Part shown: piece by piece, positions 1 to 64,000 of the stretch | How positions within the stretch are numbered: position 1 is the first letter of the stretch | Layout of the letters: every line of letters starts with the position of its first letter | Assembly (NCBI RefSeq): GCF_900111195.1 | Contig: NZ_FOGL01000002.1 | Location: 62,001-126,000, forward strand | DNA: 64,000 bases | Origin: Gracilibacillus ureilyticus | GTDB lineage: Bacteria; Bacillota; Bacilli; Bacillales; Amphibacillaceae | Direction of reading: 5' to 3' | Made by a program: the position numbers and the translations under genes | The notes under the pieces: model-generated | Database searches by the model: none | The model's input: the letters and a program-made list of their open reading frames with translations, nothing else | Told to the model about the DNA's origin: nothing

Positions 1-131
1 TTTGAGGTCAATTAAATAAGTAATTAATTATCAAATCCTTATAAATCCATAGTTTAAAAATTTTTGTTATTGCGTAATGAGAAGATATCAACTTAATCTA
101 TCATGTTAAAATAGGGTAGAGGTGATTAGCT

Positions 132-965
132 ATGTTTGTATTTCCCATGTTACTGAATAAAGAGGATAAACCATTTGATAACGAACAATTTATAACGGAA
201 TTAAAGTTGGATGGCATCCGTTTGATTCTTGCTAAATTTGATAATAAAGTAAAACTATATACACGCCACCGCAACGATGTCACCATGAAATTTCCGGAAC
301 TTCATAATATAGATATTCCAAATGGAACGATAATAGATGGAGAAATCATTGTACCTGGTCCGAATGGAAAGCCCGACTTTGAAGCGATGATGTCTCGATT
401 CCATTCTAAAAACTCACTGCATTCTATTCAATATGCAGTATTTGATGTGATGTATTATAAAGGAGAGAAAGTTACTAGTCTGCCGCTTTATGAAAGAAAA
501 GAATTACTATCTTCATTTTTACCTGTTTCTGAACATGTGATATCGGTTCAATGGATATATGGAAATGGTATAACATATTTCAATTTGGTTAAACAAAACG
601 AGTTGGAGGGAATTGTTTTAAAAAAATCTGACTCTCCTTATCAGATTAATAAACGTTCTTCCCATTGGTTAAAAGTGATCAATTATCAATTTGAAGATGT
701 TTCTATCATCGGGCTAAGAAAAAAAGAATTCGGATTATTATTAGGAAAATTAGATGGAAATAAAGTCGAGCCTGTTGGAATTATGGAATTCATGACTCCT
801 GCAGCTAAAAAATTGCTATATAAAAATTATCCAAAGTGGGTAACGAAGGAAAATAAACAGTTTATTTATATTGATCCAGATAAAGTTAAATGCCAAGTGA
901 AATTTAGAAATTATACAAAAAACGGTAAATTACACATCCCGTCATTTGTTAAATATGTATCTTGA
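132..965 (+). CDS. Short ATP-dependent DNA ligase (LigB/YoqV-like)
   Basis: This 277-residue protein seals nicks in duplex DNA by an ATP-dependent adenylation reaction. The nucleotidyltransferase motifs are visible in order: motif I K-L-D-G-I-R at residues 25-30 with Lys25 as the adenylated residue, DGEI near 76, FDVMY near 107, LEGIVLKK near 160 and HWLKV near 176. The last ~90 residues would form the OB-fold. The length matches the minimal ligases of Bacillus such as the SPbeta prophage protein YoqV, not the multidomain LigD. No ku gene is nearby, so a role in end joining cannot be argued from context. A ribosome binding site (AGAGGTGAT) precedes the ATG. It lies in an A+T-rich accessory region, so a phage origin is plausible. 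Confidence 0.85.
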   Translation: MFVFPMLLNKEDKPFDNEQFITELKLDGIRLILAKFDNKVKLYTRHRNDVTMKFPELHNIDIPNGTIIDGEIIVPGPNGKPDFEAMMSRFHSKNSLHSIQYAVFDVMYYKGEKVTSLPLYERKELLSSFLPVSEHVISVQWIYGNGITYFNLVKQNELEGIVLKKSDSPYQINKRSSHWLKVINYQFEDVSIIGLRKKEFGLLLGKLDGNKVEPVGIMEFMTPAAKKLLYKNYPKWVTKENKQFIYIDPDKVKCQVKFRNYTKNGKLHIPSFVKYVS

Positions 966-967
966 GG

Positions 968-1000
968 AAGCGGACACTATATGTGATCCGCCTTTTCTGC
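968..1000 (+). terminator. Hairpin terminator after the DNA ligase gene
   Basis: GCGGACAC (970-977) pairs with GTGATCCGC (983-991) with one bulged base, followed by CTTTT. It sits directly after the ligase stop codon. Confidence 0.6.
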
Positions 1001-1115
1001 TTTTTGTGTTAATACTTGTGTAACCAATGGCATCACTTACTCGGTATTGTAAATATCTTCCGCACTTCTTGTCATCAGTAAGAAAAGAAATTTAAAGAAG
1101 GGTTTTCAATTTAAT

Positions 1116-1130
1116 TGTCGAAATATAATA
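1116..1130 (+). promoter_or_regulatory. Probable promoter -10 region with TGTCGAAATATAATA
   Basis: The 15-base string TGTCGAAATATAATA contains a perfect TATAAT and is preceded by TTTTCAA. The same 15 bases, also preceded by TTTTCAA, occur upstream of the chemoreceptor gene at 11824-11838. Here it lies about 90 bases before the secreted-protein gene at 1221. Confidence 0.45.
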
Positions 1131-1220
1131 ATAGGACTGTTAATTGTTACTAATAATAGCTAGCATTCCCATTTTCGTCAAATCAAGTGACAATAAATAT
1201 ACGGAAGGTGATGAATTAAT

Positions 1221-1703
1221 ATGAAAAAAATATTTTTTAGAGTTATTCCAGCAGTTATCTTAGGATTTATGGTCTTGGTCTCTCTACCGAATGTATCACA
1301 CGCTGAACATACTTCTGAAGTAGGAGCAAAGACACCTCCCCCTCCAGAAGATATTGATATAAAGGGAATATTTGATCCGGACCACGATTATCTATTGGAT
1401 GGCACGAATCTATTAACAATTCATGACAAAGATAGTCTCCGTTTAGAAGGAACAACATACGCAGAGCAGCAAGTAGACACCATAGGAATAACTTTTTTTC
1501 TTCAAAAATGGGACGGTAAGTCATGGAAATATGTGGGGTCAGGTAATGAAGATAGTGACTCTAATAAAAAATTGTTTGATAATTCAATATTGCGGAGCGC
1601 AGAAAAAGGCTATTATTATAGGGTGAAAACTAGTCATTGGCTCTATCATAATGGAGTATATGAGCAAGGTGAAACATTTAGCGGTAATTTATTGATGAAA
1701 TAG
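1221..1703 (+). CDS. Small secreted protein, unknown function, with KTPPPP motif
   Basis: A 160-residue protein with a clear Sec signal peptide: Lys-Lys start, hydrophobic core at residues 8-24 and a probable AxA-type cleavage after SHA near residue 28. The mature part begins with a disordered stretch that carries K-T-P-P-P-P near residue 38 and then a beta-rich domain of about 110 residues with several Trp and Tyr (YYYRVKTSHW near 133). I do not recognise a catalytic motif; it resembles small exported Bacillus proteins of unknown function. It converges on the anti-sigma gene and shares a terminator with it. The same KTPPPP string is present in the neighbouring anti-sigma factor, which makes a functional link worth testing. 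The ribosome binding site GGAAGGTGATG is good. Confidence 0.7.
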   Translation: MKKIFFRVIPAVILGFMVLVSLPNVSHAEHTSEVGAKTPPPPEDIDIKGIFDPDHDYLLDGTNLLTIHDKDSLRLEGTTYAEQQVDTIGITFFLQKWDGKSWKYVGSGNEDSDSNKKLFDNSILRSAEKGYYYRVKTSHWLYHNGVYEQGETFSGNLLMK

Positions 1704-1704
1704 A

Positions 1705-1730
1705 AATAGCCAGGATAATACCTGGCTATT
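1705..1730. terminator. Bidirectional terminator between convergent genes
   Basis: AATAGCCAGG (1705-1714) and CCTGGCTATT (1721-1730) form a perfect 10-bp stem with a six-base loop. It separates the secreted-protein gene from the anti-sigma gene and is flanked by A and T runs, so it can serve both strands. Confidence 0.85.
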
Positions 1731-2501
1731 TTACATATTATTTGCGAAATGTATCAAATCTTCCTCTTCTAAATCTCCTAAAATATTTACATGTACATTA
1801 CCTTTTAAGAATTCTAATTTTGAACTTCCATCACTTGAAGAAGTGAAATACCCCTTGCCATGTTCTAGAGATACTTCCGCTACATTCGCGTTATTAGCCC
1901 CTGAACCAACTGTACTATCATTTCCAAGAACGGTCATTGTTACCCATAAAGACTTTTCCCCCTTGGAAAACTCAAATCGCACCTTACTAGAGTTATCTTG
2001 CCCTTGCATTATATATAAATCGGCATTTTTAAATTCATAATCCTTTGGGATGTAACTAAAAGGTGTGAATATAAAGTCCAAATTATTTCCTATTTCTTCC
2101 AGATTGTCTGTAGATATGACTTTTTCTGTTATATCAGAATTATTATTTGTGTTTTCACCAGGCGGTGGAGGAGTTTTAACAGCAATCCCTGAATTTTCCT
2201 GGTTCTTAAAAATTATGGAAGTAATCTCTCCTGGCAATTCCCTTAATGATTGATAAAAAGGATAAAACGCTTTTGTATCACCTATATTAGTAAAAACTAA
2301 TGCCCCTATAAACATAGAAATTAATACGACAGATACATTACGTAAAAGAGAGTTTCTGCGTCTTCTTTTTTCTATTGATTTTATTTGTTTTTTTACTTCC
2401 ATCCAAGAATTATGATAATCTAAACCATCATCTTTAGAATCATTATGTATGAGATTTCCATACGATTCTTCAAATAAACTGTCAAATTCATCTTTTTTCA
2501 T
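1731..2501 (-). CDS. Membrane-anchored anti-sigma factor, DUF4367-like
   Basis: The ATG at 2499-2501 is preferred over the longer frame because GGGGG lies just upstream and the gene then overlaps the sigma factor stop by 14 bases, the usual arrangement for a co-translated sigma/anti-sigma pair. The protein (about 256 residues) starts with a charged cytoplasmic segment that should bind the sigma factor, has one membrane segment (LLRNVSVVLISMFIGALVF, about residues 73-91) and ends in an extracellular domain of the DUF4367 kind (SYIPKDYEF...). The linker after the membrane segment contains K-T-P-P-P-P, the same string as the neighbouring secreted protein. It should hold the ECF sigma factor inactive until an envelope signal arrives; the signal is unknown. 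Confidence 0.75.
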   Translation of the reverse strand: MKKDEFDSLFEESYGNLIHNDSKDDGLDYHNSWMEVKKQIKSIEKRRRRNSLLRNVSVVLISMFIGALVFTNIGDTKAFYPFYQSLRELPGEITSIIFKNQENSGIAVKTPPPPGENTNNNSDITEKVISTDNLEEIGNNLDFIFTPFSYIPKDYEFKNADLYIMQGQDNSSKVRFEFSKGEKSLWVTMTVLGNDSTVGSGANNANVAEVSLEHGKGYFTSSSDGSSKLEFLKGNVHVNILGDLEEEDLIHFANNM

Positions 2502-3059
2502 CGTTAAACCCCCATTTTGACATTTTCCCTTTAAGTGCTTTTCTTGCACGGTAAAGCCTTTGCTTAATAGCATTTTCCGTAGATTTGAATTCTTTCGCTA
2601 TTTCTTTATTCGTTTTTCCGTCGATCCACTTTGTTTTTATCACATTTTGATATTCGGAATGGAGTTCAGACACAGATTGAGAAATGCCTTCTTCTAATTG
2701 TCTGAATACAACTTGATCTTCAATGGATTCGTCCATACCAATTGCTTTATTATTAATAACACTTTCAATATCGTCTTGGTTACTAATTTTTTTTGTTTCT
2801 TTAATATATTTAGCGTTAAATTTTTTGACACTACTCGTATCCAGCCTATTAATTGCTGTTCATTATCAATTGCTGGTGAATTGTAAATTGTCTTAATAAA
2901 AACTTCTTGTACGATATCTTCAGTTGTCGCATGATCATGGAGGATTTTTATAACAGTGCCATACACTAGTTTATAGAAATCGCGATAAACTTCTTCTTGT
3001 TGGGATTTATTCAAAGACGAAAATTCTTTGTGAATCAATAGATGAAGCTTTGTTTTCAT
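2488..3059 (-). pseudogene. ECF-type RNA polymerase sigma factor, frame broken at an A8 tract
   Basis: Two overlapping frames make one sigma factor. The first (from ATG at 3059) has region 2 (DFYKLVYGTVIKILHDHATTEDIVQEVFIKT) and loses the family after LKKQKK. The second resumes with ISNQDDIESV and carries region 4 (KTNKEIAKEFKSTENAIKQRLYRARKALK). The switch is at a run of eight T on the plus strand (2787-2794), which is AAAAAAAA in the coding strand. One extra A, or a -1 slip, gives a continuous protein of about 190 residues, normal for ECF factors. It may be a real knock-out, a sequencing error in a homopolymer, or a slippage-controlled gene. It would recruit RNA polymerase to its own promoter and pairs with the downstream anti-sigma gene, which it overlaps. 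Confidence 0.8.
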
Positions 3060-3487
3060 ATATTCTCCGCCCCTTTGAGGATTTATAAAGTATATCTAAA
3101 AAATATGTTAATTTATTCTTATACTAGCAAAATACTACAAATAATACTAGGTCACTCAGTTTAATGGTAGAGAAAAATAAAAAAATATAAAAATTTATTG
3201 TTACCAAATAGAAAATTAATTGTTATATAAGTAGAACGTAAAAAGCAAGGTTTTTATATGAAGATAATTGCTGGCATTTATAGAAGAGAAGTATCAAATA
3301 TTTTTTTAAATTCAAATTACATAAGAGAATAGGAAAATTAAGGGGAGAAGATTGATGAACTAACAATAATATGGCCTAGAAATAAAATGCGGGAAAATTA
3401 AAATTAGTAAAGGTAGAGAAACTGAAAGTATTACTTCAAAATTATATAGAAGATATGAATGTGAAAATATAAAGAGGAGTAGTAGTT
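3060..3487. other. A+T-rich intergenic region with one copy of an 18-bp direct repeat
   Basis: No convincing gene is visible in these 428 bases. It should hold the promoter of the sigma operon (minus strand) and of the small gene at 3488. The string ATTGTTATATAAGTAGAA at 3219-3236 recurs exactly at 3977-3994, upstream of the next gene; both are followed by an A-rich stretch and GTTTTTAT. Confidence 0.5.
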
Positions 3488-3733
3488 ATGGTTAATTATT
3501 ATATAAAAAAAGATATTTTATTTGTTGACCGTAATATATTTCAAAAAGGGTTATCATCAACAGCTATTGGACTGTTTTTGTCTCTAGCAGCTCAACCAGA
3601 GGAAGATTATTATCATATCCATCAAATAACTTCTCAAACTTATGATTTAAAAGAAATAAAAGCAGCAATAGATGAGTTGTCAAACAAAGGGTTAATCGAA
3701 AGAAAACGTAAAAGATACAAAGCGGTAAAGTAA
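3488..3733 (+). CDS. Small winged-helix-like protein, unknown role
   Basis: An 81-residue protein with a good ribosome binding site (AGAGGAG) and ATG. It looks like a single winged helix: SSTAIGLFLSLAAQPE (helix 1), HIHQITSQTYDLKEIKAAIDELSNKGLIERKR (helix-turn-helix and recognition helix) and a basic tail that would be the wing. This layout resembles the N-terminal DNA-binding domain of replication-initiation and DnaD-type proteins of Firmicutes and their plasmids and phages. A small DNA-binding regulator of a mobile region is the best guess; the target is unknown. Confidence 0.6.
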   Translation: MVNYYIKKDILFVDRNIFQKGLSSTAIGLFLSLAAQPEEDYYHIHQITSQTYDLKEIKAAIDELSNKGLIERKRKRYKAVK

Positions 3734-4208
3734 TTTAAATATTTGAAAAGTGTAATATCTATTCATAAAAGAGAAATGCATTCCAATATTTTCAAAAACA
3801 AAACGGGTAATTAGTACGTCATCGAGGAAGATCTAATAGAAATTCTTACTTTTTAAAACTCAGTACTTTCTAGTATATCCTTAAAAATACAATAGAATGT
3901 AAATAAAGCTAGATTGCTAGAAAAGGAACTTGTAGAAAAAATAAATTAAAAAATACCGTTACAACATGAAGCGTGGATTGTTATATAAGTAGAATGAACA
4001 AAAAGTTTTTATCACAACAAGCATCTCGGTATATGACAATAAAGGGATACTAATTTATCTCATCAAAAGGGGGGGATTATAATAGTTATTTCCAAAAAGA
4101 TTGTTTGTTAAGTTTGTATCTGTAAGTCACACCTATCTCTAATTATCATACATTGTTTTGTTAGTTAAGGTAGTTATAGCAAGTTCTAATTCGGAAGGAG
4201 ATTATAAA
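3734..4208. other. A+T-rich intergenic region with second copy of the 18-bp direct repeat
   Basis: No supported gene in 475 bases. It contains the second copy of ATTGTTATATAAGTAGAA at 3977-3994. A G7 run at about 4070 looks like a ribosome binding site but is followed by no open frame of useful length, which suggests decayed sequence. Confidence 0.45.
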
Positions 4209-5234
4209 ATGGTCAAGAAATCTATTATACTTTCTGTTATTTCGCTAATTGCAATGTTTCTTTTTGTTCCTAGTGTAGCTGCAGGAGACAAAGATGATGC
4301 AATTATGAAGAAATTTACTCAGTTAGGATTTAGTGAAGAAGAAATTGAAAACATGCCTCAAGAAGCTATAGACAGACTTGGTGGTTCAGAAGGTGAGCTA
4401 GTTAGTAGAAGTGAAAGATACTTTAAGGTCACAATAAACAAACTTACTAACGAAGTACAAGAAATGGTTGAATTTGATAAGGAAACTGCGTTACAAGAAA
4501 GCGCAAAGTTAAATGCTAAAGAGAAAGAACTTCAGGAAAAGATTAATAGATTAGAAATGCAAAAACAGGAGATTATAACTAAAAGTAAAGCGATAAATAA
4601 TTCAGCTCATCAGGACGCTGAAAAGTCCTTAGATGAAATCGACAAACAATTAATTCAGTTACAATACGCAGAGCAAGAATATGAATCTAGTGGGTGGATT
4701 GGATTAACTGGATATGTATCACATATTAGTGGAGATGAATATGCATTTAAGAATTCATATGAGTGGTTAAACGGACCAGCTGTATTACTAAAGGATGTTA
4801 TAGGTATATCACATAGTGAAGATTGGTCTATCATCCCAAATTCTTTAGTAGCGAAGGCAGAAATGGATATTTATTGGAATGGCTATAAAGATGACTATGG
4901 AGGTTGCGATTGTACATCAAGAAAGTCAATAGAAAATGATTATTATTATTCAACACCACATCAAGGGCCTAATGGTATGGCAGTCAATTTTAATTTACAA
5001 CCTACTTGGGTTAATTCTAGGTATGAAGATGGAAGAAATTATGAAGGATATATCGCATATAGAGTTGATAAAGCAAATACGTCTGTTGTAGAGTCGAATA
5101 TATACGGGTCATATAGTCATCAAATTGTTGTAGCTTCACCAAGTATAAGTATATACCCTGGAGGGATTGGTGTTACGCCTGCTTTATCGTATTCTGATGC
5201 TGACACTGTAAATGTCCAATTTGATGTCCAATGA
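4209..5234 (+). CDS. Secreted coiled-coil protein, unknown function
   Basis: The ATG at 4209 is chosen because AAGGAG lies 9 bases upstream and a Sec signal peptide follows at once (hydrophobic core about residues 6-24, cleavage near VAAG). The mature protein of about 315 residues starts with a helical segment containing FSEEEIENMP, then a coiled coil rich in Glu, Lys and Gln at about residues 75-155 (alternating LxxKEKELQEKIN), then a C-terminal domain of about 170 residues rich in Tyr, Gly and Ser with one C-D-C pair. The C-terminal part looks like a beta-rich extracellular domain. I do not recognise a catalytic motif. Similar exported proteins of unknown function are scattered in Bacillaceae. 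A strong hairpin follows the stop. Confidence 0.65.
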   Translation: MVKKSIILSVISLIAMFLFVPSVAAGDKDDAIMKKFTQLGFSEEEIENMPQEAIDRLGGSEGELVSRSERYFKVTINKLTNEVQEMVEFDKETALQESAKLNAKEKELQEKINRLEMQKQEIITKSKAINNSAHQDAEKSLDEIDKQLIQLQYAEQEYESSGWIGLTGYVSHISGDEYAFKNSYEWLNGPAVLLKDVIGISHSEDWSIIPNSLVAKAEMDIYWNGYKDDYGGCDCTSRKSIENDYYYSTPHQGPNGMAVNFNLQPTWVNSRYEDGRNYEGYIAYRVDKANTSVVESNIYGSYSHQIVVASPSISIYPGGIGVTPALSYSDADTVNVQFDVQ

Positions 5235-5236
5235 TT

Positions 5237-5286
5237 ATATACCTCGAGGATTATATTTTCCATATACCTCGAGGGTATATTTTTTT
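5237..5286 (+). terminator. Terminator with duplicated ATATACCTCGAGG
   Basis: ATATACCTCGAGG occurs at 5237-5249 and again at 5262-5274. The first copy pairs with CCTCGAGGGTATAT (5267-5280), one bulged G, followed by T7. The second copy can alternatively form a compact hairpin by itself (ATATACC/GGTATAT). Either form ends transcription of the secreted-protein gene. Confidence 0.7.
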
Positions 5287-5329
5287 GTTATAATGACTTT
5301 ACGAGAATATCAGAAAGGAAGTTGGATTA

Positions 5330-5494
5330 ATGATCGTTATATTAGCTTGGTTATTTCCTGTATTTTCAATATGCTTTATTCCTTCATTATTAATCTCTAT
5401 TAAAAAGATCAATAAGGGCGAAAACTTTGCTTTATCGGGTACTTTTTGCACTATATGTTTCTTTGGCATCGTCATGACTTTGTATTTTATATAA
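5330..5494 (+). CDS. Small membrane protein of 54 residues, unknown
   Basis: An ATG 9 bases after AAAGGAAG opens a frame of 54 codons ending at TAA 5492-5494. The peptide has two hydrophobic segments (ILAWLFPVFSICFIPSLLI, about residues 4-22, and FALSGTFCTICFFGIVMTLYFI, about 33-54) joined by the charged loop KKINKGEN. This is the typical look of a two-helix membrane peptide. No family is recognised. Confidence 0.5.
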   Translation: MIVILAWLFPVFSICFIPSLLISIKKINKGENFALSGTFCTICFFGIVMTLYFI

Positions 5495-5723
5495 GCAACC
5501 ATCAAGAAAAATACATATATAGAATAAAATAAAATCGCATCAAATAAATTTATTATTCAGGAAAAAATTAGTTATTGATATATATATTTGTTATTATATA
5601 TATTAAAAGTAACGATTCTTATTTAGAGAATTCTTTCTTTATTAAGCAACTTAATTTGCTGGTCCCTTAGGTTTATATTTTTAATATATAATAGCTAAAA
5701 GGGAGGATTAAGAAACTTTTTTA
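5495..5723. other. Intergenic A+T-rich stretch
   Basis: I see no gene, hairpin or clear promoter in this interval apart from runs of A+T such as TATATATATT. Confidence 0.4.
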
Positions 5724-6480
5724 TTAAATATTAATATATTTTTTCATCGCTGTTTTTTTCCACTGCAATACAGCATGCTCATCTTTCTCCATTTCCTTCG
5801 GTAAATAGATTTTTGTGGTCTCAATATTTTCATGTCCCAATGATCGCATAATCGTATAAACGTCAATTCCTTCTCGATAAGAAAGTATAGCAAAAGCATG
5901 ACGGAACGTATGTGGTGTGATGGTTTTCTTTTCTAGCATTGGTAACTCCGTCCGCTTTATCACTTTATGCAAATACTGTGACAAATAAGACGGGCTATAT
6001 GCATTCCCTCTAGAAGTAACAATTAGTGGCATATCTGCTGACGATTCATGAATTGGAGGCATGTTTCGACTGATACGAAGTCGGTTCATGCTTTGAATTA
6101 CCTTATCACGCAGCGGCACAATCCGTTTCTTATTTCCCTTTCCGATAATATGTAAGTAATACCGCTGACGATCACGGTCATACTCGATGTCTCCAACTTT
6201 TGCTCGACAGAGTTCCTCATTACGCATTCCAGTAGTAACTAAAACATGAATGATACCAAAGATTGCTGGTGATCCACTTTTTCAGAGAAGAAATCTATCA
6301 ATTCCATTACTTCATGCACTCCTAAGTCGCGACCGGGACGATCATCTGTACTTACTGTCGTTGTTTTCATAAATCGTGTAACATCATTATCCATATAATT
6401 TACTTCATATAGAAACCGAAGAAAATGCTTGATGATTCCATTTTTCCTTGCAATAGTAGCAGGGGGATATGACGAGTTTC
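5724..6480 (-). pseudogene. Decayed tyrosine recombinase (integrase) gene
   Basis: The longest frame (5724-6227) is the catalytic half of a tyrosine recombinase: TTGMRNEEL (Arg I), GKGNKKRIVPL (Lys), HTFRHAFA (HxxR), LGHENIETTKIYL (GH and nucleophilic Tyr). On the same strand the family continues upstream in other frames: a segment reading KHFLRFLYEVNYMDNDVTRF up to about 6430 and ATIARKNGIIK up to about 6465. The frame shifts near 6270-6285 and the N-terminal SAM-like domain is otherwise missing. The gene is therefore inactive as it stands. It marks the edge of an A+T-rich accessory segment and probably is the relic of the element that brought it. XerC-like phage and ICE integrases are the closest kind. 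Confidence 0.8.
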
Positions 6481-6509
6481 CTCCTATTATTTATGGGTAC
6501 TTTTCCACT

Positions 6510-6872
6510 AGCCATTATAAATTTTCAATAAAAAAGATTATATTAACCTTTTTAATGGTAACATTTCTTTCCTCTTGTAGTAATACTGAAGAAGCAGCTG
6601 AACAACTAAACGAGTTAACAAATAATGAGCGAACACCCAATCAATTGATTGAGACTGGAAAAACAGAAGAGCTCAAAGAAGCAGTAACAAAGTTTATCGT
6701 TGTTCAATCGGAGACCTTCCAGGTAAAGATAACTGGTGAGACACTAGGTACAATATATGGAAGTCTCTTTTTTATTCGGCATATCATAATGGCTGATTAC
6801 TTGATTAAAAGTTGTAATGTATTAAAGAAGCTCCTATATGCCAGGAAATTACTCCTCTCTAAATCCTTATAA
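6510..6872 (+). pseudogene. Remnant of a lipoprotein gene
   Basis: The open frame from ATG 6429 starts inside the decayed integrase on the other strand, so its first ~30 codons are not native. From about 6510 it reads like a lipoprotein start without its Met: KFSIKKIILTFLMVTFLSSC, with lipobox L-S-S-C, followed by a Glu/Asn-rich helix (EEAAEQLNELTNNE). After about 6760 the sequence no longer looks like protein. I read it as a truncated lipoprotein gene that lost its start codon. Confidence 0.45.
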
Positions 6873-7017
6873 AACACACGTTATATCCCTTATGAACCAC
6901 AAATCAGATCAAATATGATGCACTATTTAAATAAAACTCTGGAAATGTGTTGCACTTATTGATACAATGTAACATATATTTAATCGTAAATCTGTTAACT
7001 TGAAAGGAGCCCCCATT

Positions 7018-8949
7018 TTGAATACAAAATACTTAGATCTGTTATCCGAGAAATATGATAGTGAAGAAAAAGTCGTGACTGAAATCATCAATCTAGAAGC
7101 TATTCTCCATCTTCCAAAGGGTACGGAACACTTTGTTAGTGATCTGCATGGAGAATATCACGCATTTCAGCATGTGCTTCGGAATGGATCTGGTAAAGTA
7201 AAAGAGAAGATTAAAGATATATTTAAAGACACCATGACAGAACAGCAAATCAATGACTTTGCCACATTAGTTTATTATCCGGAAGACAAAATCAAACTAA
7301 TGAAAAATAAATTTACCAATAAAGAAGAGCTTCACAAGTGGTATCTGCAAGTTATCTGTGACATGATCACACTAATTCCATATGCGTCGTCCAAGTATAC
7401 CCGATCCAAACTGAGGAAAGCATTGCCTGAGCAATTTGTTTTTGTCATAGAAGAACTACTTTATAAATCAGATAAATACTCAAATAAAAAAACATACTAC
7501 GAGCAAATCACTCAGCAGATTATTGCGCTTGGCCAATCTGATAAGCTGATAACAGGGCTTGCCTACACGATTCAGAGACTGATTGTTGATCATTTACATG
7601 TTGTTGGCGATATTTACGACCGAGGCCCCGATCCGGACAAAATCATGGACACTCTCATAAACTATCATTCTCTTGATATTCAGTGGGGGAATCATGATGT
7701 ACTCTGGTTAGGAGCATTTGCAGGTTCAAAAGTATGTCTTGCCAATATCATCCGGATTTGTGCCCGTTACGATAACCTCGATATAATCGAAGATGTGTAC
7801 GGGATCAATCTTCGTCCGCTGCTTACACTTGCGGAGAAATATTATGATGATAACACCTCGTTCCGTCCGAAGCAGCATAAAGACAAACCATTATCAGAAC
7901 ATGAAGCACTGCAAATCACGAAGATCCACCAGGCAATTGCGATCATTCAATTTAAATTGGAAAGCCCGATTATTAAACGGCGTGAATTTTTTAATATGGA
8001 AGATCGCTTAGTTTTGGAGCAGATTGATTATGAAAATCAGGAAATTATGATCTATGGCAAGACATACCCGTTAGAAAATATGTGTTTTGCTACAATTGAT
8101 CCAGACGAGCCGGCAAAATTGCTTGCAGAAGAAGAAGAGGTCATCAATAAGCTGTTAGTCTCAGTGCAGCATTCGGAGAAGTTAGCTCGTCATATGAAAT
8201 TTTTAATGAAAAAAGGCAGTCTTTATCTGCCGTACAATGGCAACCTTCTTATCCATGGCTGTATTCCGCTTAATGAAGATGGTGAGATGGAACAGATGGA
8301 GATTGAAGGCAAGGTGTACAAAGGTCGTGCATTGCTGGACCAGTTTGAAGCATACTTGCGTTATGCTTTTTCCCACCGTGATCAGACAGATGACCTGGCA
8401 ACAGACATGGTGTGGTATTTATGGACAGGAGAGTATTCCTCTTTGTTCGGAAAACGTGCGATGACAACATTCGAACGGTATTTTATAAAAGATAAAGCAT
8501 CACACAAAGAAGTGAAGAATCACTACTATTACTTAAGAGAAAATGAAGAGGTATGCCGCAGAATTCTTGAGGAATTTGATTTAGATCCTGATCAGGGTCA
8601 TATTATCAATGGCCACACGCCAGTAAAAGAAATTGAAGGGGAGAATCCGATTAAAGCAAATGGCAAGATGATTGTTATTGATGGTGGTTTTTCCAAAGCA
8701 TATCAATCAACAACAGGAATTGCGGGATATACCTTATTATATAATTCGTTTGGAATGCAGCTTGTTGCCCACCAGCACTTTAATTCAAAAGAAGAAGTAA
8801 TCCATAATGGGGCAGACGTCCTTTCTGTGAGGCGGGTCGTAGATAAGGAGCTTGAGCGGAAAAAGGTTGGCGAAACGAATGTTGGGAAGGGACTGCAGGA
8901 AGAAATTACAATGCTGAAAAAACTGATGGAATACCGGTATATGCAGTAA
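7018..8949 (+). CDS. fbp: Fructose-1,6-bisphosphatase, class III
   Basis: The enzyme hydrolyses fructose 1,6-bisphosphate to fructose 6-phosphate for gluconeogenesis in the cytosol. TTG 7018 is chosen because AAAGGAG (7003-7009) lies 8 bases before it; the earlier in-frame TTG at 7000 overlaps that site. The product has about 643 residues, close to the usual 640-670 of class III enzymes. The metallophosphatase motifs are present: VSDLHGEY (DxH) near residue 42, [12 protein letters not shown] (GDxxDRG) near 199, QWGNHDVLW (GNHD) near 222 and GHTPVKE near 541. The rest of the sequence follows B. subtilis Fbp closely ([24 protein letters not shown]). The gene is monocistronic, with a strong terminator behind it. 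Confidence 0.97.
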
Positions 8950-8976
8950 GCTTTTTAGCAAGTTATCATGAAAAAA

Positions 8977-9025
8977 ACCGAACTATAGCGAATGATTCCA
9001 TTCAACTATAGTTCGGTACTCTTTT
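8977..9025. terminator. Bidirectional terminator between fbp and the xylanase gene
   Basis: ACCGAACTATAG (8977-8988) and CTATAGTTCGGT (9006-9017) form a perfect 12-bp stem with A7 before and CTCTTTT after. It lies between convergent genes. Hairpins with the same CCGAACTAT core recur at 41101 and, with a changed arm, at 60883. Confidence 0.85.
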
Positions 9026-9034
9026 AGCTAAAGC

Positions 9035-11647
9035 TTATTTTTTGTTAAACAGTAAATCTAATGCTTTACTCCATGCTTGTTCCCATTCGTCAATCTGATC
9101 GAAAGTAATTGCAACTTCCTCTTCGTCATCAGATAAAACGGATGCTGGAAAACTTGCATTGGCATTCTTTTGTTTAATGGTGATGGTTGCATTTTGCTCT
9201 TTTAAATGAATGATCTGATCGTTTGTTAACACAATTTCAAGAGCTTGTTTGTAGCGGCTGATGTTAATTTCCAATACACCATTTTCTTGTACCTTTTCGA
9301 TAATCTCATCATCGATCAATACTTTGTTATCGTTAATAGGCGGGTTTGCTATGACAACCTTTTTAGTTTTACCAGGCTTATCAGGTTTACCAGGTTTATT
9401 CGGTTTCCCTGGAGTTGGTTTTTCGGGCTGTTCTTCTTCATTTGATCCAACAAGTGTCAATTCACCAAATACAGAAGTGTCCTGGAAGCCGGCACCTGTC
9501 AGGTCATTCCATGTTGCGATGCTTTGGCGAGCCCCGTCTTTTCCGTCATTAATCTGCACATCAAAACCAATCTTCGCATTATTTTCTGGTGTAATGGTGC
9601 GGAAAGGAATCTTCACTTCCACAGTATATCCACCATCCGAAACTTTTGTTGCCGATTCAAAATTCTCTGCAATGCTTTCAGGATTAAAGGATGTTTCATT
9701 ATCAAAATTCACCCGGTACTGACCATCGTCTTCCTCGTAATAAGCTGTCTTTCCATTATTCTCATCAACAAAAACTTCGACAGAATCCTGTTCCCAGCTG
9801 TTTGCACTGGATTTGTCCAGCGTATCATCACTTACCTGTACAAGCACATATAAATTTTCTTCATCCCAAAGTGCTTTGGCAACACCACTTGCGCCTTGCC
9901 ATGCCATCTGATAGCGGTTAACAGGTAATTCAGCGGCATTATCCCAAACTTCATCAATCTGACCATCAATAACAGGAGTTCCATGGGATGCATTACCCTG
10001 ATTCGCTTCTTCTTTCTCTACAGGTTCATATTCTGCAATGAATTTCTCTGGATCCATAATTGCATAATATGCCGGCTTTGCCTGCAGGTCTTCATCAAAC
10101 AGCAGCGGGCTTTGGGCTGCGCGCCAGCTCGTGCTGTCATTTAATCCCCAGAATGTAACACGAGAGATGTGCTCTGCATGTTCCTTATATAATGAAAATA
10201 ACTGTGCGTATAAATAGGCTTGTGCCTGTGCCTGTTGTTCCGTTAATTCATTATCACTTCCGGCAGTAACATCTAACTCTGTCACACCTACTTCTACACC
10301 AAGTGAGATGAATTTTTCCATAGAACGTCTTACGTTTTCAGGATTTGTATTCAAATTATAGTGTGCTTGCATACCAATCCCGTCAATCAGCAATTCACCA
10401 TCATTTTCAGCTGCATAGTTTTCATTTATTTCTTTCACCATTTGATAAATAGCTTCTGCTTTGTTCTGGTTATCATCATTATAGTCATTGTAATACAGTT
10501 GGATATCCCAGCCGTTTTCGTCAATTACCTCTTTAGCCGCACGGTAGGCTTGTTCCAGATAATCAGGGCCGATTGCTTCCAACCAGCCGGATTGACGTAA
10601 AGACGCCTTCCAATCCGATGGGTTTGGCGGGTTATCATTCATTGCTTCATTGACTACATCCCATGAAATCACACTGTCACCGAAATGTTCAACCGTTGTT
10701 TTGACATGGTTTCTAAGATTCTCTAGTGCCTGTTCACGTGATAATGGATTGCCATTTTCATCTGTATGCAGTGCTTCCCGTGATTGCTGATGCCATACAA
10801 GCACATGTCCGTGAATAAGAAGTCCCTCATCTTTTGCTTTCTGAACAAGTGAATCTTCTGCGGTAAAGTCAAACTCGCCTTGTTCGTTATAAGCATATGC
10901 AGGCTTCATCGCGTTTTCCGCTGTGATAAGGTTATGGTGCATTTTTAATAATTCCAGTCGGTTTCCTTCAAATTCTGAGTCAGAAACAGCATTGCCGATA
11001 AGGAAATCATCCTGATAAATTTCTTTAATCGGCGTTAAGTCTTTTTCAATTTCCACAGCTCCTGAGTCCGTCGGCTCAAATGTAATATCATCAATATAGA
11101 AAGAAGCCGTGCTATTATTCGCACTTTCAACATAGATCGTTAAAAATTCATCACCAAGGCTGCTGTAACGGTATGTTCCTTCAAGCTGGACCCAGCCGTC
11201 TGATGTACTGACCGTTTTTTCCTGAAGATTATTATAGCTCGCATTATCGCCATTGCCGACTTGTGTAGATAACTGCAGCTGGGAACTTTCAGGGGAAATT
11301 AATTTTACCCAGGCAGAGATGTTGTATTCTTGTCCCTTTTCGATAAAACTTGCAACATTTAGTGTTGGGCCATGCCAATTTTCCGCTCTGTCCTCAACTT
11401 TCAAAGCATATGCACCCCCATCCGTATGATTTGCCTCATCTGTTACAGTGAGTGTCTCTGTCCCAGATCTTCCTTCAAACCCGCCAGTTGTCTGATCTTC
11501 GAAAGTAATTGGGTTAAATTCAGCTGCAGTCGGCCTTGTTTCTTCATCAACGGTAGCTGTTTCGGCTGATGTTGTAATCCATCCTGCAGGAAAAACAAGC
11601 ATAATAATTAGTAAAACAGAAATCAATTTTCTAGAATTACGATACAT
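9035..11647 (-). CDS. Secreted modular endo-1,4-beta-xylanase (CBM22-GH10-CBM9)
   Basis: An 870-residue exported enzyme that cuts the xylan backbone. Order: signal peptide (residues 1-29), a CBM22-type xylan-binding module (about 45-192), the GH10 catalytic domain (about 205-540), a CBM9-type module (about 560-735), a linker made of repeated Lys-Pro-Gly units (about 745-765) and an unassigned C-terminal domain. In GH10 the acid/base Glu334 sits in [10 protein letters not shown] and the nucleophile Glu457 in GVTELDVT. There is no SLH or LPXTG anchor, so it should be released or held by the unknown C-terminal domain. GGAGG precedes the ATG. A cre-like site lies 30 bases upstream, which fits carbon catabolite repression. 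A chemoreceptor is divergent from it. Confidence in the function is very high; the role of the C-terminal domain is unknown. Confidence 0.96.
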
Positions 11648-11673
11648 TCAATCATTCCTCCATCCTTTAAAAT

Positions 11674-11689
11674 ATAAAACGCTTTCATA
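11674..11689 (-). promoter_or_regulatory. cre-like CcpA operator upstream of the xylanase gene
   Basis: On the minus strand the bases read TATGAAAGCGTTTTAT, which fits the cre core TGNAANCG with an A/T-rich second half; only the final CA is not met. It lies about 30 bases before the xylanase start. Confidence 0.55.
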
Positions 11690-11823
11690 AACTTCACTTT
11701 AAAAGTGTAACGATTTGCAGCCAAAATTTTAACAGGGAAACTATAGGTTTTTCTTTGAAAAATAAACAAATCGTCCCACAAGACCTAAAACTTATTAACC
11801 GACTATTCAGAATTTTCAAAATA

Positions 11824-11838
11824 TGTCGAAATATAATA
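11824..11838 (+). promoter_or_regulatory. Probable promoter -10 region of the chemoreceptor gene
   Basis: TGTCGAAATATAATA, with TATAAT, about 32 bases before the ATG and preceded by TTTTCAA. It is identical over 15 bases to the motif at 1116-1130. Confidence 0.5.
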
Positions 11839-11869
11839 GTAAGTGCACTATTTTTAGGGGGGAGAAAGG

Positions 11870-13627
11870 ATGGCGAAATTTCGGAGAATACAAACAGTTA
11901 GAAGCAAGCTAGTGACAATTTCTCTATTGTTACTGGTAGTCCCGCTGGTAATTACAGGATATCTAGTTTTCAATCAAAGTGAGAATGCGTTAAATGAACT
12001 AGGGGAGACCAATTTAAAGAACAGTGTAATCATGACACTGGAAATGATTGATAGCTTAAATGAAGAAGTAGAGCGGGGGAATGTTTCATTAGAAGTTGCC
12101 CAGGCGGAGGTTAAAGAAGCTATATTGGGTGAATTACAAACAGATGGAACAAGACCGATCAATAAAGAGATCGACTTGGGAGAGAATGGGTATGTTTATA
12201 TAACAGATACAGACGGAATATTACTTGCCCATCCGAGACTAGAGGGAGACAGCCTTTGGGAATCACAGGATTCCGAGGGTGATTATTTTGCACAGGAGTT
12301 TACTGAAAAGGCACTGAATGGCGGTGGATTTACTTATTATGACTGGCCATTGCCAGATGATGAAAACAAGGTGGAAGAAAAAGTTGTCTACTCGGCATAT
12401 GATGAAAATTGGGACTGGGTAGTTACATCAGGTTCATACTTAATGGACTATAATGCGCCAGTTAATACTATTCTTTATCAGATTATATTTGTAACCGTTT
12501 TCTTTATTGTTATCGGAATTATTATTACATGGGTATTCTCCAACCGGATTACTAATCCGCTTACGCTTGTTACTAATCGAATGCGTGAATTGGCAAGTGG
12601 TGATTTAACGAACCCGCCAATTGAAGTGAAGACAAAAGATGAATTAAAGATACTGGCAACGGAGATGAATCATATGCAGGAAAATCTTTATAATATGATT
12701 TCAAATATTTCTGAAGCCTCTGCCTCCTTGAATCAGCAAAGTGATGCACTGACAAAATCTTCAGAGGAAGTCAGGACAGGGGCGGAGCAAGTAACAACAA
12801 CTATGCAGGAACTGGCATCAGGTGCAGAAGTGCAGGCAGACCATGTGAGCACACTTTCGCAAATGATGGAAAACTTTAAAGACATTGTATCAGAGACTAA
12901 TCAAGCGGGGATTAGTGTTGGAGATACATCGATAAAAGTACTGGAAAATGCGGAATCCGGCAGGAATTTAATGCAGTCTTCCGCAAATCAGATGACAAAA
13001 ATCGATGAAATTGTAAAAGATGCAGTAGAAAAGGTGAGAAGTCTCGATACTCAATCACAGGAAATTGGCAGGCTGGTAGCTGTCATTCATGATATTGCGG
13101 AACAAACCAATTTGCTTGCATTGAATGCTGCGATAGAGGCGGCAAGAGCAGGGGAGCAGGGAAAAGGTTTTTCTGTTGTAGCTGATGAAGTTCGAAAACT
13201 TGCTGAACAAGTTTCAGCTTCTGTTTCAGATATTACAGGAATAGTATCCAGAATTCAGGCAGAATCAACAGCAGTGTCGAACTCACTCGAAGCAGGTTAT
13301 GGAGAGGTAGAGAAGGGGACAAGCCAGATTCTGACGACACAGCATACTTTTACAGAGATTGACCGGACAGTAAATGAGATGGTGGGCAGAATGAAATCTA
13401 TCTCCAATAATTTAACAACCGTTTCAGCAAAAACAGAAGAAATGAATGAGTCTATTCAGGAGATTGCCTCTACTTCGGAACAATCTGCTGCTGGTATTGA
13501 AGAAACGTCGGCATCTGCAGAACAATCCAGCACATCCATGGAAGAAGTGTCCAACCAGGCGAAACAATTAGCAGAATTATCGACTGGATTAAAAAACATT
13601 GTAGGAGATTTTCAATTAAATAAATAA
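11870..13627 (+). CDS. Methyl-accepting chemotaxis protein with Cache-type sensor
   Basis: A 585-residue membrane chemoreceptor. Membrane segments lie at about 13-34 and 200-224. Between them is an extracellular Cache-type ligand domain ([16 protein letters not shown] near 107, FTYYDWPLP near 150). HAMP follows (about 225-275, [11 protein letters not shown]) and then the long signalling coiled coil. The hairpin tip that binds CheA and CheW is intact: [20 protein letters not shown], then [17 protein letters not shown]. Methylation-type Glu/Gln pairs occur in both arms. It is divergent from the xylanase gene, with the two promoter regions in 220 bases, so a link to sugars or plant-derived compounds is possible but not shown. 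GGGGGAGAAAGG precedes the start. Confidence 0.93.
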
Positions 13628-13762
13628 GCAGTGAAACCAGCTTGTTGTTTCGAGATCTTAATGACTGCTGAGCATTTTCGTATTTGATTATCATAAATTG
13701 TGGTAATAATAACAATAGGATAACTTTTTATCTATGGGAAAAATGCTAAAGGAGTGTACATC

Positions 13763-14707
13763 ATGCAAACAAAAGCAGTAGTCATTAACCAATACGGCAG
13801 TAAAGATATGTTGGAAGAAGCGACAGTTACATTACCGGAACTGGGAGCAAACCAGGTATTGGTTCGTGAAAAAGCAACATCGGTTAATCCGATAGACTGG
13901 AAACTCCGCGAAGGGTATTTAAAGCAAATGTTTGACTGGGAATTCCCGATTATTCTCGGCTGGGATGTTGCCGGAGTCATTGTAGAGACAGGATCAGCCG
14001 TAACCGGATGGAAAGTGGGAGATGAAGTTTTTGCCCGCCCTGACACTACCCGTTTTGGCACATATGCGGAATATACAATTGTGGATGATAATTTGTTAGC
14101 AGAGAAACCTTCAAACATATCGTTTGAGGAAGCAGCAGCAGTACCGCTCGCTGGATTAACAGCATATCAGGGTCTGTTTGATCATGGTAAATTAGAAAAA
14201 GGCCAAAAAGTGCTCATACATGCAGGTGCTGGCGGAGTTGGTACTTATGCCATTCAGTTAGCGAAAGAAGCTGGTGCCTATGTTTGTACAACAGCCAGTC
14301 CAAAAAATCATGAGCTTCTTATTTCATTAGGCGCAGATGAAGTCATTGACTATCACACGACAGATATAAAAGAAACGTTAAAAGATATAGATCTTGTCCT
14401 TGATACGATTGGCGGCGAGACACAAAATGACAGCTTTGAGGTGCTGAAAGAAAATAGCGGCCGGCTTATTTCCATTGTTGGTGAACCGAATCAGGAAAAA
14501 GCCAAGGAGAAAAATGTAATCGCAAAAGGCATCTGGCTTCAGCCGGACGGCGAACAGTTAAGCAAACTGGCTGACTTATTAGAAAAAGGAAAAATGAAAA
14601 GTATTGTAGGAACTACTTTTTCATTGTCACGACAAGGTGTATATGATGCCCATTCGGTGAGTGAAACACATCATGCTGCAGGGAAAATCGTCATAACCAT
14701 CGACTAA
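13763..14707 (+). CDS. Zinc-free NADP-dependent quinone oxidoreductase (MDR family)
   Basis: A 314-residue medium-chain dehydrogenase of the quinone-oxidoreductase branch. ATG 13763 is chosen because AAAGGAG lies just upstream; the earlier GTG is inside that site. The N-terminal GroES-like part has NPIDWKLREGYL and GWDVAGVI, and the nucleotide-binding fold has HAGAGGVGTYAIQLAK near residue 153. The Cys and Glu ligands of catalytic zinc are absent, as in zeta-crystallin-like reductases. It probably reduces quinones or alpha,beta-unsaturated carbonyls with NADPH in the cytosol; the substrate cannot be read from the sequence. It is a single-gene unit with its own terminator. Confidence 0.88.
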   Translation: MQTKAVVINQYGSKDMLEEATVTLPELGANQVLVREKATSVNPIDWKLREGYLKQMFDWEFPIILGWDVAGVIVETGSAVTGWKVGDEVFARPDTTRFGTYAEYTIVDDNLLAEKPSNISFEEAAAVPLAGLTAYQGLFDHGKLEKGQKVLIHAGAGGVGTYAIQLAKEAGAYVCTTASPKNHELLISLGADEVIDYHTTDIKETLKDIDLVLDTIGGETQNDSFEVLKENSGRLISIVGEPNQEKAKEKNVIAKGIWLQPDGEQLSKLADLLEKGKMKSIVGTTFSLSRQGVYDAHSVSETHHAAGKIVITID

Positions 14708-14712
14708 ATTAT

Positions 14713-14758
14713 AAAACAGTCAATATTCAGTAAGAGTACTGATTATTGGCTGTTTTTC
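14713..14758 (+). terminator. Terminator after the oxidoreductase gene
   Basis: AACAGTCAATA at the left pairs with TGATTATTGGCTGTT at the right, with G-U pairs and an inner TCAGTA/TACTGA helix, followed by a T run. Confidence 0.7.
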
Positions 14759-14774
14759 TGTTGTTTTAATTAGT

Positions 14775-15034
14775 ATGTTCATCACGCGCGAGCGCTAGAG
14801 CGGATGTTTTGAAGAATAAAGTGTATATGTTCATCACGAGAGAGCGCCGAGGCAGGAGTACTGAAGAATAAAGTGTATATGTTCATCACGAGAGAGCGCT
14901 GAGGCAGATGTACTGAAGAATAAAGTATATATAATCATCACGAGAGAGCGCCGAGGCAGGAGTACTGAAGAATAAAGTGTATATGTTCATCACGAGAGAG
15001 CGCCGAGGCAGGCGTTCTGAAGAATAAATAATAT
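14775..15034. repeat. Five tandem copies of a 52-bp repeat
   Basis: The unit begins ATGTTCATCACGAGAGAGCG and ends with GAAGAATAAAGTGTAT. Copies start at 14775, 14827, 14879, 14931 and 14983, spaced exactly 52 bases. The first copy is the most diverged; copies 2 and 4 are nearly identical. As 52 is not divisible by three and each copy carries stops, it does not encode a repeat protein. Copies touch without spacers, so it is not a CRISPR array. Confidence 0.95.
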
Positions 15035-15305
15035 CAATTATAACGATTACTGAATAACTGTCCTATTATAAGGTATTACCCCAATACATGTCGAGAATAG
15101 ACCCCATTACTTAAAACAGATTGGAGGCGCTCATTGCCTATATAGAAAATGAACCGCTTCAGGCAATACAACTGCTGGACAAATCGGAAAAGGAATAGTG
15201 CAATATGTTTTTTTGAAGTGGAGCGCCAACTGACAATTATTCTAAATAACTATATGATTGAAAAACCGATCTGAGAAATCATGGAGAAGGGGAAAATTGA
15301 TTTGC
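15035..15305. other. Intergenic stretch with a possible gene remnant
   Basis: A frame at about 15121-15199 (plus strand) reads LEALIAYIENEPLQAIQLLD and soon stops. It looks like the end of a helical protein, but there is no start and the neighbouring sequence is closed in all frames. I treat it as a decayed fragment of an unknown gene. Confidence 0.3.
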
Positions 15306-15656
15306 TTAAACTCTTTTTAATAAGATGTAAAGCAGAACAATCATCACCACATCCAATCTCGCTTCAAATAAAAAATGAAAAATCCCGGTATGGAGTAGAG
15401 GTACTTTGGTAAGAAGCAGTGCAGCAACCATGATAACCAGTAGTGGGAGTGCTGCCTTTTTTACATAGTAATTTGCAATAATCAATATACCGCAGACTAA
15501 CTCTGTTGCCCCGACAATTAGCGCTACCAGTTCAGGATAGGGAATTCCATAATTAGCAAAAGCACTGGTTAAATCAATAATAAATAATTTCATCACTCCG
15601 GAGATGAGAAAAACGTAGCCTGTTGCATAACGAATTAAAGACGGTAATGTTAGCAT
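15306..15656 (-). CDS. DoxX-like small membrane protein
   Basis: ATG 15656 is preferred because AAGGAGG lies directly before it and would otherwise be coding. The 116-residue product has four hydrophobic segments: YATGYVFLISGVMKLF, LVALIVGATELVCGILII, AALPLLVIMVAALLLTKV and LDVVMIVLLYILL. The motif G-x-x-K in the first segment and GATELVCGI in the second are usual in DoxX/DoxD-like proteins of Bacilli. The biochemical role of this small type is not settled; some members take part in thiol or oxidative stress defence with SodA and SseA, but neither is nearby. Confidence 0.8.
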   Translation of the reverse strand: MLTLPSLIRYATGYVFLISGVMKLFIIDLTSAFANYGIPYPELVALIVGATELVCGILIIANYYVKKAALPLLVIMVAALLLTKVPLLHTGIFHFLFEARLDVVMIVLLYILLKRV

Positions 15657-15793
15657 AACAAGCCTCCTTGTCAATTTTAAATTTTCATAAAGTTAAAGAT
15701 TAAAAGTTACACTTTATCTATATGCAAGCAATTGGACAACCTTTCCACCTTTTGAAATCTTTAAAAGAAATCGTTTTAAGGTTCCTTATAAAA

Positions 15794-15810
15794 TTTACAT
15801 ATATTTTACG
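15794..15810 (+). promoter_or_regulatory. Possible partial PhoP box upstream of the phosphoesterase pair
   Basis: TTTACA (15794-15799) and TTTACG (15805-15810) are direct repeats at 11-base spacing, the period of PhoP boxes in B. subtilis. Only two clear repeats are present in an A+T-rich region, so chance is possible. Confidence 0.3.
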
Positions 15811-15878
15811 AAATCCCCTCAGTAGTCTAATAGATCATTGATAGAATGAAGTCAGATTATGTTAGAAAGGGAGATTCT

Positions 15879-17855
15879 ATGAAAACAAGTATTTTGTTAC
15901 GAAGGCTGGCGCTGTCTGCATTAACATTGTCAATTGCAGCAACTAGTTTAGCGGTTTCAGCACGATTAGTTGCAGTTGAAGCTGCAGAAAAGGAAAATCC
16001 TCCGCAAACTCTCCGTGAACCAGTAACAGGATTCCGCGTATTACCTTATTTACAATCACCAATGAGTACATCAATGACAATCAGCTGGGTTTCAGAGCTG
16101 GACGAACCCGGAAAAGTAACGGTTTCAGGTCCAGGGATCTCAGGAAATGATTCGTACAGCTCCAAACCGTATTATATGAGTTTAATGGAATATACGGAAA
16201 AGGAATTAGAGCAGGAATTGACGTATGCTCCGGGAAACTGGAGGATCGAAACTTTACCGAAAGGGTCATGGTTGCAATCAAACGCTAATTACAAACACAC
16301 TGTAACGATCGAAGGGTTAGAACCGAATGAAACATATCAATACACGGTAATCCAGGGAGAAGAAAGCCACACATCTTCTTTTCGGACATATCCGGAAAGT
16401 GATGACTGGGAGGAGGTAACCCTAATTGCTTTTTCTGATACGGAAACAGAACCATATGGTGCTCTGGAACATCGTGAATGGGAGTTACATACAATCAATC
16501 CATATGCAGCCGGATCGGAGGAACGTCCGGGACCAGGCTCTCTCTTTGATCAAAAGTTTGGCAATCAATCCCGTAATGGAATGTTTTTAGTTCGTTATCC
16601 ACTAGATCAGCAAACGGCTCTAAATGAGAATTTGTCACATATCGAAGCAGCGAATCCGGATGCGCTTCTTATTGCTGGGGATTTAGCTCAAGGATCGGGA
16701 TATCAGCCTGCATGGGATGAATTTTGGCGTCATTTCTCAGGGGAGTTTACTTCACTTGCTTCAAAAACTCCATTGCTTCCTGCTCTTGGTAACTGGGAAA
16801 CATATGCATCCATCAATGGCGGGTACGGAAGTGATGAGGACCGTTCGCCGGCAGTAATTTCACGAAATAAGTATCATGAATATTTCGACACACCAGGTGA
16901 TCCTCAAAATCCACAATATAAAGATTCATATTACAGGACAGATATTGGTCCGATCACGTTATTAACATTGGATTCAACAAATGGGATTCCTGATGAATCT
17001 ACGAAAACGGACACGTACACTGGAGAGGTGTACAGTGAAGATGACTCGGTTTTAAATGAACAAGTCTGGGCAGAACAGGGTGTGGAAGGGGATCCATACA
17101 TTTCGACAGATACACAGGGAGAGTTTACCGCAGAGGATTATAATCAGGCATTTACAAGAGTTTTCGAAGACACAACGATAGATGATTCCGATTTGCCGAA
17201 TTTCAATCCAGGGACAGAACAATACAAATGGGTGGAAGAGCAGCTAAAGGATGCACGTGAAAAAGGCCAAATCATTATGGTTCAATTCCACCACGCACCT
17301 TACTCCAGCGGTGTTCACGGTGCACCGCCAAATCATGAATATGCAGATAATCAGTCAGGTATTGCAATGAGAGTATATTCTCCAATGTTTGAGCAGTATG
17401 GCGTGTCAGTAGTAATTAGCGGCCATGATGAAATGTTTGAACGCAGCTGGGTTGACCTCAATGAAGACGGGATCGGTTTTCATGTTTATGATGTCGGTGT
17501 AGCGGCAGACGGATTACGCGGGGAGAAAATGATTAAGGATGAAAGTGGAAAATATGTCCCGCAAAATTATAACACCTATACCGAATGGAGTGCGACAAGA
17601 AATGAGCCTGAGCTCTGGGGGACTAATGAAGATGGTGTGAAGCATTTGCATGATGGCGGATTGCATTACGGTCATTTACAGATGGATTTTGAAAAAACTG
17701 AATCAGGTACTGAATTGACATTATCACCTGTTTATATTTTCCCGATTCTGGACGATAACTATGAACTTATTCGCACGGAAAGACGAGTCTATAATGATGT
17801 GCAGAAAGTTTATTTTGATGAAAATGGAGTAATGGTGGATGCTTTAGCAAAGTAA
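15879..17855 (+). CDS. Exported purple-acid-phosphatase-like metallophosphoesterase with altered metal motifs
   Basis: ATG 15879 follows AAAGGGAG and opens with a signal peptide (hydrophobic residues about 8-32, AxA-type end near VEAA). A fibronectin-like N-terminal domain of purple acid phosphatases follows (FRVLPYLQSP, MTISWVSE, about residues 45-170). The phosphoesterase domain covers about 185-600. Its motifs depart from the standard: FSDTETEP at the first metal motif, AGDLAQG, GNWE where GNHE is usual, QFHHAPY, and GHDE where GHxH is usual. So the catalytic His and one metal-binding His are replaced. A specialised subfamily, or a changed chemistry, is likely; a dead enzyme is less likely given intact length (about 658 residues). 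It stands 78 bases before another phosphoesterase gene and may be co-transcribed with it. Confidence 0.8.
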   Translation: MKTSILLRRLALSALTLSIAATSLAVSARLVAVEAAEKENPPQTLREPVTGFRVLPYLQSPMSTSMTISWVSELDEPGKVTVSGPGISGNDSYSSKPYYMSLMEYTEKELEQELTYAPGNWRIETLPKGSWLQSNANYKHTVTIEGLEPNETYQYTVIQGEESHTSSFRTYPESDDWEEVTLIAFSDTETEPYGALEHREWELHTINPYAAGSEERPGPGSLFDQKFGNQSRNGMFLVRYPLDQQTALNENLSHIEAANPDALLIAGDLAQGSGYQPAWDEFWRHFSGEFTSLASKTPLLPALGNWETYASINGGYGSDEDRSPAVISRNKYHEYFDTPGDPQNPQYKDSYYRTDIGPITLLTLDSTNGIPDESTKTDTYTGEVYSEDDSVLNEQVWAEQGVEGDPYISTDTQGEFTAEDYNQAFTRVFEDTTIDDSDLPNFNPGTEQYKWVEEQLKDAREKGQIIMVQFHHAPYSSGVHGAPPNHEYADNQSGIAMRVYSPMFEQYGVSVVISGHDEMFERSWVDLNEDGIGFHVYDVGVAADGLRGEKMIKDESGKYVPQNYNTYTEWSATRNEPELWGTNEDGVKHLHDGGLHYGHLQMDFEKTESGTELTLSPVYIFPILDDNYELIRTERRVYNDVQKVYFDENGVMVDALAK

Positions 17856-17933
17856 CTGGTCCTATAAGCAAATGAACCACTTCCATTCTGTTTTTTTAAC
17901 TTGGAAAAAATATTTAATAAAGGAGTATGGCCA

Positions 17934-19994
17934 TTGAAAAAGAATATATCCTTCTTAGTAATATTGTTTTTATCCATCTTGACTGCTCTGCCTTCTTTCG
18001 CACAATCGGAAGATGCTTACAAAGATATTTCAGACTCATCCTACAGAGAAGCGATAAATCATTTAGCATCTACAGGTGTATTAAACGGTATGCCAAATAA
18101 GAATTTTTATCCAGATCATGAGCTTACACGTGCAGAAGCTGCAGTAATGCTGAATCGTGGTTTTCAACTAGCAGAAATAAATCCAACTGTACCCTTAAAT
18201 CCAGATACTGAAAAAAAACTAACCTATCAGGACCCTCTTGCTGTCATTGACGAATCATTTACAATACCTACCGCTAAGAATCTTCAAGGTCACTGGGCAC
18301 TTGAAGAAATCGAAGGGTTGTTTAAAATTAGAGCGATCGAAGCGGAGCAGGAATACGATCCTGATCATAGTGTGACATACAAAGAATGGACCGATATGAT
18401 GGGGAAAGTGATTTTTGGAGCCCAACAGTCACTGGATTTTCAAAAAAACATGAGCGAGTATGGGTTTGTTTCAAAAGACAAAGCTCATCTTAATGAGGTG
18501 ATTACCCGCGGAGAAGCGGCAAAAAGTATGTATGATATATTATCAAATTCTGACTTTCAGATTGTTACAGTCTTTGCAACCTCCGATATTCACGGACATT
18601 TGCAGCCATATGTGCCGTCTGGTACAGAACAGGAAATTGGCGGCATTGCTAAAATGAGTCAGATAGTGAAAAAGTTTCGTGCTTCACATCCAGACACCCT
18701 TCTGCTTGATGCTGGTGATGCACCGTATAATACCAATATAGCGAACCTTTCAGAGGGAGCAGCTACAATAGAAGTAATGAATGAAATGGGTTATGACGCG
18801 ATGGTGTTAGGGAATCATGATTTTGATTTCCCGTTTTCTGTAATGGAGCGTAATGAAGGACTGGCGGAATTCCCCTTTTTATCAGCGAATACCAGATACA
18901 ATGGGGAGCACCCAAATTTCCTTGAATCCTATATAATGAAAGAAATAGAAGGTACAAGCATAGCTATTCTTGGAGTTACAGATGATCAAAGTCATCATTT
19001 TACTCATCCGAAGAACGTAGAAGGCATTACATTTGAAGACCACTTTACAGCAGCGGAAAATACAGTTCAGGAAATCAGAGAAGAAGCTGATATTGTGATT
19101 GGATTATCTCATCTTCACGGAGATAATAAAGTTTTGCCAACGAAAGTGGAGGGATTTGACTTGGTTATTGGCGGAGGGGAGGATATCGTTGACTTCCCGA
19201 AACAAATCGGTAATTCCTGGCTGATTTCTCCTGGAAAGCATGCTGAAACATTGAATCAAATCAACATTCATATGCTTGACGGGCAGATGCTAGGCTTCAA
19301 CTTCGCACATATTTTTATGACCGATAATCTTGAAAATGACCCTGCAGTAAACTCCATCATTGAAAAATACGAAAGTAAAATTGATGAAAAGATGAAAACA
19401 GTAGTGGGCGAGACAACAGTCGACTTAAATGGAGAGCGCGAAACAGTAAGATTAAAAGAGTCCAATTTAGCCAATGCAATCGCAGACAGTTTGCGGGCAT
19501 TAACCGGTGCGGACATTGCTTTGCAGAATGGCGGTGGGGTACGTGCCAGCATTCCTAAAGGTGAAATTACATTAGAACAAATCTATGGAGCTCTTCCATT
19601 TGATAATACAGTAGTTATGGTGGAAGCAAGCGGCCAGACAATTTGGAAGGCATTAGAACATGGGGTTGCTTCCTATCCGTCAGCCGCTGGAAGTTTCCTT
19701 CAGGTATCCGGACTTAGTTATACCATTGATCCTTCACAAAGTGAGGGGTCCAGAGTAGTGGAAGTTCTTATAGATGGAGAACAAATTGACTTGGAGAAGA
19801 CTTATACGGTCGCAGCAAATGACTTCTTAACAGGTGGTGGAGATTTATTTACAATGCTAAAGGAAGACACCGTGGAAGTATTACGGACAAAGCATTTCTT
19901 AAGGGACGCTTTTGCTGAATATGTGGAAGAGCAGGGTACTATTCTGCCAGAAGTGGAAGGGAGAATTGTTATTTTAAACGGGAAGCCGGAATAG
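17934..19994 (+). CDS. SLH-domain 5'-nucleotidase/UshA-like surface protein
   Basis: TTG 17934 is selected because AAAGGAG lies 8 bases before it; the frame upstream overlaps that site. The product of about 686 residues has a signal peptide (about 1-22), two SLH-like segments (YKDISDSSYREAINHLASTG; GHWALEEIEGLFKI) for cell-wall attachment, a metallophosphatase domain (about 205-440) and a 5'-nucleotidase C-terminal domain (about 485-670). DIHGH, LDAGDAP, GNHDFDF and GLSHLHG are present. The place of the usual GGHxH reads IGGGEDI, so metal-ligand His residues are missing. The substrate-side C-terminal motif NGGGVRASIPKG is normal. Members hydrolyse nucleotides or sugar phosphates outside the cell to gain phosphate and nucleosides. 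The upstream gene is also an exported phosphoesterase. Confidence 0.87.
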   Translation: MKKNISFLVILFLSILTALPSFAQSEDAYKDISDSSYREAINHLASTGVLNGMPNKNFYPDHELTRAEAAVMLNRGFQLAEINPTVPLNPDTEKKLTYQDPLAVIDESFTIPTAKNLQGHWALEEIEGLFKIRAIEAEQEYDPDHSVTYKEWTDMMGKVIFGAQQSLDFQKNMSEYGFVSKDKAHLNEVITRGEAAKSMYDILSNSDFQIVTVFATSDIHGHLQPYVPSGTEQEIGGIAKMSQIVKKFRASHPDTLLLDAGDAPYNTNIANLSEGAATIEVMNEMGYDAMVLGNHDFDFPFSVMERNEGLAEFPFLSANTRYNGEHPNFLESYIMKEIEGTSIAILGVTDDQSHHFTHPKNVEGITFEDHFTAAENTVQEIREEADIVIGLSHLHGDNKVLPTKVEGFDLVIGGGEDIVDFPKQIGNSWLISPGKHAETLNQINIHMLDGQMLGFNFAHIFMTDNLENDPAVNSIIEKYESKIDEKMKTVVGETTVDLNGERETVRLKESNLANAIADSLRALTGADIALQNGGGVRASIPKGEITLEQIYGALPFDNTVVMVEASGQTIWKALEHGVASYPSAAGSFLQVSGLSYTIDPSQSEGSRVVEVLIDGEQIDLEKTYTVAANDFLTGGGDLFTMLKEDTVEVLRTKHFLRDAFAEYVEEQGTILPEVEGRIVILNGKPE

Positions 19995-20026
19995 AATAGA
20001 AATTCCCTATGAGCAACTGCTGAAAA

Positions 20027-20057
20027 TGCCATTGCCTTTTGGGTAATGGCTTTTTAG
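20027..20057 (+). terminator. Terminator after the SLH nucleotidase gene
   Basis: GCCATTGCC and GGGTAATGGC pair around a TTTT loop and are followed by a T run. Confidence 0.75.
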
Positions 20058-20299
20058 GTATTTTGAGATTCACTTTTAATGAAATCCTATAAATATAAAC
20101 TGCACGCATAGTGTGAAGAATTCCCCTCAAATTCTTTATAGAAGTACAAATTCGATAGCAAATCTGCGGTGATTATTTTTTCCGGATCCATTCATTAGCC
20201 CCTTAGTGATAACTTCATACAAATTTTACAAAAAAACAGTCAGTTTTATAAATTGCTCCAATATAATAATTTCAGTATTTAAAAAAGGAGGAAACATGT

Positions 20300-20986
20300 A
20301 TGTCACCATTGTCTGCAAAGAACCGGAGAATCCGGATAAGTGCATTATCTTTTATGTTTTCTGGAATATTATTTGTGTTATACCCAGCCGTACGTCCCTT
20401 TTCTGATGAAACATCGCTAGAAGGTGCAACAGCTTTCGCATCTACAGAGTGGCTGGTTGCCCATATACTAGCAATGATCGCATTTACCCTGCTGCCAATT
20501 GGATTGCTTGGTATTCACTACTCCTTGGAAGGGACTCCTGTATTCACACTTACATATTGGACTTTGATAACATGCATATTAGGAGTAGGGTTGATCCTCC
20601 CTTTTTACGGTGGGGAAACATTTGGTCTGCAAGCTATCGGGGAGGAGGCAGTCTCTCAGCAATCAGCTGCCCTGATTAGTCAGGCAGAAACCGTTCGTTC
20701 AGGTACAGGGCTTGTTATGTTTGCGTTAGGGTTGCTATTGCTTGCCATCTTTGCAATCCTGCTGGCTGTGGCTTTCTGGAAATCAGGCAACTATACGAAA
20801 ATGAGTGGAATACCATTCGCGATAGGGATGTGCTTGTATCTTCCACAATTTTTCTTTAATCAGCCGGTTAGAATTTTCCACGGTTTATTGGTGGCAATTG
20901 GTTGTATATGGATAGCAGTTGATTTATGGAGAAGAAACCACAAAAGTATTGATCAGAAAGCGCCCCTAAAAACCCCAAGCTTTTAA
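20300..20986 (+). CDS. Integral membrane protein, unknown function
   Basis: A 228-residue protein with about six membrane segments (for example LSFMFSGILFVLYPAVRPF, WLVAHILAMIAFTLLPIGLLGIHY, FALGLLLLAIFAILLAVAFW and LLVAIGCIWIAVDLW, each about 18-24 residues) and a short basic C-terminal tail. AGGAGG lies 10 bases before the ATG. No catalytic or transport signature was recognised. Related proteins in Bacilli are annotated only as membrane proteins. The gene stands alone, with a TATAAT-type promoter region about 40 bases upstream (CCAATATAATAATT). Confidence 0.75.
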   Translation: MSPLSAKNRRIRISALSFMFSGILFVLYPAVRPFSDETSLEGATAFASTEWLVAHILAMIAFTLLPIGLLGIHYSLEGTPVFTLTYWTLITCILGVGLILPFYGGETFGLQAIGEEAVSQQSAALISQAETVRSGTGLVMFALGLLLLAIFAILLAVAFWKSGNYTKMSGIPFAIGMCLYLPQFFFNQPVRIFHGLLVAIGCIWIAVDLWRRNHKSIDQKAPLKTPSF

Positions 20987-21066
20987 GTGTTGGTGAACAG
21001 AACAAGGGAGAAGCAGCAATCGCTATTCCCTTCACGGAAATACAGTCAGTCAAAGTGATTTAAGAA

Positions 21067-21099
21067 GCCATTGCCGATTTGTTTGATAATGGCACTATT
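21067..21099 (+). terminator. Terminator after the membrane protein gene
   Basis: GCCATT (21067-21072) pairs with AATGGC (21088-21093), followed by ACTATTTTTTC. Confidence 0.55.
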
Positions 21100-21172
21100 T
21101 TTTCATAAGAGGTTTCTGCTCGTATATTCAACCTTAGACTGCTTTTGAAGTAGAAATGCGATCATTATCCTG

Positions 21173-21212
21173 CATATAGCCAATATTGGACTAGTGCCAA
21201 TATTGACTATAT
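21173..21212. repeat. Near-perfect 40-bp palindrome with two CCAATATTG cores
   Basis: CATATAGCCAATATTGG at the left mirrors GCCAATATTGACTATATG at the right around ACTAGT, with few mismatches; each half also contains the self-complementary core CAATATTG. It lies downstream of the minus-strand oxidoreductase gene. It could be its terminator, although no T run follows, or a protein-binding site. Confidence 0.6.
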
Positions 21213-21275
21213 GATTTCTCTCCTTTTACTCTACATTAGAATGAATAGTAGAGAGCTTTATATTAAATTATTTGA

Positions 21276-22175
21276 TTAGAATTCTTCCATCGTCAGCTCA
21301 TAATTCACTCCAGCTGCTGCACGGACACCATGGCCAGCCGAGATAATTAACTGCGCGGGGCCTGTCGATGTTTCACCCGCAGCATATATACCCTCTACAT
21401 TTGTTCTGCCTAAATTGTCGACAGTAATCCCAAGGTCCCCTTCCAGCTTACACCCTAGTGAACTGGCAAGGTTATTTGGCTGTTTCAGTTCTGTGGTAAC
21501 AAACCCGCCAGTTCTGCTTAGCTCAGTTCCATCTTCAAAAAATACTTTTGCTAATTTTCCGTCAGAACCGGATAAATGAGAAATCCTGTCTTCCTTAATT
21601 TTAAGTCCCTTACTCTTAAATAATCGCGCCTCATCTTCTGGTATTAGCTGCTTGCCATTTGTGCAAATAATTAAATCCTTACTCCATTGATATATCATTT
21701 TTGCCATATGGACAACATGTTCACTTTCACCAAAAAGTACCAATGGCTTGTCTCTTAACTCCCAGCCATCACAATAAGGACAGCTAAAGACACTTTTGCC
21801 ATAATAATCTTTCAATCCCTCTATATTTGGTAAGTTCTCCCTTAAACCAAAAGCAAGGATAACTTTCTTGCTGTAATACACCTTTTCTTGTCTTGTTGAA
21901 ATTTTGAAAAGTCCTTCTTTTTCTTTCTCAATTTTGTCTACAGTGGATTGCACGATTTCTGCGGAAGGATATTTGTGGATATCTTGCTGTGCCAGTTTCC
22001 TAAATTCTGTCGGTGTTACACCATCTCTTGTTATAAATCCATGTGATTCTTGTGTTACGGAGTTTCGTGCCTGGTTGTTGTCAAAAAGGATAACATTTCT
22101 ACGTGCTCTGCCTAAAACAAGTGAAGCGTTCAAACCTGCTGGACCTCCGCCAATAATGGCACAATCTAAAATCAT
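21276..22175 (-). CDS. Thioredoxin-reductase-like FAD/NAD(P)H oxidoreductase
   Basis: A 299-residue flavoprotein of the thioredoxin reductase family. The FAD dinucleotide fold GGGPAGLNASLVLGRA is at the N-terminus, the redox motif CPYCDG near residue 135, and the C-terminal FAD motif IYAAGETSTGPAQ near residue 264. The length is slightly under TrxB (about 310) and the NADPH motif is less canonical (VLFGESEHV instead of GxGxxA), so the acceptor may be other than thioredoxin. AAAGGAG precedes the ATG. It lies 60 bases downstream of an Rrf2-type regulator, and the 16-base string found before the regulator recurs inverted before this gene, which suggests shared control. A role in thiol or disulfide stress is a reasonable inference. 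Confidence 0.85.
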   Translation of the reverse strand: MILDCAIIGGGPAGLNASLVLGRARRNVILFDNNQARNSVTQESHGFITRDGVTPTEFRKLAQQDIHKYPSAEIVQSTVDKIEKEKEGLFKISTRQEKVYYSKKVILAFGLRENLPNIEGLKDYYGKSVFSCPYCDGWELRDKPLVLFGESEHVVHMAKMIYQWSKDLIICTNGKQLIPEDEARLFKSKGLKIKEDRISHLSGSDGKLAKVFFEDGTELSRTGGFVTTELKQPNNLASSLGCKLEGDLGITVDNLGRTNVEGIYAAGETSTGPAQLIISAGHGVRAAAGVNYELTMEEF

Positions 22176-22208
22176 ACATTTAGCTCCTTTATAGTTATTA
22201 AAGATATT

Positions 22209-22224
22209 TAAAGTCTATAATTAG
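22209..22224. promoter_or_regulatory. Putative Rrf2 operator, copy 1
   Basis: TAAAGTCTATAATTAG lies between the regulator gene and the oxidoreductase gene. Its exact reverse complement occurs at 22687-22702 before the regulator. Confidence 0.5.
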
Positions 22225-22234
22225 GTCAAAAAAA

Positions 22235-22675
22235 TTACTTAGCATCAAGGCGGATAGAGTCTCCTATATCTTTGTCAAATTGATTGGTAATCTGCTCTAT
22301 TGTTACTGAGCTTAGGTGCTCTTCCATTTTCCTCTCTGCTTCGTTCATTGCTTTTTCTATAAGGCAGTTTTGCCGATCATGTGGGGAGTTATCTAAGCTG
22401 CAATGGAATAAGGAAGATGTTCCTTCAATTGCCTGAATAATATCTAAAAATGTTATCTCATCAGCCTTTTTAATTAATTTATATCCACCGTTGACCCCTG
22501 TTACTGACTCAATAAAACCAGCTTTCACTAAATTAGTTAATACTTTCGAAAGGTAACTCGGTGAAACATGCTGAAACTCCGCCAGCGGCTTTACCCCAAT
22601 TGTTTTCCCTGATGGCAAAAGGGCTAAGTAAGCAATGGTGTGGAGGGCATAATTCGTTGCTTTGGAGTACTTCAC
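22235..22675 (-). CDS. Rrf2 family transcriptional regulator
   Basis: A 146-residue dimeric DNA-binding protein. The N-terminal winged helix is typical of Rrf2 proteins: YALHTIAYLAL, then LAEFQHVSPSYLSKVLTNLVKAGFIESVTGVNGGYKL. Two Cys in the C-terminal part (FHCSLDN and RQNCLIE) could sense redox change or hold a cluster, but the three-Cys pattern of NsrR/IscR is not complete. The start is GTG with AGGGGATGAG upstream. Rrf2 genes next to flavin oxidoreductases usually repress them until oxidants or electrophiles appear. A 16-base string before this gene is repeated, inverted, before the flavoprotein gene. Confidence 0.9.
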   Translation of the reverse strand: MKYSKATNYALHTIAYLALLPSGKTIGVKPLAEFQHVSPSYLSKVLTNLVKAGFIESVTGVNGGYKLIKKADEITFLDIIQAIEGTSSLFHCSLDNSPHDRQNCLIEKAMNEAERKMEEHLSSVTIEQITNQFDKDIGDSIRLDAK

Positions 22676-22686
22676 TATCTCATCCC

Positions 22687-22702
22687 CTAATTATAGACTT
22701 TA
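22687..22702. promoter_or_regulatory. Putative Rrf2 operator, copy 2
   Basis: CTAATTATAGACTTTA, the exact reverse complement of the string at 22209-22224. It lies a few bases upstream of the regulator ribosome binding site and in the region shared with the divergent dehydrogenase gene at 22836. Confidence 0.5.
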
Positions 22703-22835
22703 TGTATCTATAATATGTATTTAAACAGATTAAGTCAACAATAACGTTTTGGACAACGGTTTTATGAGCAAGTAACTTTAGCTTAACACCATAATTTGTT
22801 ATTTTTAGTGCAAGTTCAATTAAAGGAGTGGTTAT

Positions 22836-23855
22836 GTGGACAAAAATAAGCAAATTCTTTTAGCCAAAAGACCGAAAGGGACCCCTGATAAAGATACATT
22901 CAAATTTGCAGTAAAAGATATCATTAAGCCGAGAAGCGGAGAAGTTCTTATTCGCACATTGTATGTTTCTGTCGACCCGTATATGCGCGGGAGAATGATT
23001 GATGCACCGTCATATGTAGCCCCATTTGAATTAAACAAAGTAATTGATGGCGGGGCGATTGGTGAGGTGGTTACAAGCGAATCCTCCCACTTTTCAGAAG
23101 GCGATATTGTCATTGGCGGTTTCGGCTGGCAAACATATTATACAGCAAAAGAAGATGAAGTGAGGAAGATTGATAAAGACATCGCTCCAATATCAACACA
23201 TTTAGGTATTCTTGGTATGACAGGTCTGACGGCATACTTTGGATTACTTGAGATTGGTAAACCAAAAGAAGGGGAAACAGTAGTGGTCTCCGGGGCTGCA
23301 GGTGCAGTAGGCTCTGTTGTCGGTCAAATCGCCAAAATCAAAGGAGCAAAAGTTGTTGGAATTGCCGGGACAGATGAGAAAATTAAGTATTTAAAAGAAG
23401 AGCTTCACTTTGATGAAGCAATTAATTATAAAAAAACAGAGGATATAAAGCATGATTTAGCAAAGGCATGTCCTGACGGAGTAGATGTGTATTTCGATAA
23501 TGTAGGCGGCGACATATCGGATGCTGTATTTACATTGTTGAACAAATTCGCGCGAGTGTCGGTATGTGGTGCGATATCAAGTTATAATTTGGAGAAACAA
23601 GATGTCGGCCCGCGCGTGCAAACAGTATTAATTAAGAAAAGTGCGTTAATGCAAGGATTTACTGTCGGGGACTATTCAGAGCGGTTTAATGAAGGGGCAA
23701 CAAAACTTGCCCAATGGCTCAATGAAGGCAAATTATCGTATGAAGAAACAATGAAAGAAGGGTTTGAAAATATTCCTGATGCCTTTCTGGATTTATTCCG
23801 AGGAAATAATATTGGCAAATTACTCGTGAAAGTTGCTGAACCATCTAACGAATAG
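22836..23855 (+). CDS. NADP-dependent 2-alkenal reductase/CurA-like oxidoreductase
   Basis: A 339-residue medium-chain reductase of the leukotriene B4 dehydrogenase/CurA type (B. subtilis YfmJ-like). Visible marks: RTLYVSVDPYMRGRM near residue 44, GILGMTGLTAYFGLLEIG near 126, the nucleotide motif SGAAGAVGSVVGQIAK near 150, and FDNVGGDISDAV near 218. These enzymes reduce the double bond of alpha,beta-unsaturated aldehydes and ketones with NADPH, removing reactive electrophiles. The start is GTG behind AAAGGAG. It is divergent from the Rrf2 regulator and shares its upstream region, so a joint response to electrophiles is plausible. Confidence 0.92.
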   Translation: MDKNKQILLAKRPKGTPDKDTFKFAVKDIIKPRSGEVLIRTLYVSVDPYMRGRMIDAPSYVAPFELNKVIDGGAIGEVVTSESSHFSEGDIVIGGFGWQTYYTAKEDEVRKIDKDIAPISTHLGILGMTGLTAYFGLLEIGKPKEGETVVVSGAAGAVGSVVGQIAKIKGAKVVGIAGTDEKIKYLKEELHFDEAINYKKTEDIKHDLAKACPDGVDVYFDNVGGDISDAVFTLLNKFARVSVCGAISSYNLEKQDVGPRVQTVLIKKSALMQGFTVGDYSERFNEGATKLAQWLNEGKLSYEETMKEGFENIPDAFLDLFRGNNIGKLLVKVAEPSNE

Positions 23856-23876
23856 ATCGTAATTTAACCATACATG

Positions 23877-23912
23877 AAAAACAGCTCTTAACGCAGTGAG
23901 GGCTGTTTTCTT
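23877..23912 (+). terminator. Terminator after the CurA-like gene
   Basis: AAAACAGC (23878-23885) pairs with GCTGTTTT (23902-23909), with an inner CT/AG extension. Confidence 0.65.
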
Positions 23913-24056
23913 GCTATTGGCATAATTAAAACAATGCTCGGCAAAACACCTGATCATGTTAAGTTTTTGTAAATAGGATTGAAACATAATTATACACTAT
24001 GTTACCCTTTGATATAGAATTCCGATATTGACATTCGAAAACAGGAGGTTTTACTT

Positions 24057-24365
24057 TTGGAAGACCGAGTATTAAGAAAACTTTTTCTGGGATTTATTCA
24101 AATTCATATCCTGCATCATGCGAAGGAACACCCGATATTCGGATTGTGGATGTTAGAAGAGCTTCGGGAACATGGCTACAATATTAGCTCAGGTACTCTT
24201 TATCCAATCCTTCACTCGATGGAAACAGATGGACTGTTAGAGAAAGAAGAAAAGAATGTGGAAGGTAAAATCCGGAAATATTACAGAGCAACAGAAAAAG
24301 GTGAAGCTGTACTAAAGGAAGCTAGAGCAAAAGCTTATGAACTTTTCAAAGAGATTAAAGATTAA
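24057..24365 (+). CDS. PadR family transcriptional regulator
   Basis: A 102-residue winged-helix regulator. The PadR signature is clear: FGLWMLEELREHGYNISSGTLYPILHSMETDGLLEKEEK, followed by the wing KIRKYYRATEKGE and a short dimerisation helix. The start is TTG behind AGGAGG. The next gene, 17 bases downstream, is a chromate transporter, and PadR genes are frequent partners of chrA in Firmicutes. It probably represses the pair until a signal, perhaps chromate or oxidants, releases it. Confidence 0.9.
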   Translation: MEDRVLRKLFLGFIQIHILHHAKEHPIFGLWMLEELREHGYNISSGTLYPILHSMETDGLLEKEEKNVEGKIRKYYRATEKGEAVLKEARAKAYELFKEIKD

Positions 24366-24382
24366 CAATTAAAGGAGATGAT

Positions 24383-25573
24383 ATGATGAATAATGACAAA
24401 GGACTATTGAGGACTTTGATGGAAATTTTAATGGTATCTACAAGGCTCGGATTTTCTTCATTTGGAGGGCCTGTTGCCCATCTTGGTTATTTCCATGAAG
24501 AATATATCCGCAGGCGAAGGTGGATGGATGAAAAAAGCTATGCAGACTTAGTTGCGCTTTGCCAGTTTCTACCCGGTCCTGCCAGCAGTCAGGTTGGAAT
24601 CGGGATCGGTGTAATGCGTGCAGGCCTCTTAGGGGGATTCATTTCATTTCTTGGCTTTACCTTGCCATCGGTTTTTGCACTGATTATTTTTGCTTTGTTA
24701 CTGCAAAGCTTTGATGTGGCTGATGCAGGCTGGATTCATGGATTGAAAATTGTAGCAGTTGCGGTAGTGGCACATGCCATTTTAGGAATGGCCCAGAAAC
24801 TGACACCCGATTTAAAAAGAAAAGCAATCGCATTATTAGCGTTGGTCATTACTTTATTATGGCAGGCAACATTTTCACAAGTAGGTGTGATCCTGATTTC
24901 TGCACTTATTGGTTTTATTATTTACAAGCATCAGAAGGACGATTCTGAAACAAGTGTAAGAGTGCCCTTGTCAAAAAATTTCGCGATTCTCTGTCTCTTA
25001 CTTTTCTTTGGTTTGCTTATTTTACTGCCAATTTTAAGAGAAGTAACCTCAAGTAATTGGATTGCCATGTTCGACAGTTTCTATCGTTCCGGTTCCTTGG
25101 TATTTGGTGGCGGGCATGTTGTTTTACCATTACTTGAACAGGAAGTTGTGCCAACAGGATGGATGAGTGAAGAAACTTTTCTTGCTGGTTATGGTGCTGC
25201 ACAGGCCGTTCCTGGCCCATTGTTCACATTTGCTGCCTATTTAGGTGCTGTTATGAATGGTTGGACTGGTGGTCTTGTCGCAACTGTAGCCATTTTTCTT
25301 CCGGCATTTTTGCTCATCTTTGGAGCATTGCCATTCTGGGACAGTCTGCGTCGCAATCCTAAGATAAAAGGTGCGCTAATGGGTGTGAATGCAGCCGTAG
25401 TAGGGATTTTGATTTCCGCATTTTACGATCCGATCTGGACAAGCTCCATTTTAGCGCCAATTGATTTTGCCTTTGCAGCAGTATTATTTAGTATGTTAGT
25501 TTTCTGGAAGCTTCCACCATGGGTAATTGTGGTGACAGGAGCAGCAGGCGGCACATTAATGACATTTATCTAA
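24383..25573 (+). CDS. chrA: ChrA family chromate transporter
   Basis: A 396-residue membrane protein with the two CHR domains of long-chain ChrA. The signature FSSFGGPVAHLGYFHEEYI is near residue 20 with FLPGPASSQVGIGIG near 62, and the second half repeats the idea with FGGGHVVLPLLEQEVV near 242 and AVPGPLFTFAAYLG near 272. About ten hydrophobic segments are visible. These proteins export chromate, probably by proton motive force. AAAGGAG precedes two possible in-frame ATG codons (24383 and 24386). It forms an operon with the PadR regulator. The name states family membership; chromate resistance in this organism is not shown. Confidence 0.9.
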   Translation: MMNNDKGLLRTLMEILMVSTRLGFSSFGGPVAHLGYFHEEYIRRRRWMDEKSYADLVALCQFLPGPASSQVGIGIGVMRAGLLGGFISFLGFTLPSVFALIIFALLLQSFDVADAGWIHGLKIVAVAVVAHAILGMAQKLTPDLKRKAIALLALVITLLWQATFSQVGVILISALIGFIIYKHQKDDSETSVRVPLSKNFAILCLLLFFGLLILLPILREVTSSNWIAMFDSFYRSGSLVFGGGHVVLPLLEQEVVPTGWMSEETFLAGYGAAQAVPGPLFTFAAYLGAVMNGWTGGLVATVAIFLPAFLLIFGALPFWDSLRRNPKIKGALMGVNAAVVGILISAFYDPIWTSSILAPIDFAFAAVLFSMLVFWKLPPWVIVVTGAAGGTLMTFI

Positions 25574-25958
25574 AACGAGGATGGGACATAACGACCATGT
25601 TCCGCTCAAAACACGAATGTTAGAAAAAAATTAATGCACATTATAGGGATACTGTGCATTAAAGTGGTATGATGTTATGTGCTATACTGCCACTTGATGA
25701 AGCGGGTTTCTTCAGCAAGTTAGCTGAAGCCGTCCCCATGGTAAAGAAGACACTGCGAAAGCGCATTTTGCTTGAGTAGATGTCGCACTTATGCCCTTGG
25801 GTGAAAGCGAAGCAATCGGACGAAGCGGTGGTATTTCACTCTAAATATTTCAAAGTTACTCTCTTCTGGTTATTGTATAGTTTCCCTAAAATGTGCAATG
25901 AAAATGGAAATAGAGTTCCTAATATGCTTTTGTTCTTCTATGAATATTTGATTTCCTT
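25574..25958. repeat. Intergenic region with a copy of the dispersed palindromic repeat (about 25679-25840)
   Basis: The repeat starts GCTATACTGCCACT and ends AAGCGGTGGTAT, nearly inverted ends. Inside are AAGCCGTCCCCATGG, GCACTTATGCCCTTGGG and GAAAGCGAAGC, which also occur in the copies at 33.2 and 53.3 kb. Before it are GATGGGACATAAC, a string common in Firmicute intergenic repeats, and the small inverted pair TAATGCACA/TGTGCATTA (about 25632-25662). No gene is supported. Confidence 0.7.
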
Positions 25959-26675
25959 CTACTCGTTTTCTTTTAAACAATTTTCGATAAATTCGAAGAT
26001 GCTGGCTGCTTCAATGCCACGTCTGCCCCAATCATGAAAAAAGTATAAAACTTGTCCGTGTACACCAGTTTCAGCGGGGTCTGTATCAATGCAAAGATAG
26101 TCCCCGCCTCCATTTTCTGCAATAGGTACCCACCCTGAGTTCCAGAGCACTTGCTTAAGCTCTTTATCAATATCTGCTTCTAAACCGTCATCCGGGTCAA
26201 ATTCTTCCTGTAAAAACTCCCAAAAATGAATAATTTCAGAGATCGGAGACAAAGTTAAGTTTCTGACAATTGGGTATGTTCCCGGTACCCAATCCTGTCC
26301 GTTGTATATTCTGTAAAAGCTTTTAACCTCTTCCGGAAGAGTAATCTTTAATGTATTTTCCAAAAGCTGAAGCTCTTTATCACTTGCACCTGGCTGAAGA
26401 TTTAGTGACGCTTTAGAGTTTTCATTGATTAATGACCCTTTTTCAATGATACGCTGCCACAACTTTTCCGCTTTAGCCATATTTTTTTCACCACAATTCT
26501 CTATATCATTTATCTTGTTACCTTCTTCATCAATTTGATAACTGCCTCCACCGAAGTGCCAGCCTTTGCTTTCAACAAATGCAATAAATTCATCCCAAAA
26601 TCGATCATGCATTAAATCTTCCTCATTATTTGTATAAATACATCCGTTTATTTCCACACCAAACGGTCGTTTCAA
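25959..26675 (-). CDS. SMI1/KNR4 (SUKH) domain protein
   Basis: A 238-residue cytosolic protein. The C-terminal two thirds are a SUKH domain: PGASDKELQLLENTLKITLPEEVKSFYRIYNGQ (about 97-130), then WVPIAENGGGDYLCIDTDP near 183 and a terminal helix. The first 60 residues form a separate small domain (FWDEFIAFVESKGWHFGGGSYQ). SUKH proteins are often immunity proteins against polymorphic toxins, but many stand alone; no toxin gene is visible next to it. The start is TTG behind GGGAGGAG. Confidence 0.8.
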   Translation of the reverse strand: MKRPFGVEINGCIYTNNEEDLMHDRFWDEFIAFVESKGWHFGGGSYQIDEEGNKINDIENCGEKNMAKAEKLWQRIIEKGSLINENSKASLNLQPGASDKELQLLENTLKITLPEEVKSFYRIYNGQDWVPGTYPIVRNLTLSPISEIIHFWEFLQEEFDPDDGLEADIDKELKQVLWNSGWVPIAENGGGDYLCIDTDPAETGVHGQVLYFFHDWGRRGIEAASIFEFIENCLKENE

Positions 26676-26834
26676 ATATATCTCCTCCCATAAACCTTTC
26701 TGACATTACTCTGTACTATTATAGTATTTTCCATTATTTAAGAAAACTTTTAAAAATTAGGGTGTAAAAAATTTTATAACATGATAGATTCGAAATGTAG
26801 CAGAAAAAGGAATGAAGAAAGGATGAATGATTAT

Positions 26835-27287
26835 ATGAAGTGGAAAGTCGAGACACTCCCAGACTACCGGATCGCTTATATGCGGAGAATAGGTCCATAT
26901 GGTCCTGCGAATACACAAGTAATGGAGAAGTTAAAGAAGTGGGCAAGGGAAGAAAACCTTCTTCACCATTCAACAGTTTTGTTAGCCATTCCTCAAGATA
27001 ATCCAGGGATAACCCCCCCGGAAAGCTGCAGATTTGATGCATGTATAGTAATTCCCCCGGATATCCAATTGGATGGTTCCATTTCCGTAGCGGAACAGCC
27101 TGGAGGAAACTATATTATTAACGAGGTCAACCATACGGCAGAACATATCCAGCAAGCCTATTCCGAGATTCCGCTATCCCTGCAAAGCAACGGATACCAA
27201 ATGGATAATAAGCCAATTGTGGAAAGATATATTGGTGATATGAATGAGAATCCATTTTGCGAGATTTGTGTACCAATCAAAGAGTAG
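26835..27287 (+). CDS. GyrI-like/AraC effector-binding domain protein
   Basis: A stand-alone GyrI-like small-molecule-binding domain of about 150 residues. Key parts: the opening VETLPDYRIAYMRRIGPYG (the usual x-x-P-x-x-x-A-Y-x-R-x-x-G pattern), CRFDACIVIPPD near residue 63, and the end FCEICVPIK, standard for the family (xxDICVPI). ATG 26835 is chosen because AAAGGATG lies 12 bases upstream; ATG 26823 is too close to that site. Such domains bind drugs or cyclic ligands or, as in YtkR-type relatives, hydrolyse cyclopropanoid toxins. No DNA-binding domain is attached. Confidence 0.8.
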   Translation: MKWKVETLPDYRIAYMRRIGPYGPANTQVMEKLKKWAREENLLHHSTVLLAIPQDNPGITPPESCRFDACIVIPPDIQLDGSISVAEQPGGNYIINEVNHTAEHIQQAYSEIPLSLQSNGYQMDNKPIVERYIGDMNENPFCEICVPIKE

Positions 27288-27308
27288 TATTTTTCTAAGC
27301 AAAAAAAT

Positions 27309-27340
27309 AGAAGAACAGGTGGAAGATGGCTTGTTCTTCT
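27309..27340. terminator. Bidirectional terminator
   Basis: AGAAGAACA (27309-27317) and TGTTCTTCT (27332-27340) form a perfect 9-bp stem. A7 precedes it, so it has a T run for the minus-strand serine hydrolase gene. Confidence 0.75.
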
Positions 27341-27348
27341 TATCTATC

Positions 27349-28443
27349 TTAAATTAGTAAGTTACGATTGTTTTCCCCATACTCTTTAAATATTGCTATC
27401 GCCACATTCTCGTTCACTCCTTCAGCTAGTCTTAGCAGCATTTTTAGTAGACGCCAGATACCTAACTGAATGGTAGAGAACATCACTACTCCTATCTGTA
27501 ATTCTTTAATAAAGCCGAAATAGGTGTGGAAGCCAATTGTCGTCCCGCCATGATGAATAATCGGATATTCCGACCATTTTCTTTCTTCGATAAACCAGCT
27601 TAGACCCATGTTCATCCCTTTCATGACCCTGACCCCCTGATTTTGATGTGTAAAATTAATGGCATCATGTAATGAACTTTCCCTCATTCCCATTTGATGT
27701 TCTAAATAAATCATCATATCTTCCATTGTACTGCGAAAAGCACCAGCACCATGAAGTGAACGAAATTGTAATGGAGGTAATGGCTTTCCCTTTTTGTTAT
27801 ATGAGGTAACATAACGGTCAAACTGATCCTGATTCGGTTCAATGACCGTATCCTTCATTCCCAGCGGTCGTAAAACATGTGTCGTTACAGCTTTTTCATA
27901 ATCCATTCCGGCAACTTTGCTTAATGCATACCCGAGTAAGCCAACACCGATATTGGAATATCCCCATTTTCTGCCGATTTCCTTCTTCAGATCATGCTGG
28001 ATAAAAAAGTTGTTAAAATGCTCCAAAGTATAGTGCCAATAAATATTATTCCTGTTTTCTTTGTTCTCTTTTAAAATTTTTCTTAATGTCTTCATATCTT
28101 CTCTAGGTAAACGAGAAGAGTGTGTAGCCAAATGGCGAAAGGTAACTTCCTTATCCTTAAACGAAAGTGCCTTTTTGTATTCTGGCAGAAAGGATGTAAT
28201 TGGCTCATCTAACGATAATTCATCATCCAGCACAAGCTTTGCGAGTAGGAGACTTGTGAATGTCTTTGTTGTTGATCCTATTTCAAATAAGCGTTTTTCT
28301 AAAGGGACAGATGGTGTATGGCTATCATCGTAAATGGCACCTTCTGTTATTTTCCCTTCCTTTGTTACTACACCGATTGCATAACTTGCCTTTTTAGCTG
28401 TCTTCAAATCATTGCTAATTAATTTTTGAGGAATCTGAATCAT
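27349..28443 (-). CDS. Serine hydrolase, class C beta-lactamase/penicillin-binding fold
   Basis: A 364-residue serine hydrolase with the three motifs of class C beta-lactamase-like proteins: S-T-T-K in EIGSTTKTFTSLLL near residue 57, Y-S-N in WGYSNIGVGLLGYAL near 161, and H-G-G in IHHGGTTIGFHT near 296. There is no signal peptide, so it should act in the cytosol, unlike the exported members. Such proteins may be esterases or peptidases; a beta-lactamase activity is not implied. It overlaps the end of the MerR regulator gene by 29 bases and is probably co-translated with it. Confidence 0.85.
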   Translation of the reverse strand: MIQIPQKLISNDLKTAKKASYAIGVVTKEGKITEGAIYDDSHTPSVPLEKRLFEIGSTTKTFTSLLLAKLVLDDELSLDEPITSFLPEYKKALSFKDKEVTFRHLATHSSRLPREDMKTLRKILKENKENRNNIYWHYTLEHFNNFFIQHDLKKEIGRKWGYSNIGVGLLGYALSKVAGMDYEKAVTTHVLRPLGMKDTVIEPNQDQFDRYVTSYNKKGKPLPPLQFRSLHGAGAFRSTMEDMMIYLEHQMGMRESSLHDAINFTHQNQGVRVMKGMNMGLSWFIEERKWSEYPIIHHGGTTIGFHTYFGFIKELQIGVVMFSTIQLGIWRLLKMLLRLAEGVNENVAIAIFKEYGENNRNLLI

Positions 28444-29203
28444 CTGCCGTATCCTCCTGTGACTGTTCGATGGTTATATCAAATGCTTTCTCAATGAATA
28501 ACTCTACATCTTTAGGGAGATAAGAAAAAATAAAGGCATCTTCATCAAAATCTTTTAAGTTATCAAATTCCTTTTGAAAATTTGGAGACATAAGATCACT
28601 TAACCGATCGTAAATTTGGTTTGTTACCGCTTGTACTTCCTGATCTTCAGGCTGAAATCCGTTCGCATGTAATTCTTGCAATTTTTTTAAATCCTCTATT
28701 AATTGGCTCTCTAATTCGTCTCTTTCTTCCAATGGCATATGTTCCATAAATACTTTATGAACAAATGATTCAGAAAAAAACTTGGACAGGTACTCCCTGT
28801 GTGCCTCTTCGTGTTGTATCGAATAGATAAGTGCGAGTAACAGATCATCATTCACCTCGTTATTGCCTACTAGTTTTTCTACCTTATCGATGGATTGAAT
28901 GACAAATTCAATTTCTTTTCGCTTTTTCTCCAACATTTCCTTTTGCTGGTTTAACGTATCCTTAAGACGATTTTCCTTTGTCTCTATTAAACTTTCTTTT
29001 ATTTCTGTAAGGGAGCAGCCAAGATATTTTAATGTTAAGATTTTCTGGATTTTATGAATTTCTTCTGATCCGTACAGACGATGGCCCTTTTCATTGTAAT
29101 GGGATGGTATCAATAAACCCATTCGATCATAATACCTTAGCGTTCGTTCGGTAACACCGGTTAATGTAGCAAAAGCCTTTACCGTATACAGCTTCTCTTC
29201 CAT
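28415..29203 (-). CDS. MerR family transcriptional regulator (TipA-type)
   Basis: ATG 29203 follows GAGGGATG; the longer frame has no site. The 262-residue protein begins with a MerR DNA-binding domain: YTVKAFATLTGVTERTLRYYDRMGLLIPSHYNEKGHRLYG, then the long dimer helix (about 75-115). The rest (about 120-255) is a helical ligand-binding-like domain of the kind found in TipA-like regulators, ending in an acidic tail. MerR proteins usually sit between -35 and -10 elements with long spacers and activate on ligand binding. The overlapping serine hydrolase gene is the likely partner. Confidence 0.88.
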   Translation of the reverse strand: MEEKLYTVKAFATLTGVTERTLRYYDRMGLLIPSHYNEKGHRLYGSEEIHKIQKILTLKYLGCSLTEIKESLIETKENRLKDTLNQQKEMLEKKRKEIEFVIQSIDKVEKLVGNNEVNDDLLLALIYSIQHEEAHREYLSKFFSESFVHKVFMEHMPLEERDELESQLIEDLKKLQELHANGFQPEDQEVQAVTNQIYDRLSDLMSPNFQKEFDNLKDFDEDAFIFSYLPKDVELFIEKAFDITIEQSQEDTADDSDSSKIN

Positions 29204-29319
29204 ATTACATCCCTCATTTCTTTTTCTTATTTTCAATTTACATCATGACGTTACGTCAGCGTCAAGCATATTTTTCTTTTCTTTTCATATAAATGAACTA
29301 ATCAAGTGAGACTGGGGGA

Positions 29320-29730
29320 ATGATGGTGACAAGGCCAATTGGAGTGGGAGAAGCTTTTGAACTTTCTGAGGAAATTTTAAAGAAATATGATGAGTTAAAC
29401 ACACAGAAAAAAACGATAGAGAAAGAATTGAATCAGATAAAAAAACAAATTCACTACTGTTTAGATGAGACATTTGGCAAAGAACAAAAAGGTGAGTTGA
29501 AGCGGGGGAGTTATAAAGTCCAGCGTGTGATTCGTTCAACTGTTCGTTACGATGAAGAAAAAACAGTGAACAAACTGGAAGAGTTAAATTTATCCGAATT
29601 CCTCGTTAAAAAGCCTGACACGGAAAAGCTGGAAGCTGCGATAAAAATAGACTTAGTAAAAGGCAAAGACTTTGAGGATTGTAAAACAGAAAAACTGACA
29701 CCGGCTATTGCGGTTAAAGAAATTAGCTAA
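29320..29730 (+). CDS. Small coiled-coil protein, unknown
   Basis: A 136-residue soluble protein. Residues about 18-50 form a coiled coil (LKKYDELNTQKKTIEKELNQIKKQI). The second half is a small mixed domain with SYKVQRVIRSTVRYDEEKTVNKL and a pattern resembling phage-type proteins that act with single-strand recombinases, but the similarity is only in general shape. Two Cys (HYCLDE, FEDCKTE) are present. I cannot name the family. The gene is monocistronic with GGGGGA as ribosome binding site and a perfect terminator behind it. Confidence 0.6.
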   Translation: MMVTRPIGVGEAFELSEEILKKYDELNTQKKTIEKELNQIKKQIHYCLDETFGKEQKGELKRGSYKVQRVIRSTVRYDEEKTVNKLEELNLSEFLVKKPDTEKLEAAIKIDLVKGKDFEDCKTEKLTPAIAVKEIS

Positions 29731-29734
29731 TAAA

Positions 29735-29767
29735 TAAACGTTTGGATTTTTACAATCCAAACGTTTA
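29735..29767. terminator. Bidirectional terminator before ilvD
   Basis: TAAACGTTTGGATT (29735-29748) and AATCCAAACGTTTA (29754-29767) form a perfect 14-bp stem with a five-base loop between convergent genes. Confidence 0.9.
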
Positions 29768-29782
29768 CTGTTTCTACTAATC

Positions 29783-31453
29783 TTAAATACTCATAACGCC
29801 GCCTTTTGATGCGTTTGTTACAAGCTTGGAATATCTGCCTAACCAGCCATTTTTGATTTTAGGCTCAAATGGTTTTAAAGATTTTCTGCGTTCTGCTAAT
29901 TCTTCATCAGACAAATCTGCATTTAGTGTACGGTTAGGTAAGTCAATTTTAATAATATCGCCATTTTGAATTAAAGCGATTGGACCGCCTTCTGCAGCTT
30001 CTGGAGAAATATGTCCAATTGAAATACCGCGTGATGCACCTGAGAAACGTCCATCTGTAAGAAGTGCTACAGTTTTACCTAAGCCACGTCCCATAATAGC
30101 TGAAGTAGGTGCAAGCATTTCAGGCATTCCAGGACCGCCTTTAGGACCTTCATAACGGATGATCACAACATGACCTTCTTTTACCGTACCATCGTCAATG
30201 GCTGCTTGTGCCTCATCCTGTGACTCAAACACAATGGCTTCCCCTTCAAATTCTGTAATGGATGGATCCACTGCACCTACTTTAATAACCGCACCTTCTG
30301 GAGCAATATTACCAAACAGAATCGATAAACCGCCAACAGGGCTGTATGGGTTGTCGATTGGACGGATAACGTTTTGATTTAGAATTTCATAATCGCTGAC
30401 AAGTTCACCCATTGTTTTACCAGTAATGGTTAAACGTTCCGGATGAATCGCACCAGGAATTTTCGTTAATTCATTAATGATTGAGCTTACACCACCGGCT
30501 CTGTTGATATCATCCATGGAGAAATCAGATGCTGGCATGATTTTTGCAAGATATGGTACACGTTCCGCCACTTTATTAATATCTTCGATTTCATATTGGA
30601 TACCTGCTTCACGAGCAATAGCAAGTGTGTGTAATACTGTGTTAGTAGAACCACCCATAGCCATATCCAGTGCAAATGCATCATCAATTGCTTCTTTTGT
30701 AATAATATCACGTGGTTTTATATCTTCTTTCACCATACGAACGAGATGTTTCGCAGCTTCGTAGATTAACTCTTTACGTTTCGCACTTGTAGCAACAATT
30801 GAACCATTTCCAGGAAGGGCTACACCCAGCATTTCCATTAAACAGTTCATTGAGTTTGCTGTAAACATACCAGAACAAGATCCACATGTTGGACATGCAT
30901 TTGCTTCAATATCGTTGAATTCTTCTTCTGTCATTTTACCAGCTTTGTATGCACCGACACCTTCAAAAACTGACGTTAATGAAAGTTGTTTTCCATCAGA
31001 ACTTGTACCTGCTTCCATAGGTCCACCTGATACGAAAACAGATGGTACATTTGTGCGGGCTGCAGCCATCAGCATACCTGGTGTGATTTTATCACAGTTA
31101 GGAATATAGAATACCCCGTCGAACCAGTGTGCGTTAATTACTGTTTCGGCACTGTCCGCAATTAATTCACGACTTGGCAGGGAATAACGCATACCGATAT
31201 GCCCCATTGCAATACCGTCATCTACCCCAATCGTATTGAATTCAAACGGAATACCGCCAGCTTCTATGATCGCTTCTTTTACTACTTTCGCAAATTCCTG
31301 TAAATGTACGTGACCAGGAATAATATCAATATAAGAGTTACAAACACCAATAAATGGTTTCCCCAAATCTTTTGCTTTTACCTTCCCTGTAGCATACAAA
31401 AGGCTACGGTGAGGAGCACGGTCTACCCCAATCTTAATCGTATCACTTCTCAT
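29783..31453 (-). CDS. ilvD: Dihydroxy-acid dehydratase
   Basis: A 556-residue iron-sulfur enzyme that dehydrates 2,3-dihydroxy-isovalerate and 2,3-dihydroxy-3-methylvalerate to the keto acids of valine and isoleucine. ATG 31453 is chosen over an upstream GTG because AGGGGTG lies between them. Cluster-binding Cys are in [18 protein letters not shown] and [15 protein letters not shown]. The C-terminal substrate motif GRFSGASRG is complete. The length is normal. Other ilv and leu genes are not in the window, so this copy stands alone. The FadR-type regulator gene upstream on the same strand may control it or another target. Confidence 0.97.
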
Positions 31454-31542
31454 ATGTGTGCACACCCCTGAATTTTTTATTTGTTTTTCTTATTTTATAA
31501 TGATGGTTGTCTGCTGTCAATAACGTTGTATGACAAAAAAGA

Positions 31543-31564
31543 CATCCCAGTAAATACCAGGATG
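31543..31564 (-). terminator. Possible weak terminator between the GntR gene and ilvD
   Basis: On the minus strand CATCC and GGATG pair around a 12-base loop and TCTTTTTTG follows. The stem is short. Confidence 0.4.
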
Positions 31565-31574
31565 CCATGTTTCG

Positions 31575-32249
31575 TTATTCTATGCCTAATTCTTTCATCG
31601 CATGTAAAATGTGGATTTTCATCGCACTTTTTGCACCATCCGGATTGCGATTTTTCATAAATTCCATAATCATGTTATGGTCATTTATCGTATCTTTAAT
31701 AGCCATTTCCTTTTTCTTTGATAAAATAACTCCCTTATCGATCGCCTGATAAATAACCGGCATCAGTTTCTCCATAAATTCATTATGGGTTGCTTTTACG
31801 ATAGATTTATGGAACTTTTGTTCAACTGCTGTTCGATCCTCATTGCGCTTAATCTTTTGTTCGATTAGCATACCATATTCTAATATACGCTTAAGCTCTG
31901 CATCACTTGCCCGAATAGTAGCATAGAAAGCGGCTTCCGGCTCAAAGATCAGGCGCATTTCATAAAGGTCTCTTGCATTTATTTTCGCATCTGCAAGAAA
32001 ACTTAAAGATTCAGTGTTTTCTGCATCGATATCTTCTTTTACATATGTACCTTTCCCGCGCCGTATCTCTAAAACTCCATTTGTTACCAAAATCCGAATG
32101 GCTTCACGTAGCGTTGTTCTGCTTATATTCAGTTCTTCGGATAATTCATTTTCATTTGGCAGTTTATCACCTGGAACGAATCTTTTCTCGATCGCAATCA
32201 TTGACATAATATCATCTGCTACACTATCAGACAGCCTTTTTTGACTCAT
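31575..32249 (-). CDS. GntR family regulator, FadR/FCD subfamily
   Basis: A 224-residue repressor. The N-terminal winged helix is GntR-type (FVPGDKLPNENELSEELNISRTTLREAIRILVTNGVLEIRRGKGTYV). The C-terminal all-helical FCD domain (about 85-215) has the ligand/metal residues of the family, with ARDLYEMRLIFEPEAAF and HNEFMEKL, and ends in a helix with HILHAM. FCD regulators usually sense small carboxylic acids or sugar acids. The neighbour ilvD makes keto acids, but dehydratases of sugar acids are related to IlvD, so the pair may also belong to sugar-acid use. The match of ilvD to the amino-acid enzyme is nevertheless strong. Confidence 0.9.
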   Translation of the reverse strand: MSQKRLSDSVADDIMSMIAIEKRFVPGDKLPNENELSEELNISRTTLREAIRILVTNGVLEIRRGKGTYVKEDIDAENTESLSFLADAKINARDLYEMRLIFEPEAAFYATIRASDAELKRILEYGMLIEQKIKRNEDRTAVEQKFHKSIVKATHNEFMEKLMPVIYQAIDKGVILSKKKEMAIKDTINDHNMIMEFMKNRNPDGAKSAMKIHILHAMKELGIE

Positions 32250-32366
32250 AAAATTTATCCACCCTGTGTTTTCTTTTTAGTATAGCACACGTTGTCTGCT
32301 CACACATTTTGTAAATAGGTTAGTATATAATCTAAGGAGAAACTGTAAAAAGGAAGGATGTTCCCA

Positions 32367-33116
32367 TTGAAAGAACTGGATCAATCGAATATCGAATGGC
32401 TGGAGGAGCGGACAATTATTTTAGCGCCAACAGGCAGCTATGCTTATGGAACAAATACAGAGAATTCAGACAGGGATTATAAAGGAGTCTGTGTCCCACC
32501 GGTAGACTATTATTTAGGATTAAAGGCATTCAATGAATATAATACAACTGGCGGTAAAAATTTTAAGAATACGAAAGATGATGTGGATGTGAGTATTATT
32601 CATGTGAATAAATTTGTGAGGGATGCTATGCAGGGCGTTCCGAATAATATAGAGATTTTGTTTGCCCGTCAGCAGGATTACCTCAAAGTTACCGAGTTAG
32701 GGCAAGTGCTAATTGATCATAAAAAGCTGTTTTTATCCAAACATATTTATAAACGTTTCGGAGGATATGCGAATTCCCAGATGCAAAAGCTGAAAAATAA
32801 GTCAGTTACTGAGGTAAAAGATACCAGCAACTTTTACGACTATGATACAAAATTGTTTATGCACAACATTCGATTGCTCACAAGTGCTATCGAAATCCTG
32901 GAAACAGGAGATTATCAAACATACCGGCCAAACAGGCAATTGCTTCTTGATTGCAGGAACGGCAAATATACTTTCAGTGAAGCAATGGAAATGATCGAAA
33001 TGTATGATAACCAGTTAACAGCAGCATGGCAGAACTCCGAACTCCCTGAAAAACCGGATTATGCGCAGATTAACCAGCTGTTGATCGATATAAATAAAAA
33101 AGGGTTAATGATATAG
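32367..33116 (+). CDS. Predicted nucleotidyltransferase (DNA polymerase beta superfamily)
   Basis: A protein of about 249 residues with the core motif of minimal nucleotidyltransferases: APTGSYAYGTNTENSDRDYKG, where G-S-x-A-Y-G and the D-x-D pair (S-D-R-D) hold nucleotide and metal. A helical C-terminal part follows. TTG 32367 is chosen since GGAAGG lies 9 bases before it; the ATG at 32358 directly touches that site. Related Bacilli proteins have no known substrate; RNA, antibiotic or protein modification are all possible. Confidence 0.8.
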   Translation: MKELDQSNIEWLEERTIILAPTGSYAYGTNTENSDRDYKGVCVPPVDYYLGLKAFNEYNTTGGKNFKNTKDDVDVSIIHVNKFVRDAMQGVPNNIEILFARQQDYLKVTELGQVLIDHKKLFLSKHIYKRFGGYANSQMQKLKNKSVTEVKDTSNFYDYDTKLFMHNIRLLTSAIEILETGDYQTYRPNRQLLLDCRNGKYTFSEAMEMIEMYDNQLTAAWQNSELPEKPDYAQINQLLIDINKKGLMI

Positions 33117-33204
33117 AGAGGTTAATCAATTAGAAAAGAAGCAGGGAAAGATCCAACTGAAAATAGAGTGCACATAATATGAATTATGTATAAAAGGTAC
33201 ATAT

Positions 33205-33335
33205 TGATGGTGACTATACTGCCGCTCCACCCGGCCACTCCGCTTTCCACGGGCTCGTCATTAATAAGTTGCACTTGTGCCCTGGGATGAAAGCGAAACA
33301 ACCGGGCGGAGAGTCGACTTTGCACAAAGTTATCC
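33205..33335. repeat. Copy of the dispersed palindromic repeat
   Basis: The left part GACTATACTGCCGCT...GGGCTCGTC is the reverse of the end of the 53.6-kb copy, and the right part GTTGCACTTGTGCCCTGGG...GAAAGCGAAAC matches the 25.7-kb and 53.3-kb copies. The unit fills the gap between two genes and has no coding frame of its own. Confidence 0.7.
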
Positions 33336-33426
33336 TATTGGTGCCAATGTACATAATCCATATTATAAGAGAAGGCGTGAACTAATTGTTAGAATAGTGG
33401 TAGGGAATATACCATTGTCTCTATCC

Positions 33427-33594
33427 TCATAGATTGGAATCACTTTTATTCTGTTGTTGTATCCCTTTGGAGATTTCCTCCAGTTTCTTATTCTTCTCTC
33501 TTTGTGTTTTTATTAGGTTCACTGCAAACCAAATACCAAATCCAATAAGTCCGAGCCAAAAAATCAGTGGCAAAAATGCTAAGAAAGTATCCAT
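33427..33594 (-). CDS. Small single-pass membrane protein, unknown
   Basis: ATG 33594 follows GGGAGGAG at good distance; the longer frame would cross that site. The 55-residue peptide has one membrane segment (FLAFLPLIFWLGLIGFGIWFAVNL, about residues 3-27) and a charged tail (KTQREKNKKLEEISKG) that is likely a short coiled coil. It looks like small Bacillus membrane proteins without a known role. Confidence 0.65.
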   Translation of the reverse strand: MDTFLAFLPLIFWLGLIGFGIWFAVNLIKTQREKNKKLEEISKGIQQQNKSDSNL

Positions 33595-33725
33595 AATAAA
33601 AAAACTCCTCCCTCTAATATTACTATATTTTAGCATATCTTAATATCTTTTCCATAATAAGCGTGTTAATAATAAAAGAAATCAAGGAAATACTATTAGC
33701 ATCAATCGTTAATTAGGAGGATATT

Positions 33726-34691
33726 ATGACAATTGTACGACTTGGCTATGTGGCAATGAGTAAGTATGTTAAAAACGCCTCACCATCCCAGACAATGACA
33801 TTTAGCCAATTTGAGAAAATCCGTGACAGAGAAGCTGCAATCCGTAAGCTGGAACGGATAGCGGAGTCCAATTTACATAATACTTTACGGTTACTGAAGC
33901 ACAATGCTGCGTCAGATATTTACTTTTACCGTCTGACATCAAAAATTATTCCTTTAGCCAACCATGAAGAACTCCCTGATTGGGATTATATGGATCCGCT
34001 TGAAGAAAAACTAAAGGAAATCGGGGAATTTGCCCAAAAACATCAAATGCGAATTGATTTTCACCCGGATCATTTTGTCCTGCTTAATTCTCCGAAACAG
34101 GAAGTTCTAAAAAATTCCGTCAAGACACTTAAAATGCATTATTTGCTGTTAAAAGGAATGGGAATTAAGCCGGAGCACCGGTGTGTAATGCATGTTGGAG
34201 GAAATTATAAAGAAACAGAGAAATCACTGGAACGATTTGTTGATAACTGGATGGCTGTACCGAGAGCGATTCAGAAAATGATTATGCTGGAAAATGACGA
34301 TACTTCCTTTACATTGGAGGACACACTGTTTTTATGTGAAAAATTAGGGATCCCGCTTGTATTTGATTATCATCACCATCTTGTTCATCATCAAAACAGG
34401 GAATGGAGGGAGAACTGGGAGCGCATCCTGCTTACATGGAAGCATTCTCCACTTCCCATTAAAATGCACATTTCCAGTCCGAAAAGCGATGAGAAGAAAC
34501 GGCATCATGCGGATTATATAGATGTTGATATGTTTTTTAATTTTTTAAAGGAAATAAAGGGAACAGTGCCGCAAATCGACTGTATGATTGAAGCGAAACA
34601 AAAGGACGCAGCACTATTCAAGCTGATGAAACAAGTGCAATTACGGGATGATGTTAAGATGATTAATGGATCGACATTTGAATTAATATAG
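33726..34691 (+). CDS. uvsE: UV DNA damage endonuclease
   Basis: A 321-residue TIM-barrel enzyme that nicks DNA 5' to UV photoproducts without help from UvrABC. The family start IVRLGYVAMSK is typical, and the metal-binding residues are visible in FHPDHFVLLNS, HVGGNYKETE, MLENDDTSFT (with E and D), FDYHHH and KMHISSPK. The C-terminal KxDCMIEAKQKD segment is also present. AGGAGGATATT stands before the ATG. Its stop overlaps the stop of the opposite sigma factor gene by 9 bases. Confidence 0.95.
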   Translation: MTIVRLGYVAMSKYVKNASPSQTMTFSQFEKIRDREAAIRKLERIAESNLHNTLRLLKHNAASDIYFYRLTSKIIPLANHEELPDWDYMDPLEEKLKEIGEFAQKHQMRIDFHPDHFVLLNSPKQEVLKNSVKTLKMHYLLLKGMGIKPEHRCVMHVGGNYKETEKSLERFVDNWMAVPRAIQKMIMLENDDTSFTLEDTLFLCEKLGIPLVFDYHHHLVHHQNREWRENWERILLTWKHSPLPIKMHISSPKSDEKKRHHADYIDVDMFFNFLKEIKGTVPQIDCMIEAKQKDAALFKLMKQVQLRDDVKMINGSTFELI

Positions 34692-35555
34692 GGATCCTGT
34701 CACGGTTTCAGGCAATTTCTCCGGGTTCATTGTAAGGTATATTTCATGAATCTTGTCGTTACATATATAAAAGCTGATTGTGCTGTGAAGGGTATTGCCT
34801 GCATAATTGACTAGGCAAGGCTGGCCGTTTGCTGATTCGAGCCGAGTGTGGAAATCTGCAGGCATTTTACTATTTATACCATGCAGGAAAGCAAGAACTT
34901 TAGCGGAAGAGATAATTGGGCGTGTTGCGGCTTTTACTTTTCCACCACCGTCTGAGTACAGTGTTACCTGGTCTGACACTAGTTTTAATAAATCTTCTGT
35001 ACTGCCCGTTTCAAATGCGTGAATAAACCGTTGGATCAGTGATTTATTTTTTTCATAGTTGAGGCTTTCATTCTCTACTTTTGTCAGCTTTTGTTTGGTG
35101 CGGCTTAACAGCTTTCTGCAATTCTCTTCGCTTTTCCCGATCATACCTGCTATCTCCTTATAAGAAAAGTGGAAGACCTCTCTTAACAGTACGACCGCCC
35201 GCTCATGTGGAGTCAAATGTTCCATCATTCGTAAATAAGCAATACTCATATATTCTTTGCTTATCATAATGACTGATGGATCATTCTCTTCTTGCAGAAA
35301 GGGTTCGGGATGCCATGGACCAACGTACTGTTCACGCTTCACTCTTGCAGATTTGAGAAAGTCGATACAGCGGTTTGTCATCATTTTACATAAATATGCC
35401 TTTTTATTATTAATATCTGTCTCAGGTAATTGATAAGCTTTCAGGAAGGTATCCTGCATGATATCTTCTGTATCTGAAACCGAACCTGTCATGCGGTAGC
35501 CTAAAGAAAATAATAATGGTTTATACATTTCATATTCTTCATTACTTATTTGCAT
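34683..35555 (-). CDS. ECF41-type RNA polymerase sigma factor (SigJ-like)
   Basis: A 290-residue sigma factor. Region 2 (FSLGYRMTGSVSDTEDIMQDTFLKAY) and region 4 (HLTPHERAVVLLREVFHFSYKEIAGMIGKSEENCRKLLSRTKQKL) are followed by an extra C-terminal SnoaL-like domain (about 170-290). That domain contains SDGGGKVKAATRPI, the DGGGK motif that marks ECF41 factors, in which the extension regulates activity in place of an anti-sigma factor. ECF41 genes sit beside oxidoreductase-type genes and direct their transcription; here a FAD oxidoreductase gene overlaps its start by 10 bases. The two probably form an autoregulated pair. The inducing signal is unknown. Confidence 0.9.
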   Translation of the reverse strand: MQISNEEYEMYKPLLFSLGYRMTGSVSDTEDIMQDTFLKAYQLPETDINNKKAYLCKMMTNRCIDFLKSARVKREQYVGPWHPEPFLQEENDPSVIMISKEYMSIAYLRMMEHLTPHERAVVLLREVFHFSYKEIAGMIGKSEENCRKLLSRTKQKLTKVENESLNYEKNKSLIQRFIHAFETGSTEDLLKLVSDQVTLYSDGGGKVKAATRPIISSAKVLAFLHGINSKMPADFHTRLESANGQPCLVNYAGNTLHSTISFYICNDKIHEIYLTMNPEKLPETVTGSLY

Positions 35556-36811
35556 AAAAGTTCCTCGCTTTTTTGAATAATATCAACCGCAGCTCGTTTC
35601 CCGCTTTCCACTGCACCTTCAGCGAGAATCATCCCGGGTGCTGCCCAGTCACCTGCAAACTTTAATCCTGGGACAGCAGTTTGCAATGACTGCAGCCAAG
35701 TTTCATCTCCGATCTTTGGTAAACGGTAATTGACTGTGATATGAGGGAAACAGCGACTTTTAATCTTGTATCTTTGCCAGCCTGGCTGGATTTGATCAAG
35801 GAAATGTTCCAGCTCCTGCTGTTGTTCCTTTCCATTAACGGTTTCTTCTGAGTGATATTTTAAAACATGCAGAATGGTACTATTTTCTGAGAGTTTAGCA
35901 TAAGGAGAATGAACAGAATAATAGAAGCTTTGGTCAATTCCCATCGCAAATAATTTTTCTGGTCGAGGTAAATCTGTTAAGGCAACATCGAGTGTTGCTG
36001 CTTTGATTGGCTGGATAGATTTATGGAATACAGCTTTCGGCAATAATGAATCCAAATCATTTGGATCACCAGAATAGACGACTTTCTTACTTTTAATTAT
36101 ATCATGATCACTTACAGTTAGTTGAAAAAAATCTTCCGTTCGAACGATTTGCTTAACATTTGCCTTTGTCTGCATTCGTACCCCTAATGTGACAGCCTGG
36201 TTATGAAGCTGATCGATTAAGGACTGCCAGCCGCCATCAATATACAATACCCCTTTCATTCCTAGCTGAATATGGGAAACAATCACCTTTGCACTTGCAG
36301 AATTTGGTGAATGGGAGTAGGTAACTAGCCTGCTTAACGTATAAAGCATGTCTTGGACGTTTTCTGTCTTTGCTATCTTTTCGACCCATTGCTGATAGGT
36401 TAAATGAATGAGTTCCTCCGGCTTTACGGTATTTAATTTTATGAGACAATACATCCATTCCGTTTTTTCTTTTCGATTTAAAAATGTTGTCCTTAATAGT
36501 CCGCCTGGTGATAATGGTGCGATATACTCCTGCTTATTCTTAATAATCACCCCGCCAAGTTTTGGAGAACCTCCATTTACGGTTATGCCTAATTCCTCCA
36601 GAATCAATTTGGCATTCCCTTTTTTGTATAAGGCATGAGGGCCGAGATTAAAGGACTGGCCATTTATAACATCTGTTTTTCCTCTCCCGCCGACTTGAGC
36701 CCCTTTTTCTAAAATAGTCACTGTTAAGCCTGCTTTAGCTAAAAAGTTGGCCGCAACATATCCTGCCAAGCCACCACCAACAATCACCACATCCCAAATT
36801 TTTTCACACAT
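35546..36811 (-). CDS. FAD-dependent oxidoreductase, phytoene-desaturase-like
   Basis: A 421-residue flavoprotein. The dinucleotide fold VVIVGGGLAGYVAANFLAKAG opens the protein, with VGGRGKTDVINGQ near residue 40 as in amine oxidases and carotenoid desaturases, and the C-terminal FAD motif LKFAGDWAAPGMILAEGAVESG near 388. No membrane segment is visible. The substrate is unknown. No crt genes are near, so carotenoid synthesis is not supported. The gene precedes and overlaps an ECF41 sigma factor gene; oxidoreductases are the usual targets of that sigma group. Confidence 0.88.
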   Translation of the reverse strand: MCEKIWDVVIVGGGLAGYVAANFLAKAGLTVTILEKGAQVGGRGKTDVINGQSFNLGPHALYKKGNAKLILEELGITVNGGSPKLGGVIIKNKQEYIAPLSPGGLLRTTFLNRKEKTEWMYCLIKLNTVKPEELIHLTYQQWVEKIAKTENVQDMLYTLSRLVTYSHSPNSASAKVIVSHIQLGMKGVLYIDGGWQSLIDQLHNQAVTLGVRMQTKANVKQIVRTEDFFQLTVSDHDIIKSKKVVYSGDPNDLDSLLPKAVFHKSIQPIKAATLDVALTDLPRPEKLFAMGIDQSFYYSVHSPYAKLSENSTILHVLKYHSEETVNGKEQQQELEHFLDQIQPGWQRYKIKSRCFPHITVNYRLPKIGDETWLQSLQTAVPGLKFAGDWAAPGMILAEGAVESGKRAAVDIIQKSEELLCK

Positions 36812-36887
36812 AAAAAAACCTCCCTATTCTCATTTACAATCAAGACGAGATAAGGAAGTTTTTTGTGACAATTTATAGATGATTCTT

Positions 36888-38051
36888 TTAAAATGCTTCA
36901 GGAATCATCGTAAACCCATCCACAATGGTTTCTTCATCGACTTCAATCATTAAGTAGCGTTTTCCATCGAATTGAATTTGTTTAACGAATTTCAGATCCT
37001 GTGGGCTTACTGCAATATTGGCTACTTTCGTATTAATTTTAATTGATTTGGAGGTGAACTTTGGAACAATATTTCTTGCTTTCAGTTCATACTTCTCGTC
37101 ATCCAATACATTTTTAAATGCTGTTTCAACCTTTTCTGTAGTAACATCCTCTATTCCGCTAGTTCTCAGCACCTGTTCTACATCCTTGTAATCGAGCCTT
37201 GGTGTATCTTCCTCTTCATTGTCTTCAATGACACGGTTGATTTCCTCATACACGTTGGCGAGTTTGGATGTACTGATCTGATGTCCAACCGCATCTCTGA
37301 CTACTTCTTCGAAAACGATTTTGTCATCTTTTGCTGTTAACGTTTCTTCCGCATTAAGGACATCTTCAATAAATTCCGGATCAGGCTCATTGGCTTTCCC
37401 TGTTGCATACAGCACATGATTGACATCAGCCGCATTGTCAGTAAAGCATGGGAATAAAAAACCACCAACAGGTGCATTTAAATTAATGACAGGATCTACG
37501 ACAACATGGTATTTGAATTCTTTTTCCACATAATCAAAATGAAGCTCTTTTTTCGGGTCCTGCGTTTTGTTAATACTGCAAAGAATGAAAGGATGTGAGT
37601 AAACCGCATCTCTGTCACTTTCTTCCGTTTCCTCATTGCTGCGCTTCATCGGCTTCATGTATTCCGCCCGGATAAATGTCACAACAATATCCATTTCATA
37701 TTGCTTGTCAACCAGCATTTTCTCAACGATTTCGAGCATTTGTGTCTGCCATTCAGTAACTTCACTGCTAAGCAGTCCTTTATGTAAAATAAGCTGACTG
37801 GAGTTTTCCACATTAGACTGGAACTTCAGTTCAAACAGCTTTTCATCAAGATTACCTGTCAGGACTTTTTTAAAATTCGTCATAAAAAGCTCCTGCTGAT
37901 CCTGTTCAAGCAAGGAAAAAGGCTGGAACTCCTGATGATAAATATCACTCGATTCCTTCATAATGTACACATTATAAATATCATGTATCCTCAATAAGTC
38001 ATTATCTGGTTTAAATTGCTTGCGGATTGCAGCAATATCCTTTTTATTCAT
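36888..38051 (-). CDS. DUF4317 family protein
   Basis: A 387-residue soluble acidic protein, recognised as the conserved Firmicute family DUF4317. ATG 38051 follows GGGAG and is preferred to an upstream GTG. It opens MNKKDIAAIRKQFKPDNDLLRIHDIYNVYI, a typical start of the family, has the segment GGFLFPCFTDNAADVNHVLYATGK near residue 200, and ends in a beta-rich domain. There is no export signal and no known active site. The function is not known. Confidence 0.8.
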   Translation of the reverse strand: MNKKDIAAIRKQFKPDNDLLRIHDIYNVYIMKESSDIYHQEFQPFSLLEQDQQELFMTNFKKVLTGNLDEKLFELKFQSNVENSSQLILHKGLLSSEVTEWQTQMLEIVEKMLVDKQYEMDIVVTFIRAEYMKPMKRSNEETEESDRDAVYSHPFILCSINKTQDPKKELHFDYVEKEFKYHVVVDPVINLNAPVGGFLFPCFTDNAADVNHVLYATGKANEPDPEFIEDVLNAEETLTAKDDKIVFEEVVRDAVGHQISTSKLANVYEEINRVIEDNEEEDTPRLDYKDVEQVLRTSGIEDVTTEKVETAFKNVLDDEKYELKARNIVPKFTSKSIKINTKVANIAVSPQDLKFVKQIQFDGKRYLMIEVDEETIVDGFTMIPEAF

Positions 38052-38261
38052 ATCCACCACTCCCAGCCTTCATTATACCTCACCAGTCTGATGGATTTCC
38101 AACTTGATTATGGGGGAATTTTATCGATGGAATGTATTCTATTTCCATTTTGTGAATTTTTTCGAACAATCACCTGTAAAAATAAACTTTCCTCTCTTTT
38201 TCCTTTATAATAAAATGCAGGCGTTAATCCTATGATAAATATAATAGAAAAGAGGGATAAA

Positions 38262-39359
38262 ATGGTTGCAGCTTTCACACTAAATAATATTTCCTGGAAA
38301 CGCATTCTTTTGTTTTTGCTGATAATTCTTGTCCCGAACTATCTTGTCATGCAGGTACAGTTAGTTGGACCTGTGGATGATTTGGTCGCAATTGGAACAG
38401 CTATTGACCTTGTCATCATCCTGCCATTAGCGATATATTTCCTTGGATTTAAGAAAAGAGTATCATGGTTAGCATTATGTGCGTTCATTTTCTGGGGTTT
38501 ACTGCTTGCTAACTGGATTATACCCGCTGAAGCGGATCGATATCTAACTTATTTTAATAAGTCTGTTATTGTGCTGGAGGTTTCTGTCATCCTGCTTGAA
38601 GCGGTATTGTTAATAGCCATCATCAAAAGAATTCCACTGCTTATTAAAAATTACCACGAAGAGAAGGAACGTCATTATCATTTCTTAATCAGTTTATCCG
38701 CAGCTACAGAGCGTACTTTCACATTTAAAAATGAAAAACTGAATAAATTCAAATTAATATTAAGGATATTGGCGACAGACATAGCGGCTGTCTATTACAG
38801 CCTGTTCAGCTGGAGAAAAAAGGCTCCTGCTCTGGAAAATGGACGAACCTTCACCTTTCATAAGGATGGCGGTTATCAAGGCGTATTTTTCATGCTTGTT
38901 CATGCGATGGTACTGGAAGTCATTGCTGTACACATTTTAGTAGCCCAAGTCAGTCATGTTGCAGCATGGATTCTTACACTGTTTGATGTGTACGCGTTAC
39001 TGTTTATTATCGCAGACTACCAGGCAATCCGCTTATCACCAGTGGTAGTGGACGATAGAGGGATCCACTTTCAAAAGGGTGTCAGACAGTATGGCTTTAT
39101 TGAATGGGAGAAGATAAATGCAATCAGGAAAAATGAGAAATCACCAAAAGAAGTGGCGAAAGACCGTGAGAGTATTTCCCTTGCACTAAACGGCATGGAA
39201 CCGGAGCCTGTCCCGTACGTGCTGGATTTAACCAAACCTGTCGAGATTCGTCAACTGTTCGGGTTTAAGAAAGTTATCCGTTCCATTTATGTTAGAATGG
39301 ATCAACCACATTTATTTCATGAGACTATCAATGAACATCTGAAGAAAAGAGGTTGTTAA
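38262..39359 (+). CDS. Membrane protein with C-terminal PH-like part, unknown
   Basis: ATG 38262 follows AGAGGG; an upstream ATG has no site. The 365-residue product has about six membrane segments in two groups (residues about 13-120 and 220-265) with a basic cytosolic part between. The last 100 residues look like a PH-like fold of the kind found after membrane helices in Bacillus proteins (LSPVVVDDRGIHFQKGVRQYGFIEWEKINAIRK). No function is recognised. Its stop codon touches the start of the next gene, so the two are likely co-translated. Confidence 0.7.
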   Translation: MVAAFTLNNISWKRILLFLLIILVPNYLVMQVQLVGPVDDLVAIGTAIDLVIILPLAIYFLGFKKRVSWLALCAFIFWGLLLANWIIPAEADRYLTYFNKSVIVLEVSVILLEAVLLIAIIKRIPLLIKNYHEEKERHYHFLISLSAATERTFTFKNEKLNKFKLILRILATDIAAVYYSLFSWRKKAPALENGRTFTFHKDGGYQGVFFMLVHAMVLEVIAVHILVAQVSHVAAWILTLFDVYALLFIIADYQAIRLSPVVVDDRGIHFQKGVRQYGFIEWEKINAIRKNEKSPKEVAKDRESISLALNGMEPEPVPYVLDLTKPVEIRQLFGFKKVIRSIYVRMDQPHLFHETINEHLKKRGC

Positions 39360-40442
39360 ATGAGTGGCATCACCAATTTTAGCATTGTAGGCGGGGCGGG
39401 CTTTCGGGCCCGGTATTTTTTAAGAGTTGCGAAAGCGTTACCAAATGTGTTCCGGGTAAGTGGCGCGGTAGTTAGAGATGAGGGGGAAGGGAAGCACATC
39501 GAAAAGGAGTGGGGGATAAAGACATACCGTACATTGCGGGACTTGCTTACAAAAGAATCACCAGATTTTGCTGTCATATCAGTAAATCCAAAAGTTTGCG
39601 CCCAATATTTAATCGAACTGGCTGAGCTGAACATACCAGCATTGGCAGAAACTCCGCCAGCACCAGACTTGGCAGGATTAATAAACCTGCATGAAAAACT
39701 GACTGTAAAAGACGCAAAAGTACAAGTGGCAGAACAGTATCAATTCCATCCATCCCATCAGGCAAGGTTATCTTTGATTGAATCAGGCCGATTAGGGAGA
39801 ATAAGTGAATCTACTGTTTCCATTTCTCATTTATATCATGGCGTAAGTTTGTTAAGGCGCATATTACAGATCGGTTTTGAAGATGCAGAGATTCATGGGA
39901 AAAGATTTCATTCCCGAATAATTGCAGGCCCATCTCGTGCAGGCTATCCTGAGAAAGAAGAATCGATAACCGCTGCCCGTGATCTCGTCTGGCTGGATTT
40001 TGGCGATAAGTTAGGAATTTATGATTTTGAAAAAGACCAGCACCGTTCCTGGATTAGATCCAATCATTTGCGTGTGAGAGGTGAAAGGGGGGAAATCTTT
40101 GATGACCGTGTCCATATGCTGGCAGATTATGAGACTCCGATTCATCTTGATTTAAAGCGGATAAATAAAGGTGAAAAGGAAAATCAGGAAGGCCATTTCC
40201 TCTATGGAATTTTAGCAGGCGAGAAGTGGGTTTATAAAAATCCGCATATTCCGGCAAGGTTATATGATGATGAAATTGCAATTGCCACATGTTTAACAAA
40301 GATGGCAGAATATATTAAGGGTGGTCCCAGTTTTTATGATTTGAGAGAAGCATCACAAGATCACTATATTGGCATGTTGATGCAGCAAGCGTTAGAAACT
40401 GGCGAGATAGTGAAATCAGTTAAACAGCCGTGGGCAGAATGA
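39360..40442 (+). CDS. Gfo/Idh/MocA family oxidoreductase
   Basis: A 360-residue NAD(P)-dependent dehydrogenase of the GFO/IDH/MocA superfamily. The Rossmann start reads FSIVGGAGFRARYFLRVAK, with VVRDEGEGKHIEKEWGI as the second strand-helix, and LAETPPAPD near residue 96 in the place of the usual EKP motif, so the catalytic Lys of E-K-P is missing here. The C-terminal substrate-binding domain is present. Members oxidise or reduce sugars and cyclitols; the substrate here is unknown and the missing Lys may signal a non-standard reaction. It follows the membrane protein gene without a gap and precedes a kinase-like gene by 15 bases. Confidence 0.85.
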   Translation: MSGITNFSIVGGAGFRARYFLRVAKALPNVFRVSGAVVRDEGEGKHIEKEWGIKTYRTLRDLLTKESPDFAVISVNPKVCAQYLIELAELNIPALAETPPAPDLAGLINLHEKLTVKDAKVQVAEQYQFHPSHQARLSLIESGRLGRISESTVSISHLYHGVSLLRRILQIGFEDAEIHGKRFHSRIIAGPSRAGYPEKEESITAARDLVWLDFGDKLGIYDFEKDQHRSWIRSNHLRVRGERGEIFDDRVHMLADYETPIHLDLKRINKGEKENQEGHFLYGILAGEKWVYKNPHIPARLYDDEIAIATCLTKMAEYIKGGPSFYDLREASQDHYIGMLMQQALETGEIVKSVKQPWAE

Positions 40443-40457
40443 GAGGAGGGATGAATC

Positions 40458-41051
40458 GTGATCCTGTTAATAGGTGGACCCAGCAGTGCAGGAAAGACAA
40501 ATATGGCTCAGAAACTATTGGAAAGATATCATATTCCATACTTGTCCCTTGATCATTTGAAAATGGGCATCTACCGAAGTAATCGGAACTGTGGGTATAC
40601 ACCTCTTGATAGTGAAGAGAAAATAGCAGAAAAGCTGTGGCCGATTGTTAAGGAAATGATTAAAACAATGATAGAGAATGAGCAGAATCAGATTATTGAG
40701 GGATGTTATTTGCTGCCTGAATTAGTGGAGGAATTAATGTTGGAATATCCTGACGATATTTTACCAGTCTACTTAATTTTTGTAGAGGATTATATTTTTA
40801 CTCATTTCGATTCCCATATCCTTACATACCGCAGTGTGATCGAAAATAGAGGAGAAGAGGAAGATCGTCCGGTTTCTTATTTCATCCATGAGCATAATAA
40901 ATTGAAAGAAAAATGCATTGCTTATCAAAGCTATTATGTGGAAATTAAGAATAATTACGAAGCGGAAATAGAAGCAGTTTATGAGTATATTGAAGGGAAT
41001 TTATCAAATAGAGACCTTACCCAGGTTTTCTATAAAAATAGAAGAATGTAG
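40458..41051 (+). CDS. P-loop small-molecule kinase-like protein
   Basis: A 197-residue P-loop protein: GGPSSAGKTNMAQKLL (Walker A) at the N-terminus, YLSLDHLKMGIYRS after it as in nucleoside and 2-phosphoglycerate kinases, and NQIIEGCYLLPE near residue 75 in the Walker B region. The lid region carries Arg. GAGGAGG precedes a GTG start. It is probably a kinase of a small metabolite. It is the last gene of a three-gene row that ends in a strong terminator. The substrate is not predictable from sequence. Confidence 0.75.
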   Translation: MILLIGGPSSAGKTNMAQKLLERYHIPYLSLDHLKMGIYRSNRNCGYTPLDSEEKIAEKLWPIVKEMIKTMIENEQNQIIEGCYLLPELVEELMLEYPDDILPVYLIFVEDYIFTHFDSHILTYRSVIENRGEEEDRPVSYFIHEHNKLKEKCIAYQSYYVEIKNNYEAEIEAVYEYIEGNLSNRDLTQVFYKNRRM

Positions 41052-41100
41052 ATATTCTGCTTCCTGCGAACAGCACAGAAAATTATTTAAAGTTTATGTT

Positions 41101-41149
41101 AACCGAACTATCTCGAATGAAAAAAATTCGATCCATAGTTCGGTTTTTG
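41101..41149 (+). terminator. Terminator after the kinase-like gene
   Basis: AACCGAACTAT (41101-41111) pairs with ATAGTTCGGTT (41135-41145), with an inner TCGAAT/ATTCGA helix, followed by TTTGTCTTG. The outer arms share the CCGAACTAT core with the hairpin at 8977. Confidence 0.85.
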
Positions 41150-41309
41150 TCTTGTATAAAACCCATTTTTTCACTTTATGATTCTATCATTGCTCAGTAT
41201 TTTATTGTATCAATATCTTTATGAGAGCGCTAAATGTCTGTAATTCCCCTAATGACCTCCATAAAAAAACATCTAAAATAATCCGATAGCCTCTGTAGAA
41301 TCTCTACAT

Positions 41310-41347
41310 TTTTCACTATCTTTACAAAAGTTAAAGCAGGATTAACA
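41310..41347 (+). promoter_or_regulatory. PhoP-box-like direct repeats upstream of phnD
   Basis: Four TTAACA-like hexamers stand in a row: TTTTCA (41310-41315), TTTACA (41321-41326), TTAAAG (41331-41336) and TTAACA (41342-41347). The starts are 11, 10 and 11 bases apart, as in PhoP boxes of B. subtilis. They lie about 65-100 bases before phnD, which fits phosphate-starvation activation. This is a pattern match only. Confidence 0.55.
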
Positions 41348-41409
41348 TTTTCTTCATGGTACCAAGTTATCGTTTTACTTGTAGAACAAATAAGAAGGAG
41401 GAAGAGGAA

Positions 41410-42333
41410 ATGAAAAAAATTAAGTTGTTGTCATTACTGTCAGTGATTGGACTGGCACTGTTGTTAGCTGGTTGTGGAAATGATGCGAATGCTTCTGGTG
41501 GAGAAAATGAGAATGGCTGGCCTGAAAAAATTCGGTATGGAGTACTTCCGGGAGAAGAAGATAGTGAATTGTCACGGGCACATGAACTCTTTGTAAAAGA
41601 TATGTCAGAGGAACTGGGAATAGAAGTAGAGTTATTCCAGGGAGAAGATTACAACGCTGTCATCGAAGCAATGCGTTCAAAAAAGTTAGAGCTGGCTAGC
41701 TTTGGTCCTTTTTCCTACATTATTGCACAAGAGCGGAGTAATGCTGTTCCAATTGCAGTTAGGGCAATTAGTGAAGAAGACGCCACATATAACAGCTGGA
41801 TCGTAGTACCAGATGAGTCAGATGTGCAGTCATTAGAAGAATTAGAAGGAAAAAGCATTTTATTCGCGGATCCTGCTTCCACTTCAGGTCACTTATTCCC
41901 AAGAGGAATATTCATTGAAGAGCTAGGCATTACAAATGATGAAGTAGAGAGTTATTTTTCCAGTGTTTCTTTCTCCGGGAGTCATGATAACTCCATTTTA
42001 GCAATCGCTGCGGGTGATGCAGATGCAGCTGGTGTATGTTCAACCTGTGTGGAGCGAGCAGTGAAAGGCGGTTTAGTTTCTGAATCAGATTTCCGAATTA
42101 TTGCAGAATCTGATCCAATACCGTCAAGCCCGATAAGTTACCGAGGTGATTTACCAGAAGATTTAGTAGAAGCTATTAAAGAATTTATTTACAACTACGA
42201 CAATGAAGAGTTTTTTGAACAAGCAGGTGATAAAGACTCCCGGTATATACCTGTTGATGAAAGTAATTATGAAATTATCCGTAAAACAGCTGAGAGTTTA
42301 AATATGAGCCCGGAAGAATTATTAAGCCAATAA
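41410..42333 (+). CDS. phnD: Phosphonate ABC transporter substrate-binding lipoprotein
   Basis: ATG 41410 follows AAGGAGG; the frame upstream has no site. The 307-residue protein has a lipoprotein signal with lipobox L-A-G-C, Cys22 being the lipidated residue. The mature part is a PhnD-type binding protein: IRYGVLPGEEDSELSRAHELF near residue 40, VIEAMRSKKLELASFGPFSYIIA near 80, ILFADPASTSGHLFPR near 157 and AAGDADAAGVCSTC near 205. It catches phosphonates outside the membrane and passes them to PhnE. It is the first gene of the C-P lyase operon. Confidence 0.95.
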   Translation: MKKIKLLSLLSVIGLALLLAGCGNDANASGGENENGWPEKIRYGVLPGEEDSELSRAHELFVKDMSEELGIEVELFQGEDYNAVIEAMRSKKLELASFGPFSYIIAQERSNAVPIAVRAISEEDATYNSWIVVPDESDVQSLEELEGKSILFADPASTSGHLFPRGIFIEELGITNDEVESYFSSVSFSGSHDNSILAIAAGDADAAGVCSTCVERAVKGGLVSESDFRIIAESDPIPSSPISYRGDLPEDLVEAIKEFIYNYDNEEFFEQAGDKDSRYIPVDESNYEIIRKTAESLNMSPEELLSQ

Positions 42334-42348
42334 GAAAGGAGAAAAACC

Positions 42349-43119
42349 ATGAATCCAATTTTACAAGTGGAAAACCTGAAAAAAGTATATTCAGACGGAA
42401 CCGTAGCGTTAAATAATATTAACTTCGAGGTGCATCCAGGAGAGTTTATTGTTGTCATCGGACCAAGCGGTGCAGGAAAAAGTACTTTACTTCGCTGTAT
42501 CAATCGTCTTGTGGAACCGACAAGCGGTGACGTGGTTTTCAAAGGAAAGAAAATTAACAAAATCGGTGCAAGGCAAGTTAAACAAGTACGAAGAGAAATT
42601 GGCATGGTATTTCAAAACTTTAATTTAATTGATCGTTTAAGTGTGGTTAATAATGTCCTTCATGGCCGGCTCGGATATACCGGAACGATAAAAGGAGCGC
42701 TGGGACTGTTTTCGAAAAAGGACATCGCAGAAGCGGAGGAGATTTTAGAACGTGTAGGTCTTAGTAAGCAAAAATATAAAAGGGCTGATGAGTTAAGCGG
42801 TGGCCAGATGCAACGCGTGGGAATCTCGAGAGCCCTTGCACAAAGACCGCGTCTTATACTAGCCGATGAGCCAATCGCAAGTCTGGACCCCGCTTCGTCG
42901 AAAATCATTATGGATCATATTTTTACAATATGTAAAGAGGACAAGATTACAGCAATTGTGAACTTGCATCAGGTCGACGTTGCCATGAAATATGCGACAA
43001 GAATTATTGGTATTAAGAGTGGTGAGGTTATTTTTGATGGACAACCTTCTCATTTAACAAAGAATATCATTGATGAAATATACAGCAATGCAAAACAGCC
43101 GTTGGTGAATGCTCAATAA
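42349..43119 (+). CDS. phnC: Phosphonate ABC transporter ATP-binding protein
   Basis: A 256-residue ATPase. Walker A GPSGAGKSTLLRCINRL, Q-loop GMVFQNFNLIDRLS, signature LSGGQMQRVGISRALAQ and Walker B LILADEPIASLDP are all intact. The sequence VLHGRLGYT after the Q-loop is typical of PhnC. It powers import together with the two PhnE permeases. It starts 15 bases after phnD, with AAAGGAG. Confidence 0.95.
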   Translation: MNPILQVENLKKVYSDGTVALNNINFEVHPGEFIVVIGPSGAGKSTLLRCINRLVEPTSGDVVFKGKKINKIGARQVKQVRREIGMVFQNFNLIDRLSVVNNVLHGRLGYTGTIKGALGLFSKKDIAEAEEILERVGLSKQKYKRADELSGGQMQRVGISRALAQRPRLILADEPIASLDPASSKIIMDHIFTICKEDKITAIVNLHQVDVAMKYATRIIGIKSGEVIFDGQPSHLTKNIIDEIYSNAKQPLVNAQ

Positions 43120-43137
43120 AGTAGGAGGACGAGCAAA

Positions 43138-43923
43138 TTGAATATGATACAAGAGTTGAAAAAAAGAAAAAGGTTACAAATTTTACTCCTCTTCTTTTTT
43201 GTTACAGGACTAACAATATGGTCAGCAATAGGAACTAATTTTTCTTTCTATGAAGTGTTTTCAGGTTTTGGCCTGATTAGTAATTTCGTCTTTCTTGATT
43301 TATTGCCACCGGACATTGCTGCATCAGGGACATTGCTTGAAGCGATTCTTGAAACATTATATATGGGCTTTGTTGGTATGGTTGTTGGTGCATTAATTGC
43401 CTTGGTCCTTTCTTTTCTTGCGGCAAGTACCACAACCCCGCACCCGGTCGTACAGGTAATTGTCCGGGCATTTACTTCTATTATGAGGAACATTCCAGGA
43501 CTAATATGGGCTCTTATATTAGTGGCTTCATACGGAATCGGAGTAACCGTTGGGACATTGTCTCTAATTTTAGGATCTGTCGGATTCTTAACAAGGGTGT
43601 TTGCTGATACGCTGGAAGAAATCGATACGGGAAAAATCGAAGCATTGCATGCAACTGGCTCAAGTTATTTTCAAATATTGGCCCAAGGCGTTTTCCCGCA
43701 GTTCTTCCCGGGTTTCATTGCATGGTCTTTATATAACCTGGAGCTTAATATTCGGGCGTCAACTATTATAGGAATGGTTGGCGGGGGAGGAATCGGCTTT
43801 GCGATTCAAAAAGGAATTAAGCTGTTTCAATACAAAGAGGTTAGTATGGCGATTGTCTTGGTGCTAATTCTTATACTTTCAACAGAATTTCTGACAAGTA
43901 AGATAAGGGAGCGAATTATATGA
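43138..43923 (+). CDS. phnE: Phosphonate ABC transporter permease 1
   Basis: A 261-residue inner membrane permease with about six membrane segments and the coupling loop EALHATGSSYFQILAQGVFPQFFPG (EAA motif), which contacts PhnC. The start is TTG 43138, with AGGAGG 9 bases before it. Its end overlaps the next permease gene by four bases (ATGA), so the two are coupled and likely form a heterodimer. Confidence 0.94.
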   Translation: MNMIQELKKRKRLQILLLFFFVTGLTIWSAIGTNFSFYEVFSGFGLISNFVFLDLLPPDIAASGTLLEAILETLYMGFVGMVVGALIALVLSFLAASTTTPHPVVQVIVRAFTSIMRNIPGLIWALILVASYGIGVTVGTLSLILGSVGFLTRVFADTLEEIDTGKIEALHATGSSYFQILAQGVFPQFFPGFIAWSLYNLELNIRASTIIGMVGGGGIGFAIQKGIKLFQYKEVSMAIVLVLILILSTEFLTSKIRERII

Positions 43924-44741
43924 GCAGAGATGGAAATGTATATCCATTAAATGCACAGGAATCTGATAATGAAATAGCAATAAAGCCGAAGAAAGATCTT
44001 TTCACAAGAGGGGTATTTGCCTTCGGTGCAGTCTTTTTCCTGTTTTGCCTGTATCAATTAAATATCGACTACAGCAATTTACTTGCAGGAACAGTTGATT
44101 TCATTACCATGCTTGGGGAAATGTTCCCCCCAGATGTTAGTGAATGGAAATATGTTATCCCTGCAGCTATTGAATCCTTGCAAGTAGCAATCCTGGGAAC
44201 GGTTATTGCTGTTGTAATTTCCTTGGTATTAGCCTTTTTAGCGGCAGAGAATTTAGCACCTAATAATTTGGTTGCAAGCATTGTCAAAGGGTTTGCAACA
44301 TTAATGCGTGTCATTCCGACAATTATCTGGGCTTTAATTTTTATTGTTGCTGTTGGACTTGGGCCATTGCCGGGAGTATTAGCTATCGCTGTCCACAGCT
44401 TAGGGATGTTAATTAAAGTCTTCGCGCAATCAGTGGAAGAAATGGATGATGGAAAAATAGAGGCATTAAGAGCCTCAGGAGCTAATTGGATACAGATCAT
44501 TGCACAAGGGGTCATCCCTACTGTAGTTACTGCTTTACTGTCATGGACGATTTTACGTCTGGAAATTGATATCGGAGAGTCAACCATTCTCGGATTGGTA
44601 GGAGCAGGCGGTATTGGTTGGGAGTTAACAAGAGCGATGCGGAGTTATGACTTTAATGCTGCATTTTTTATTGCGATGGTCATTTTTGTAATGATTTTCT
44701 CTGTAGAAATGCTCAGTAACCGATTGAAATTAAAAGTGTAA
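43920..44741 (+). CDS. phnE: Phosphonate ABC transporter permease 2
   Basis: A 273-residue second PhnE-type permease with about six membrane segments and the loop EALRASGANWIQIIAQGVIPTVV. It is clearly related to the first permease (GKIEAL, IPxLIWAL-type segments). Two PhnE paralogues in tandem are common when the complex is a heterodimer. It is followed 16 bases later by an acyltransferase gene. Confidence 0.94.
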   Translation: MSRDGNVYPLNAQESDNEIAIKPKKDLFTRGVFAFGAVFFLFCLYQLNIDYSNLLAGTVDFITMLGEMFPPDVSEWKYVIPAAIESLQVAILGTVIAVVISLVLAFLAAENLAPNNLVASIVKGFATLMRVIPTIIWALIFIVAVGLGPLPGVLAIAVHSLGMLIKVFAQSVEEMDDGKIEALRASGANWIQIIAQGVIPTVVTALLSWTILRLEIDIGESTILGLVGAGGIGWELTRAMRSYDFNAAFFIAMVIFVMIFSVEMLSNRLKLKV

Positions 44742-44757
44742 AACAGGAGAGGTATGA

Positions 44758-45432
44758 ATGAATCAGATAACGAATCAGAAAAAATTATCCGAGACACCGA
44801 CTGTTCATCCGTCAGCTAAAGTAACTCGCTCGGAAATTGGCAAGTGGACTGACATTGGTGCAAATTCCAAAATTGTTGAATCAACGATTGGTGACTACAG
44901 TTATACAGCGGGAGATGTGCAAATAATTTATGCTTCTGTTGGGAAATTTTGCTCTATTGCTTCCCATGTCCGGATTAATCCAGGTAATCACCCGACATGG
45001 CGTGTCACACAGCATCATGCGACATATAGAAGAGTTCAGTACGGTTTTGGTGAAGAAGAAGATCATGAGTTTTTTGAATGGCGGAAGAATCATCCTGTAA
45101 CAATTGGGCATGATGTGTGGATTGGCCATAATGCAGTAATTATGCCAGGAGTCACAGTAGGTAATGGAGCTGTAATTGGAGCCGGGGCAATTGTCACAAA
45201 AGATGTGGAGCCATATTCGATAGTTGCTGGGGTCCCGGCAAAAAAGATTAAAGAGCGGTTTCCAAGAACTATTGCTGAACAATTAGATGAAACAGCCTGG
45301 TGGGACTGGTCACGCGAAGAGCTGGAAGAAAGGTTTCCAGATTTAAATGATCTGGATTTGTTTTTAGCTAGATATGGTAAAGGAACAGGGGGTAATGACA
45401 ATAACAATCGAGAAAGAACTTCGGATTATTGA
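44758..45432 (+). CDS. Hexapeptide-repeat acyltransferase of phosphonate operons
   Basis: A 224-residue left-handed beta-helix acyltransferase, related to DapH and chloramphenicol acetyltransferases (xenobiotic acyltransferase type). Hexapeptide turns are visible at [31 protein letters not shown] and again at [49 protein letters not shown]. Homologues of this form occur in many C-P lyase operons, where they could acetylate amino-phosphonates, the job of PhnO in Escherichia. The acceptor is an inference. The end of the gene overlaps the phnF start by 38 bases. Confidence 0.85.
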
Positions 45433-46117
45433 TGACCTCATGGAACAAATCATTTCGAAACAATTTGATTATGGTGAAAAACTGCCGTCAGAGAATGAAT
45501 TGGCAGATAAATACAGGGTACCGAGAACGACAGTGAGGCGTAGTTTATCTAAACTGGAGGAACGCGGGTTCATTTATTCACAAAGAGGTAAAGGCAGGTA
45601 TTTAAAAAATGAATCTTTTCAAGTGGAACTGAATTTAACAGGGAAATCTAGTTTTACCGAGAAGATGAGACAATCCGGTCATCAATTAGTTACTCAAAAT
45701 GTAGGGTGCGAAAAAATTAAATATGATAAGCAAATATATGAACGGCTTAAGGCGGCAAGGGAGGATACGGTTTATCAAATCAGTCGTCTCCGTTATATCC
45801 ATGGGGAGCCAATTGCCATACATAACTCTTATATTAATGAAAGGCAATTTCCAGATATCGCTAAAGTGGGACCGGAAATTGTATCAATGTATTCCTTTTA
45901 CCGCCAGCTTGGTTATCACGATTTTACTAATATTAACAGTTTATTAAGTGTAACTTTCCCAACCTTAAACGAACAGACAGTACTGTTATGTAAAAGTATG
46001 GAGCCATTAATTATGATTGAGAGCACATGTACGGATACAGAGACGGCAAAAGTGCTGGAAACAACCAAAGTTCTTTACCGCAGTGACAAGTTCAAATATA
46101 ACCTTTCCTCAAGATAA
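45395..46117 (+). CDS. phnF: PhnF-type GntR/UTRA transcriptional regulator
   Basis: ATG 45395 is chosen since AGGGGG lies just before it; it lies inside the acyltransferase gene. The 240-residue protein has a GntR winged helix ([47 protein letters not shown]) and a UTRA ligand-binding domain (about 80-235) with [20 protein letters not shown]. PhnF represses phosphonate genes; the ligand may be a phosphonate or C-P lyase intermediate. Being within the operon, it would act by feedback. Its operator is not obvious. Confidence 0.9.
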
Positions 46118-46213
46118 TCTATTGTAAATCTGCTTAACATAATATTTACAATTTTCTAAAACACAGCAACTTGGCAACAAGATATGCTTGATTTATAAGG
46201 AGGTTACAGAGAT

Positions 46214-46636
46214 ATGAACAGAAAAAGAAGAACTGAAATATTAATTCAGAATGGTGGGAATTTAGCGAAGGAATTAGCGGAAGTCATCAAAAAAAAGTAT
46301 GAATATCAGCCAATTTCAGAGCCGGAGTATGGTTTAACGATGATTAAGATGCGGGAATCTGCGAAAAAGTCATTATTTTATATCGGGGAAGTCATGGTGA
46401 CAGAGGCGAAAGTGGAAATTAATCAGTCAATTGGGATCGGGATTGTAATTGGTATGGAAGACGAACTGGCACAGCATTTAGCAATCATTGATGCAGCCTA
46501 TCGGGCGAACCTGCCAGAAACAGTTGAATGGGAACCGGTCTTGGAAACAACGGCAAAGCAGTTAGAAGAACAACGTGCAAGGGAACAAAGGGTAATATTC
46601 GAAACAAAAGTAGATTTTGAAACAATGGAAGTCTAG
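46214..46636 (+). CDS. phnG: C-P lyase subunit PhnG
   Basis: A 140-residue subunit of the PhnGHIJ core complex. The start (RRTEILIQNGGNLAKELAEVI) and the central TMIKMRESAKKSLFYIGEVMVTEAKVEI follow the family, with the G-x-G-x-V-x-G segment GIGIVIGMEDELA near residue 75. The length fits (E. coli about 150). It starts after a 96-base gap behind phnF, with AAGGAGG. Confidence 0.93.
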   Translation: MNRKRRTEILIQNGGNLAKELAEVIKKKYEYQPISEPEYGLTMIKMRESAKKSLFYIGEVMVTEAKVEINQSIGIGIVIGMEDELAQHLAIIDAAYRANLPETVEWEPVLETTAKQLEEQRAREQRVIFETKVDFETMEV

Positions 46637-46670
46637 TATGCCGATAATATCAGTCTGTTGAGGTGAGATG

Positions 46671-47273
46671 ATGGTAATTGATCAAGTACACGATTTACAG
46701 AAAGTATACCGCAAAATTTTACACAGTATGTCTAGGCCTGGAACAATCACTTCATTCGAGCAAAAAGCTGATTCGATTAGTAAATCATTACCTTGTAATG
46801 AAGCAGTTTTTCTTTGTGCCTTAACATTATTTGATGCGGAAGTAACTTTCCATATCATTGGAGAACAAGAGAAAAGTGAAAGGTTAGCAGAACTTATTTC
46901 TTCATATACCATGTCAAATAAAGCTCCACATGACCAGGCGGATTTTATAATCGCCCTTCAAGGGAATTTAACGAAGGAAATTGAGAAAGCCATGAATGTT
47001 TGTAAATCAGGGGATTTAATTAATCCGCAAAATTCAGCGACATGGATTTTAGAGAGCGTACTTATATCCAACCAGTCTGGCGTTACGTTAACAGGTCCCG
47101 GTATTGAACGGGAAGCACTATTGCAAACAGGTTATGATGAACATTTCTGGATGGCAAGAAATCTTAGGACAAAAGAATATCCATTAGGTATTGACTGTAT
47201 TTTCGCTGATTTTTCCAATCAGATTGCTTGTGTGCCACGTACCACAAAAATGGTTGCAACGGAGGTGATTTAA
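46671..47273 (+). CDS. phnH: C-P lyase subunit PhnH
   Basis: A PhnH subunit of about 200 residues. The family pattern is visible in VYRKILHSMSRPGTITSFEQ near residue 12, LCALTLFDAEVTFHI near 44 and GVTLTGPGIEREALL near 140. PhnH binds PhnJ in the core complex; its fold is related to PLP transferases but without cofactor. Two ATG codons stand in tandem; 46671 has the better distance to GAGGTG. It ends directly before phnI. Confidence 0.93.
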   Translation: MVIDQVHDLQKVYRKILHSMSRPGTITSFEQKADSISKSLPCNEAVFLCALTLFDAEVTFHIIGEQEKSERLAELISSYTMSNKAPHDQADFIIALQGNLTKEIEKAMNVCKSGDLINPQNSATWILESVLISNQSGVTLTGPGIEREALLQTGYDEHFWMARNLRTKEYPLGIDCIFADFSNQIACVPRTTKMVATEVI

Positions 47274-48389
47274 ATGGGTTATGTAGCGGTTAAGGGCGGT
47301 ACAAAAGCGATTGAAGCTTCTATCGAACGGCTCAAATATGAACGGTTAAAGGGTGAGGAAGTACTAGAAATTAAAACCATTTTGGCAACAATGCGCAGTT
47401 TAGTCGATCAAGTGATGTCTGAAGCAAGTTTATACGCGCCATTTCTAGCAGCACTTGCAATAAAACAGGCTGGCGGAAGTATGGAGGAAGCTGTTTTTTT
47501 GATGAGAGCACACAGATCAACACTGCCACGTCATTACTATAGTTTACCTGTTGACACAGAGTCTATGTTTGTTGAAAGGAGGGTATCTGCCAGTTTCAAA
47601 GACATTCCGGGTGGACAGCTTCTCGGAGCAACCAACGATTACACACATAGATTACTCGATTTCGAATTAATTGAGGAAAATACAGATGCCAATCATCAGT
47701 GGCTAAGAGATTATGAGGCAAAGCTAGCAGCAAATATGGCGCAGGAACAAGAAATACAGTACTTTCCGAAAGTGGTTGATTATTTACGTGCGGAAGGGTT
47801 ATTCGACTATTATCCGGAAGATAACGATCCACCAAAGGATGTAACCAAAGAAAGTATTCAATTCCCGACAACACGGAGCGAAAGGCTGCAAGTATTAACA
47901 AGAGGTCAGACAGGAGCTGTGACTGCATTAGGCTATGCATCTCTCCGTGGCTATGGCCAGGTTCATCCTACAATTGGAGAAGTGAGAGTAGGCAATGTCC
48001 CTATTCACGTCCAGCATCCGTATGAGAATAACAATGACGAAGAAAATGCTTTTTATATTGGGGAGATAAAAATAACAGAAGTAGAGTCATTTGTTCCCGT
48101 CCATGTGAAAAAAGATAATAAGGAAGAACTTGAGTTCGAAATTGGTTATGGAATAAGCTATGGCCAAAATGAGACAAAAGCGATTGCAATGAGCATCCTT
48201 GACCAATGTTTAGAAAACCCGCACGGAGAATTCCCAACACATGACGAAGAGTTCGTTTTATTACATATCGATTCAGTGGAAGCAACTGGATTCATTTCCC
48301 ATTTGAAGTTGCCACATTATGTAACTTTCCAATCAAAATTAGACAGCATTCGTCAGGTCAAGAAAGGAGCGGAAACAGGTGAAAACTAA
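47274..48389 (+). CDS. phnI: C-P lyase subunit PhnI
   Basis: A 371-residue PhnI. It opens MGYVAVKGGTKAIEASIERL, and RGQTGAVTALGYASLRGYGQ-HPTIGEVRVG is the central conserved part (about 205-240). With PhnG, H and L, PhnI exchanges the adenine of ATP for a phosphonate to give ribose-phosphonate triphosphate; PhnI alone has nucleosidase activity. It overlaps the phnJ start by 11 bases. Confidence 0.95.
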   Translation: MGYVAVKGGTKAIEASIERLKYERLKGEEVLEIKTILATMRSLVDQVMSEASLYAPFLAALAIKQAGGSMEEAVFLMRAHRSTLPRHYYSLPVDTESMFVERRVSASFKDIPGGQLLGATNDYTHRLLDFELIEENTDANHQWLRDYEAKLAANMAQEQEIQYFPKVVDYLRAEGLFDYYPEDNDPPKDVTKESIQFPTTRSERLQVLTRGQTGAVTALGYASLRGYGQVHPTIGEVRVGNVPIHVQHPYENNNDEENAFYIGEIKITEVESFVPVHVKKDNKEELEFEIGYGISYGQNETKAIAMSILDQCLENPHGEFPTHDEEFVLLHIDSVEATGFISHLKLPHYVTFQSKLDSIRQVKKGAETGEN

Positions 48390-49245
48390 AACTCATTTTG
48401 CATTTTTTGATGAAGGATCGAAAAAGGAGATTCGCAGGGCAACCTTGAAAGCAGTGGCAATTCCCGGTTACCAGGTACCCTTTGCTTCAAGGGAGATGCC
48501 GATTGCCAGAGGCTGGGGAACGGGTGGTTTACAGTTAACTCTATCTTTGATTGGGAAAAACGATGTACTAAAAGTGATTGATCAGGGAGCGGATGAATCT
48601 GTAAATGCCGTCAGTATTAAGAAATTAGTTCAGCATACAACAGGAGTTCCATTAACAGAAAGTACTACGGATGCTACGATCATTCAATCCCGCCACCGGA
48701 TTCCGGAACTGCCGTTAAAAAGTGACCAGATTCTTGTCCTGCAAGTACCGAATCCTGAGCCACTGCGTAAAGTAGATGCAAGAGAATACATGACAAAAAG
48801 AATGCATGCAGAGGATGATTACAGTGGTGCATGGCTGATTCTGTTCGAGCAGATTATGAGATATGGAAAAATGACAACAGGTGCTGCCCATCCTGTCTAT
48901 GTCAATGGACGCTATGTGATGGCACCAAGCCCTATTCCGCGATTTGATAATCCTAAGATGCATCAATCAGAGGCACTCATTCTGTTAGGTGCAGGTAGAG
49001 AAAAGAAGATCTATGCCGTGCCGCCATACACGAATGTCGAGTCATTAGGTTTTGAAGATTATCCCTTTACTGTGGAGTCCTTTGAAGGAGAACAATGCCA
49101 TTTGTGTGGTGCAACAGAGGTTTTCCTTGATGAGTTAATTGATCCGGATTCTTGTGAGCGAACCTATCAGTGTAATGACACTAGCCATTGTATCGAGCGG
49201 TTAAACAGTAAGGAAGCAGAGGAGGTGGAGAAAAGTTATGCATGA
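48379..49245 (+). CDS. phnJ: C-P lyase catalytic subunit PhnJ (radical SAM)
   Basis: The 288-residue catalytic subunit that breaks the carbon-phosphorus bond of 5-phosphoribosyl 1-phosphonate, releasing the alkane and forming a cyclic phosphate. The cluster motif CX2CX21C is intact: Cys240, Cys243 and Cys265 in QCHLCGATEVFLDEL...YQCND, and Cys271 is in the place of the active-site thiyl Cys. An extra Cys259 lies inside the spacer. The start is GTG behind AAAGGAG within the end of phnI. It overlaps phnK by 8 bases. Confidence 0.97.
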   Translation: MKTKTHFAFFDEGSKKEIRRATLKAVAIPGYQVPFASREMPIARGWGTGGLQLTLSLIGKNDVLKVIDQGADESVNAVSIKKLVQHTTGVPLTESTTDATIIQSRHRIPELPLKSDQILVLQVPNPEPLRKVDAREYMTKRMHAEDDYSGAWLILFEQIMRYGKMTTGAAHPVYVNGRYVMAPSPIPRFDNPKMHQSEALILLGAGREKKIYAVPPYTNVESLGFEDYPFTVESFEGEQCHLCGATEVFLDELIDPDSCERTYQCNDTSHCIERLNSKEAEEVEKSYA

Positions 49246-50077
49246 AACTCCGATTTTACGAGTAAGAAATCTGGAGAAGCAATTTGGACAAGGGTGTCCT
49301 GATTGTAAAGATAAAGAAAGCAGAAGCCTGGAAAAAAACTATTGCTCTGCCTGCGGGACGGTTTACGCTGTACGTGATGTCTCCTTTGATTTATTTCCTG
49401 GCGAGGTGTTAGGAATTGTTGGAGAAAGTGGCAGCGGCAAGTCCACTATGCTGCAAGGTTTATATTTCGATGCAGAAATAACTGGTGGTGAAGTATACAT
49501 TGATCACCCTGCTGTTTTAGATAAAAACGTATTGGAGTTATCTTCCCAACAGAAAAGATACATACGCAATTATCTTTATGGTATGGTCTATCAGAATCCC
49601 GTACACGGTTTGAAAATGAAATTTTCTTCGGTCGGAAACATTGCAGAGAAAATGATTGCAGCCGGTGGAAGGAATGTAAGCAGTATTGAAGCGAGAAGCA
49701 AAACTTTACTAGAAAAAGTCCACATCCCTTTGAGACGAATGAAGGAGGAACCGCGTAATTTCTCAGGTGGTATGCAACAACGTGTACAGATCGCAAAAGC
49801 ATTATCCAATAATCCGCCCATTCTGTTTTTAGATGAAGTAACTACAGGGTTAGATTTATCTGTACAGGCTAGTGTACTTGACTTAATCAAGCAAATTCAG
49901 CGAGATCTCCACATTAGTATGATTGTCGTGTCACATGACCTGGCTGTTATCCGAATGCTCGCAGATCGCTCTATTGTTATGTTAAATGGGACGATTATCG
50001 AGAAGGGATTAACAGATCAGATTCTTGAAGACCCGCAACATGAATATACCCAGCAATTAGTTTATTCATTATTATAG
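49238..50077 (+). CDS. phnK: C-P lyase ABC-type subunit PhnK with Cys4 insertion
   Basis: A 279-residue ABC ATPase that binds the core complex through PhnJ. Walker A GESGSGKSTMLQGL, Q-loop YQNPVHGLKMKFS, signature FSGGMQQRVQIAKAL and Walker B ILFLDEVTTGLD are present. Between the first strand and Walker A there is an insertion with two Cys pairs, GCPDC and YCSACG, 12 residues apart, which looks like a small zinc ribbon and is not in the E. coli protein as I know it. The start lies inside the end of phnJ. Confidence 0.94.
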   Translation: MHETPILRVRNLEKQFGQGCPDCKDKESRSLEKNYCSACGTVYAVRDVSFDLFPGEVLGIVGESGSGKSTMLQGLYFDAEITGGEVYIDHPAVLDKNVLELSSQQKRYIRNYLYGMVYQNPVHGLKMKFSSVGNIAEKMIAAGGRNVSSIEARSKTLLEKVHIPLRRMKEEPRNFSGGMQQRVQIAKALSNNPPILFLDEVTTGLDLSVQASVLDLIKQIQRDLHISMIVVSHDLAVIRMLADRSIVMLNGTIIEKGLTDQILEDPQHEYTQQLVYSLL

Positions 50078-50090
50078 GAGGTCGGTCATT

Positions 50091-51272
50091 TTGTACATTA
50101 TCCATAATGGGAAAATCATAACAGAAGATTCGATATTAACAGGTCATGCCGTAGTAGTTGATGGAGAGACAATTCATGCATTAATTGAGGAGGATGAAAT
50201 AAATCAATTCCCGGAAGCTGAATTGATTGATGCAAGAGGTGGTTATGTTTCCCCAGGATTTATCGACATACATTCAGATTATATAGAAACAGTAGCCTCC
50301 CCCCGTCCGAACAGTGTGATGGATTTTAATCTTAGTCTCCGGGAGGCGGAGAAGATTTTAATCGGACATGGAATTACTACAATGTTTCATTCGTTATCTT
50401 TTTACCGGAAAGAAAAAATTACTCGTAAACATGTTCGTTATCCAGACAATATGCAGCGAATGATTGACCAGATTGATGAAACTCATCATAAACTGCATAT
50501 GATTCGGCATCGATTACATGCCCGCTTTGAGATGGATAATATTGATGGCATTGATCAACTGATTGATAATATTCGGTCAGACAAAGTTCATCTTGTTTCA
50601 TTTATGGATCATACACCGGGTCAAGGCCAATATCGAAATTTGGAAATATACCGGCAAAATATTAAAGGTCATCGCAATATCTCAGATGAAGAAGTAAATG
50701 TACTGCTTGCTGAGCGTAAAAGCACGGAGCTGATCACAATAGAAAAGATAACAGAAGTTGCAGAACTCGCCTTATCGAAGGGGATTGCCATTGCGAGCCA
50801 TGATGATGATAATGTGAGTAAGCTTGAGCTGGTCAAATCATATGGTACCACAATTAGTGAGTTCCCAGTCGCATTGGAAATTGCCAAAAAGGCGAAGGAA
50901 CATGGACTATATACAATTGTAGGAGCACCGAATGTGTTACTTGGTGGTTCTCATTCTGGGAATCTTTCTGCAGCAGAAGCGATTGACCATGGTTACGCAG
51001 ATATATTGTGCAGTGATTATTACCCTGCAGCGTTACTGCATGCTATTTTTCACCTTCATGATAAACAAGAGCAAGACTTACACAAAATGTTTATGATGGT
51101 AACTTTGAATCCTGCCAAAGCAGTAAGTATGGATGAAGAGATTGGTTCAATAAAAATCGGCAAGAAGGCGGATCTCCTTGTAATTGAACGAATGGATGAC
51201 GGATACCCAATGCTGACCGCGACAATGGTAAATGGTCAATTAATGACAACGACAAATTATCGTTCGAAATAA
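50091..51272 (+). CDS. phnM: Alpha-D-ribose 1-phosphonate 5-triphosphate diphosphatase PhnM
   Basis: A 393-residue amidohydrolase-fold enzyme that removes diphosphate from ribose 1-phosphonate 5-triphosphate, to give the substrate of PhnJ. Metal ligands are seen in PGFIDIHSDYIE near residue 57, SFMDHTPGQGQYRN near 167, IASHDDDN near 235 and CSDYYPAALL near 308. The end GKKADLLVI is standard. The start is TTG behind AGGAGG. In E. coli phnL stands between phnK and phnM; here the order is K-M-L. Confidence 0.95.
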   Translation: MYIIHNGKIITEDSILTGHAVVVDGETIHALIEEDEINQFPEAELIDARGGYVSPGFIDIHSDYIETVASPRPNSVMDFNLSLREAEKILIGHGITTMFHSLSFYRKEKITRKHVRYPDNMQRMIDQIDETHHKLHMIRHRLHARFEMDNIDGIDQLIDNIRSDKVHLVSFMDHTPGQGQYRNLEIYRQNIKGHRNISDEEVNVLLAERKSTELITIEKITEVAELALSKGIAIASHDDDNVSKLELVKSYGTTISEFPVALEIAKKAKEHGLYTIVGAPNVLLGGSHSGNLSAAEAIDHGYADILCSDYYPAALLHAIFHLHDKQEQDLHKMFMMVTLNPAKAVSMDEEIGSIKIGKKADLLVIERMDDGYPMLTATMVNGQLMTTTNYRSK

Positions 51273-51293
51273 ATGATGAGGAGGTGCAAAATA

Positions 51294-52016
51294 ATGACAA
51301 TCCTTGAAATTAAAAATTTTGGAAAAGCTTTTACTATCCACCATCTTGATAAGACGCTTCCTGCTGTAAATAACATACACTTTTCAATCGATGCGGGAGA
51401 GTTTATCGGAATAATTGGAAAGAGCGGCAGTGGGAAATCGACAATATTGAAAAGTATTTATCGTACGTACTTGCCTCACACAGGCGAAATTCTCTACAAC
51501 TCAGATCGGTTCGGTCAAATAGATCTAGCGAAAGCTACCGAAAGACAAGTGATTTCACTAAGGAAATATGAAATAGGGTATGTCTCCCAATTTTTAAACG
51601 TAATGCCAAGAACAACGTGCCGCCAGCTCGTTCAAAATGCTCTATTAGAAATGGGTGAACCTGGAGAGACTGCGATGATTGAAGCTGAGAAAGCATTAAC
51701 CCATTTTGAAATGGATCCAAAACTTTGGGACAGTTATCCAAATACTTTCTCTGGCGGTGAGAAGCTTCGTCTAAATATAGCGATGGCAACAGTTAAGAAA
51801 CCGAGGCTGTTACTGCTTGATGAACCTACTGCAAGTCTTGATCAACAATCGAAAATGAAAGTCCGTGAGATAATTGAGAAGTTAAAACAGCAAGGGACAA
51901 CATTAGTTGGTATCTTCCATGATATCGAGTTTATGGAAGGATTGTGTGACAAAGTATATGAAATGAAAACAGGGCAGGTTATCTCTGCCAGAGAAGAGGT
52001 GGCATATGAAAGCTGA
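51294..52016 (+). CDS. phnL: C-P lyase ABC-type subunit PhnL
   Basis: A 240-residue ABC ATPase. ATG 51294 follows GAGGAGG, which lies inside the longer frame. Walker A GKSGSGKSTILKSIYRTYLPHTG, SQFLNVMPRTTCRQLV (the PhnL-type Q region), signature FSGGEKLRLNIAMA and Walker B LLLDEPTASLD are intact. PhnL joins PhnGHI in the first step and also contacts PhnK. The stop overlaps the next gene by 11 bases. Confidence 0.94.
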   Translation: MTILEIKNFGKAFTIHHLDKTLPAVNNIHFSIDAGEFIGIIGKSGSGKSTILKSIYRTYLPHTGEILYNSDRFGQIDLAKATERQVISLRKYEIGYVSQFLNVMPRTTCRQLVQNALLEMGEPGETAMIEAEKALTHFEMDPKLWDSYPNTFSGGEKLRLNIAMATVKKPRLLLLDEPTASLDQQSKMKVREIIEKLKQQGTTLVGIFHDIEFMEGLCDKVYEMKTGQVISAREEVAYES

Positions 52017-52818
52017 TCTTCATCTGCATAGTCGTTATTCTGATGGCTCTCATACGGTGGAGGAGGTTTTAAAGCAAGCATCTAATGCCGGATTAACACA
52101 TGTCAGTTTTGTAGATCATGATACAGTGGCTGGTTGGCAGGAAATTGAGGTAATGGCGAATAAGTACTGTATCCAAGCGATTCCTGGTATCGAGATTTCC
52201 GCCTATGATTTTGAACGTGGACGTAAAGTGCATATATTAGGCTACGACTTTCAAAAAGAGGCACCGCATATAAAGAAACTTTGCCAGCCATTACTTGATC
52301 GGAGGCAGGAGAATTCTCTCTGGCAAATTGAACAAATTCAGTCATTGGGTTACTCGCTGGATACTGATCTGATCGCATATGTCGCAAAACCTTCTTCCAC
52401 CATTTATAAACAGCATATTATGGGGCAATTAACAGAAGAAAATTATTCTTCGCAAACATATAAAGAGCTCTATCGACAATTGTTTAAAGGAGATGGAGTA
52501 GCAGCAAGGGATATCAAATATGTTGATGCGTTTGATGCCGTCCGTGCAATTAAGGCAGATGGCGGGATCCCTGTTGTTGCACATCCAGGCCAGCTGGATT
52601 CCTATGAATTAATTCCTGAGTTAGTAGAAACAGGCCTTGCCGGAATCGAGAAAATTCACCCAGACCATACAAAAGAAGACCATAGAAAAGTTGGAGAATT
52701 AGCAGAACGTTTCCACCTGATCCAAACAGGAGGAACAGATTTTCACGGTGCATATGGAATCGATATTTCTCCAGGTGATTTAGTTAGTCCGTCCATACCA
52801 GTATTTATGAAAGGATGA
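52006..52818 (+). CDS. PHP-domain phosphoesterase, PhnPP-like cyclic phosphodiesterase
   Basis: A 270-residue PHP-family metalloenzyme. The metal residues are in ADLHLHSRYSDGSHT (HxH and D), VDHDT, PGIEISAYD, HILGYD, VVAHPGQ and GTDFHG, the full set. PhnJ produces 5-phosphoribosyl 1,2-cyclic phosphate, which E. coli opens with PhnP, a beta-lactamase-fold enzyme. A PHP protein from an Eggerthella C-P lyase operon hydrolyses the same cyclic phosphate. No phnP or phnN is present here, so this gene is best read as the replacement. Overlap with phnL and with the next gene shows strict co-translation. Confidence 0.85.
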   Translation: MKADLHLHSRYSDGSHTVEEVLKQASNAGLTHVSFVDHDTVAGWQEIEVMANKYCIQAIPGIEISAYDFERGRKVHILGYDFQKEAPHIKKLCQPLLDRRQENSLWQIEQIQSLGYSLDTDLIAYVAKPSSTIYKQHIMGQLTEENYSSQTYKELYRQLFKGDGVAARDIKYVDAFDAVRAIKADGGIPVVAHPGQLDSYELIPELVETGLAGIEKIHPDHTKEDHRKVGELAERFHLIQTGGTDFHGAYGIDISPGDLVSPSIPVFMKG

Positions 52819-53207
52819 AAAGGTTGGCACATATTCATATTGGGTTAAATGTGAAAGATTTAAAGGAGAGTTTGGATTTTTACAGAAGAATGCTTGGAGC
52901 TGAACCAGTAAAAGTGAAAGAGGACTATGTGAAATATCTTGTGAACAATCCTAATTTAAATCTGACGTTATCCGAAAAAAAGAATGTAGAAGGCAATCAG
53001 ATTAACCATTTAGGCATTCAAGTAGAAAGCTATGAAGAGATGTTGTCACATAAGGAGAGAATTGAAAAGGAAGGTTTCTTCGCAAGGGAAGAAATGGATA
53101 CGACTTGTTGCTATGCGGTGCAGGATAAGTTCTGGGTGACTGACCCAGATGGAATCGAATGGGAATACTTTTATACAAAAGCAGATGCAGAGGTTCATAC
53201 CATTTAA
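52815..53207 (+). CDS. arsI: ArsI/CadI-type VOC metalloenzyme, putative C-As lyase
   Basis: A 130-residue vicinal-oxygen-chelate protein with two beta-alpha-beta-beta-beta repeats: HIHIGLNVKDLKESLDFYRRMLGAEP and NHLGIQVESYEEMLSHKERIEKEG. The segment FAREEMDTTCCYAVQDKFW-V is the signature of ArsI, in which the adjacent Cys pair binds trivalent methyl- or phenyl-arsenite next to the iron, set by His and Glu (His in NHLG, Glu in GIEWEYFYTK). ArsI uses oxygen to split C-As bonds. It overlaps the PHP gene by four bases (ATGA), so it is the last gene of the C-P lyase operon and not part of an ars operon. CadI-like metal binding is the alternative. Confidence 0.8.
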   Translation: MKRLAHIHIGLNVKDLKESLDFYRRMLGAEPVKVKEDYVKYLVNNPNLNLTLSEKKNVEGNQINHLGIQVESYEEMLSHKERIEKEGFFAREEMDTTCCYAVQDKFWVTDPDGIEWEYFYTKADAEVHTI

Positions 53208-53279
53208 TTGCTCTAACGCAGAAGCTTATAACTAGTAATTGCATATAATATGGATTATATGCAATAGCACTAAACACTT

Positions 53280-53480
53280 GCATTATTTAGTGTGCAATGC
53301 TGCCACTCCGTCCGATAGCTTCGCTTTCGCCCAAGGGCACAAGTGCAACTTCTACTCAAGTAAAGGTTACTTTTTTAGTGTTTTCTTTGCCATGGGGACG
53401 GCTTCACCAAGTGGATCTTCAGCTCGTCCTGTTCCTATAGGAGTCTCCGCAATCGGCCTACGCTGGAATCATACTCTACA
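53280..53480. repeat. Copy of the dispersed palindromic repeat, minus orientation
   Basis: Contains GTGCAATGCTGCCACTCCG, GAAGCTATCGG (reverse), GCCCAAGGGCACAAGTGC, CCATGGGGACGGCTT and GGATCTTCAGCTCGTCC. Its reverse complement aligns to the copy at 53610-53800. No coding function. Confidence 0.75.
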
Positions 53481-53515
53481 ATGGTTGTAAGAAAGGGAGG
53501 AATGTAGTAACACAT

Positions 53516-53563
53516 AAAAATTCTCATGAACATTTAAAGCATGGATTGTTCATGAGAATTTTT
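53516..53563. terminator. Strong 17-bp hairpin after the phn operon
   Basis: AAAAATTCTCATGAACA (53516-53532) and TGTTCATGAGAATTTTT (53547-53563) are exact complements and are followed by T-rich sequence. It is the first strong terminator after the ArsI-like gene, and lies between two inverted repeat copies. Confidence 0.85.
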
Positions 53564-53609
53564 AATTTTTTAAGTAAAAGAACATAAATTAATTCTTCAT
53601 ATGGGTGTT

Positions 53610-53800
53610 CCAATCGGTTATTTTATCACTGGAAGGACTAGCACCACTAAAGCGGAGGCCGGCCACGCAGACTCCTGGGGGACAGCGAGATCTGAAGATC
53701 CACTTTGCAAAGTGTTCTTCTTTGCAAAGTTAGCTGAAGACGAGCCCATGGAAAGCGAAGTGGCCGGACGGAGCGGTAGTATAGCACACTACATAATACC
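53610..53800. repeat. Copy of the dispersed palindromic repeat, plus orientation
   Basis: Starts near GGACTAGCACCACTAAAGCGG and contains GCAGACTCCTGGGGGACAGC, GATCTGAAGATCCACTT, GACGAGCCCATGG and AAGTGGCCGG, ending GGAGCGGTAGTATAGCAC. It is the most complete copy and the inverse of the copy at 53280-53480. The layout (GACTCCT...GGGACAGCGAG...CTGAAGATCC) recalls long extragenic palindromes known from other Bacillaceae genomes. Confidence 0.8.
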
Positions 53801-53867
53801 CCTTTATTTCATATCATACATATTATGTGTTTTATTCAGTTTAACAATTGTCCTTAATCCTGTTGCC

Positions 53868-54878
53868 TCATCCGCTATATGCTTCTTCCCCAATATAATA
53901 TAATTCCACCAGCTTTTGGCTGATATTGCGAATATCCTTTTCCAATGCAAGCTTGTACCCATTTTCGGTTAGATCTTCTGCTTGTTGTTCGGCTATCTTT
54001 ACAATCTGTTCCTTAAATGAATGAAACTGCTTCGCTTTGTAAACATGGACATTATCTGTTAACCATTGTTCATAAATAGGTATATCACGCACTAACACAG
54101 GGATCTTTGCAGCTAAGGCTTCGAGTAAGACGATTCCTTCTGTTTCTTCGTGTGTGAGAAAAAGGAACAAGTCGCTGCCACAATAGGCATCCCGCAGTTC
54201 TTCACGGCTAATAAAACCTGGAAAATGCAAATTAGGAATCTCCTGTTTCATTGCTTTTTTAATTTTTGCCGGCACAAGATTCATACTTGTATGACCAAAC
54301 CAGTAAAATGTATATTCAGGCAACTGTTTCGCTAACTCGATAAAATCATCGATACCCTTTCGTTCCATAAAGTGTCCGACAGAAATGATCACTTTTTCGT
54401 TTGGATCAATTTTATATTTTTTGCGGAACCGTTCTCCTGCCGCTTTATTTCTCTGAAAGAAAGATGTATCAATTCCATTAGATAGGCTGAATACGGGACG
54501 ATGTAATCCATATGTTTCAAGGATTGACTTTGAATATTCGGTCGGTGTAATAATAATATCGCCCTTGTTGTAACAATAGGAAATCCACTTTTTGAATAAC
54601 GGTGCAAGCATATTGGAACCGATAAAGGAATTGCGGAAATCTTCCATCGTGGAATGAGCATAATAGACGACTTTCTTGCCATTTCTTTTCGCCCACCAGC
54701 TCATGAAAAGAGAGTTTGGGAAAATTGTATTTAAATGCACGATGTCGAAATCCTCTTTACGATCGGTAGTATGAGCAATATTTAAATGCTCCAGAGCTTT
54801 TTTCTGATGACGTATTGCCTGCCCGATCCCGCTTTTATTTACAAGATTTAGTGATCCTGCGTACAATAATACTTTCAT
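53868..54878 (-). CDS. GT4 glycosyltransferase, diglucosyl-diacylglycerol synthase-like
   Basis: ATG 54878 follows AGGGGGAA; the longer frame overlaps the upstream gene and lacks a site. The 336-residue GT-B enzyme has the nucleotide-sugar motif EETEGIVLLEALAAKIPVL (E-x7-E) and SVGHFMERKGIDDFIELAK. The N-terminal half, with SLNLVNKSGIGQAIRHQKKAL and HSTMEDFRNSFIGSNMLAPLFKKW, resembles the enzyme that adds the second glucose to glucosyl-diacylglycerol in lactic bacteria. It acts at the membrane face. The operon also holds a first-glucose-type enzyme, which supports this reading. Confidence 0.8.
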   Translation of the reverse strand: MKVLLYAGSLNLVNKSGIGQAIRHQKKALEHLNIAHTTDRKEDFDIVHLNTIFPNSLFMSWWAKRNGKKVVYYAHSTMEDFRNSFIGSNMLAPLFKKWISYCYNKGDIIITPTEYSKSILETYGLHRPVFSLSNGIDTSFFQRNKAAGERFRKKYKIDPNEKVIISVGHFMERKGIDDFIELAKQLPEYTFYWFGHTSMNLVPAKIKKAMKQEIPNLHFPGFISREELRDAYCGSDLFLFLTHEETEGIVLLEALAAKIPVLVRDIPIYEQWLTDNVHVYKAKQFHSFKEQIVKIAEQQAEDLTENGYKLALEKDIRNISQKLVELYYIGEEAYSG

Positions 54879-54919
54879 TCTTGATTCCCCCTGTATGAAT
54901 ATAACTGAACGGATCCCCG

Positions 54920-55531
54920 CTAAGCAAAAAAAGAAACAATATAACGGAAGATTAACTCTAATCCGAAGCTGTATATAATAATCGGCAGCGGCTTTCCAAC
55001 TAGAATAATTATCGTGAATTTTGTTAATGTCATTTTTGTCGTGCCTGCTAAATAGCATAGGAAGTCATCTGGTGCAATTGGTGAAAAAATCATCAGGGTG
55101 AAAAAAAGTCCAAACCTACGATCATCGACCCAGCTGCGATACTTTTTCCTCAATTTGGGCTTGAACAGGAATAACAAAACAGTGTCTCCATACTTTTTTG
55201 CAATTAGGAACGCGGCGATGGAACCTAAACAAATCCCGACATAATTATAGATCAGACCCATCACAGGTCCGAAAATTAAAATACCGCCGAGACAGCCGAT
55301 CCCACCAGGCACAATTGGGAAAATAACCTGAATAATCTGGAATAATACAAAAAATACAGGTGCCCAGACACCAAACTGATTGAGAAATGCTTCTAATGCT
55401 GCTTCTGAGTAAAACAGTTCACTTTGGATTCCATAAATGAAAAAAAGGATACAACCAATAATACTAATGGTTGTCACCGTATTCCAAACCACTTTTATTA
55501 ATCTTTGTTTTTCGATCTTTGTGACGGTCAT
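54920..55531 (-). CDS. TVP38/TMEM64 (VTT) family membrane protein
   Basis: A 203-residue membrane protein with about five hydrophobic segments and the VTT (SNARE-associated/DedA-like) core: GGIGCLGGILIFGPVMGLIYNYVGICLGSIAAFLIAKKYG near residues 76-115, and FSPIAPDDFLCYLAGTTKMT near 148. DedA/TVP38 proteins are thought to move lipids between leaflets. It lies between two glycosyltransferase genes and overlaps the first by four bases, so it may flip the glycolipid they make. Confidence 0.85.
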   Translation of the reverse strand: MTVTKIEKQRLIKVVWNTVTTISIIGCILFFIYGIQSELFYSEAALEAFLNQFGVWAPVFFVLFQIIQVIFPIVPGGIGCLGGILIFGPVMGLIYNYVGICLGSIAAFLIAKKYGDTVLLFLFKPKLRKKYRSWVDDRRFGLFFTLMIFSPIAPDDFLCYLAGTTKMTLTKFTIIILVGKPLPIIIYSFGLELIFRYIVSFFA

Positions 55532-56730
55532 TGGTTTATTCCACTTTGATTTATATAAACAATATCCTTTTTCGATTGGTGATATAAAGAGATTGCTTCA
55601 TAATAAATGTTCTCGATATTTTTGGCAAATGCAACAGAAGAATATTCATCATAAGCCTTCTTTGAAGCATTTGCAGATAAAGTGTTATAACTATTTTGAT
55701 CCAAAAGTATTCTTTCTATGTAGCATTTAAATTCGTTAAAGTTCTCAAACAGCCAGCCGTTTACCCCATCTTCCACAACACTTTCGAGGCATGGATCCTT
55801 CCGGCATAAAGCAGGCAGACCGCTTGCCAGTGCTTCGATATAAGTTAGTCCTTGTGTTTCACTATTAGAGGAACTGACAAAAACATCTGCGGACTGATAA
55901 TAGGAAGGGATCTCTTCTGGTGAAATCATTCCAGTAAAAATAACATTATTTTCTATATTCAGTTTTCTGGCATAGCGCTCTAGAGAGGCCCTTTGCGGCC
56001 CATCTCCAACAACTAGTAAGGACATATTTTCACGCTCAATTTTTGAAAAATAGGTAAAAACTTCTTCAAGGTTTTTTTCCTTGGCAAGGCGGCCGACAAA
56101 TATCAGCAGACGGTGATCGAGCGGAATATTTAATTGTTTGCGAATATGTATTCTTTGCTTTTCCGCATCACTTTTCTGATAGCAGGATAAGTCGATACCT
56201 GTTGGTATTACTTTAATTGGCTGTTTCACCCCATAACTTTGCAGCAGTTTGCTGACTTTTTCGGTTGGTGCGATAACATAGGCTGCGTTTCTCAGCACTT
56301 TCCTTGAAAAGATGGCAACCATCGCTTTTCCCCATTTTTGGTTAGGTGAGAAATAATGTGTATAATCTTCGTATACCGTATGGTAGGTATGAATAATGGG
56401 TATCTGAAGGCATTTTTCCAGATGTTTAGCAATTCGGAAAGTACTGAACTCACATTGCGAGTGGATAACATCAGGACGCCAATCCATTATTTGTTGAAGA
56501 TATTTGTAATTTTTAAATAAAGTGACCCGTGCACCAGGATATATTTTACCAACACCTAATGAACTGATATAGGTTATGTCATTCTGTATGTAAGATTTTG
56601 CTTCATTGGATAATGTGAGAACACGAACTTCATGGCCTAATTTTTGTAATTCTTTCTTCAGGTTAACAATAGAAGTCACGACTCCATTAATTACAGGAGA
56701 ATACCATTCCGTTGTAATTAAAATTTTCAT
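55528..56730 (-). CDS. GT4 glycosyltransferase, monoglucosyl-diacylglycerol synthase-like
   Basis: A 400-residue GT-B enzyme. The N-terminal acceptor half reads TTEWYSPVINGVVTSIVNLKKELQKLGHEV, then HSQCEFSTFRIAKHLEKCLQIPIIHTYHTVYEDYTHY, as in the enzymes that put glucose on diacylglycerol. The donor half has FVGRLAKEKNLEEVFTYF and SSNSETQGLTYIEALASGLPAL (E-x7-E). It is the first gene of an operon with a TVP38 protein and a second glycosyltransferase. The likely product is a membrane glycolipid, possibly also the anchor of lipoteichoic acid. Confidence 0.83.
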   Translation of the reverse strand: MKILITTEWYSPVINGVVTSIVNLKKELQKLGHEVRVLTLSNEAKSYIQNDITYISSLGVGKIYPGARVTLFKNYKYLQQIMDWRPDVIHSQCEFSTFRIAKHLEKCLQIPIIHTYHTVYEDYTHYFSPNQKWGKAMVAIFSRKVLRNAAYVIAPTEKVSKLLQSYGVKQPIKVIPTGIDLSCYQKSDAEKQRIHIRKQLNIPLDHRLLIFVGRLAKEKNLEEVFTYFSKIERENMSLLVVGDGPQRASLERYARKLNIENNVIFTGMISPEEIPSYYQSADVFVSSSNSETQGLTYIEALASGLPALCRKDPCLESVVEDGVNGWLFENFNEFKCYIERILLDQNSYNTLSANASKKAYDEYSSVAFAKNIENIYYEAISLYHQSKKDIVYINQSGINQ

Positions 56731-56802
56731 ATGTAATCCCCCAGTTTTTTACTCATGAAAACAATATGCATAATAATCCTTAAATAGTATAATTGAGTAA
56801 TT

Positions 56803-56938
56803 TTAACAGTATATTAATTGAATTTTAAAAAAAATAAAAATTTACTAATAGCCCTTGGCATATACTAAAATGTGTGATTAGTTATATATAATTCTACTAA
56901 AATTTGATCCTATTTCCATCGAATTTACAAAATTTACA
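56803..56938. promoter_or_regulatory. Possible PhoP-box-like repeats in the divergent region
   Basis: TTAACA (56803), TTAATT (56814) and TTTAAA (56824) stand at 10-11 base spacing, and two TTTACA copies stand at 56924 and 56933. The region between the glycolipid operon and the phosphodiesterase gene is very A+T rich, so chance similarity is quite possible. Confidence 0.25.
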
Positions 56939-57030
56939 TAAATTTTTTATTTTGGTAATTTGATTTCCTAGTATATATAGACGTATTTTTATGGCAAATA
57001 GTTTCATATTTTTTTTTGCAGGTGATAAAA

Positions 57031-57942
57031 ATGAAAATTAAATTATGTGTTTCTGCTGTTTTTCTTGTGATTGTCAGTTATTTGGTCATCTGGATTATGC
57101 CGCAAAATAATGTGATTGAGAAGGCAGCATTCAGTCATAATTCCTCGGACTCGCTACTATCAGCCGACCGAATTGTAAATATTGCGCACAGAGGAGCCTC
57201 CGGATATGCTCCTGAACACACTGTGGAGGCATACGAATTGGGAGAGAAGATGGGAGCAGACTATATTGAAATAGATTTGCAGATGACAAAAGATGGTGAG
57301 TTAGTTGCAATGCATGATCCGGAAGTAGACCGTACTACAGACAATACCGGATTAGTCAGTGATTTCACCTTGGCGGAGCTGAAGGAATTAGATGCCGGCT
57401 CATGGTTTAATGAGGACTACCCGGACAAAGTCCGTAACAGCTTTAGTGGTCTCACTATACCTGCACTTCGGGAAGTATTCGAACATTTTGGATCGGAAGC
57501 TAATTACTATATTGAAATAAAACAGCCTGATGATTCACCGGGAATGGCCACATTATTAATTGAAACATTGAAAGAGTTTGAGTTGATACCGGCAGAACGG
57601 GAGGGTGCAATAATTATCCAATCGTTCAGCAGCGAGAGTTTGCAGGAAATTCATCTGCTTGAACCTGATCTACCACTAATCCAGTTAATCAGCTACACAC
57701 AGCCTGCTGTTATTTCCAGTGGTGACTTAAATAAGATAAAGAAATATGCGACAGGTGTTGGTGTCAATTTCAAGTATATGAATGAATCGTTTGTTCGGGA
57801 TGTCCGTGAAGCGGGCTTACTGCTCCATGCATATACGGTTAATGAAAAAGAAGATATGAAGCGGGTTTTGGAATGGGGAGTGACAGGAATATTCACCAAC
57901 TATCCGGATAGACTAAATGAATTGCTGGGAAAATCATTCTGA
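57031..57942 (+). CDS. Exported or membrane-anchored glycerophosphodiester phosphodiesterase
   Basis: ATG 57031 follows AGGTGAT. The 303-residue product has an N-terminal hydrophobic segment (VSAVFLVIVSYLVIWIMP) acting as signal or anchor, then a GDPD TIM barrel: IAHRGASGYAPEHTVEAYELG (catalytic His), DYIEIDLQMTKDGELVAMHDPEVDRTT (second His and metal Glu/Asp), IEIKQPD, and WGVTGIFTNYPDRL at the end. It cuts glycerophosphodiesters, from phospholipids or teichoic acid, to glycerol 3-phosphate and an alcohol outside the membrane. It is divergent from the glycolipid operon. GlpQ of B. subtilis, a relative, belongs to the phosphate-starvation regulon. Confidence 0.93.
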   Translation: MKIKLCVSAVFLVIVSYLVIWIMPQNNVIEKAAFSHNSSDSLLSADRIVNIAHRGASGYAPEHTVEAYELGEKMGADYIEIDLQMTKDGELVAMHDPEVDRTTDNTGLVSDFTLAELKELDAGSWFNEDYPDKVRNSFSGLTIPALREVFEHFGSEANYYIEIKQPDDSPGMATLLIETLKEFELIPAEREGAIIIQSFSSESLQEIHLLEPDLPLIQLISYTQPAVISSGDLNKIKKYATGVGVNFKYMNESFVRDVREAGLLLHAYTVNEKEDMKRVLEWGVTGIFTNYPDRLNELLGKSF

Positions 57943-57984
57943 ATTAATATCATATAGTTTTGTACTTAGATGCATTATTGATGT

Positions 57985-58190
57985 TAGGGCTACAGCATCC
58001 CCGAAAGAACACTTTGCGTTTAATGGGGCCGTTTTTTCAGCCTCTTCAGAAAGCATAGAACGATTTCCAGTAGGGTCTTCAGAAACGTCCAGTTCCCACT
58101 AGAGTCTCTGTATTCCCCTCCGCTAAGGGATAGTTTTAACCTTCCCGCAGGTCAATCGGTCTAAACTGGAATGGTACTCTTATAGGAAGT
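57985..58190. repeat. Diverged copy of the dispersed palindromic repeat
   Basis: The reverse strand contains TTCCAGTTTAGACCGATTG, GACCTGCGGGAAGG, CTGAAGACCC and CTGAAGAGGCTG, in the same order as TTCCAGCGTAGGCCGATTG and CTGAAGATCC in the 53.3-kb copy. It fills the gap behind the phosphodiesterase gene. Confidence 0.6.
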
Positions 58191-58219
58191 AGAAGCTTGT
58201 TCCCACTTCCTCATCTTCC

Positions 58220-58660
58220 TTATATTTCCCGCATCGCGCCAAATACAATTGTATAACCATCTGGATCGTCTACATATACATTTTTAAATTCCCATTTACC
58301 ATGAATAGCCGTAAATGGCTCCACGCTAATGATTGCTCCCTTTTCCCGAATTTCCTCAACAAACGGCTCCAAATCCTCCCACTCCATATGAACAAAAGTA
58401 TCCCAGCCGTGATCCGGACCATGCCACTCTGTAGGATAATCCTGTCTTTTCTGTGATGCAGCATTTGGTCTGACGTCATCTCTGCTCTTCGCTTGCTGTA
58501 AAATAAATATCATATCATCTCGCTGAGCATGTCCCCAATCATCCACTGTACAGCCTAAAATGTCCCGGTAATAGGCAAGGGATGCTTTCAGGTCTGCAAC
58601 CAATCTGACTTGAATGGTCAAACCAACTTTTATTCTGGTATCCTGCAAGTTTTCCAACAT
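58220..58660 (-). CDS. VOC family (glyoxalase-like) protein
   Basis: A 146-residue VOC protein with two half-modules: VRLVADLKASLAYYRDILGCTVDDWGH and HGWDTFVHMEWEDLEPFVEEIREKGAII, ending in FKNVYVDDPDGYTIVFG. Possible metal residues are in HM-E and the final part, but no specific subfamily (bleomycin resistance, fosfomycin, glyoxalase I) can be read. The ribosome binding site is GGAAGGGGTGG. The gene stands alone next to the repeat. Confidence 0.82.
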   Translation of the reverse strand: MLENLQDTRIKVGLTIQVRLVADLKASLAYYRDILGCTVDDWGHAQRDDMIFILQQAKSRDDVRPNAASQKRQDYPTEWHGPDHGWDTFVHMEWEDLEPFVEEIREKGAIISVEPFTAIHGKWEFKNVYVDDPDGYTIVFGAMREI

Positions 58661-58836
58661 ATCACACCACCCCTTCCAAAGATATTAAAGCACTAAATGT
58701 CAGTATGAAACTCTCACTATAATAAATTCGCTGTTACCATGGGATTTCCTCTATAATTGTTTCCCATAAGGAGATTTTGGGTAAAGGTTATTATAATGGT
58801 TATTTTAGAACGGTGAATATACAAGGAGGATGAGTG

Positions 58837-59133
58837 ATGAGGGACACATTCAGAAAAGGTGTATCACTAGGTTTAGGGCTGGCTGCAGTTGGCAAGGAAC
58901 AGGCAGAGAAGATGATTGATGAATTAATCAAAAAAGGAGAATTATCCAAAGAAGATTCGGATGATCTTTTTAACCAGATTAAACAGAAAGGTGAAGAAAG
59001 CCAGCAGAAAATGGATGAGAAAATCAATCAGAAGATTGAAAATATGCTTGATGAATACGAAGTAGTTAGAAAAGAAGACTTGCGGGCGATTGAACATAGA
59101 TTAATAGCTTTAGAACAAAAATTAGATCAGTAA
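58837..59133 (+). CDS. Phasin-like coiled-coil protein
   Basis: ATG 58837 is 7 bases behind AGGAGG; the GTG three bases earlier is too close. The 98-residue protein has a short Gly-rich hydrophobic start (RKGVSLGLGLAAVGKEQAEKM) and then a charged coiled coil (KKGELSKEDSDDLFNQIKQKGEESQQKMDEKINQKIENML). The pattern is that of phasin-superfamily small proteins found beside AarF/UbiB kinases. It is followed by such a kinase gene 24 bases later and probably binds lipid surfaces or partners the kinase. No polyhydroxyalkanoate genes are near. Confidence 0.78.
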   Translation: MRDTFRKGVSLGLGLAAVGKEQAEKMIDELIKKGELSKEDSDDLFNQIKQKGEESQQKMDEKINQKIENMLDEYEVVRKEDLRAIEHRLIALEQKLDQ

Positions 59134-59157
59134 AGTCAGAAGGAAGAGAAAAAGGGG

Positions 59158-60846
59158 GTGAGTACCATTTTTAAAGGCAGAATCAGGCATATGGATCGTT
59201 ACAGGGAGATTGCGGTTGCATTTTCCAGAAATGGATTCGGTTATATCGTTAAAGAGGTAGGCCTTGATCAGGTTTTTTCATTGCCAAGGAGAATTTTTGT
59301 ACAAAGGCATCAGCAAAAAGACCGTAAAAGTGCTGGTGAACGAATTCGCCGCTTTCTGGAGGAACTTGGCCCAACTTTTATTAAATTAGGTCAAATGGCT
59401 AGTACAAGGCCTGATCTGCTTCCTCGCGATATTATTAAGGAATTGGAAAAGCTTCAGGATGGGCTCACACCAATGGATAATGAGGATGTAAATCAAATAA
59501 TTGAACAGGAGTTAGGAGCGCCGGCAGAACAGGTGTTTCAAAAGTTTGATTATAACCCCGTAGGAGTTGCTTCCATCGGACAAGTCCATAAAGCGGAGTT
59601 AAAGTCAGGAAAGCAAGTCGCGGTGAAATTACAGCGGCCTCATATAAGAAAATCGATACATACGGATATAGAAATTTTAAAAGAGTTAACCGCAAGAGCC
59701 GAAAAGCGCACCCACTGGGCACAAAGATACCAATTAAGGGAACTTGTCGAGGAATTTTCAAAGGCAATTATCAGGGAGCTTGATTTTATTCGTGAGGGTC
59801 GTAATGCGGATATTCTGGCCAAACAGTTTGAGGAAGATAGGGCGATTGTCATTCCTGCTATTTACTGGGATTATACGACGAAAAAAGTACTAACTATGGA
59901 ATATATAGATGGTATTAAGATAAACGCAAAAACGGAATTGTCGGAAAAAGGATACAAAACTAGTATATTGGCAGAAAGAGTAATGCAAGCCGTCTTTCAG
60001 CAGATTTTTAAAGAAGGGCTTTTTCATGGGGATCCGCATACGGGGAACCTGTTAGCATTACCTGGTGAAAAAATTGCTTTTATTGATATGGGAATGACAG
60101 GCAGGTTGTCAGAGGAAATGAAGAAGCAATTAGCATACTTGATGCTTGCTCTTGTAAGGCGAAAGTCTGACACCATAATAAAAACGATGCGAAAGATGGG
60201 AGTAGTACCGGAGGATGTCAATTTACACGAGCTTGGTGGGGACATTGATCAATTTTTAATAAAATACGATAACATACCGGGAAACCAATTGAGATTAGGG
60301 GAATCGATGACAGATTTCTTCGCTATTGCCCATAAACATGGAATTGCCATTCCGACAGATTTAACATTAGTTGGTAAAACGATTCTGACAATGGAAGGGG
60401 TAGTAGACCAATTAGATACCGAGGTAAATATCGTGGAAGCTGCTGAACCTTATGCGAAAGACTTAATTAAAGAACAATATCATCCGAAACAGCTGGCAGA
60501 AGATTTATTTGATCAGTTCCAGGAATATGGCGATTTACTGCATGATTTGCCAGAAGCAGTACAGGAACTAACCGGACTGATGAAACGGGGGAAGCTGCCG
60601 ATTCAGGTTTCTGTTCCTGAGGCTGATTCTTTTTTTAAAAAGCTGGATAGAGTGAGTAATCGCCTGTCTTTCAGTATTGTCTTATTGGCATTCAGCTTAA
60701 TTATGGTTGGTTTAATTATCGGGTCGGCACTCGGCAGACAAACCTCATTATTATGGGATGTACCCGCAATTGAGATCGGTTTTGTAATCGCAATGCTAAT
60801 GTTCGCATGGATGATCTATTCCATTTTCAGGTCAGGGCGTTTTTAA
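59158..60846 (+). CDS. AarF/UbiB family atypical kinase
   Basis: A protein of about 560 residues of the ABC1/UbiB group. Family motifs: KLGQMASTRPDLLP (the K-x-G-Q motif), VASIGQVHKAEL (Ala-rich loop), VAVKLQRP (Lys), MEYIDGIKI, FHGDPHTGNLL and FIDMGMTGRL. Two membrane segments lie at the end (FSIVLLAFSLIMVGLIIGSAL and IGFVIAMLMFAWMIYSIF). These proteins support isoprenoid quinone or lipid metabolism by an ATPase/kinase activity. The start is uncertain: the GTG at 59158 lies inside the site AAAGGGGGTGAG, so an ATT at 59167 or ATG at 59191 could be the real start. It forms an operon with the phasin-like gene. Confidence 0.9.
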   Translation: MSTIFKGRIRHMDRYREIAVAFSRNGFGYIVKEVGLDQVFSLPRRIFVQRHQQKDRKSAGERIRRFLEELGPTFIKLGQMASTRPDLLPRDIIKELEKLQDGLTPMDNEDVNQIIEQELGAPAEQVFQKFDYNPVGVASIGQVHKAELKSGKQVAVKLQRPHIRKSIHTDIEILKELTARAEKRTHWAQRYQLRELVEEFSKAIIRELDFIREGRNADILAKQFEEDRAIVIPAIYWDYTTKKVLTMEYIDGIKINAKTELSEKGYKTSILAERVMQAVFQQIFKEGLFHGDPHTGNLLALPGEKIAFIDMGMTGRLSEEMKKQLAYLMLALVRRKSDTIIKTMRKMGVVPEDVNLHELGGDIDQFLIKYDNIPGNQLRLGESMTDFFAIAHKHGIAIPTDLTLVGKTILTMEGVVDQLDTEVNIVEAAEPYAKDLIKEQYHPKQLAEDLFDQFQEYGDLLHDLPEAVQELTGLMKRGKLPIQVSVPEADSFFKKLDRVSNRLSFSIVLLAFSLIMVGLIIGSALGRQTSLLWDVPAIEIGFVIAMLMFAWMIYSIFRSGRF

Positions 60847-60882
60847 TAAAAATTGGAATCAGGTAAGAGTTGAAACTAAATC

Positions 60883-60916
60883 AAAAACCGGACTACGTCC
60901 AGTTCGGTTTTTTTTG
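60883..60916 (+). terminator. Terminator after the AarF gene
   Basis: AACCGGACT pairs with AGTTCGGTT (one G-U) around ACGTCC, followed by T8. It belongs to the same CCGAACT hairpin group as those at 8977 and 41101. Confidence 0.75.
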
Positions 60917-61044
60917 TGTTGTTTCCAAACAGCAGTGGCCTTTCGCTGTCTCCGCGAAAAGCGCTCTTTCTAAAATAGGGTTTGTCCTCTTGCCGGAGCG
61001 GGAAGAAGGTTTGTGGATTATTTTCTAAAAGGAGGAGGCGGAAA

Positions 61045-63096
61045 ATGAATAAAGAACGAAACATGAATGGCGGCAATGGCAAGAAGGAACAATTGGAACA
61101 ATTCACAACAGATGACCGAAATCAGAAGATGACGACAAATCAAGGGGTAAAAGTTTCTGAGGATGAATTCTCACTGAAAGCCGGGGAACGTGGGCCAACT
61201 CTAATGGAGGATTTCCACTTCCGTGAAAAAATGACCCATTTTGACCATGAAAGAATACCGGAACGTATCGTCCATGCCCGCGGTTTCGCTGCACATGGAG
61301 AGTTTCAGGTATATGAATCAATGAAACCATATACAAAGGCTGGTTTCCTCCAGGATCCTGATAAGCCAACACCAGTATTTGTCCGTTTCTCAACGGTTGC
61401 AGGCAGTAAAGGTTCTGGGGAACTGGCGAGAGATGCGAGAGGCTTTGCGACTAAGTTTTATACGGAAGAAGGGAACTATGATTTAGTCGGAAATAATATC
61501 CCGGTATTTTTTATCCAGGATGCTATGAAGTTCCCTGATTTAGTCCATGCACTAAAACCTGAACCGCATAATGAGATGCCTCAGGCAGCAACTGCTCATG
61601 ATACCTTCTGGGATTTTGTAGCAAATAATCAGGAATCAGCTCATATGGTAATGTGGGCAATGTCAGACAGAGCTATCCCAAGAAGTTTCCGAATGATGGA
61701 GGGCTTTGGGGTACATACTTTCCGTTTTGTGAATGAAGAAGGTAAGTCTCATTTCGTGAAATTTCACTGGAAGCCTGTGTTAGGTACCCATTCTGTTGTT
61801 TGGGATGAAGCACAAAAAATAAACGGGAAAGACCCGGATTTTCATCGTCGTGATTTATGGGAAGCAATTGAAAATGGCGACTACCCAGAGTATGAGTTAG
61901 GTGTGCAAATGATTCCAGAGGAAGAGGAGTTCCGCTTTGACTTTGATATTCTGGATCCGACCAAACTGTGGCCGGAAGAAGAAGTCCCTGTAAAATTGAT
62001 CGGCAAGATGACGCTAAATCGCAATGTTGATAATGTATTCGCAGAAATGGAGCAGGCTGCTTTTCACCCAGGCCATGTAGTTCCGGGTATCGATTTTACC
62101 AATGACCCGTTATTGCAGGGGCGATTGTTTTCTTATACAGATACACAATTAATTCGACTAGGCGGACCTAATTTTCATGAACTTCCGATCAACCGGCCTG
62201 TATGTCCATTTCATAACAATCAGCGGGACGGGTATGGAAGACAGACCATTAATCGAGGCAAGGTAAGCTACCATAAAAATTCACTGGCACAGAATACTCC
62301 GGAAACTTCCACAGAGGAAGAAGGAGGATATAAGCATTATGAAGAGAAAATAGATGGATATAAAATCAGGCGCAGGAGTGATAGTTTTAAAGATCATTTT
62401 ACCCAGGCGACAATGTTCTGGAATAGTATGTCTGAGGCAGAGAAAGAACATATGATTGAAGCATTCAGTTTTGAATTAGGTAAGGTGGAAAGCAAATCGG
62501 TACAGCAGCAGGTTGTAGATATGTTCGCAAATGTCAATACTGAGTTAGCCAGAGGGTTTGCTAAAGCGATCGGTGCAGAGTTACCAGAAGAAAAAGATAA
62601 CAAAGTAACGAAGAAGTCGCCAGCACTTAGTCAGGAAAATACGACAAAATCACCTGCAACAAGGAAGGTTGCAGTAATATTAGGTGATGGTTTTCAGGAT
62701 ACCGAAGTAAAAGGGATTTTAGAAAAATTAAGTTCTCAGGGAATCCAAACAGAAGTAATCAGTGACCAATTAGGGATGGTGAAAGGGGAGAACCAGTCTG
62801 AATTAGAGGTGCAGCATACCTTCCTGACAGCAGATTCTGTATTATTTGATGCCGTATATGTAGCAGGTGGAAAAGAGGAGGACAAAACTTTTTATAAAAA
62901 AGCGGCCTATTTTGTTCAGGAAGCCTTCTCTCACTATAAGCCGATTGGTGCAACCCATGCAGGGGGAAAACTTCTTGAAGGTGCAAATATGGACGAAAGC
63001 CCTGGTGTCGTAATTAGTGAAGATGCTGAAACATTCGTGACTAAATTTACAGAAGCAGTCGCAGCCCACAGACACTGGGAAAGAGAGGTAATCTGA
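61045..63096 (+). CDS. katE: Large-subunit catalase with C-terminal DJ-1/PfpI-like domain (clade 2)
   Basis: ATG 61045 follows GGAGGAGG; the longer frame lacks a site. The 683-residue haem catalase removes hydrogen peroxide. The active-site His is in RIVHARGFAAHG near residue 78, the Asn in VGNNIPVFFIQDAMKFPD, and the proximal Tyr in RLFSYTDTQLIRLG. Residues from about 520 on form the extra domain of large catalases (RKVAVILGDGFQDTEVKGILEKL, VYVAGGKEED, AAYFVQEAFSHYKPIGATHAGG). This fits B. subtilis KatE in size. It is followed by a perfect terminator. General-stress control is usual for this type, but no SigB promoter was searched with confidence. Confidence 0.96.
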   Translation: MNKERNMNGGNGKKEQLEQFTTDDRNQKMTTNQGVKVSEDEFSLKAGERGPTLMEDFHFREKMTHFDHERIPERIVHARGFAAHGEFQVYESMKPYTKAGFLQDPDKPTPVFVRFSTVAGSKGSGELARDARGFATKFYTEEGNYDLVGNNIPVFFIQDAMKFPDLVHALKPEPHNEMPQAATAHDTFWDFVANNQESAHMVMWAMSDRAIPRSFRMMEGFGVHTFRFVNEEGKSHFVKFHWKPVLGTHSVVWDEAQKINGKDPDFHRRDLWEAIENGDYPEYELGVQMIPEEEEFRFDFDILDPTKLWPEEEVPVKLIGKMTLNRNVDNVFAEMEQAAFHPGHVVPGIDFTNDPLLQGRLFSYTDTQLIRLGGPNFHELPINRPVCPFHNNQRDGYGRQTINRGKVSYHKNSLAQNTPETSTEEEGGYKHYEEKIDGYKIRRRSDSFKDHFTQATMFWNSMSEAEKEHMIEAFSFELGKVESKSVQQQVVDMFANVNTELARGFAKAIGAELPEEKDNKVTKKSPALSQENTTKSPATRKVAVILGDGFQDTEVKGILEKLSSQGIQTEVISDQLGMVKGENQSELEVQHTFLTADSVLFDAVYVAGGKEEDKTFYKKAAYFVQEAFSHYKPIGATHAGGKLLEGANMDESPGVVISEDAETFVTKFTEAVAAHRHWEREVI

Positions 63097-63116
63097 TTCT
63101 GAATGGAAGGATAGAA

Positions 63117-63152
63117 AAAGCCAAAAACCTGTACTGTCAGGTTTTTGGCTTT
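63117..63152. terminator. Bidirectional terminator after the catalase gene
   Basis: AAAGCCAAAAACCTG (63117-63131) and CAGGTTTTTGGCTTT (63138-63152) are perfect complements with a six-base loop between convergent genes. Confidence 0.92.
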
Positions 63153-63161
63153 CCCTATTAA

Positions 63162-63344
63162 TTAAAGCTTTGATTTCACTTTTTCGATTAATCCAACTTT
63201 CCCTGTTCCCTCACACGTTTGGCAGGCAAATTCTCCTTCACCAGCACATTCTTCACATTTGTGAATACCGTAATCGATACCTTCCCCTGAACATTCCGGA
63301 CAACGTACTAATCCTACCCCATCACATTCTGTACACCTCATCAT
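63162..63344 (-). CDS. Tiny CxxCxGxG zinc-binding protein (DnaJ-central-domain-like)
   Basis: ATG 63344 follows AAGGAGGAG. The 60-residue protein is almost only four CxxCxGxG motifs: CTECDGVG, CPECSGEG, CEECAGEG and CQTCEGTG, ending in a basic helix (GLIEKVKSKL). Four such motifs bind two zinc ions in the central domain of DnaJ and in tRNA or thiol chaperones. Here the domain stands alone, without a J domain. It may be a zinc-linked chaperone, disulfide isomerase or zinc store. No partner gene is adjacent. Confidence 0.82.
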   Translation of the reverse strand: MMRCTECDGVGLVRCPECSGEGIDYGIHKCEECAGEGEFACQTCEGTGKVGLIEKVKSKL

Positions 63345-63512
63345 AAGCTCCTCCTTTTGAGTTTTTTCATAGAAAGCTGTACTGCCAGATGGTGATAACT
63401 TCTTAGATACTTCACCCTTATACAGGGTTTCAATCGGGTTATTAATCAATACCCGATGTCCCCCTGTTTAATCCTGCTCTGGCAATCTGTAATGAGGATG
63501 TAATATTAGTCT

Positions 63513-64000
63513 TTAAGAAGAGGTCCAGGAACCGCCATTAATGTGAATCGTCTGGCCTGTCATGAAGGACGATTCATCAGAAGCTAACATCACATATGGC
63601 CATGCGTGCTCGGAAGGTTGTCCAGGTCGGCCCATTAAGCTGTCCTGTCCAAACTCTTCTACACTATCCTCATCAAAGGATGATGGAATTAACGGAGTCC
63701 AGACTGGCCCGGGTGCAACAGAGTTGGCGCGGATCCCTTTCTTAGCCAGGTTTTGTGCAATACTTCTAATGAATGCTGTAATTGCACCTTTTGTAGCAGA
63801 ATAGTCAATTAATACAGGATGTCCTCTGTAAGAATTGATGGAAGATGTACTGATGATCGTATCACCTGCATTCATATGTCTTACAGCAGCTTTCGTTAAA
63901 TAAAACTGTGAGAAGAAGTTGGTACGAAAGACTTCTTCAAGTTGTTCATTAGAGATGTCTAATATGTCTTCTCTTACAAACTGAACGGCTGCATTATTAA
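63513..64000 (-). CDS. Short-chain dehydrogenase/reductase, 5' end beyond the window
   Basis: The visible 3' part (about 162 codons) continues open to the window edge. It begins with NNAAVQF, the NNAG-type motif of classical SDR enzymes, has the catalytic Ser in ISTSSINSYRG and the Tyr/Lys in DYSATKGA, then VAPGPVWTPLIPSSFDEDSVEEFG and FMTGQTIHINGGSW. This fits the YhdF/YdaD/YhxC type of Bacillus general-stress dehydrogenases, which are about 285-300 residues. The substrate is unknown. The coenzyme motif is outside the window. Confidence 0.9.
   Translation of the reverse strand, partial: NNAAVQFVREDILDISNEQLEEVFRTNFFSQFYLTKAAVRHMNAGDTIISTSSINSYRGHPVLIDYSATKGAITAFIRSIAQNLAKKGIRANSVAPGPVWTPLIPSSFDEDSVEEFGQDSLMGRPGQPSEHAWPYVMLASDESSFMTGQTIHINGGSWTSS

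Follow-up and report, generated by a model that had tools for sequence, protein, structure and literature searches.

Composition of the C-P lyase locus

The analyzed window (the whole stretch of 64,000 nt of Gracilibacillus ureilyticus DNA) contains, according to ORF and profile searches, a locus at positions 41356-53207 in which all genes are on the plus strand, in the order phnD-C-E-E-hexapeptide transferase-phnF-phnG-H-I-J-K-M-L-PHP-arsI. The transport part starts with a gene for a phnD-like phosphonate/phosphate substrate-binding protein (41356-42333; TIGR01098, 252.9 bits, cut-off 112; 237.2 bits with the PhnD model TIGR03431, cut-off 261.1), followed by genes for a phnC-like ABC ATPase (42349-43119) and two phnE-like permeases (43138-43923 and 43920-44741). 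Then come a phosphonate-associated hexapeptide-repeat transferase (44758-45432; TIGR03308, 294 bits, cut-off 201.65) and a phnF-like GntR/UTRA regulator (45374-46117; PF00392 and PF07702). The latter is named mainly from its place, its score with the PhnF model TIGR02325 being 97.6 bits at a cut-off of 156.8; two other GntR models score slightly higher, likewise below their own cut-offs.

The core consists of phnG (46214-46636; TIGR03293, 127.6 bits, cut-off 89), phnH (46668-47273; PF05845, 145.6 bits), phnI (47274-48389), phnJ encoding the C-P lyase subunit (48379-49245; PF06007, 462 bits), phnK (49238-50077, positioned after phnJ; best match TIGR02323, 215.5 bits, cut-off 302.85), phnM (50091-51272; TIGR02318, 440.3 bits, cut-off 390.55) and phnL (51273-52016; TIGR02324, 261.9 bits, cut-off 256.3). 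The presence of all seven genes phnG-H-I-J-K-L-M together identifies a C-P lyase operon, with phnI recognized by its place before phnJ and its conserved synteny with relatives. The same kind of evidence, place and synteny rather than profile scores, underlies the names of phnC and both phnE genes, while PhnK, PhnF, PhnD and the PHP protein score under the cut-offs of their own equivalog models. The gene for this PHP-domain protein, a PhnPP-like phosphoribosyl cyclic phosphate diphosphodiesterase (52006-52818; PF02811; best match NF041661, 323 bits, cut-off 500), precedes arsI (52815-53207), which encodes an ArsI/CadI-family non-heme Fe(II) VOC protein, a predicted C-As lyase.

The same-strand gene order ends at 53207, and the next gene with a recognized domain (53868-55058, glycosyltransferase) is convergent, so that arsI is indeed the final gene of the C-P lyase operon, as proposed in the initial annotation. 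Between these two genes a perfect inverted repeat of 16 bases with a T-rich run after it (53516-53563, no strand assigned) was noticed by eye; it is a possible terminator that is absent from the output of the terminator scan, the loop limit of which is 8.

The set and order of phn genes in the window are those of related Bacillales operons, which comprise phnF-GHIJKML and the PHP gene; the difference lies in what follows. In 11 loci of relatives (L083-L093), phnDCEE comes after the PHP gene in seven and no phn gene does so in three, while the PHP gene of the remaining one is located elsewhere; in none of the 11 does arsI follow it, unlike in the window and in Saliterribacillus persicus.

The terminal gene encodes an ArsI-type protein

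The ORF at 52815-53207 (130 aa) encodes the segments DTTCCYA, FAREEMD and DKFWVTDPDG, from which ArsI identity was initially proposed. Its product scores 163.9 bits with NF041414 (cut-off 116), an NCBIfam model that covers ArsI and CadI jointly and does not separate the two. The fosfomycin resistance models (FosX, FosB and FosA) yield 20-24 bits at cut-offs of 171-280, placing the protein outside the Fos families. Six PDB sequences match at E below 1e-20, all of them 5c4p-type entries labeled C-As lyase in the fold search. The AlphaFold model, built from 24 aligned sequences, has a mean pLDDT of 89.6, and the PDB fold search with this model returns C-As lyase chains at all ranks from 1 to 15, the best being 5v0f (TMq 0.88, rmsd 0.9).

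A 2025 review (PMC12607644) gives the ArsI metal ligands, in Thermomonospora curvata numbering, as Gln8, His65 and Glu117, with cysteines 98 and 99 binding the trivalent arsenical and Tyr38, Gln103 and Lys105 needed for catalysis. With roles assigned from this source, the Fe(II) ligand positions of the window protein are filled by H8, H65 and E117, and Cys98, Cys99, Tyr38, Gln103 and Lys105 are all kept. Both the Cys98/Cys99 pair and H65 are found in all 78 aligned rows, and Tyr38, Gln103 and Lys105 are invariant in 24 of 24 aligned sequences. Family, predicted fold and catalytic residues are common to the window protein, the Bacillus ArsI proteins (YqcK, Bacillus sp. MD1) and T. curvata ArsI (PDB 5c4p series), the exception being position 8, where the window protein has His, as in Bacillus, and T. 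curvata has Gln.

The proposed identity would have been contradicted by loss of metal-binding or Cys-pair residues or by placement outside ArsI/CadI; the protein passes every ArsI sequence and fold test run, so no such contradiction was found, and the solved structures closest to it are those of ArsI C-As lyases. Judged from sequence and model, it looks like an ordinary ArsI, and the new part is its wiring.

The C-terminal Cys pair, present in 65 of the 78 rows, is missing from the window protein and S. persicus ArsI. Its loss was considered as a mark of phn-linked ArsI and rejected, since ArsI proteins from Alkalicoccobacillus ars operons also lack the pair, and L036, L125 and L126 keep it.

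Start codon of arsI

According to the initial annotation, arsI overlaps the preceding gene by four bases. This is correct for the ORF opened by ATG 52815, which does overlap the PHP stop codon (ATGA), but the overlap is doubtful for the gene itself, because TTG 52824 is a likelier start. Met occurs at the codon equivalent to TTG 52824 in 18 of 23 aligned relatives and one codon later in four, with one row beginning further in; in S. persicus this codon is an ATG located eight bases after AGGAGG, with a second ATG two codons upstream. Given these alignments, translation probably starts at TTG 52824, at a distance of five bases from the stop codon of the PHP gene, and the overlap is probably an artefact of choosing the first ATG. 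Whichever start is right, arsI is packed tightly against the PHP gene.

PhoP-box-like arrays

Between phnF and phnG there is an array of four TTHACA-like hexamers with 11-base spacing (46123-46161, plus strand). It matches 20 of 24 positions of the B. subtilis PhoP-box consensus (TTHACA); in two runs, 0 and 1 of 500 shuffles were as good. The stretch before phnG was also analyzed in 16 loci of relatives (L093, where the gap is 19 bases, was left out). Twelve of them, including S. persicus and the genomes G273, G163 and G505 discussed below, reach at most 2 of 500 shuffles, and the other four give 4 (L156), 7 (L092), 10 (L091) and 18 (L157) of 500. Two further stretches of the window show no significant PhoP box: before phnD, 264 of 500 shuffles were as good, and between the hexapeptide-transferase gene and phnF, 373 of 500.

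The count of PhoP-like hexamer pairs over the whole window is near chance (93 against 80.7 expected, with 6 of 100 shuffles as high), and therefore only 11-base arrays before genes were used. The promoter scan across the operon is likewise little above chance (58 found against 49.0 expected, sd 5.7). The prediction is that PhoP activates the putative phnGHIJKML-PHP-arsI transcription unit at low phosphate.

Arsenic genes in the genome and at other arsI loci

In the 4.07-Mb assembly (99.99% complete), NF041414 exceeds its cut-off only once, the second match having 20.5 bits. An arsR-arsB-arsC operon without arsI is located on another contig; its ArsB scores 735 bits, the ACR3 profile search of the genome gave only matches below cut-off, and ArsB is the likely exporter of arsenite. 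No reductase for pentavalent methylarsenicals was recognized within the phn-arsI operon.

The ORFs neighboring arsI in the window include no ArsR, and the gene is thus away from the ars-operon place that is usual for, though not defining of, this family. That this place is usual had been noted initially and agrees with our count, in which an ArsR-type gene lies directly upstream on the same strand in 33 of the 40 ArsI loci compared with that of the window (L012 is identical with L075, and further duplicates possibly remain among the 40); ArsR identity was taken from one representative (NF033788, 90.9 bits, cut-off 55). Such an ArsR is absent from L012 and L075 (S. persicus), L036 (Geomicrobium halophilum), L031, L032 (contig end), L042 (Mycobacterium) and L074. 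In B. subtilis, as described in PMC12607644, arsI belongs to an arsenic-induced arsR-arsI-arsB-arsC operon, whereas the window arsI ends a C-P lyase operon, has no adjoining ArsR, and encodes no C-terminal Cys pair.

Two relatives with unlinked ArsI carry an ArsB gene on the same contig as phnJ, at distances of about 23 and 27 kb (G035 contig C23 and G144 contig C1, respectively). The separate arsRBC operons of G505 and G273 are adjoined by genes for a small ArsD-like protein and an ATPase resembling ArsA, both recognized by eye (L134 8473-10605; L135 8613-10803).

Linkage of ArsI and PhnJ in related genomes

In the GTDB family of the window genome, ArsI is present in 10 and PhnJ in 43 of 159 genomes, and seven have both, though ArsI and PhnJ lie together only in the window genome (G000) and S. 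persicus (G119). The other 41 of the 43 PhnJ genomes have no ArsI near the phn cluster, since 36 lack it and five carry it elsewhere. In the order sample ArsI occurs in 74 of 397 genomes. The PhnJ test covered 72 of them (the remaining two, G000 and G031, having been tested earlier) and was positive for seven, with linkage in G163, G273 and G505 and none in G300, G348, G349 and G373. The class sample has ArsI in 85 of 398 genomes; four of the 80 new ones tested contain PhnJ, none of the four within 10 kb and the nearest at about 60 kb.

The three surveys yield 18 genomes with both genes, five of them with the genes within 6 kb, against 0.06 expected under random placement, a model that ignores insertion hotspots, which phn and ars genes may share. 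Without the window genome and its sister, 3 of 16 are linked against 0.05 expected; taking in addition one genome per linked genus leaves 2 of 15 (P for two or more is about 0.001). The family of G505 (f35, 29 genomes) was followed up because G505 is linked, and yielded one unlinked genome, G901, and two looser linked cases, G903 and G911. As the family had been picked for its linked member, these two were left out of the chance figure; with the f35 cases included, 7 of 21 genomes have the genes within 11 kb against 0.13 expected. Among the plasmid matches listed (60 of 113 ArsI and 60 of 215 PhnJ records), inspection by eye found no shared accession.

The coupling is therefore optional: 41 of 43 PhnJ genomes of the family do without it, and so do all four new genomes of the class that bear both genes. 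As for the terminal VOC gene, for which a search of Bacillaceae C-P lyase operons was initially suggested, it is found in S. persicus, and linkage recurs above chance, but it is not a general feature of these operons.

Gene orders, phylogeny and conservation

The arrangements of linked genes differ. The arsI gene is the last one of the phn operon in the window and S. persicus, while in G273 and G163 an arsR-arsI pair lies two genes ahead of a PHP-phnGHIJKML cluster, and in G505 arsR-arsI is located head to head with phnF at a distance of 67 bases. In Geomicrobium halophilum (G903), two phnD genes and a GDPD gene precede arsI, which lies about 10.7 kb beyond phnJ with no ArsR beside it, and in G911 the distance between phnJ and a complete arsRIBC operon is about 9 kb. 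The linked loci do not have a shared promoter as their common theme, as ArsI keeps its own ArsR in G505 and in the pair G273 and G163 (genus g51).

The tree was built from 66 rows, mostly Bacillales proteins, remaining of the 78 after removal of the truncated copy L037 and of identical rows; the T. curvata row of the alignment is the crystal construct rather than the full protein. On this tree the phn-linked label (six rows) requires four changes, all forced by well-supported branches and counted without telling gains from losses. That the gene orders differ favors separate gains of linkage. The window and S. persicus proteins are sisters (96/81), and G911 ArsI, which is outside the tree, is 89% identical to that of Geomicrobium halophilum.

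Between the window and S. persicus, arsI shows 76% identity, with dN of 0.15 and dS of about 2.1 (near saturation), and its dN falls in the range of 13 phn-locus genes of the same pair (0.09-0.31, phnD being outside the comparison). By these rates, arsI is evolving under purifying selection. The gene that follows it differs, being the convergent glycosyltransferase gene in the window and a lipoate ligase gene in S. persicus.

Possible function of the phn-linked ArsI

On balance, we incline to the explanation that a genuine ArsI has moved from arsenic (ArsR) control to phosphate-starvation control, where it clears arsonates let in by phosphonate importers. It is based on the family, residues and predicted fold of the protein, its operon position with no adjoining ArsR, the separate arsRBC operon, the recurrent linkage and the purifying selection. 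In this scheme arsI would have been released from ArsR to form the terminal cistron of a phnGHIJKML-PHP transcription unit, which PhoP would turn on when phosphate is scarce. At low phosphate, the high-affinity phosphonate/phosphate importers would be made as well, and these, PhnCDE among them, presumably could not fully exclude methylarsonate, a structural mimic of methylphosphonate, or other arsonates. An imported pentavalent arsonate would be reduced inside the cell to the trivalent form and cleared by the co-made ArsI. As an Fe(II)-dependent lyase of the dioxygenase type, this enzyme would bind the trivalent organoarsenical (methylarsenite, for example) at Cys98-Cys99, activate O2 at H8/H65/E117 and split the C-As bond. 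The arsenite so produced would leave the cell via ArsB of the separate arsRBC operon.

The recurrent pairing of ArsI with C-P lyase suggests that arsenic detoxification is coupled to the scavenging of phosphonates in some bacteria. A broader version of this idea, which we put forward only tentatively, is that in some Bacillales ArsI serves as a standing phosphate-starvation safeguard, made with C-P lyase under PhoP before arsenic is sensed, and that this coupling has been independently selected several times. To our knowledge, the route by which methylarsonate enters bacteria is poorly known; the recurrent link points to a phosphonate importer as such a route. It also points to cells for which poisoning by organoarsenicals is a price of phosphonate scavenging, and which anticipate it. 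If this is true, arsenic demethylation by such bacteria depends on phosphorus supply.

It is also conceivable, if rather unlikely, that a genuine ArsI gene landed by chance behind a strong operon and has been kept there only for its expression, with no function in phosphonate metabolism. Such an origin would fit the varied surroundings of arsR-arsI pairs in these genomes, the separation of ArsI and phn in most relatives having both, and the ordinary ars operon to which the nearby genes of G911 belong. It accounts less well for linkage that recurs in separate places of the tree, above chance even without the window genome and its sister, and for a gene that stays put in two genera while its downstream neighbor differs and its dN remains low against a saturated dS.

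FosX, a VOC-fold enzyme, offers a precedent for another kind of alternative, namely an ArsI scaffold retooled to act on a phosphonate or a side product of the C-P lyase pathway, just as enzymes of the FosX type act on fosfomycin. In Mesorhizobium loti, according to PMC6122793 and PMC12413358, fosX lies in a phosphonate (phn) operon, a detoxification-type gene placed much like arsI in the window. The window arsI moreover has no adjoining ArsR, and its product, like that of S. persicus, is devoid of the C-terminal Cys pair. We nevertheless regard retooling as improbable: FosX opens the fosfomycin epoxide, whereas the window protein contains the Cys pair that binds As(III), keeps every residue to which a role in As(III) binding or C-As cleavage is ascribed, and scores far below all Fos cut-offs, and the Cys tail is likewise missing from ArsI proteins of Alkalicoccobacillus ars operons. 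Least probable is a catabolic ArsI that serves the use of natural or man-made arsonates, imported by the phosphonate system, as carbon sources: the position in a nutrient-scavenging operon and the rise of ATP upon exposure of Pelagibacter to methylated arsenicals (reported in PMC6426599) fit it, but none of the operon genes was recognized as one for utilizing the carbon set free, and the product would be arsenite, which is generally known to be toxic.

Returning to ArsI as a safeguard during phosphonate uptake, looser associations of arsenic and phosphorus genes have been described. In arsenite-oxidase islands, according to PMC3834237, arsenic genes adjoin phn/pst phosphorus uptake operons, phn transport operons being present in some of the islands. 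The likeness is limited, since these islands center on aioBA and contain transporters, and the main text of that paper uses none of the terms C-P lyase, organoarsenical and methylarson. In Pelagibacter, dimethylarsenate increases phnD transcripts about two-fold and promiscuous C-P lyase activity has been suggested (PMC6426599), in contrast to the window, where a dedicated predicted C-As lyase sits with C-P lyase. In the open-licence literature searched, no published report of this arrangement of arsI and C-P lyase genes was found.

Other genes of the window

Several genes around the locus deserve mention. Between the phn operon and a GDPD gene, the minus-strand segment 53868-56730 encodes two family-4 glycosyltransferases flanking a VTT-domain (DedA-like) membrane protein, possibly involved in membrane-lipid remodelling under phosphate starvation. 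The GDPD-family glycerophosphodiester phosphodiesterase (57016-57942, plus strand; PF03009) is preceded by a PhoP-box-like array (56913-56951; 8 of 500 shuffles as good), and its homolog (55% identical) lies between phnD and arsI in Geomicrobium halophilum. TTHACA-like repeats with 11-base spacing are also found at 15783-15810, directly before a 669-aa ORF (15846-17855, plus strand), which may be another target of PhoP.

About 3 kb upstream of phnD there is an ORF at 36888-38060 (minus strand) with related ORFs (MNKKDIA.IRKQFK...) in two congeners, where they are located directly downstream of the PHP gene, with no arsI there (L089 3814-4980 and L091 3851-5017). Finally, a chromate-transporter-like gene recognized by eye (24383-25573, plus strand) resembles genes flanking the phn clusters of Geomicrobium halophilum and G911 (L157 98-1288, minus strand; L156 13906-14955, plus strand).
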